In this document: one piece after another, positions 1-23,706 of the stretch
Numbering within the stretch: position 1 is the stretch's first letter
Layout: each line of letters begins with the position of its first letter
From: a virus
Length of the DNA stretch: 23,706 nt
IMG/VR virus record: IMGVR_UViG_3300033150_001045
Span: 1-23,706 of that record
Reading direction: 5' to 3' (one strand)
Program-made: the position numbers and the translations under genes
Notes under the pieces: model-generated
What the model saw: the letters and a program-made list of their open reading frames with translations, nothing else
Databases searched by the model: none
What the model was told of the DNA's origin: nothing

Positions 1-1229
1 TAGTCGACCCAAATGCTATTGGTGGATGTGGTTGCCTTTTCTGCTACGAAACTCACTGTATCTCCGGAATCATCGTCAGTCAAATCGAACACGATACCAT
101 AATAAGCGAAGGAACCAGTCAGGGTCCTAGTAACCTTATCGTTCTCTTCATTAAGGTAGCGGTTGTCTGTGGTGTTTCTAACGTAGAACCTTAAATCGTC
201 AGTTATCTGTGCAGAGTCCTTAGCTCTCACAAACAGAAGGTACCTACCTTTTGGTAGCTTGTTGAGGACGTCAGCCAGTTGATAATGTACATAATCTCCC
301 GTTCCAGTCAAAAAGTTTCCTTGTGCATCCAGCAACACCGAATCTCCACTGTCATCACCCTGTGACGAATCAACTGTTGCTCCACCGCCAAGCGTTGCGT
401 TTTCGGCTTCCTTGAACAGGTTGGAAACGTAAGCGAAAGGAATAAGTCCCAAATACATTTTAGTGGCTTCTATATCGTTGCTATCAATATTTTCTAGTTC
501 TATTGTTGTTCCTGTCCAACTTCTGAACCACTGGTTACTTGCTGCAGGTTTCTTGTTTACAGCCACAACGAATAGAATAGCATTTCCAGTTTCGAGAAAC
601 TGTGCTATGAAATTGTCAGTCATCGTTGGATTATTCGCAGTAAGACTCAGTTTTCCACCGCCTATCAAGTCATCTTGGACATAAACAAATCCACCGCCAA
701 ACCCTCTGATGTCTGGTTCTATTGAACCATTCGGATAAGCCTGTTGAAAATCAACTTCAAAGGCATAACTTCCTCTTTTCAGGGTTATTTGTATATCTAC
801 AAAATAATCATTGTCTTGTGTTGCCGAATCTTCTAGTCGTATATTCAGGCATGCAGATTCAGTTGAAATGAAGTTAATAGATTTCAGAAATGGATAATCG
901 CAGTCATTGGTTCTTTTGATACCAATATCACTAACTTGAAGTGTCCACGATGAGCCATTCCACCAATAGAATTTTAGACCTTGATGTGCTCCTTCATTTA
1001 TCCACAGCCTTATCAGCCCATTTTCTATTACGCAGTCTCCTTCAAACTGATGGTTCACGTCAAGGACTCGAATCCACTCAGACTCATTATCGCTGTTGTT
1101 TGTGTCGTAGCAGTTGCCCGACCAAACTGCCTTTCCATTTCTTCGAACATATAATGTATGATTTGGAACCGTAACATCATAGACCATTCCAGAGTATTCA
1201 ACTGGCTCCATTTCCCTTTCGCCATTGAT
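1..1229 (-). CDS. Tail adhesin, C-terminal extein with end of intein (partial, frame-displaced)
   Basis: This open frame runs off the left edge of the window and is the continuation of the LamG adhesin encoded upstream. Its first about 40 codons are the end of the intein: block F reads VYDVTVPNHTLYVRRNG and block G reads VWSGN, followed by the +1 extein cysteine (codon 1110-1112). The extein then continues with SEWIRVLDVNHQFEGD and a long, beta-rich, Gly/Thr/Asp-rich region typical of tail fibre or adhesin domains, including NGSSWTLQVSDIG and an LPKGRYLLFVRAKD segment. It is one frame away from the upstream part, and two TAA codons at about 1230-1235 close the frame, so it cannot be read without the junction being restored. 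No catalytic motif was recognised. The role as receptor-binding protein is inferred from gene position and the LamG domain upstream. Confidence 0.72.
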   Translation of the reverse strand, partial: MNGEREMEPVEYSGMVYDVTVPNHTLYVRRNGKAVWSGNCYDTNNSDNESEWIRVLDVNHQFEGDCVIENGLIRLWINEGAHQGLKFYWWNGSSWTLQVSDIGIKRTNDCDYPFLKSINFISTESACLNIRLEDSATQDNDYFVDIQITLKRGSYAFEVDFQQAYPNGSIEPDIRGFGGGFVYVQDDLIGGGKLSLTANNPTMTDNFIAQFLETGNAILFVVAVNKKPAASNQWFRSWTGTTIELENIDSNDIEATKMYLGLIPFAYVSNLFKEAENATLGGGATVDSSQGDDSGDSVLLDAQGNFLTGTGDYVHYQLADVLNKLPKGRYLLFVRAKDSAQITDDLRFYVRNTTDNRYLNEENDKVTRTLTGSFAYYGIVFDLTDDDSGDTVSFVAEKATTSTNSIWVD

Positions 1230-3559
1230 TTATTATATTCTCCCGAACGCTCTCTTATAACCACCGGAATTCCAAGTTTCAAGGCGAGTTCTTGAACATC
1301 ATCGCGAAGTTTTGGAGAAGTAGTAGTGAAGGAACGAAGTTTGCCATTTTGATAATGACCATCGCCTTTCATCAAAGCTTCAAAGAAAATTTTAATCAGA
1401 TGTGGGCTAAGCTCTTTTATAAATCCCGGAACAAATTTTTCATAGGATTTCCCGAACTGTTTCACGTATTTGAATAATTGTTTTGAACCTATTCGGACAT
1501 ATTTCCCATCATACCAAGCATGAAAGCCCATTCCTTCCACTGAGTTGATTATTTCTTCTACATTTGCGGGGTCTTTCTGCCTTATGTAAATTTCATAGGC
1601 TCCATCTTTTCGCTTTATTGCACAGCCCTCAGCTAAATACCAACCCAAAAATCTTAGGAAGGATTCAATTGGAACTTTCTTTTTAATTCTCGGTTTGAAG
1701 GTTCTTTTCTTCTTAATTTCTGGAATTGGAAGCTCAAACCATTCAGTCTCTTTTCCCTTCCATCTTGCATCTCTCTTTATAGAATAATGCTTCGATGGCG
1801 CTTTCTTAGCTAGTTCTTCGGCATCCATAAATCGATATTTGCTCCAGCGATCTTCCTTTACGAACATATTATGATCCGGCGTTACTAGCAAGTCGATTGG
1901 AGAGTTCTTGCCTCCAAAACGATACATTTTGCCATGATAGAAGTACGAAATTATTCTACTCGGTTCATGATACTCGATCAAACCAGTTTTCGGATTTAGT
2001 GTCGCAATTTCATCCTCGAAAGTTAAGTCTTTGAAAAGTTTAAAGCCATTTCTAGTTAAAACTTCAGTGTCTTCCGAATAACATTTGACTTCGCCTCGAT
2101 TGTTGCCTCCGTCGAAAAGCCATTCGCCGACCAAGCCGCTTGTAACTTCGCCGCCATTATAGAGTGTTTGGATTTCTGGTTCGCTTAAGGCTCGGTTGTA
2201 GATGCGAACCTCGTCGATGATGCCGTCGAAATAATTCCCTAAACTTGGGCTAGACGCTCCGATTCTAAGTGGTTCTGTATCATTAAGGGTTCCTCCAGCA
2301 TAGCTAGAGGATGTTCCTTCCCCGTTTAAATATAGAGTAACAGTTCCTCCTTGAGTCCAAGTTACTGCGACATGCTGCCAGATACCAACTGTTAAATACT
2401 GACCAGCAAAACTTAGTTTACTAACTGTTCCATCCGCTATATTGACTGCAATTCTTTCATTCCAAATATAAAGTCCCCATTCAACTTGACCAGTTAGGGC
2501 GCCATAAGAAAGTTTTCCTGCGATAGTTTTGATGCCAGATATATCATCTGGTTTTATCCATGCCTCAATAGTAAAGCTTCCAATCGAGGATAACGCATTA
2601 CCCATGTCCACGTAGTCATCACCGTCAAATTCTAGCGCCTTTCCATACTTCCCATCTCTTCGCCACGTCGCTTCATGCACCGTTCCATGGTTCTCATTCC
2701 CTGATGTATCCCAGGCCTTCTCGAGTAACTCTTCGCCTTCACCAATAACCGCATCGTCGTCTAAGTCGTAAACAACCTTGAAGTCTGGATAGGTGACGCG
2801 AACGAAGTCGCTGCTGACTGTGCGATTGGTTGTTTCTGATATCGGAAATCTAAATGCGGGGTACGCTGATGATATAGATAGACCAAGCTGAAATGGACTT
2901 CCAGAGACTTCATCAGTTGTTTCATCTACTGAACCAGATCCATCATGATAATAAATATGTGTATGATAATGTCCGCTTTTATTCTCTTCGAATTTTATCC
3001 GGAAGATGCCTTCTGAATTCGAAACTGTTACATAATCTATTAGACGAGTAGTAACGCCATTTATTGTTTTGTCTGCATAAATCTTATAAGAAGAAGTGTC
3101 TGTATGAATCATCACCCGTAGATAGTTACTTGAAACAGGATTAGAACCTTGACCAGTATCCGACAACAAGAATTGAAATTCGAAGGCGTCCGAAGAGGAA
3201 TGGCTTGGCAGTTTGAGATGAATATCAATTATCAAGTCATCGAGTAGTGGTATCTTATTTTGTGAGGAAAGCCAACCACTTCTATATGTTCCTGCCGAAT
3301 TGCTTCTCCCAGTCATCTCTAAGTATCCATTATTTATCTTCGCCGTGAACGGTCCTTGAATACTTCCATCGTCACCTTTTAGCCAGTTGCCTTCTAAGAC
3401 TTCACCGACGAACTCGTCGCCCGACATGAGGGGCACAATTACCTCTGCTCCGTCCTTACCATCTCGAGTAAACGACCAGTCTACTGGGATTTCTTGCGTT
3501 GAAGTTTTAATCTTAATGTTCTTCGTGCCCGGAGGAAGGGCTAACTCATAACTCGGCAC
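1055..3559 (-). CDS. LamG-domain tail adhesin with N-terminal part of a LAGLIDADG intein
   Basis: Probable receptor-binding tail protein. From a GTG start at 3559, residues about 40-250 form a beta-rich, ConA-like region and residues about 283-468 are a classical LamG domain (DTSGNENHGT, ALEFDGDDYVDMGN, FTIEAWIKPD, WQHVAVTWT, FDGIIDEVRIYNRALS). After GEVK at residue 492 an intein begins at Cys493. The GTG at 3559 is chosen because GGAGG (3569-3573) lies 9 nt upstream; longer starts put the ribosome site too close or inside the gene. It overlaps the end of the preceding small gene. The last about 55 codons (below about 1225) are out-of-frame translation after the break and are not real protein; the true continuation is in the next frame down to position 1. 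LamG and fibre assignment: high confidence. Host target unknown. Confidence 0.85.
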   Translation of the reverse strand: MPSYELALPPGTKNIKIKTSTQEIPVDWSFTRDGKDGAEVIVPLMSGDEFVGEVLEGNWLKGDDGSIQGPFTAKINNGYLEMTGRSNSAGTYRSGWLSSQNKIPLLDDLIIDIHLKLPSHSSSDAFEFQFLLSDTGQGSNPVSSNYLRVMIHTDTSSYKIYADKTINGVTTRLIDYVTVSNSEGIFRIKFEENKSGHYHTHIYYHDGSGSVDETTDEVSGSPFQLGLSISSAYPAFRFPISETTNRTVSSDFVRVTYPDFKVVYDLDDDAVIGEGEELLEKAWDTSGNENHGTVHEATWRRDGKYGKALEFDGDDYVDMGNALSSIGSFTIEAWIKPDDISGIKTIAGKLSYGALTGQVEWGLYIWNERIAVNIADGTVSKLSFAGQYLTVGIWQHVAVTWTQGGTVTLYLNGEGTSSSYAGGTLNDTEPLRIGASSPSLGNYFDGIIDEVRIYNRALSEPEIQTLYNGGEVTSGLVGEWLFDGGNNRGEVKCYSEDTEVLTRNGFKLFKDLTFEDEIATLNPKTGLIEYHEPSRIISYFYHGKMYRFGGKNSPIDLLVTPDHNMFVKEDRWSKYRFMDAEELAKKAPSKHYSIKRDARWKGKETEWFELPIPEIKKKRTFKPRIKKKVPIESFLRFLGWYLAEGCAIKRKDGAYEIYIRQKDPANVEEIINSVEGMGFHAWYDGKYVRIGSKQLFKYVKQFGKSYEKFVPGFIKELSPHLIKIFFEALMKGDGHYQNGKLRSFTTTSPKLRDDVQELALKLGIPVVIRERSGEYNKSMAKGKWSQLNTLEWSMMLRFQIIHYMFEEMERQFGRATATTQTTAIMSLSGFESLT
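1113..2083 (-). mobile_element. LAGLIDADG intein in the tail adhesin gene (frame-broken)
   Basis: The element starts at Cys1 (codon 2081-2083) and ends at the terminal Asn (1113-1115), followed by an extein Cys. Visible splicing blocks are A (CYSEDTEVLTRNG), B (LVTPDHNMF with TxxH), F (VYDVTVPNHTLYV) and G (VWSGN then C). The two LAGLIDADG helices are FLGWYLAEG at intein residues about 145-153 and FFEALMKGDGHY at about 233-244. The penultimate residue is Gly instead of the usual His. The total of 971 nt is not a multiple of three: the frame changes near 1225 between the endonuclease domain and block F, so self-splicing cannot occur from this sequence as written. The joined extein would read GEVK-CYDTNN. 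Intein identity is secure; activity is doubtful. Confidence 0.9.
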
Positions 3560-3809
3560 TTTCACCTGCCTCCAAATCAACACCCATCATTTTCTCGAGT
3601 TTCTCGCGCAAGCTTGTCTCGATTAAATTCATTCTCTTAATGGCGACTACATTCTTAATTTTCCTTTTTATTTCTTCTTCCGTCATATTATTCAGCAAGC
3701 TAGCTGACACTTTATGCGTTATTTCGTGCAAGTTGCCATCTGAATCATCGAATTCAATAGTTATCACTGCTGCGTCTAATTCTCGAGCTAAACTTTTAAT
3801 TCTTATCAT
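3546..3809 (-). CDS. Small tail-operon protein, unknown function
   Basis: An 87-aa acidic protein starting ATG with GGTGA about 7 nt upstream. Residues 1-35 look like alternating beta strands (AAVITIEFDDSDGNLHEIT) and residues 40-75 like a charged amphipathic helix (NMTEEEIKRKIKNVVAIKR, then TSLREKLEKMMG). No signal peptide, membrane segment or known motif was seen. Its last codons overlap the start of the LamG adhesin gene, whose ribosome binding site lies inside this gene, so the two are probably translationally coupled. A tail-tip or fibre-assembly accessory role is possible from position alone. Confidence 0.6.
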   Translation of the reverse strand: MIRIKSLARELDAAVITIEFDDSDGNLHEITHKVSASLLNNMTEEEIKRKIKNVVAIKRMNLIETSLREKLEKMMGVDLEAGESAEL

Positions 3810-3822
3810 TCTTTTTCACCTA

Positions 3823-4245
3823 CTACAGCCCCCAATCATTACTAATTGATTCTAAATCTTCTACCTTATAACCTCTTACATGGCCTCCGGTATTTCCATA
3901 CCAAATTAACGCGAGGTCGAAGCGGAAATAATCATTATACCCGCCAATTTTATCATAACTAAAGCTTTCTGGAATAAAGAAAAAGTTTTCGTCAAGCATG
4001 GCATATAACGGATAATTGAAACTTGGATTTCTAAACATCTCTTTCAAACTCTCGAGTTTTCTTAAAGCGCTTTCGTCGTAGCATCTTCCGCTATATCTTC
4101 TGCGTGGCTTTCCAACTCCGAACCACCTAACTTTTGAAAGTCCATGTGCGATGTTGTGCACTGCACTTCGAATTCGAATAATTTCATTTATCCGTTCTAA
4201 TGCCAAGGGTTCAGGTAATTCTACGACACCAATCACAAAAGTCAT
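3823..4245 (-). CDS. Conserved-looking tail-operon protein, unknown function
   Basis: A 140-aa soluble protein. ATG at 4245 overlaps the previous stop (ATGA) and has GGAGGAT about 9 nt upstream. The middle is basic (GVGKPRRRYSGRCYDESAL), followed by a hydrophobic/aromatic core (FRNPSFNYPLYAMLDENFFF, then GGYNDYFRFDLALIWYG) ending near GGHVRGYKVEDLES. The dense aromatic pattern suggests a folded virion protein and not random sequence. I do not recognise a named family. It sits between the baseplate hub pieces and the adhesin, where fibre attachment proteins are common, but that role is inference. Confidence 0.65.
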   Translation of the reverse strand: MTFVIGVVELPEPLALERINEIIRIRSAVHNIAHGLSKVRWFGVGKPRRRYSGRCYDESALRKLESLKEMFRNPSFNYPLYAMLDENFFFIPESFSYDKIGGYNDYFRFDLALIWYGNTGGHVRGYKVEDLESISNDWGL

Positions 4246-4511
4246 TGTTTCTTATCCTCCGATTCATTGATATCAGAATAAGGATGTAACACGGATAAGT
4301 CTTTTTCTTCAGTTTTTATGACTATGCCATCTTCAACGTATCCTTTAACTCTCATGATATACTCTTTTATTTCTTTCAATTCATTGGCAGAAGGCGTTCC
4401 ATCAAAATCTATAGTAATTCCTTCTGGAGACTCTTCGATAGCACGAATTGGAGTTTTTCGTGTTAATGTCTCCGGAGAGAAAATTTTCTTTTTAAATTTT
4501 ATTCTTACCAA
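4242..4511 (-). CDS. Small tail-operon protein, unknown function
   Basis: An acidic protein of about 89 aa. The likely start is TTG at 4511, which overlaps the stop of the upstream gene (TTGGTAA), giving VRIKFKKKIFSPETLTRKTP at the N-terminus; a longer TTG start at 4529 has no better ribosome site. A beta segment (EGITIDFDG) is followed by a helix (SANELKEIKEYIMRVKGYVE) and a charged tail ending ESEDKKQ. Its stop overlaps the next start by ATGA. There is no recognised domain. Co-transcription with the tail genes is clear from the overlaps. Confidence 0.6.
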   Translation of the reverse strand: MVRIKFKKKIFSPETLTRKTPIRAIEESPEGITIDFDGTPSANELKEIKEYIMRVKGYVEDGIVIKTEEKDLSVLHPYSDINESEDKKQ

Positions 4512-5119
4512 TCTTGAAACGCGCTCCAATATTCTAATTGTAATACTCTATCGGCAGCTTCAGTTCCATTATATGCATCGAGGTACATCTGATTGCCCTT
4601 CGCATTCGTATCCGGCAGATGAGTTGTTTCTGTATATTCTAATACATCGTCCACATAAAACTCAATCTTCTCGCCGCTATAGTAAATCGCTTCCAGTATG
4701 ACAGTATCGCCATCATTCAATGATTTTATCGTATGGTTATATAACGTTCCCCCCGCATTAATCCATGTTTTCAACGTCCCATTATCTACATAAAACCCAA
4801 AGCCCTCGTCACCAGCGCTTGAAAAATTTAGGACTAAAGCACGGCTGCCCGCCTGGAAATTAACTGTCACGTATTTAATTTTGGCTTTGAATCGCGGATT
4901 TTTGCTATAGTCTAGAACTTCTGCCGTAGAATAAATTCTTGCTATGCTCCCGGCAGTTGCTCCAGTTGAAAGTTGAATTCTGCCTGCGACAACTGATATC
5001 GAAGCCGAGCCCTGAGTATATCTCGTATATCCAGACTCGGACTCCCCGGTAAATCTTACATGTTGTTTATTAAGATAGCTTGAGGTGCGATTTTCTCGCG
5101 AGTTATATCTGGCTCCCAT
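4505..5119 (-). CDS. Baseplate hub C-terminal lectin-like domain (fragment)
   Basis: Beta-sandwich, ConA/LamG-like domain of about 180 residues (VRFTGESESGYTRYTQG, then RFKAKIKYVTVNFQAGS, GFGFYVDNGTLKTWINAGG, GEKIEFYVDDVLEYTETTH). The first about 20 codons of the open frame overlap the end of the hub fragment in another frame and are probably not translated; coherent sequence starts near 5062, just where the upstream frame ends. No good start or ribosome site precedes it, so it reads best as the displaced C-terminus of the hub/fibre protein immediately upstream, possibly with some sequence missing at the junction. The domain probably binds sugar or forms part of the tail tip; this is inferred from the fold pattern. 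Confidence 0.65.
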   Translation of the reverse strand: MGARYNSRENRTSSYLNKQHVRFTGESESGYTRYTQGSASISVVAGRIQLSTGATAGSIARIYSTAEVLDYSKNPRFKAKIKYVTVNFQAGSRALVLNFSSAGDEGFGFYVDNGTLKTWINAGGTLYNHTIKSLNDGDTVILEAIYYSGEKIEFYVDDVLEYTETTHLPDTNAKGNQMYLDAYNGTEAADRVLQLEYWSAFQDW

Positions 5120-6270
5120 TCGCTTAAAGCTCCCGGCTCATTAATTCCTTTTCTTTTAGGCGCGCTCATCGAAAGCACATTCGCTAAATTTCCTATCATA
5201 TTATTGAAATCTGGTGGTTCATAAGCACACCTAACTTGATTTCTAAATCCGCCTTCATCGACCATATGAGTTATTCCAACTGTTCGATAATGTCCAGTTA
5301 CATTTAACTGCGGGACTTTTAATTGAACGAGATATCCCGGGTCTAATTCTGGATCACCCTCTGTCTCGAACTGAATTCTTTCTATCGGTTCTTTAAGCTG
5401 ATCGAGGATTGCTTCAGCGACAAAGCGAGCTTCATCTGAAGTCGATATGCTCCAGTCTTGAATTACCTTCATTTTACTTCCATAAGTCAAAATTGAAGCT
5501 TGGTCTGAAACTTCATAAAATGTTCTGCCATAAAAATACATTCCGTCCAGATAAAGTTCGTGCCCAACATCTACTCTCGAGAAGTCGAATTGAACGTAAT
5601 TAATTTCGTTCCAGTCAGGTTTGCCATAAACTTTGAAATCTTTTAAAGGTGCGAAAACTTCTCGCCATCCATCGCTTGGATTCTTCCATTCCCAGTAGAA
5701 GTAATCACTCGGAGCCGTTTTTAATTTGACGGTTAGTGCTCCAGTTGCATCAAGCATTTTAACTCTGAAGTATTCAAACCCTCGAAGATTATAATTTAGG
5801 TTTTTTCCACTAGGATATAAGACATTCCAATAACCACCCGATTCTGTCGCAGCAATTTCGAATTTAATTGAATAAGTTCCCGTTGCTACATATTCCGCTC
5901 CAGTCTTCTCAGTTGGTGTTCCTCCGCCAAATCCTAATCCATCCCATCCAGTGCTTTGACCTTCAGTTCCGAGTTCTTTGTCTGGTGGTTTATACAATCT
6001 ACCTTGTCCGTAAACTCGAACTATATTCGCGAGTTGGGAGATGTCCTTCTCATAGTTAAAAGTCGCGAAGTCTGAACCATAAACAAATCGCTTGTAACTA
6101 TCTCTTGACTTTCTCGGAAAGAAGTGGAATGTTTTGCTTGGCGAAAGATAAAAGTCATAACCGAATTGCGTCTCAGATCTCGCGATTTCAGCTAAATCCC
6201 TTACGACCCTTAAACGGCTCTCATCTTCGAAAGCTAGTAACGATCCGCTTGTATGCGTGAAGGCAAAACG
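5056..6270 (-). CDS. Baseplate hub protein, middle fragment with inserted CBM-like domain
   Basis: An open frame of about 400 codons without a convincing start: coding character begins directly after a TAA at 6271-6273 (LLAFEDESRLRVVRDLAEIA), well upstream of the first ATG at 5997. The N-terminal part (FYLSPSKTFHFFPRKSRDSY, SQLANIVRVYGQG) matches the hub/prophage tail-protein pattern, the gp37/gp27-like family of siphoviruses. A jelly-roll, carbohydrate-binding-like module follows (TGTYSIKFEIAATESGGYWN, GFEYFRVKMLDATG, HELYLDGMYFYG). The hub fold then resumes (VIQDWSISTSDEARFVAEAI, DPGYLVQLKVPQLN) and ends DITREKIAPQAI, a common tail-protein linker. Together with the pieces on both sides this was probably one gene of about 700 codons, now in three frames. 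Confidence 0.75.
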   Translation of the reverse strand, partial: RFAFTHTSGSLLAFEDESRLRVVRDLAEIARSETQFGYDFYLSPSKTFHFFPRKSRDSYKRFVYGSDFATFNYEKDISQLANIVRVYGQGRLYKPPDKELGTEGQSTGWDGLGFGGGTPTEKTGAEYVATGTYSIKFEIAATESGGYWNVLYPSGKNLNYNLRGFEYFRVKMLDATGALTVKLKTAPSDYFYWEWKNPSDGWREVFAPLKDFKVYGKPDWNEINYVQFDFSRVDVGHELYLDGMYFYGRTFYEVSDQASILTYGSKMKVIQDWSISTSDEARFVAEAILDQLKEPIERIQFETEGDPELDPGYLVQLKVPQLNVTGHYRTVGITHMVDEGGFRNQVRCAYEPPDFNNMIGNLANVLSMSAPKRKGINEPGALSEWEPDITREKIAPQAILINNM

Positions 6271-6608
6271 TTAACTACTATATCGGCGACATCGCTTTTA
6301 AAGAAGTATCTGAATATTAATTCATCAGCACACGGACCTAGGTAATCCTCGCCAATAACTCGAACAATTTCTCCATTCTCGTCGATACTGTGCCGCACGT
6401 TTCTTATTAAGCCATATAGAACATTCTTTCCTTCCAAATTGACCATTATTCCTGTATTTCCCGGAGCGAAAATATCTGTGTATTCACCCTCCTCATTTGG
6501 CAATGTAAACTCGAAAGTAGCTGGTCGATTAACCTCTCTTTTTACGATTAACGTTTCAGGGTAATATGAGCTGCCACGAAAAGTTATTTTATAATCCGGA
6601 TTAGGCAG
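6234..6608 (-). CDS. Baseplate hub / tail protein, N-terminal fragment
   Basis: N-terminal 120 residues of a siphovirus hub-type tail protein: NPDYKITFRGSSYYPETLIV, then REVNRPATFEFTLPNEEGEY and ENGEIVRVIGEDYLGPCADE, a pattern typical of the first domain of gp37-like hub proteins encoded after the tape measure. The start is unusual: the in-frame GTG at 6617 is part of the ribosome site itself (AGGAGG, 6617-6622), whereas CTG at 6608 lies 8 nt below it, so CTG initiation is the best fit. The frame ends at 6234 in SRIQADRY, where homologous coding continues in another frame (SLLAFEDESRL). The expected stretch between ADIVVNVL and that segment appears shortened. Confidence 0.72.
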   Translation of the reverse strand: MPNPDYKITFRGSSYYPETLIVKREVNRPATFEFTLPNEEGEYTDIFAPGNTGIMVNLEGKNVLYGLIRNVRHSIDENGEIVRVIGEDYLGPCADELIFRYFFKSDVADIVVNVLPSRIQADRY

Positions 6609-8883
6609 GAATTCCACCTCCTCTTTCTCTTAGTTCGCGTTCTATTTGAGAACCAAGATAAGAAGAAATAGCATCGACATCTTCAAACCCGGTAAGATTT
6701 AAATTTTCGATGTTAACCAATTTATCTGTATTCACTATTGTGTTTTCACCTGTAGCTCCCAAAGCTCCCTCATTCCCGCCAGTTGGTGGGTTAAATTCGA
6801 AAGTTTGGAAAGCTCCTATACTCTGCAGGAAATCTCGTGCCGACCGTTGAATTTGTTCGAGTAAGCTTTCGCCTAAAAATCCAGTGGATTCAACTCCTTT
6901 TTTCGCTTCAGAGTAAACATCCAGAACAGCATTAAGGTTTGCTTTCCAATTATTCAAATTTTTGTTCATGTTAGCCGTAGTATTATTACTAATCTTATTC
7001 AAATCGACGAGTCCGCTTCCCATCAAATCGTATGAGTGTGTTATGTCTACAGCAGTTTCCCTGGTGGTGTTTGACCATTCCGAACTTGACCTATTAGCGG
7101 TATTCGTCCAATCTGCATATCGATTTATATATTCTTGGATTTCGTTCGGTACCCAGTCTGGCGGAGCGAATTTTCCCCATCCGATATCTCGCTTCAGGCT
7201 TTCAATATATTTTTCGAGGGGTTCAGCAGAAATAGGTAATATGGTTGCTAAGGCTTTCGTCAGTGGTAAAAATGCTTGAGCTATAGTTAAAAGACCTTTC
7301 TTTATATTGATTTCGATACCATGTATCCACTTCCTGACCACTGCGCCCCAATCAGTTGTTGTGAAGGAAGCAAGAAACATTGCTAAAGCATCTGGAAGGG
7401 TTTTAGAAATTTCTTCGACAAGTGGTTCTAAAGCATCTCTCATCCCAAGGAAATTCGATTCCCATGCAGCGGATAATAAACCAAGTGCAATTGCTAACCC
7501 TGGATGAAGAAACTTTGCAATAAGCATAAGCGTTGGTAAAATAATTGATAAGTTTCCCAGCTTTTTTCCGAAGTCTTCGACATCCACACCTAAGCCATCG
7601 AGTTTATTTGTAAATCTGCCTATGAACTTAATCGCTTCTGCAAGCGGATTTATAGTATACTCGGCGATTCCTTCTCCGAATCCTTTCAAAAATCCTTCTA
7701 CCGAATCTCCTTGATCAAGAAGGTTTGTTATCGAATCAACTAGATCTTTAAGCGAAGGAACTAATCCTTCTCCCATTGAAATCCATAAGACATCAGTCAC
7801 ATTTTTTAACCTTTCAAGTTGCCAGTTAAGCGACATTGATCTCTCAGCGTAGATTTCTTGCCAATCGCTCACATCTTGCAATTCCTTCCGAAAACGACCT
7901 ATTACCTCTTCTCCGGCTCTCATCGCGTAGTACAACGCGCTTGCGGCTACCTGGCTCAATCCGAGCTGATCTGCAAACCAAAACAATTCCCGCTTACTCA
8001 TCTTTCCTGCTAAATCCCTGAAATCCATAAATATACCAGTTAAATCCCGCATTTTATCTCCGCTTTCATCCCAGACTTGTATACCAACAGCTTCGAGGCG
8101 GCGTGCTGTTTTCGGTTCTGAAAGCTCCATTAACAAGGTTCTCAAATATCGCCCAGCTTTTCCAGCTTGCATGAAGGTTCCAGTCGTGGTTGTCAAAACG
8201 TTTGTTAAGACACCCGTCCACATTGCTGTTTCCTCGAGTGTTAGTCCAAGTTCACCAGCGACACCAGCGACATATCCAATTGATAATGCCATATCTGAAA
8301 TTCTTCCAGTTGACTCAAGTGCGGCTATAGTCATTACGCCAAGCGCCTTATCAAGCTGCTCAGCTTCCAAGCCAAATGCTCGCATTACCTGGACTGCGAT
8401 AATTGAGGCTCTTTCCAAACTAATCGATGAAATAGCAGCGAATTTTAATACCTTGTCGACTGAGCTCATCACTTCATTAACTGTAAGTCCAGCCTCTATT
8501 AATTTGCCCATTGCATCTGCAGCTTCCGTCGCGCTGAAAATAGTTGTTTTGCCTATTCTCAATGCCGCATCGTGCATTTCTTCATAAGCCTTCGTTGCGT
8601 CTTCCGTTGAGCTTTCAAGCGCGACGAAAAGTGATTTTATTCTATACATCTGGTATTCAAAATCTCTCGTTGCATTAACTGCTTTTCCAACAGCGACGCC
8701 CAAAGCTGAGTAATATGCGCTTGCTGCGGTCAAAGCTGAAATTAGCCCAGGATGTGCATCTGAAACCTTCTTAACCGCATCTCGAAAGTTTGTCAAAGAC
8801 ATTACGGCGCGCGTTAATGCTCCCTCGAGTCCACTAACTTCTCCCCGCAGAATAATCCTTAACGTACTTGTTCCCATACTCAT
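6601..8883 (-). CDS. Phage tail tape measure protein, TP901 family
   Basis: A 760-aa tape measure protein that fills the tail tube and sets tail length; at about 1.5 A per residue it would suggest a tail near 110 nm (inference). Residues about 100-300 carry the PhageMin_Tail/TP901 core: GKTTIFSATEAADAMGKLIE, then FAAISSISLERASIIAVQVM and GLTLEETAMWTGVLTNVLTT. A hydrophobic segment lies at about 445-475 (LSIILPTLMLIAKFLHPG, LAIALGLLSAAW), usual for this family. The C-terminus is Asn-rich (SNNTTANMNKNLNNWKANLN) and ends with a charged helix. ATG at 8883 follows the previous stop within TAATATG. It is the longest intact gene here and shows no frame break. Confidence 0.93.
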   Translation of the reverse strand: MSMGTSTLRIILRGEVSGLEGALTRAVMSLTNFRDAVKKVSDAHPGLISALTAASAYYSALGVAVGKAVNATRDFEYQMYRIKSLFVALESSTEDATKAYEEMHDAALRIGKTTIFSATEAADAMGKLIEAGLTVNEVMSSVDKVLKFAAISSISLERASIIAVQVMRAFGLEAEQLDKALGVMTIAALESTGRISDMALSIGYVAGVAGELGLTLEETAMWTGVLTNVLTTTTGTFMQAGKAGRYLRTLLMELSEPKTARRLEAVGIQVWDESGDKMRDLTGIFMDFRDLAGKMSKRELFWFADQLGLSQVAASALYYAMRAGEEVIGRFRKELQDVSDWQEIYAERSMSLNWQLERLKNVTDVLWISMGEGLVPSLKDLVDSITNLLDQGDSVEGFLKGFGEGIAEYTINPLAEAIKFIGRFTNKLDGLGVDVEDFGKKLGNLSIILPTLMLIAKFLHPGLAIALGLLSAAWESNFLGMRDALEPLVEEISKTLPDALAMFLASFTTTDWGAVVRKWIHGIEINIKKGLLTIAQAFLPLTKALATILPISAEPLEKYIESLKRDIGWGKFAPPDWVPNEIQEYINRYADWTNTANRSSSEWSNTTRETAVDITHSYDLMGSGLVDLNKISNNTTANMNKNLNNWKANLNAVLDVYSEAKKGVESTGFLGESLLEQIQRSARDFLQSIGAFQTFEFNPPTGGNEGALGATGENTIVNTDKLVNIENLNLTGFEDVDAISSYLGSQIERELRERGGGIPA

Positions 8884-8884
8884 A

Positions 8885-9106
8885 TTACTTCAACCTTGGT
8901 CGTGATTTTCTTCTCGCGCGCCTCATAGCTCTTCTTTCTTCCGTTGCTTGCCAGCGATACGCTTCCAAGTAAAACAATATCTGCGTGTGTGTACAGTTTC
9001 TCAGTTCGGCCAATGTATGGCCCTTTGTTACTAAAAAGGCAAAAGCTTTTCCAATACTCGTTCTTCTAACGAAAGGACTCGATTTCTTTCTCCTGACCAA
9101 AGCCAC
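8885..9106 (-). CDS. Tail assembly chaperone, downstream (GT-type) part
   Basis: A basic 73-aa frame overlapping the end of the upstream chaperone gene by 41 nt. It carries a pattern typical of the downstream half of split phage tail chaperones located before the tape measure: GKAFAFLVTKGHTLAELRNC then QILFYLEAYRWQATEERRAM, ending in an Arg-rich tail. The formal start is a GTG without a good ribosome site, so expression as a frameshift extension of the upstream gene is more likely. It lies in the +1 frame relative to that gene. Function: keeps the tape measure soluble and recruits tube subunits during tail assembly (family knowledge). Confidence 0.75.
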   Translation of the reverse strand: MALVRRKKSSPFVRRTSIGKAFAFLVTKGHTLAELRNCTHTQILFYLEAYRWQATEERRAMRRARRKSRPRLK

Positions 9107-9482
9107 TTAATTCCAGAGCTTTATTCGCGATAACTGCGCTTTCTCCAAAAGCGAGTCCTTGTTTCAATTGTTCTTCATCGAAATCAGTGGCTTTCGTAGC
9201 GATTTTAACTAACACATCATAATCACTGATCGTCAAGTTCCCAAGGTTCAGATTTGGTTTCGAAGCAAGTGCCTCGAGCATATCACCTTCGCTCAGCGCA
9301 TGAACTGTAATCTTCGCGAATTTTCCATTCTTCAACCGAACTGGAACTTCTTCGCTTACTGCCACTCCTTGCAATAATTCTGCTGTGAGTTTTGGCGCTT
9401 CTTTAAGCAGTTTTTCGCGTTCAGCTTGTATTCTTTTCCGAGCTTCTTCTACGCGTTTCCTTCTTTCCTCTTCCTTAGACAT
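9066..9482 (-). CDS. Tail assembly chaperone, upstream (G-type) part
   Basis: A 138-aa protein between the tail tube and the tape measure. The N-terminus is a highly charged coiled helix (KEEERRKRVEEARKRIQAER), followed by a domain with VRLKNGKFAKITVHALSEGD and LTISDYDVLVKIATKATDFD, the usual composition of phage tail chaperones. ATG at 9482 has GGTGG about 6 nt upstream. The stop TAG (9066-9068) follows TCC TTT CGT, where a +1 slip on TTT-C would fuse it to the next frame. Exact family not identified from sequence alone; the role is supported by position and the overlap arrangement. Confidence 0.75.
   Translation of the reverse strand: MSKEEERRKRVEEARKRIQAEREKLLKEAPKLTAELLQGVAVSEEVPVRLKNGKFAKITVHALSEGDMLEALASKPNLNLGNLTISDYDVLVKIATKATDFDEEQLKQGLAFGESAVIANKALELSGFGQEKEIESFR
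9069..9077 (-). other. Candidate +1 programmed frameshift site in tail chaperone genes
   Basis: The upstream frame reads TCC TTT CGT TAG. If tRNA-Phe in the P site moves from UUU to UUC, the ribosome skips one base and continues GTT AGA AGA into the downstream chaperone frame. The site lies directly before the stop codon, the layout used by known +1 sites. Frame arithmetic (codon phase 2 to 1 on descending coordinates) requires +1 or -2. An accidental indel would look the same, and neighbouring genes do carry accidental breaks, hence moderate confidence. Confidence 0.45.
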
Positions 9483-9491
9483 TTATTCCAC

Positions 9492-9902
9492 CTAGCTTAT
9501 CCCAAGTGCACGTAAGTCCACACTGAAAGTTGACCAATCATCTGCTGCATTGTCTTGATCCAAGCTCTCGATATAACAACCACTGAACTTAAAGGCGCGA
9601 TCTAAACCACTTATTCCAACATGGAATTGATTTGTTGCTCCGCTTTTCACTATTTCGTCCATGAAAAATTTCTGTGCTCCGCTCTCAACCCATAATCCTT
9701 CGAGTGTTAAGGTTACACTTTTTGGACCAGGTGCAATACCCCATGGTAATCGCTTACCAGCGCCATGATATTCTTCGAGTCCTTCATCCATGCTCCAAGT
9801 CGCAGTTTCAGCTAATCCAATCAGTGTTCCAGACGCAAACAAATCAGCGAAAGCTCCATTATGATAATAAACCTCTACATCTTTTCCAGTCTGCACGCTC
9901 AT
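9492..9902 (-). CDS. Tail tube protein, second paralogue
   Basis: A 136-aa tube-forming protein. Motifs include VQTGKDVEVYYHNGAF, GKRLPWGIAPGPKSVTLTLE and the C-terminal RAFKFSGCYIESLDQDN then FSVDLRALGIS. The last 35 residues align by eye with the end of the upstream neighbour (SGC-x-IES, then D-RA-G), so the two genes are tandem paralogues. ATG at 9902 has an excellent GAGGTGAT site about 6 nt upstream. It lies directly before the tail chaperones, the normal place for the major tail protein. It is intact. Confidence 0.82.
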   Translation of the reverse strand: MSVQTGKDVEVYYHNGAFADLFASGTLIGLAETATWSMDEGLEEYHGAGKRLPWGIAPGPKSVTLTLEGLWVESGAQKFFMDEIVKSGATNQFHVGISGLDRAFKFSGCYIESLDQDNAADDWSTFSVDLRALGIS

Positions 9903-9913
9903 TTCTAATCACC

Positions 9914-10345
9914 TCATCCAAATCCCTTAGCTCTGAAATCTATGCTTTCAGTTATCCAACCATCAGTTGGAATATCGAAGTCGTAGCTTTCGATTGTACA
10001 TCCGCTCAGGGTAAAGCGCCCGTCAGCAGTACTCATTTCGATTTGGAAAGTTGTCATGTTATTTCCCGTAGCTAAAGTACCAAACAGCGTGGGATCTATA
10101 AACCCATGATCAATTGTTCCTGTTATTTCGCGAGCTGTTTCTCGTCTAGCCGCCAGATCATAATTTCCGAGTTCATAAAACGTTTGCAGTCCACGATCTA
10201 TAGTTATACTTCCTTCCGCGAAACCGATTTCCGATCCGTCTTTCTTGATATGGCCTTCCCAAGCTCTTAACCAGAGCTTGAGGTTTCCTCAAAGCTCATT
10301 TGGCAACACTCATGGGAAGGTCACCTCACTTTTCAACTCTCCCAT
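9914..10345 (-). pseudogene. Tail tube protein, first paralogue, interrupted near its N-terminus
   Basis: ATG at 10345 follows a strong GGAGGT site inside the end of the endonuclease gene and gives MGELKSEVTFP before a TGA (10310-10312). A second in-frame TGA follows seven codons later. After that the same frame is open to 9914 and clearly codes for a tube protein: LKLWLRAWEGHIKKDGSEIG, EGSITIDRGLQTFYELG, REITGTIDHGFIDPTLFGTL, FTLSGCTIESYDFDIPTDGW, ending FRAKGFG. The N-terminal piece may continue as FPMSVAK in another frame, so part of the gene near codons 11-20 seems lost or altered. Whether a shortened protein starts downstream is unclear; no good start was seen. It may be a real pseudogene or a sequence defect. 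Confidence 0.72.
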
Positions 10346-10348
10346 TTT

Positions 10349-11140
10349 TTAACCTCCTTTGTTTCTTCTTATGTCCGATAGGACCATAAACTTTTCGTAT
10401 TTCGATTTCATGAATAATGAAGCGCCTTCATATAACCAAGATAGAATTGTTTTCGCTTCGTTTGAATAATACCTCAATCTATAAACTCCTCCTCGAAAGT
10501 TTATTTTCTTTTCTCTCAATTTGAGTTTGCAACGTAATTTCTTTTCCAAGCTCTTTATAAACGCTTCCGAGCCAGAAGCAAAGTAAATAATTAGTTGATT
10601 GTTTCGTTTCGAAATGTGAAGTCCCCCATCGCCATCAAAAAATCCACGAATAAAATCTTTCAAATAATCAATTGGAACTTTTGGAAATTTGAGAGTAGAG
10701 GATTTCTTTTCAGTCAATCCAATCTCTTCGAGTTTTTCTTTAATTTTCTTAGAAGTAAATTCCAAAACATAAAGTGTTTTTCTATTTTCTCGATTGAATT
10801 CATAAATCGGATTTTCAGCTTGTAAAGCCAATTTTATAAGACGAATTATTTCATATTCGCAATTCGAAAAATTAATCCTGTTTCTATCTTTCAGACAACC
10901 ATCGGCGCAGAAAAAGCCTAAGATATAAGCCATCTCTTCATTCCATTCTTCAAAAAAGTTATGATTCACTTCGTATTTCCAAGGATGTTTTCTTAAGTTT
11001 AGTGTATAAGCTTTTTGTCGTATCGCTCTTCGGCTATGACGACCTATTACTTTACAGAGTTCATCAAGCGAGTTAGTGGCATACTCTGACTTCAATAACT
11101 GAATTTCTTCTGGTAACCAGGCTCTTTTCGCTACACTCAT
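10349..11140 (-). CDS. Free-standing LAGLIDADG homing endonuclease with N-terminal HTH
   Basis: A 263-aa protein. Residues 5-52 form a SANT/Myb-like helix-turn-helix (WLPEEIQLLKSEYATNS, then VIGRHSRRAIRQKAYTLNLR) that probably binds DNA. Two LAGLIDADG helices follow: MAYILGFFCADGC at about 70-82 and LKDFIRGFFDGDGGL at about 160-174, each with the acidic residue needed for metal binding. ATG AGT at 11140 has GAGGTG 7 nt upstream. There is no intein or intron context: no splice blocks surround it and it is a separate gene. Its last codons contain the ribosome site of the tail tube gene, so it is inserted inside the structural operon and probably cleaves alleles lacking it. It is intact. Confidence 0.9.
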   Translation of the reverse strand: MSVAKRAWLPEEIQLLKSEYATNSLDELCKVIGRHSRRAIRQKAYTLNLRKHPWKYEVNHNFFEEWNEEMAYILGFFCADGCLKDRNRINFSNCEYEIIRLIKLALQAENPIYEFNRENRKTLYVLEFTSKKIKEKLEEIGLTEKKSSTLKFPKVPIDYLKDFIRGFFDGDGGLHISKRNNQLIIYFASGSEAFIKSLEKKLRCKLKLREKKINFRGGVYRLRYYSNEAKTILSWLYEGASLFMKSKYEKFMVLSDIRRNKGG

Positions 11141-11253
11141 TCATTTCCACCTCTAATTTATTCATTCGAAGTTCTTGTAAACTTACTTTATAAAGTTTCT
11201 GCAAATAGCAATTTTTATTAATTAAACAATACTTATTTTCACATGGGTTAGGC
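11141..11253. promoter_or_regulatory. Divergent intergenic region with palindromic TATA element
   Basis: This is the only divergent gap in the window, between the LAGLIDADG gene (minus) and the HNH-RHH gene (plus). Its centre is a perfect 12-bp palindrome ACTTTATAAAGT (11185-11196), 45 nt from one start codon and 58 nt from the other. It contains TTTATAAA on both strands, so a single TATA-like element could serve both genes. An A/T-rich stretch (TTTTTATTAATTAAAC, around 11212-11227) lies on the plus-gene side. The promoter role is inferred from archaeal consensus. Confidence 0.5.
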
Positions 11254-11562
11254 TTGGATCGAGTTTGTCGCAATTGCGGTTCTCGCAAAAATATTGAAGT
11301 TCACTGGATAGCTCATTCTCCGGAGCAATTCATTCCGCTTTGTTCTCGCTGTCATAGACTCGAACACGAACGAAACCCGAGTTTAGATATCGAGTTTCCA
11401 GACTGGAAAATTACAACTATCTCGATTCGAACAGGAACAAAAATTCGTCTTCAACGCTTCGGATTCTTCGGCGAAAAGTGGAACGAGTTAATAAATCGTC
11501 TTCTCGATGAAGTTGAGGAATATAGAAAAATAAAGGAGCGTTATCCTCATCTTTTCTCTTGA
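11254..11562 (+). CDS. HNH-like zinc protein fused to RHH-like domain
   Basis: The only plus-strand gene, 102 aa. Residues 5-38 show an HNH/zinc pattern, CRNCGS then VHWIAH, LCSRCHRLEH, that is C-x2-C and C-x2-C pairs with several His. Residues about 55-95 (ISIRTGTKIRLQRFGFFGEK, then WNELINRLLDEVEEY) strongly resemble archaeal VapB-like/RHH antitoxin domains (beta strand, helix, conserved Gly, helix). The HNH family's usual HH pair appears as HW, so nuclease activity is uncertain; it may be only DNA-binding. The start is TTG with a weak GGGTTAGG site. It converges with the minus-strand gene at 11547, overlapping by 16 nt. Confidence 0.7.
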   Translation: MDRVCRNCGSRKNIEVHWIAHSPEQFIPLCSRCHRLEHERNPSLDIEFPDWKITTISIRTGTKIRLQRFGFFGEKWNELINRLLDEVEEYRKIKERYPHLFS

Positions 11563-11819
11563 GGTTCCAATACCCAAAAATTCTCTGTTTTATAAAAGCC
11601 TTTAATTCTTAAGACTTTCGAGTTACTCAAAACAGCTCGCGGTAAAGCAACTTGATATCCGAGTTTACTAGCCTTTCGAATAATCTTCCGTAAGTTCCTA
11701 AGGTCAATTACATAAGGACAGATATTCAAACGCCTGCCAATAACTTCAATAGTCCCAACAAAGGTTTCTTCCGTTATTCCAAGCTCATTCGCGATCTCAT
11801 CTTCATATGACAAGATCAT
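11547..11819 (-). CDS. Small protein coupled to RHH regulator, unknown function
   Basis: A 90-aa protein whose ATG at 11819 overlaps the stop of the upstream RHH gene (ATGA), so they are translated together. Helical N-terminus ([20 protein letters not shown]), then a basic region with alternating strands ([28 protein letters not shown]-like [19 protein letters not shown]). The pattern [18 protein letters not shown] is compatible with a DNA-binding helix, but no family is recognised. Pairing with an RHH protein could suggest toxin-antitoxin logic, or a two-part regulator. No toxin motif was seen, so I leave the function open. Confidence 0.55.
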
Positions 11820-11965
11820 TTTATACCGACCAATGATCTGATAGCTTTCCGTATTGCTTCGCTTCGAGTATAACCATAAGCTTCACAGTAACGATCAAGC
11901 TTATCTAATAGGTCAACGGACATTCTAAAAATTACTTTCTTCTCATGAACAACCCGTGTTGGCAT
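11816..11965 (-). CDS. RHH (CopG/Arc-like) DNA-binding protein
   Basis: A 49-aa protein, too short for most gene callers. [20 protein letters not shown] gives the beta strand and first helix of an RHH fold, and [19 protein letters not shown] the second helix with the usual RSEAIRxAIR motif. ATG at 11965 has GGTGA 5-6 nt upstream, and a TATA box (TTTAAATAA, 11998-12006) lies 33 nt further. It is the first gene of a two-gene unit. Such proteins bind operators as dimers; auto-repression of its own promoter is likely by family habit. It resembles the neighbouring 57-aa RHH gene, suggesting duplication. Confidence 0.82.
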
Positions 11966-11997
11966 TTGTTTCACCGATATAACTTTAAGACATACAA

Positions 11998-12006
11998 TTA
12001 TTTAAA
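11998..12006 (-). promoter_or_regulatory. Archaeal TATA box for the 49-aa RHH gene
   Basis: TTTAAATAA on the minus strand ends 33 nt before the ATG at 11965. Transcription would start about 10 nt before the ATG, leaving room for the GGTGA site. The layout matches the other two RHH promoters in this window. Confidence 0.55.
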
Positions 12007-12059
12007 CATTTCGAGTAAAAAATAAAGGAAGTTGTAGTTCTCGAGAAGGGTCTGTTCCC

Positions 12060-12233
12060 TCAATACTTGATTCTTTCGCGATCGAGTTTATCTCTTATCG
12101 CACTTCTTATCGCTTCGCTTCGATGGTACCCTTTAGCTTTACAGAGTTTATCTAACCCCTCGATTAGGTTCTCAGGACATGTAAAAGTAAGCTTCAGAAA
12201 CCTCAGATTTTCTGCAACTTCTAGATTTTCCAT
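12060..12233 (-). CDS. RHH (CopG/NikR-like) DNA-binding protein
   Basis: A 57-aa protein: LRFLKLTFTCPENLIEGLDK forms the strand and first helix, GYHRSEAIRSAIRDKLDRER the second helix, with the same RSEAIR signature as the neighbouring 49-aa gene. ATG at 12233 has a perfect GAGGTGAT site 5 nt upstream and a TATA box at 12271-12280. It sits just downstream of the end of the glycosyltransferase series and is transcribed separately. Role: local repressor or antitoxin-like regulator, inferred from fold. Confidence 0.82.
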   Translation of the reverse strand: MENLEVAENLRFLKLTFTCPENLIEGLDKLCKAKGYHRSEAIRSAIRDKLDRERIKY

Positions 12234-12455
12234 ATTTAATCACCTCATATACTCCTTAGTTATTCTTTGATATTTAAATATTCCTTATCTTTTCCGTATC
12301 AAGTACTCCCTAAAATTTTGTAATCGGGAAATCTAGGTTCCGCGGCTTCAAAATATGCACTTATGATCGCAAGTCATTATAATTTTATAACAAAAGGAGC
12401 ATTCTACGTTCTTCTTTCGTCAAAATATTCTGATTTTGCCCTTCTTTTAAAATGC
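12234..12455 (-). promoter_or_regulatory. Intergenic region with TATA box for the 57-aa RHH gene
   Basis: A TATATTTAAATA-like element (core TATTTAAATA at 12271-12280), preceded on the minus strand by the purine-rich AAGATAAGGA as possible BRE, lies about 38 nt before the ATG. The rest (12290-12455) is A/T-rich, lies after the last glycosyltransferase stop, and contains short T-runs that could terminate that transcript. No gene, tRNA or clear hairpin was recognised. Confidence 0.55.
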
Positions 12456-12863
12456 TCAAAAATTACCATTTAATATGCCTTGGATCCATTTCGCATATTG
12501 CTCTTCAAAACTCTTCCATGTTAAGCCCATAACGCTTTCTCGAGCCTTTTTCTTCATTTCAGCAAGCTCGTTTCGATGTTCGTAAAGAAATTTTATTCGA
12601 TCTGCAATCTCTGAAACATTGCCTGAATCAATCACGAAGCCATTAGTTCCATTCCAAACATGCTGCTTCGTTCCAGTTGTCTTACTTATAATTACGGGCA
12701 AACCACAAGCCAGCGCCTCATAAGTAACTAGTGGGCATCCGTCTTCTATTGCGGGCAAGACAAATACATCGGAGTTTTGATAAGTTTCGATAATATCGTC
12801 AACCCATTCAACAACTCGAGTGTTTGGAGGTAGTTCAACTTGTTCTGGTATTGTTCCAAGCAC
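12456..12863 (-). CDS. GT4 glycosyltransferase, C-terminal fragment
   Basis: C-terminal nucleotide-sugar-binding half of a GT-B fold enzyme: PPNTRVVEWVDDIIETYQNS, then DVFVLPAIEDGCPLVTYEAL (the acidic donor-binding EDG...E motif) and ACGLPVIISKTTG. It ends with the usual closing helix (SFEEQYAKWIQGILNGNF). The formal start has no ribosome site and lies in overlap with the N-terminal fragment; real coding starts at about GTIPEQVEL. Upstream fragment and this one together lack about 20 residues between the AW and LPPN positions of the family, so the break is a deletion with frame change. Probably inactive unless the sequence is wrong here. Confidence 0.8.
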   Translation of the reverse strand: MLGTIPEQVELPPNTRVVEWVDDIIETYQNSDVFVLPAIEDGCPLVTYEALACGLPVIISKTTGTKQHVWNGTNGFVIDSGNVSEIADRIKFLYEHRNELAEMKKKARESVMGLTWKSFEEQYAKWIQGILNGNF

Positions 12864-13476
12864 TTAGCAAATAAATTAATCCTTTCCTTATCCAGTTTCT
12901 TCCAATAAATAATATTCGAAACTTCTCATCTAGTTTCTTTCCAGGAACAAACTTCTCTGTGTCAACACCAAATGGAATTATCTGAGCTTTCGATGCAAGT
13001 CCGTGTTTTTTCAAACTCTCGAAAACAAATTCTGAAGGGCATAAAATATGCGTCGCGAGCTTCATTTCTCGAATAATTTTCTCTTTTAGAAGTGGATGAA
13101 TAATCATTGTAGGTCCAATCGCTTTTTCGATTAATTCTTCCTGTTCTTGGACATGAGCACTGAAGCAATTAACTACCTTGTATTCAAAGTTCAAGCTCTG
13201 CATTGTAAATAAACTGTGCGATAACCAACTCTGTAATAATTTGGATGATTGAGCAACTAAAGAAGTTACTGAGTCAAACATAAGGTCCTGGCTCGCATAG
13301 TCAGCTTTAACCGTTGGTATAATCGTTACATATTCTTTGAACTCTGGAACAGTATTCGCAACATAGGCTCTTTTTAACAAATTCTTCTCGATAAGAGGTT
13401 TAACTTGATGAAGCGCAGTTTTTCCAATTCCGGCCCCGCCCAACTCAACTTTCCCAGTATAGATAACATCAACCAT
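12835..13476 (-). CDS. GT4 glycosyltransferase, N-terminal fragment
   Basis: N-terminal acceptor domain and start of the donor domain of a GT-B enzyme. It begins DVIYTGKVELGGAGIGKTAL, with the Gly-rich loop of the family, and later shows ATHILCPSEFVFESLKKHGL, IIPFGVDTEKFVPGK and FRILFIGRNWIRKGLIYLLS. The open frame ends four codons after AWNNT, where the C-terminal fragment takes over in another frame. ATG at 13476 overlaps the previous stop and has GAAGGAG about 9 nt upstream. It probably transfers a sugar from a nucleotide donor in a surface or virion glycan pathway; substrate not predictable. Confidence 0.82.
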   Translation of the reverse strand: MVDVIYTGKVELGGAGIGKTALHQVKPLIEKNLLKRAYVANTVPEFKEYVTIIPTVKADYASQDLMFDSVTSLVAQSSKLLQSWLSHSLFTMQSLNFEYKVVNCFSAHVQEQEELIEKAIGPTMIIHPLLKEKIIREMKLATHILCPSEFVFESLKKHGLASKAQIIPFGVDTEKFVPGKKLDEKFRILFIGRNWIRKGLIYLLSAWNNTRTS

Positions 13477-14362
13477 TTCTCAAAACTCCTTCTAATCTTT
13501 TTGTTAATAAATGATCTCGCATACATCTCTTATATCCATTCTCCGCAATTCGTTCTCGTTCATCGTCGTGTTCCAGATAATACTTGATTTTTTCTCGAGC
13601 TTCTTCAATAGTATTAAATAGAACATACTCCTTGTTCGGCTCGAAACAATTATTTAGTCCTTCTCCTTCTTCGCTAATATAACAGCGCTTACAGGCAGTA
13701 ACCTCGAAAGCTCGAATACTCGGCGTGTATGGCCAATCATAATGAAAATTTATCACAACTTTCGCGCCACTAATTGCTTTTGATAATTCGAGGAAATATT
13801 TCGGTCCGCCAGCATAATACGGAAAATCTTCTGGCCAACCATTACCCCAAATTTTCATTCTAACAGAAAGACCATTGATTAACTTCCGGAAACTTTTAAT
13901 TCTTTGTGGATGTGCTGTACCAACGAAGACGCAATCGGTCTTGTATTTCCAGAGGTCGTCTCCCTTCAACTCCACCTCGCGATGGACCGGTGGGTATGCC
14001 CCCGGATACAAGGTATCATATCCCCTACCGAATTCTGTCATGTAAACTTCATCAAAGCTGTCCTTAATCTGTTCAAAGCGAGCATATCTAGTCCCAGCAT
14101 CCGGAAACCACAAAATTTTTCTGCATGATAACAAATCAAGAACGTTTTTTCTCATCCATTCAGCTTTTATCGCGAATAAAACATCGGGTTCCCAAGCAAG
14201 CGCACTTTTTATGAATCTATAGTTCATCTCCTCTTCGCCGAACTGCGCAAGAGTTTTTCGATAATCAAAGGCGAAGACTTGATGTCCCAAATCTCGCAAA
14301 GCGTAATAAACTAATACTCCGTATTCTCCAAAGCTGAAACTACTCAATAAGAAAATTTTCAT
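13469..14362 (-). CDS. Glycosyltransferase, CgeB/Glyco_trans_1_2-like
   Basis: A complete 297-aa protein. The N-terminus KIFLLSSFSFGEYGVLVYYA is a Rossmann start; PDVLFAIKAEWMRKNVLDLL, YDTLYPGAYPPVH and CVFVGTAHPQRIKSFRKLI follow. The C-terminal donor site is WPYTPSIRAFEVTACKRCYI then SEEGEGLN, typical of the PF13524-type transferases related to CgeB/DUF3880. ATG at 14362 lies inside the end of the preceding zinc-ribbon gene and the stop overlaps the next start, so it is in the middle of a coupled series. There is no frame break. The substrate is unknown. Confidence 0.85.
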   Translation of the reverse strand: MKIFLLSSFSFGEYGVLVYYALRDLGHQVFAFDYRKTLAQFGEEEMNYRFIKSALAWEPDVLFAIKAEWMRKNVLDLLSCRKILWFPDAGTRYARFEQIKDSFDEVYMTEFGRGYDTLYPGAYPPVHREVELKGDDLWKYKTDCVFVGTAHPQRIKSFRKLINGLSVRMKIWGNGWPEDFPYYAGGPKYFLELSKAISGAKVVINFHYDWPYTPSIRAFEVTACKRCYISEEGEGLNNCFEPNKEYVLFNTIEEAREKIKYYLEHDDERERIAENGYKRCMRDHLLTKRLEGVLRNG

Positions 14363-14561
14363 GCCTTATCTCCTCGATAATTATTTCCTCAACATCTCCA
14401 GTTGCACCATTTGGCCTTCCAGCTAGCAGAACTCGCTTTCCATCAGTCGTTGTTGTTTCAGCCCATTTCCCATTCTCGAAATGTTCTACTAAACAACATT
14501 TAACGCAGTATCGCATAACATTGTTTATATATTTCCATTTATGAAGTCCTAGCTTGCACAT
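14340..14561 (-). CDS. Small zinc-ribbon-like protein
   Basis: A 73-aa protein from ATG at 14561 (GAGGAAA upstream); a longer start at 14600 would have no good ribosome site. The N-terminus CKLGLHKWKY is followed by RYCVKCCLVEHFENGKWAE, giving C, H and C-x2-C ligands reminiscent of DUF1660-type phage zinc ribbons (C-x3-GHKW, then CxxC). The remainder (TTTTDGKRVLLAGRPNGATG) is unassigned. It overlaps both neighbours, the methyltransferase before and a glycosyltransferase after it. Role unknown. Confidence 0.68.
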   Translation of the reverse strand: MCKLGLHKWKYINNVMRYCVKCCLVEHFENGKWAETTTTDGKRVLLAGRPNGATGDVEEIIIEEIRHENFLIE

Positions 14562-14973
14562 TTTCTTTTCCTCTTGCTCCAAGTGCGAGAATATTTCCAT
14601 ACCAGTCCAAAAACAAGGCTTTGCAAATTTCTATTTGACGTTCATTCCATATCCCTTTTCGAAGTTGGTGATAGCCTTTACATCTCCACATACTAATTTT
14701 GTCGAAGTTCAGCGCCTTTAGTAATCCGTACAGTGCCTCGAACGACCAAAACGTTTTGTGTTGAGGGTCTTTAAACAGATAATCGAAGCAAAAGACGTTC
14801 GGGGTCAAAATGAGCATTTTGCTCTTCTTTTTCATCAAATTCTTACTTATAAATTCTAACCAATTGATAACGTGTTCGAAATCTAGATGCTCTAACAAAT
14901 TGAAGATTATTTTCTCCATCATATCCAGCTGGTAGCAAAACATCGTGATACACCCAGCCATTCCCGCAGCCAA
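14539..14973 (-). CDS. SAM-dependent methyltransferase, C-terminal fragment
   Basis: Second half of a class I methyltransferase: KIIFNLLEHLDFEHVINWLE contains the post-motif (N/D-x2-EH), followed by SKMLILTPNVFCFDYLFKDP and HKTFWSFEALYGLLKALNF, then an aromatic C-terminal part. Coding starts near 14930, not at the formal start, where the frame overlaps the N-terminal fragment. Between motif I in that fragment and NLLEHL only about 22 residues remain; the family normally has about 45. So a block of about 25 residues including motif II is missing and the frame changes by the remainder. Probably non-functional as written. Confidence 0.75.
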   Translation of the reverse strand: MAAGMAGCITMFCYQLDMMEKIIFNLLEHLDFEHVINWLEFISKNLMKKKSKMLILTPNVFCFDYLFKDPQHKTFWSFEALYGLLKALNFDKISMWRCKGYHQLRKGIWNERQIEICKALFLDWYGNILALGARGKENVQARTS

Positions 14974-15100
14974 GGTCTAAAACTCGATCCTTCGGGTTTA
15001 ATTCATTGATCAATATTACGCTTTCGTGTGGAATTGTTGGTAGCTTCCATATTAACCCCAATTTGTTATGATATTTCATGATTTCGGAATAGGTTATCAT
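14843..15100 (-). CDS. SAM-dependent methyltransferase, N-terminal fragment
   Basis: First 60 residues of a class I methyltransferase: motif I is RVLDLGCGNGWVYHDVLLPA, the glycine-rich SAM-binding loop, preceded by PHESVILINELNPKD. After GYD the frame is no longer coherent and the C-terminal fragment continues in another frame. ATG at 15100 overlaps the stop of the 49-aa gene before it (ATGA). In glycosyltransferase clusters such enzymes often methylate sugars; that role here is inference from neighbours. Confidence 0.75.
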   Translation of the reverse strand: MITYSEIMKYHNKLGLIWKLPTIPHESVILINELNPKDRVLDLGCGNGWVYHDVLLPAGYDGENNLQFVRASRFRTRYQLVRIYK

Positions 15101-15246
15101 TCATTCATTCTCCTCAAAATCTTCTTTATTTCACAGAGGTCTTTTTCCAATTCTGTGAGTATTGCCTCGTTTTCATATACGTTAACCACTAACCGGGTAA
15201 GTTTCGATCCAAATTCTTTGATTATATCCTCAATTATTTCACTCAT
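15097..15246 (-). CDS. Small helical protein, unknown function
   Basis: A 49-aa protein (SEIIEDIIKEFGSKLTRLVV, then ILTELEKDLCEIKKILRRMN), almost entirely amphipathic helix, probably a coiled coil. Its start and stop both overlap neighbours by ATGA, between a glycosyltransferase and the methyltransferase, so it is a translated member of the series despite its size. No family recognised; a partner or scaffold for neighbouring enzymes is possible. Confidence 0.62.
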   Translation of the reverse strand: MSEIIEDIIKEFGSKLTRLVVNVYENEAILTELEKDLCEIKKILRRMNE

Positions 15247-16199
15247 TCAATCACGCTCCTTAAAGCATCCATGGCAATTTGATTGCGTTCCTCGGCTACG
15301 GAGCAAGCAGTTTTATAAACTATTTCGCCCCAACCACTTCGTTTCAGATCACTTCGTATTAATTCGTGAAGCTTAAGCGCAATCTCGTTTGGATCGTCGA
15401 AATTATCAATGCGTAGATCATTCCATTCAGTTTTATCAGGTATCCACTCGATAGTCTTGCTGAATAAACACGGCACTTTCATCACAAAATGATCGAATAA
15501 ACAATAATCGAAGGTTTCGCTATAGCTTACCTTCAGACCAACCTTCATAGTTTGTATCGACCTGAAATAACTTTCCTTGCTCATCCAACCCATATCGACA
15601 TAACGTAAACCTACTAAATCGGCAAAGTCTTGGAGCATTTTCGGCATCCCATTCAAATGAAGCAAAACTCCGGCTAATCTAGCCGCGAGTATTTGATTCA
15701 GCATGTTTTTCCTTGTTCCAGCTGGATTGTATAAACTTACCCAATCCTCACCTTTCTGTAAACTTGGATCTCGAAACTTTTCCACGCTTTCTAAATCATA
15801 TGTATTCGGCAAGTACTTCACTTTCTCAGCTCCAAATATTCTTTTAAAAGCTTTAGTAATTCTCTTGGTCGGGATGAATAAGTAATCAAGCATTCTATTT
15901 TCCAGTGCATCTCGAATTTGCCACAAAAAGGAAACTTCTATCATTTCAGGCGAAAAGCCAACTTGACCCACTGGACTCGTCCAAAGCAGACCCTTCTTGA
16001 TATCATAAGCCATTAAGCGTTTCAACGCACGGTAGTAATCATAATCCCAAGCTCCAAAAATGATTAGTTTTTTGCCCTCGATAGTTTTCTTGCTTACCGT
16101 CTGACTATGCTCAGTCATCCCCGTTGTCACGGCAAGATGTTCAAATTGGCTCTTCACTCCGGGAAATGCATCGGGACAAACAGTGAGTATTTCTTTCAT
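15243..16199 (-). CDS. Glycosyltransferase, GT-B fold, divergent
   Basis: A 318-aa protein with a GT-B layout: N-terminal half (KKLIIFGAWDYDYYRALKRL, then LLWTSPVGQVGFSPEMIEVS), middle linker VKYLPNTYDLESVE, and a C-terminal half with WVSLYNPAGTRKNMLNQILA, RYVDMGWMSKESYFRSIQTM and VSYSETFDYCLFDHFVMKVP. The SETFDY...D segment occupies the donor-site position of GT4 enzymes. ATG at 16199 overlaps the previous stop and has GGAG 8 nt upstream. The frame is intact. The N-terminal 45 residues are not obviously of the family, so the exact start domain is uncertain. Substrate unknown. Confidence 0.75.
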   Translation of the reverse strand: MKEILTVCPDAFPGVKSQFEHLAVTTGMTEHSQTVSKKTIEGKKLIIFGAWDYDYYRALKRLMAYDIKKGLLWTSPVGQVGFSPEMIEVSFLWQIRDALENRMLDYLFIPTKRITKAFKRIFGAEKVKYLPNTYDLESVEKFRDPSLQKGEDWVSLYNPAGTRKNMLNQILAARLAGVLLHLNGMPKMLQDFADLVGLRYVDMGWMSKESYFRSIQTMKVGLKVSYSETFDYCLFDHFVMKVPCLFSKTIEWIPDKTEWNDLRIDNFDDPNEIALKLHELIRSDLKRSGWGEIVYKTACSVAEERNQIAMDALRSVIE

Positions 16200-17268
16200 A
16201 TTATCTTCTCCAACGCCTTTAAATATTTAGCACCAACAACTTCAATCGACCAATTTTTCTTGACATGTTCTCGTCCAGCTTTCGCGACTTTCGGATTTTC
16301 CAATGCTTTCACAATTGCCCATCCAAGCATGTCTCGATCACCTTGCGCCACAAAGATGGTGTCGTCACACTTCCAATATTCTGGTAAAGCTCCAGCAATA
16401 TTCGCAACAACCTGTTTTTCACATAACAAAGCCTCGCCACATACCGCGCCCCATTGCTCAATCCAAAATGGTGTATCGAGTGAAGTATAAACTATTACAT
16501 CTGCGGTCGCGTAAACTTCTGGCAAACTTTCATAGGACTTCCATGGCTCCCATAAAACTGTCTTCCCATAATCCGGATGCTTCTTGATTTTCTCGAGTTC
16601 GTTTCCCCGCCCACCAACAAACATCAATTCGACGTTCTCGATCTCCTTTTTCACAACTTGATCGTAGGCTATTAAAATACCCTGAATGTCCTTTTCTGGC
16701 ACCAAGCGCCCAACGTAGAGGATTCTTTTTCGCTTCTTATTCGCTGCTGGCAGTGGCCTGAATAATTCGGGATCTAAACCACTTTGTGGCAAAACAATTC
16801 CTTCCGTAACTCCTTTAATTTGAAGCAAACGTCCAGCTTCGCTATTCCCTGCTATTGCTAAGTCAGCTTCGTTCAGCACTTCGCGTTCTATGCTACGATA
16901 AAAGGCATTGTAAACTTTCGGGATGTTTTCCCATGTGAAAACGGCCCATGGCACTCTAAAGAGCTTTGCATAACTCATACACTCGAAAGCGAATAAACTC
17001 GGTGGCTCTTCAAAGCAAACCAGAGCATCCGGCTTGAAAGTTTCTATCATCTCGAGTAACTGCGGCATTCTATAATGAAAAATACCTTTGAAACTTGTTA
17101 ATCCAAGCGGTACTCGCATGAAATGCTTCTTCTTCACGACATCATATTTCTCGTCGTTCCATTGTCTCGGACCGCATAACAAAACATCGTGCTCTTGCTC
17201 TGCGATCCATTCCCACATCCGTTGCTGACGATAATGATTACCGAATGACCCGTAACTAATATCCTCAT
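16196..17268 (-). CDS. GT4 glycosyltransferase with N-terminal frame break
   Basis: A GT-B enzyme of about 355 aa: SFGNHYRQQRMWEWIAEQEH, PQLLEMIETFKPDALVCFEE, VLPQSGLDPELFRPLPA, KRILYVGRLVPEKDIQGILI and the donor site FWIEQWGAVCGEALLCEKQV. The best start is ATG at 17268 with GAGGTG 5 nt upstream, which reads RILVTGHS, a typical GT4 opening. That frame then shifts, because the enzyme continues as SFGNHYRQQ in another frame. The alternative start at 17299 (EKKINLRCENED) has no typical GT N-terminus. So only the first about 10 codons are affected. The catalytic part is otherwise complete. Confidence 0.83.
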
Positions 17269-17277
17269 TTTCACACC

Positions 17278-17457
17278 TCAGATTAATTTTCTTTTCCATA
17301 TCATGGCTTCAGTAATCAATGTGTGCTTCAGGTAACAATCCAAACATATTCGACGACGAGGAAACATGTAATCATCGGGGTGTCTCATGGTCTTTCTTAC
17401 TACTTTGCCGCAATCATCGCATATTTCGTATCCTTTCAATGCATAAGCGATTTCCAT
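17278..17457 (-). CDS. Small zinc-ribbon protein
   Basis: A 59-aa protein missed by length cut-offs. EICDDCGKVV and RRRICLDCYLKH provide two C-x2-C knuckles 24 residues apart, a classic zinc ribbon. ATG at 17457 directly follows the stop of the previous gene (TAAATG), and its stop precedes the next glycosyltransferase start by 9 nt, with the GAGGTG site of that gene spanning the end. It is an operon member; a nucleic-acid or protein-binding role is possible. A second, different Cys-rich small protein occurs at 14340-14561. Confidence 0.72.
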   Translation of the reverse strand: MEIAYALKGYEICDDCGKVVRKTMRHPDDYMFPRRRICLDCYLKHTLITEAMIWKRKLI

Positions 17458-17694
17458 TTATTCCACCGCTGCCCATCCTTTCACATAAACAAACCCATCG
17501 AGTTCTAGTGTCTCTATCTTGATTTCTTCAATCGATTTCCCGGCTCTCAAGGCTCTATTCTGTACCGCTTCCTTAGCTCGCATGTTCGCAAGTCCAGGGT
17601 TTTTCTTATAGCTTGACTCTTCCAAACGATAGCAAATCGCTATAATCGGCTTCCCGGTCTTATTCCTCAAAAATTCTTTGAGTTTATCTTCCAT
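17458..17694 (-). CDS. Small protein, unknown function
   Basis: A 78-aa protein from ATG at 17694 with GGTGTGAT upstream (a GTG start at 17703 is also open). LKEFLRNKTGKPIIAICYRL, then MRAKEAVQNRALRAGKSIEE and TLELDGFVYVKGWAAVE. Mixed alpha/beta composition without transmembrane segments. It lies between another unknown gene and the zinc-ribbon gene inside the glycosyltransferase series. No family recognised. Confidence 0.6.
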   Translation of the reverse strand: MEDKLKEFLRNKTGKPIIAICYRLEESSYKKNPGLANMRAKEAVQNRALRAGKSIEEIKIETLELDGFVYVKGWAAVE

Positions 17695-17699
17695 TCTTA

Positions 17700-18014
17700 T
17701 CACACCAATAACGGATTTTCGTCACTCCTTTGATTTATGCCATAAACCTCGGAGAAATAATTCAACCAATGATTGTAAACTTCAAGCAGTATCGAATTAC
17801 GCATCACTTCGTCTGGCACACTTTTCAAACTCGTCATTAGTAAATCAGAAGCAATTATTACATCTTCCTTGAGACATGATCTCCATCCACACCAACTTTC
17901 GCTTTCACTCGAATGGATAATTATACCTTGAAATTTGTCCTCCTCAATATCCTTCGCGAGCTGTTTCACTCTTTTCAGGATTTCTTCCTTTTTCATTTCA
18001 ACAGTCATCTCCAT
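17700..18014 (-). CDS. Small mostly helical protein, unknown function
   Basis: About 104 aa; ATG at 18014 chosen, but in-frame ATGs at 18008 and 17996 are also possible and a TTG at 18029 overlaps the previous stop. It starts with a charged helix (KKEEILKRVKQLAKDIEEDK), has a Cys/Trp segment (ESWCGWRSCLKEDVIIASDL) and ends LEVYNHWLNYFSEVYGINQR. It is acidic and probably soluble. The CGWRSC spacing could bind metal but is a weak signal. Co-translated with the glycosyltransferase before it. Confidence 0.58.
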   Translation of the reverse strand: MEMTVEMKKEEILKRVKQLAKDIEEDKFQGIIIHSSESESWCGWRSCLKEDVIIASDLLMTSLKSVPDEVMRNSILLEVYNHWLNYFSEVYGINQRSDENPLLV

Positions 18015-18021
18015 CAACCCG

Positions 18022-19164
18022 CTATTCAATTAACCTCGTATATAAATTTATAAATTCCTCAGCCGCTCTTGTGGGGTTAAGCTCCTCACGTGCCCATTTC
18101 ATTCCTTCGCGAGCGAGTTTTTCAGCTTCAACTTTATCCATGAATAAATCAATCATGCAATCCGCTAATTCTTTATAATTTCTCGGCTCAAATAAAACAT
18201 GCCCGAATTTACTTGTCTCCGGTATACTTCCTATTCGACTCGCGATTACTGGCGTGCCACAACATAAACTCTCTCCTCGAATTAATTCGAAAGTTGCTTC
18301 CCAAATACTAGCGACTATAGTAAACCACGATTGAGTGTATAATCTCCTTAAGTCTTCAAGTTTCATTCGAGACAATAAAGCAACATTTCGTAGTTTGTAA
18401 TACCTCAACATTTGGCCGAGTTGTGGTAACCAGCGTTGGTCGCCTTGCATTATGAGATGAGCTTGTGGCAGTCTTTTCGAAACTATTTTCCATGCTTTAG
18501 CAACCACCCACGCGCCCTTGTGCGGTATGTAGTTGTTTATCGTGCAACACTGTAATTTCTTCGATACGTTGGGTTCCGGATAGAAATTCTTTATATCTAC
18601 CCAAGGAGTTATAACTTCCCATTTTCCAACCAAAAAATCATTTCTCTCGAAAATATCTATCATTCGTTTACTCGCGGCTACTCCGACATCACACTCTTGC
18701 AAATCGTTTCTATACTGTCCAGTTAGCCATGTATTATACCACCCAACACAACGGGAGCATTTATCGAAATCTATCTCATAACAAATCTCAGAGTCAATGC
18801 CGTGAAACACATCCATCATAAAATGTTGTGGACAAAGCGCTCTATAGTCATGAGCTACATAGATAACCGGTATATTCATTTTCTTCGCAATTATAACAGC
18901 TTTTGTTCCAATTTCTTGGAAATTATGTTGCTGCATTATCTCGATTTTAAATTTCTTGATTATCTTCCCAGTTATTTTAGGAATCATTCCTCGAGTTGTC
19001 TGCCAGAAATGTATTTTGCCTTCTTGTTTATGTTTCGGCTCACCTAAATACAAAAAATGAATAGCATCGATCGCTGGATGCTTTTGGAACTCTTCGAGTA
19101 ATAAACGTTGCCGAACTTCAGCACCACCAGCTCTTCTATATGGGTTTACAAGCAGAATATTCAT
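18022..19164 (-). CDS. GT4 glycosyltransferase
   Basis: An intact 380-aa GT-B enzyme. The N-terminus NILLVNPYRRAGGAEVRQRL has the Gly-rich acceptor loop; a Cys-containing segment (DSEICYEIDFDKCSRCVGWY), common in archaeal and bacterial GT4 enzymes, follows. Linker EVITPWVDIKNFYPEPN leads into the donor domain (CCTINNYIPHKGAWVVAKAW, LPQAHLIMQGDQRWLPQL), with the catalytic-site region WEATFELIRGESLCCGTPVI then ASRIGSIPE. ATG at 19164 overlaps the previous stop. The closing helix is LNPTRAAEEFINLYTRLI. Best-preserved enzyme of the cassette; substrate unknown. Confidence 0.88.
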   Translation of the reverse strand: MNILLVNPYRRAGGAEVRQRLLLEEFQKHPAIDAIHFLYLGEPKHKQEGKIHFWQTTRGMIPKITGKIIKKFKIEIMQQHNFQEIGTKAVIIAKKMNIPVIYVAHDYRALCPQHFMMDVFHGIDSEICYEIDFDKCSRCVGWYNTWLTGQYRNDLQECDVGVAASKRMIDIFERNDFLVGKWEVITPWVDIKNFYPEPNVSKKLQCCTINNYIPHKGAWVVAKAWKIVSKRLPQAHLIMQGDQRWLPQLGQMLRYYKLRNVALLSRMKLEDLRRLYTQSWFTIVASIWEATFELIRGESLCCGTPVIASRIGSIPETSKFGHVLFEPRNYKELADCMIDLFMDKVEAEKLAREGMKWAREELNPTRAAEEFINLYTRLIE

Positions 19165-19529
19165 TTCCTCAACTCCGGCACAAGTTCTCGAAGTAATTTA
19201 TCAAAAGCTGGTATCACGGCTTTCTCCCAATCATATTCGTTTCGAGCTTTCTCGACGGCTCGTTTACTGAATTTATCATACAAATCAGGGTTTTCATATA
19301 ACTCCTTGAATTTAGCCGCCGCATCTTCCGGATCTGCCACACAAGGTATTCCAGCCGACATGCTCTGTAAACTTGTCAGGCCAAATCCCTCGCCTCCAGT
19401 TAAACGATCATGCACCCAGCCCATGTTGTAAACCCTATTGAGTTCCTCTTCACCAACCCCGAGCATGAAGTCACGCATTTTACTTGGCGGAGGGAAAAAT
19501 ACATCTTTTCCAACCTTCAATAGTCCCAT
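19161..19529 (-). CDS. GT4 glycosyltransferase, C-terminal fragment
   Basis: Last part of the first enzyme of the cassette: GLLKVGKDVFFPPPSKMRDF, ELNRVYNMGWV, LTGGEGFGLTSLQSMSAGIP and a final helix. The GEGFGLTSLQS motif is the donor site, but the second Glu of the usual E-x7-E is Gln. The formal start lies in overlap with the middle fragment, where REGWDY ends; a stretch of perhaps 8-10 residues normally between those parts looks absent. So this is the tail of a protein split into three frames. Confidence 0.78.
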   Translation of the reverse strand: MGLLKVGKDVFFPPPSKMRDFMLGVGEEELNRVYNMGWVHDRLTGGEGFGLTSLQSMSAGIPCVADPEDAAAKFKELYENPDLYDKFSKRAVEKARNEYDWEKAVIPAFDKLLRELVPELRK

Positions 19530-19933
19530 CCTTCGCGATCTCGCTTATCCATATGCAAGTACAGTACAGTATCCGGAAACCATTTATGGAATATCTTAAA
19601 TGCTTGAAGTGTTTGTGGTAATTTCTTCCGTCTCTGATTACGATCAATTCGAATTATCACTTTCTTGTCGGGTGGCAGTCCATATTCGATCTTTGCTTCG
19701 CGCTTTTCTTCTCCACTCAATGGTTTGAAAATTTTTGTGTTCACCCCATGCGGGATATAATAATTTCTTATCCCAGCTTCCGTGCTTAGGTTATGACCGA
19801 ATTTGGAAAAGCAAACTGGAATATCAATTCTTCGAAGCATTCGCTTAATATCATCTGTTATTGGCACACCGTCAATCGGATACCAGTAAACCCAAGTTTG
19901 TGGGATATCGCTTTTCCACATCCAAGATAGCAT
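19517..19933 (-). CDS. GT4 glycosyltransferase, middle fragment
   Basis: Middle part of the split enzyme: IPQTWVYWYPIDGVPITDDI, RRIDIPVCFSKFGHNLSTEA, YIPHGVNTKIFKPLSGEE (interdomain linker) and KKVIIRIDRNQRRKKLPQTL, VLYLHMDKRDREGWDY. This is typical of the GT-B family whose members read IPHGVDT and RNQxRKxLP. Its frame starts to make sense at GDFWMLSWMW (about 19950), upstream of the formal ATG, and stops at 19517. Both ends meet other frames carrying the neighbouring parts of the same protein. Confidence 0.8.
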   Translation of the reverse strand: MLSWMWKSDIPQTWVYWYPIDGVPITDDIKRMLRRIDIPVCFSKFGHNLSTEAGIRNYYIPHGVNTKIFKPLSGEEKREAKIEYGLPPDKKVIIRIDRNQRRKKLPQTLQAFKIFHKWFPDTVLYLHMDKRDREGWDY

Positions 19934-20172
19934 CCAGAAGTCGCCAGCAAGGCTCGCTGTCCAAACTGCGATCCGCCAGTATTTGGTAATGCTTCAAAAT
20001 GTAATTTCCGGTTATGGAAATAAACCGGTGGTCCCATGGGCTGACCAAAGGTTTGCCATCCGAGATAACCTACTTCATGACCAACTTTCCCAAGCCCATC
20101 AGCTAGCCCGCGCATTGCAGTAGCGAAACCACTGATCGTATGCCAGCTATCCGCCATTACAAGCAGTTTCAA
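19858..20172 (-). CDS. GT4 glycosyltransferase, N-terminal fragment
   Basis: N-terminal part of the first cassette enzyme: KLLVMADSWHTISGFATAMR, then LGKVGHEVGYLGWQTFGQPM and ALPNTGGSQFGQRALL. After RALLAT the frame loses sense and the protein continues in another frame at GDFWMLSW. The family usually has about 12-18 residues between those points (a strand such as PDVLITL), absent here, so this is a deletion with frame change. The start is TTG at 20172, just after the stop of the RHH gene, with GGGAATGA upstream. Confidence 0.8.
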   Translation of the reverse strand: MKLLVMADSWHTISGFATAMRGLADGLGKVGHEVGYLGWQTFGQPMGPPVYFHNRKLHFEALPNTGGSQFGQRALLATSGCYLGCGKAISHKLGFTGIRLTVCQ

Positions 20173-20173
20173 G

Positions 20174-20311
20174 TCATTCCCACTCTTTTATTCCACTTGC
20201 ATAAAACTTTATCATTTCCTCGAGTGTTTCACGGATGCTAGGTTTATCCCATCTGATTTTCAGATAGACCAGCTTTTTATGCTGCTCATCAGTAATTGCT
20301 ATGGTTTTCAT
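20174..20311 (-). CDS. RHH/antitoxin-like small protein heading the glycosyltransferase cassette
   Basis: A 45-aa protein: KTIAITDEQHKKLVYLKIRW, then SIRETLEEMIKFYASGIKEW, the beta strand and two helices of archaeal VapB-like/RHH antitoxins. ATG at 20311 is preceded by GGTAAGT and by a TATA box 33 nt upstream. No toxin gene follows; the next gene is a glycosyltransferase one base after its stop. It is best read as the regulator of the cassette that it heads, an inference from position. Short length excludes a catalytic role. Confidence 0.75.
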   Translation of the reverse strand: MKTIAITDEQHKKLVYLKIRWDKPSIRETLEEMIKFYASGIKEWE

Positions 20312-20343
20312 ACTTACCACTAAGACTATTATCTCGAATACAA

Positions 20344-20352
20344 TTTTATAAA
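20344..20352 (-). promoter_or_regulatory. TATA box for the glycosyltransferase cassette
   Basis: TTTATAAAA on the minus strand lies in the 51-nt gap between the tail terminator gene and the RHH gene, 33 nt before its ATG. This gives the cassette a start of transcription of its own inside the structural operon. Confidence 0.6.
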
Positions 20353-20362
20353 TTTATTGTTT

Positions 20363-20797
20363 TCAACTTCCCGAGGAATAAAGCATAGCACGAAAAGATA
20401 ATGTTTTGCGATAGGCCTTCATTGGTAAGCGCTCGTCTTCTATTACGTCATTTTCTCCCGTTAGTCCAAGAATATTAACTCCAGAAGCCTTGAGTGTCTC
20501 GCGATAATCTTGAAGCAAAACTTTCTTTACTTCTTTCGAGAGTTCATTTTTCTGTGCTTTCCCACTCGCGAAAACATCTATTTGAAGCAAAGGATAATAA
20601 ACAACATACCCTTTCCGCGCTTCTTCACTACTCGACCCAACATGAAAAACAGAAATTTGCGGCCAGCGATATTTCCTCAGCCGTTCATCGATCCAATCGT
20701 TATCTATCCAATAAGACCCAGATGATCTGATCTCCGGATCTATGACATTCATTCTCAAACAGCGCGTTACTATTTCGAGTCCTTCATCAATATCCAA
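20363..20797 (-). CDS. Tail terminator / tail completion-like protein
   Basis: A 144-aa protein: DIDEGLEIVTRCLRMNVIDP, WPQISVFHVGSSSEEARKGY, VVYYPLLQIDVFASGKAQKN, KEVKKVLLQDYRETLKASGV and YRKTLSFRAMLYSSGS. The pattern (helix, strand pair with LQIDVFA, long helix, final strand with FR) is that of phage tail completion/terminator proteins (HK97 gp11-like), which cap the tail tube and join it to the head. The start is TTG at 20797 with a strong GGGGGTG site 7 nt upstream. It is the last head-tail gene before the accessory insert. Confidence 0.7.
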   Translation of the reverse strand: MDIDEGLEIVTRCLRMNVIDPEIRSSGSYWIDNDWIDERLRKYRWPQISVFHVGSSSEEARKGYVVYYPLLQIDVFASGKAQKNELSKEVKKVLLQDYRETLKASGVNILGLTGENDVIEDERLPMKAYRKTLSFRAMLYSSGS

Positions 20798-20926
20798 TTT
20801 TAAGCACCCCCGATTATTGTTGGCCGAATCTGGATCATCTGTCTTGACTTTTTCAATTCAATTCATCCAAGTCAATTTGATCGAGTAGATTAACTTAACC
20901 CCAAGTCCCTTTAACAGCAGCTTCTC

Positions 20927-21244
20927 TTACCACGCTTTCATAAGCCTGCTTCCAAATTTCCATTCATTTTTACTGGTACCATTGCGTCGCGTATCAGCAC
21001 CAACTTCCCACTCAATAGGTTCCATCGTTTTCCAATTACCAGAATTTTTCTGATAGTAATGACTCTTCATTAGCCTTCCAGTTCGACTTTTCCAAGGATG
21101 ATTTTGCTTACAGTAAGCCCAAAGCGTTACTGCCCATTCGCCTAATACTTTATCCAATGCTCTATAAGCTTTAATCGAAGTTTTTGGTAATTCGGCGATT
21201 AATTTCTCCCAACCCTCGAGTTCCACTGAAAACTTTATGCCCAT
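20927..21244 (-). CDS. HK97 gp10-like neck / tail-completion protein with damaged C-terminus
   Basis: A 105-aa protein: KFSVELEGWEKLIAELPKTS, KAYRALDKVLGEWAVTLWAY and HPWKSRTGRLMKSHYYQK, the HP-x-RTG-L motif typical of gp10-like phage proteins (PF04883). ATG at 21244 overlaps the stop of the upstream gene (TAATG); the TTG at 21259 is not needed. The frame ends early at EWKFGSRLMKAW. Immediately after, another frame reads WKQAYESVVREAAVKGTWG then a TAA (20895-20897) and VNLLDQIDLDELN before a TGA (20853-20855), which looks like the original C-terminus. So the gene probably ran to about 20853 and has a frameshift near 20960 plus a stop. Role: head-tail joining. Confidence 0.72.
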   Translation of the reverse strand: MGIKFSVELEGWEKLIAELPKTSIKAYRALDKVLGEWAVTLWAYCKQNHPWKSRTGRLMKSHYYQKNSGNWKTMEPIEWEVGADTRRNGTSKNEWKFGSRLMKAW

Positions 21245-21666
21245 TACTCTTCGCTCCAAATGATTCGAAAGCTCATATCAGTCGCTGACGCGCTTTTGTT
21301 TTTGCTTTCAATTAAGAGTGTGATAACGAGCCGCTTGTATAAGTCACTCCTTGTTTCACGGTCATTGACGAATTATTACTCTTTCCGAGGTGCAAGTTTA
21401 GTATTGGAACATCGGATCCTCCACTCGCGTCAGTGTGTCGATAAATATCAATCCATGATTGACCGAATGACGATGTTTCAATCGCTTTTATTTCAGCATT
21501 TTTCTGCGAGTTGCTTGGGTTTAAAAATAATATTCGAACTCCACTGTCCGGAGCTACGCTCTCAAATCTATGCGATGCTTGAAAAAGCTTCACCAGCGAC
21601 TATCTTATTTTTGAAAGTTTGTTCGACATTTAGACTTCGGTTCCTATGTGAGTAAACTCTTGACAT
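21244..21666 (-). pseudogene. Beta-rich virion structural protein, broken by two frame changes
   Basis: ATG at 21666 has a perfect AGGAGG site and opens SRVYSHRNRSLNVEQTFKNK then IVAGEAFSSIA and a TAG. From about 21600 the protein continues in the next frame (SHRFESVAPDSGVRILFLN, IKAIETSSFGQSWIDIYRHT, ILNLHLGKSNNSSMTVKQGV) until a TAA after YTSGSLSHS. The end returns to the first frame: ITLLIESKNKSASATDMSFR then IIWSEE, stopping at 21244 in overlap with the next start. The pattern fits a widespread family of phage head/neck structural proteins whose members end SATD-x-SIRIxWxEE. That family has some 25-30 residues between YTSGSL and the last part, missing here. The TTTTT run at 21598-21602 is the probable first lesion. 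Confidence 0.72.
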
Positions 21667-21705
21667 TTATTTCCCTCCTGTTTATTTCTTATCTCCTCAA
21701 CTTAT

Positions 21706-22113
21706 TTAATTTTCCGCACTTTCAGCGTTTCCGTTGGAAGGTTCAGCTAAATCGAAAATTATCTTACGCCCTTCCATATCGCAAATCCTTTTTCCTGCTT
21801 CATAATAATACTCAGCCATTAAACTTCGTCCCATAAACTCCGATCCGCGATCTAATGTCACGTCTCGAGTATAATAGTAAAGCGGAGCATGTTCGCCAGC
21901 GAGCCTTTGCATAGCATAATACGCAGCGAAATTTGTTGCTGCGTCTCTCGCCCACATCTCCAAGTTTGCTCCGCTTGCCGGAGCGGTCCCTAAAAACTTC
22001 TTCATTAAAGCTTCGCCGCGACTAACACAAAACGCCATTACTCCACTCGAAAGTGTATCCTCAGAAATACCAGTCGCGCTTCGTACAAAACTAATGGATG
22101 TATAATCTCCCAT
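21706..22113 (-). CDS. Head-tail connector (gp6-like) protein
   Basis: A 135-aa helical protein directly after the capsid gene: DYTSISFVRSATGISEDTLS, VMAFCVSRGEALMKKFLG, NLEMWARDAATNFAAYYAMQ and a long C-terminal helix (MAEYYYEAGKRICDMEGRKI). Such four-helix proteins form the adaptor ring below the portal. ATG at 22113 is preferred over GTG at 22122 because GGTGA (22123-22127) is 9 nt above it and overlaps the GTG region. No break seen. Confidence 0.7.
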   Translation of the reverse strand: MGDYTSISFVRSATGISEDTLSSGVMAFCVSRGEALMKKFLGTAPASGANLEMWARDAATNFAAYYAMQRLAGEHAPLYYYTRDVTLDRGSEFMGRSLMAEYYYEAGKRICDMEGRKIIFDLAEPSNGNAESAEN

Positions 22114-22147
22114 AGTTTCCACTCACCATCATAATTAAAACTATTCG

Positions 22148-22186
22148 AAAAAATAAGGGTATTGGTTGCTTAGCGTCTGACTAAGC
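22148..22186 (-). terminator. Hairpin plus T-run after the capsid gene
   Basis: On the minus strand GCTTAG (22181-22186) and CTAAGC (22168-22173) form a 6-bp stem with a 7-nt loop, followed after about 14 nt by TTTTTT (22148-22153). It lies 10 nt after the capsid stop. This could reduce read-through and thus favour capsid over downstream proteins; archaeal termination mostly needs only the T-run. The short stem limits confidence. Confidence 0.4.
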
Positions 22187-22195
22187 TACAAGGGC

Positions 22196-23002
22196 TTAGT
22201 ACGTCGACGCGAAGCATATAGCGGAAGGTGCTAGTACAGCGGGCACATACCTTTCGAAGAAGACTTGTCCTTGCAGATCCCTTACTTCCTCGACGTAATC
22301 CTCACTCCGCAAATCTTCCCTAAGGAACAAAGCTCCAGCCTGGTCCGAATCCAGAATAAGGACGTGGCCTTCGCTTATCTGCGGAGTTGGAATAACTTTC
22401 AAACCGAGGATAGTTCCGACGTCGTATTTGGAAATGTCTCCGCCTTTCTCCTTGTGAACGAATTCATCAAGTCCAGCGAGTTTGCCGTAGTCAAGCGGGT
22501 TGCAAACCAGTATATCCGGAAGATAATTAGCAGCTCGAACTTTTCCGATCATTTCGCTTATATCGCCGATCTCGTCAGCGTTCGCTCCGCCCCAAGCTCC
22601 GGTTATCTGGAAAGTAATTCCCTTGTTCGCCTTTAGTTCCTCGATTATATCCAAAGTCTCTTTAAGAGCAATTTGCTCGCCAGCTTTTCTGGCTTGTCTT
22701 CGCACAAGGTCCCAGCGTGAGTCTGCAACCATTTCATGAGTTATCTGTGTTCTATAACCGATCTTCTTGTATGTAGCAGTTGTCTCGGTGTAGTCTGGTT
22801 GAAGTATTGGAACTTCAGCTGATTCTCCGACCTCAACTGCAGCGGGCCATGATCCTTCTTTCACGATTTTCACAGAGTCGCCAGAATCCATCTTCACAAC
22901 AGGAAGTATCTGGCGTCCGACTGCTTCCGCCTCTTTAGTCTCAACTATCTCATCGTAAATAACTTCCGCAATTAATGCCGCTTCTGCTGATGTAAGGGTC
23001 AT
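22196..23002 (-). CDS. Major capsid protein, HK97 fold
   Basis: A 268-aa capsid protein. Features of the HK97/linocin-type capsid family: TSAEAALIAEVIYDEIVETK (N-arm helix), VKIVKEGSWPAAVEVGESAE, TATYKKIGYRTQITHEMVAD (E-loop/P-domain), DILVCNPLDYGKLAGLDEFV, GTILGLKVIPTPQISEGHVL and LFLREDLRSEDYVEEVRDLQ then FFERYVPAVLAPSAICF, the classic end of the A-domain. The start at 23002 (ATG) is preferred over GTG 23011, because GAGGTG (23011-23016) covers the latter and is 8 nt above the former. No protease part is fused; cleavage or scaffold functions should be encoded upstream. It is intact. Confidence 0.9.
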   Translation of the reverse strand: MTLTSAEAALIAEVIYDEIVETKEAEAVGRQILPVVKMDSGDSVKIVKEGSWPAAVEVGESAEVPILQPDYTETTATYKKIGYRTQITHEMVADSRWDLVRRQARKAGEQIALKETLDIIEELKANKGITFQITGAWGGANADEIGDISEMIGKVRAANYLPDILVCNPLDYGKLAGLDEFVHKEKGGDISKYDVGTILGLKVIPTPQISEGHVLILDSDQAGALFLREDLRSEDYVEEVRDLQGQVFFERYVPAVLAPSAICFASTY

Positions 23003-23015
23003 TTCATTCACACCT

Positions 23016-23402
23016 CTACAATGTCAATCTTATCTTTCCAGTTGATCCAGCAGTTATATCTTCTAAGGGTATTCCAAGTCTTAAATCTTGCTCGAGTATT
23101 TCATCCGTTCCGCTGACAGTTGGGTAAATTACCCCACCAAAAGCGGCACCGTTTGATACAACGACCGGTACTCCAGCGTCCGCATTAGTTCCAGTAACGA
23201 GCACGTCCACGACGCCTTCAAGCGCAACTGCGACCTGGTCGCCTTCGCTTGCCGGCACCAAGCTAACTCCAAGCGCCCTTTCTCCGTAGTGGCATTTCGC
23301 AACGGTTCCGTCGCCAGACATCGTCACGGCGACACCGCTGGTTATATCTTCGCCAGCTTCAAATGACCATACATTTCCTTCTCCAACTTCTATTCTTGTC
23401 AT
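23016..23402 (-). CDS. DUF2190-like capsid decoration protein
   Basis: A 128-aa beta-rich protein: SFEAGEDITSGVAVTMSGDG, AKCHYGERALGVSLVPASEG, VAVALEGVVDVLVTGTNADA and DLRLGIPLEDITAGSTGKIR. Gly/Val-rich beta repeats with the GVAV and ALGV elements are typical of DUF2190 proteins found beside phage capsid genes and considered capsid stabilising or fibre-like. ATG at 23402 with GTGAT about 5 nt upstream; the gene precedes the capsid gene by 13 nt. Function inferred from family and position. Confidence 0.78.
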   Translation of the reverse strand: MTRIEVGEGNVWSFEAGEDITSGVAVTMSGDGTVAKCHYGERALGVSLVPASEGDQVAVALEGVVDVLVTGTNADAGVPVVVSNGAAFGGVIYPTVSGTDEILEQDLRLGIPLEDITAGSTGKIRLTL

Positions 23403-23408
23403 TTCTTA

Positions 23409-23706
23409 TCACGCCCATCCAAGTTTCTTTCTCAATTCTTCTTTCAGTTCATCTTTAGTTTTGCCTTCGCTTGAAAAGTTAACATGACCTTTCGCTCCGC
23501 TAGATTTCTTAGTCGCTTCGACCATTTCGATCATTTCCTTTATCGCCTCGTCTGAGAAGTTCTCATATTCCTCAGCTTTCTTCTCCGGTAAGCCGGCTTC
23601 TTTCCTCTTCTCAAGCAGTTCAGCAACCAGGTTATCATGAAGTTCCTTCCTGCGCTTAGCCTCAGCTTCCTCATAAGCCTTGATCTTTGCGGATAATTCC
23701 TCGATT
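23409..23706 (-). CDS. Probable scaffold or prohead-protease C-terminus (partial)
   Basis: Partial gene entering from the right edge; 98 visible codons ending TGA at 23409. Mostly charged coiled coil (IEELSAKIKAYEEAEAKRRK, ELHDNLVAELLEKRKEAG) followed by FSDEAIKEMIEMVEATKKS and a final helix KDELKEELRKKLGWA. Such C-terminal helices occur in scaffolding domains, either free or fused to the prohead protease, directly upstream of capsid genes. Which form cannot be decided here because the N-terminus is outside the window. Confidence 0.6.
   Translation of the reverse strand, partial: IEELSAKIKAYEEAEAKRRKELHDNLVAELLEKRKEAGLPEKKAEEYENFSDEAIKEMIEMVEATKKSSGAKGHVNFSSEGKTKDELKEELRKKLGWA

Follow-up and report, generated by a model that had tools for sequence, protein, structure and literature searches.

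Frame changes in two adjacent genes of a virion gene cluster are almost certainly an artefact of assembly

Programmed ribosomal frameshifting and bypassing occur in virion genes. Metagenome scaffolds whose pieces were joined flush, or from which the gaps were stripped, are a type of assembly artefact. Where deletions arise naturally, substitutions are expected nearby and short repeats are often present at the ends. Here we consider two adjacent genes that both change reading frame, a gene of the phrog_5335 family and a gene resembling HK97 gp10-like or Neck1 (tail completion) proteins. They lie on the minus strand of a virus record 23,706 bases long, which is considered in full and referred to as the window. 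Its letters do contain the frame changes, yet these almost certainly stem from the assembly rather than from biology.

The upstream gene extends on the minus strand from 21666 to 21244. Following its frames through the window yields MSRVYSHRNRSLNVEQTFKNKIVAGEAFS in frame 0, ASHRFESVAPDS up to GSLSH in frame 1 and LLIESKNKSASATDMSFRIIWSEE with the stop codon in frame 0 again. The original prediction of a gene that returns to its first frame over a net 423 nt, a multiple of three, was thus correct as to the letters, as was the predicted TAATG overlap into the gp10-like gene at 21246–21242. The gp10-like open reading frame (20927–21259, minus strand) was predicted to lose its C-terminus. It does leave its frame near 20966, and AYESVVREAAVKGTWG is found in another frame. 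However, VNLLDQIDLDELN, which had been counted to the lost end, sits after the TAA stop of the window, the very stop at which the gene ends in the record of the same virus described below.

Three proteins were used to scan viral contigs, namely the capsid, the gp10-like (in its window form) and the tape-measure protein. Each recovered a single further record of this virus, the same one every time: IMGVR_UViG_3300033141_005269 (77,415 bases, hereafter the longer record), with 99–100% protein identity. Genome contigs scanned with the capsid protein yielded no record, and for 20300–22200 the phage collection offered at the DNA level only a 30-base match (E 0.6), present in two records of a single phage. 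The longer record is the sole comparison record at the DNA level, and its correctness is judged by its open frames and its family matches. Joints between the two records were seen first by blastn and then compared block by block. Exact-match blocks on the longer record cover the window completely (23,706 bases), with no substitutions and 14 joints. At 13 of these the window lacks between 1 and 102 nt held by the longer record (91, 91, 43, 28, 102, 12, 1, 101, 34, 44, 28, 67 and 76 nt; 718 nt in total), and at the remaining one it holds a single extra base. The ends of the longer record carry a 114-nt direct repeat, and the window reads straight through this point (window 14925–15038), so the virus has a circular, circularly permuted or terminally redundant genome.

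In the longer record the upstream gene is intact at 70307–70819, a continuous frame of 513 nt with 170 codons and a stop. Compared with this form the window has one extra base at 21579/21580, seen by blastn and by block comparison, and lacks 91 nt at 21318, a stretch touching residues 117–147 of the 170-aa protein. The sum of both changes is -90 (513 + 1 - 91 = 423), so that the frame of the gene only seems to be restored. The match to phrog_5335 improves from E 1.5e-4 for the middle fragment of the protein as read in the window to E 7.5e-11 for the intact protein, covering residues 9–169. In the phage collection the 170-aa protein gave weak matches only (4 records, best E 2), and a single-sequence AlphaFold2 model of the intact form reached a mean pLDDT of 44.2, too weak for use.

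The gp10-like gene likewise forms one continuous frame of 151 codons in the longer record, ending in KGTWG followed by TAA. Its only joint in the window, at 20965/20966, again lacks 91 nt of the longer record and touches residues 99–129; the last codons of the gene therefore fall into another frame. The stop-start overlap at 21242–21246 (minus strand) is located between the joints, unaltered and identical in both records. Simple compensating frame changes, as first proposed, are accordingly not what the comparison reveals: one base is gained and 91 nt are lost in the first gene, and 91 nt are lost in the second.

Of the 151 residues of the intact gp10-like protein, 5–147 matched phrog_5, a family annotated as 'tail completion or Neck1 protein' (E 4.3e-9), while the window form gave no match to this family at E ≤ 1. 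In Pfam, the intact form scored 14.8 bits against HK97-gp10_like (PF04883; E 0.056) and did not reach the curated cut-off of 21.4. For this reason we do not file it as a member of the Pfam family, and 'gp10-like' denotes a resemblance, one that the PHROG match and gene order support. The assignment as a putative Neck1 protein is carried by the PHROG match. In gene order, the major capsid gene (22196–23011, minus strand; phrog_10, E 1.4e-20) is followed by genes for 138 and 170 aa, the gp10-like gene and a tail-terminator-like gene (20363–20797, minus strand; weak phrog_123 match, E 0.0014). This places the gp10-like gene between head genes and the tail-terminator-like gene; neither the capsid gene nor the tail-terminator-like gene contains a joint. 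Both damaged genes had been called neck genes, a description that suits the gp10-like gene by its phrog_5 match; it is unproven in the case of the upstream gene, whose only match is to a family of unknown function. With 27.7% identity and E 5e-20, the best phage match of the capsid protein comes from a Bacillus phage.

Searching the phage collection with the gp10-like protein gave weak matches in 6 records (best E 0.02). Three proteins from these were aligned; two further records (H5 and H8) were duplicates and one (H3) was unannotated and viewed as an open reading frame only. The aligned proteins are weak tblastn hits with E values of 0.6 to 8, one of them belonging to Haloarcula tailed virus 3, a virus of archaea. 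At the stretch absent from the window, a Y-x-x-x-L-E-x-G block is found in all three and a P-W-x-R-P-A block in two of the three, in a gappy alignment of weak hits. These conserved blocks may be taken as supportive; they add to the phrog_5 profile match and do not replace it. A single-sequence AlphaFold2 model of the intact protein was again too weak for use (mean pLDDT 47.6).

The damage is not special to these two adjacent genes, as the window contains 14 joints. Block comparison with the longer record located the eleven further joints at 19947/19946, 19522/19521, 19339/19338, 17453, 17240/17239, 14912/14911, 14462, 12853/12852, 6258, 5075 and 1203. Nine of them interrupt genes for glycosyltransferases, a methyltransferase, tail proteins and a LamG-domain protein, and those at 17453 and 14462 fall between the genes listed. 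Altogether 12 of the 14 joints are inside genes, spread over eight genes. All genes hit by a joint are continuous in the longer record, where the methyltransferase gene runs over the record end and is open from base 2 to 601.

We also noted the wider gene content. The minus-strand region 12456–20172 encodes, among other open reading frames, five glycosyltransferase-domain proteins and one methyltransferase in their intact forms, flanked by the tail-terminator-like gene and a major-tail-like gene (weak match, E 0.046); as cargo within a virion gene cluster this block is striking. The LamG-domain protein at 1–3583 (minus strand; 1253 codons in the longer record) contains an internal stretch with a LAGLIDADG domain that is intein-like by eye. 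A free-standing LAGLIDADG protein is encoded at 10349–11140 (minus strand), and beside it, at 11254–11562 on the plus strand, lies an open reading frame with C-x-x-C pairs whose HNH-type resemblance was seen by eye only. In the longer record (positions 15000–69000), a Mu-type portal gene lies upstream of genes for two large proteins, one of 741 aa that contains an ATP-dependent DNA ligase domain and one of 1365 aa with a metallo-beta-lactamase domain at its start. An ERCC4 nuclease, a protein resembling PAPS reductases and a DUF2201/VWA protein are encoded elsewhere. As judged from their predicted domains, some of these genes may suit an archaeal host.

We assessed the joints for signs of the process that produced them. 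At the 12 joints with at least 12 nt missing, microhomology amounted to 9 nt in total, compared with a simulated mean of 8.7 nt (95% range 3–17; 2000 simulations). Deletion between repeats or by slippage was ruled out on the basis of this chance level. The missing stretches have an overall GC content of 0.407 versus 0.408 for the window, and dropout by base composition was rejected since overall GC does not differ, although single missing stretches of at least 12 nt range from 0.17 to 0.49. Two of the 14 length changes are divisible by three, which is no departure from chance (P 0.105) and fits random breaks, although it proves nothing alone. For the gap sizes neither a uniform nor an exponential shape was rejected. 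Lander-Waterman estimates gave an effective coverage of about 3.5 and an effective read length of about 177; with two parameters fitted to two numbers they test nothing and show only that ordinary values suffice. No N is present in the window.

Apart from the joints, identity is perfect, and the breaks fall randomly as far as genes and repeats are concerned, as for assembly gaps. Sizes are spread from -1 to 102 nt, and the extra base is naturally read as an overlap of one base that was written out two times; this suggests a single process in which neighboring pieces were abutted across short unsequenced gaps. We infer that the fault lies with the window rather than with the virus. It is highly probable that the virus has both genes intact and that the window consists of correct pieces joined flush, with sequence lost at 13 joints and a base repeated at one. 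Neighboring pieces of one virus would have been laid end to end at 14 places, 13 of which would lose 1–102 nt of real sequence while one would repeat a single base. Two of the joints fall in the upstream gene and a third in the gp10-like gene, and the resulting changes of +1, -91 and -91 move the frame forward, back and forward again. The cause was probably an assembly at low coverage, with scaffold gaps closed flush or placeholder Ns later removed.

Could the window instead represent a defective or decaying form of the virus, in which a large number of small deletions are real? The joints are embedded in otherwise perfect sequence. Each of the patterns spanning the joints at 20965/20966, 21318 and 21579/21580 is present a single time in the window and absent from the examined pieces of the longer record. 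Viral-contig scans with them returned no record for any of the three; as the window's own record is evidently left out of these scans, they say only that no further viral record shares the joints and do not by themselves speak against such a variant. The three patterns thus occur in no other viral contig, while the longer form of the 20965/20966 joint was recovered, from the longer record alone. Moreover, 14 insertions or deletions would stand against no substitution in 23,706 bases, which to our knowledge matches no natural mutation spectrum, and the breaks show microhomology at the chance level and affect eight genes. We therefore consider real deletions very unlikely. A natural population with many short repeat-free deletions in virion and glycosylation genes and no point mutations, for example of defective genomes packaged together with intact ones, seems to us extremely improbable.

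Recoding, by which programmed frameshifting or bypassing would build whole proteins from the split frames, could draw on the regained starting frame of the upstream gene and on the retained TAATG overlap. It is hardly conceivable here, since the longer record encodes each protein in one frame and the codons touching residues 117–147 and 99–129 are absent from the window, where no frameshift can supply them. The same type of break is also found in unrelated genes (glycosyltransferases, the methyltransferase and tail genes). Compensating mutation was rejected on the same grounds as recoding, by the 91 nt absent from each gene and the continuous frames of the longer record. With just two records to compare, the error might conversely be sought in the 77-kb record, into which extra stretches would have been inserted. 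The extra stretches, however, keep genes open and restore family matches, neither of which random insertions would do, and we give this explanation next to no credence. Of the predicted 'recoding or error', error is thus the part that stands: a record free of substitutions has both frames open, and for recoding the coding sequence is absent. There is no call for recoding or an unusual virion at this locus. A corrected sequence with continuous frames, named in the original prediction as evidence against it, is nearly what the longer record provides, albeit as a second record of the virus and not as a corrected sequence from the window's own sample.

The window serves mainly as a warning. It contains 14 hidden joints, and split genes, truncated open reading frames and frame changes should be checked against the longer record before claims are based on them. 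Claims of recoding, pseudogenes or gene loss at the other joints of the window are likely to have a like cause.

In comparison with known systems, the window resembles programmed frameshifting or bypassing in that its frames are adjacent and two genes overlap within a cluster of virion genes, but differs in that coding sequence is missing from it and that the longer record needs no recoding. The intact gp10-like protein is similar to HK97 gp10-like or Neck1 proteins (phrog_5) in its match to the family and in its site between the capsid genes and the tail-terminator-like gene, and it shares the stretch from Y-x-x-x-L-E-x-G to P-W-x-R-P-A with annotated phage proteins. Unlike HK97 gp10-like proteins (PF04883), the intact form stays under the curated cut-off, and the window copy is without the conserved stretch, the sequence for which is missing. 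A flush-joined scaffold differs from the window in one respect, as no Ns are left in the latter and the gap process is one that we infer; the two are alike in piecewise perfect identity, in short losses free of repeats and in frames broken regardless of the gene.
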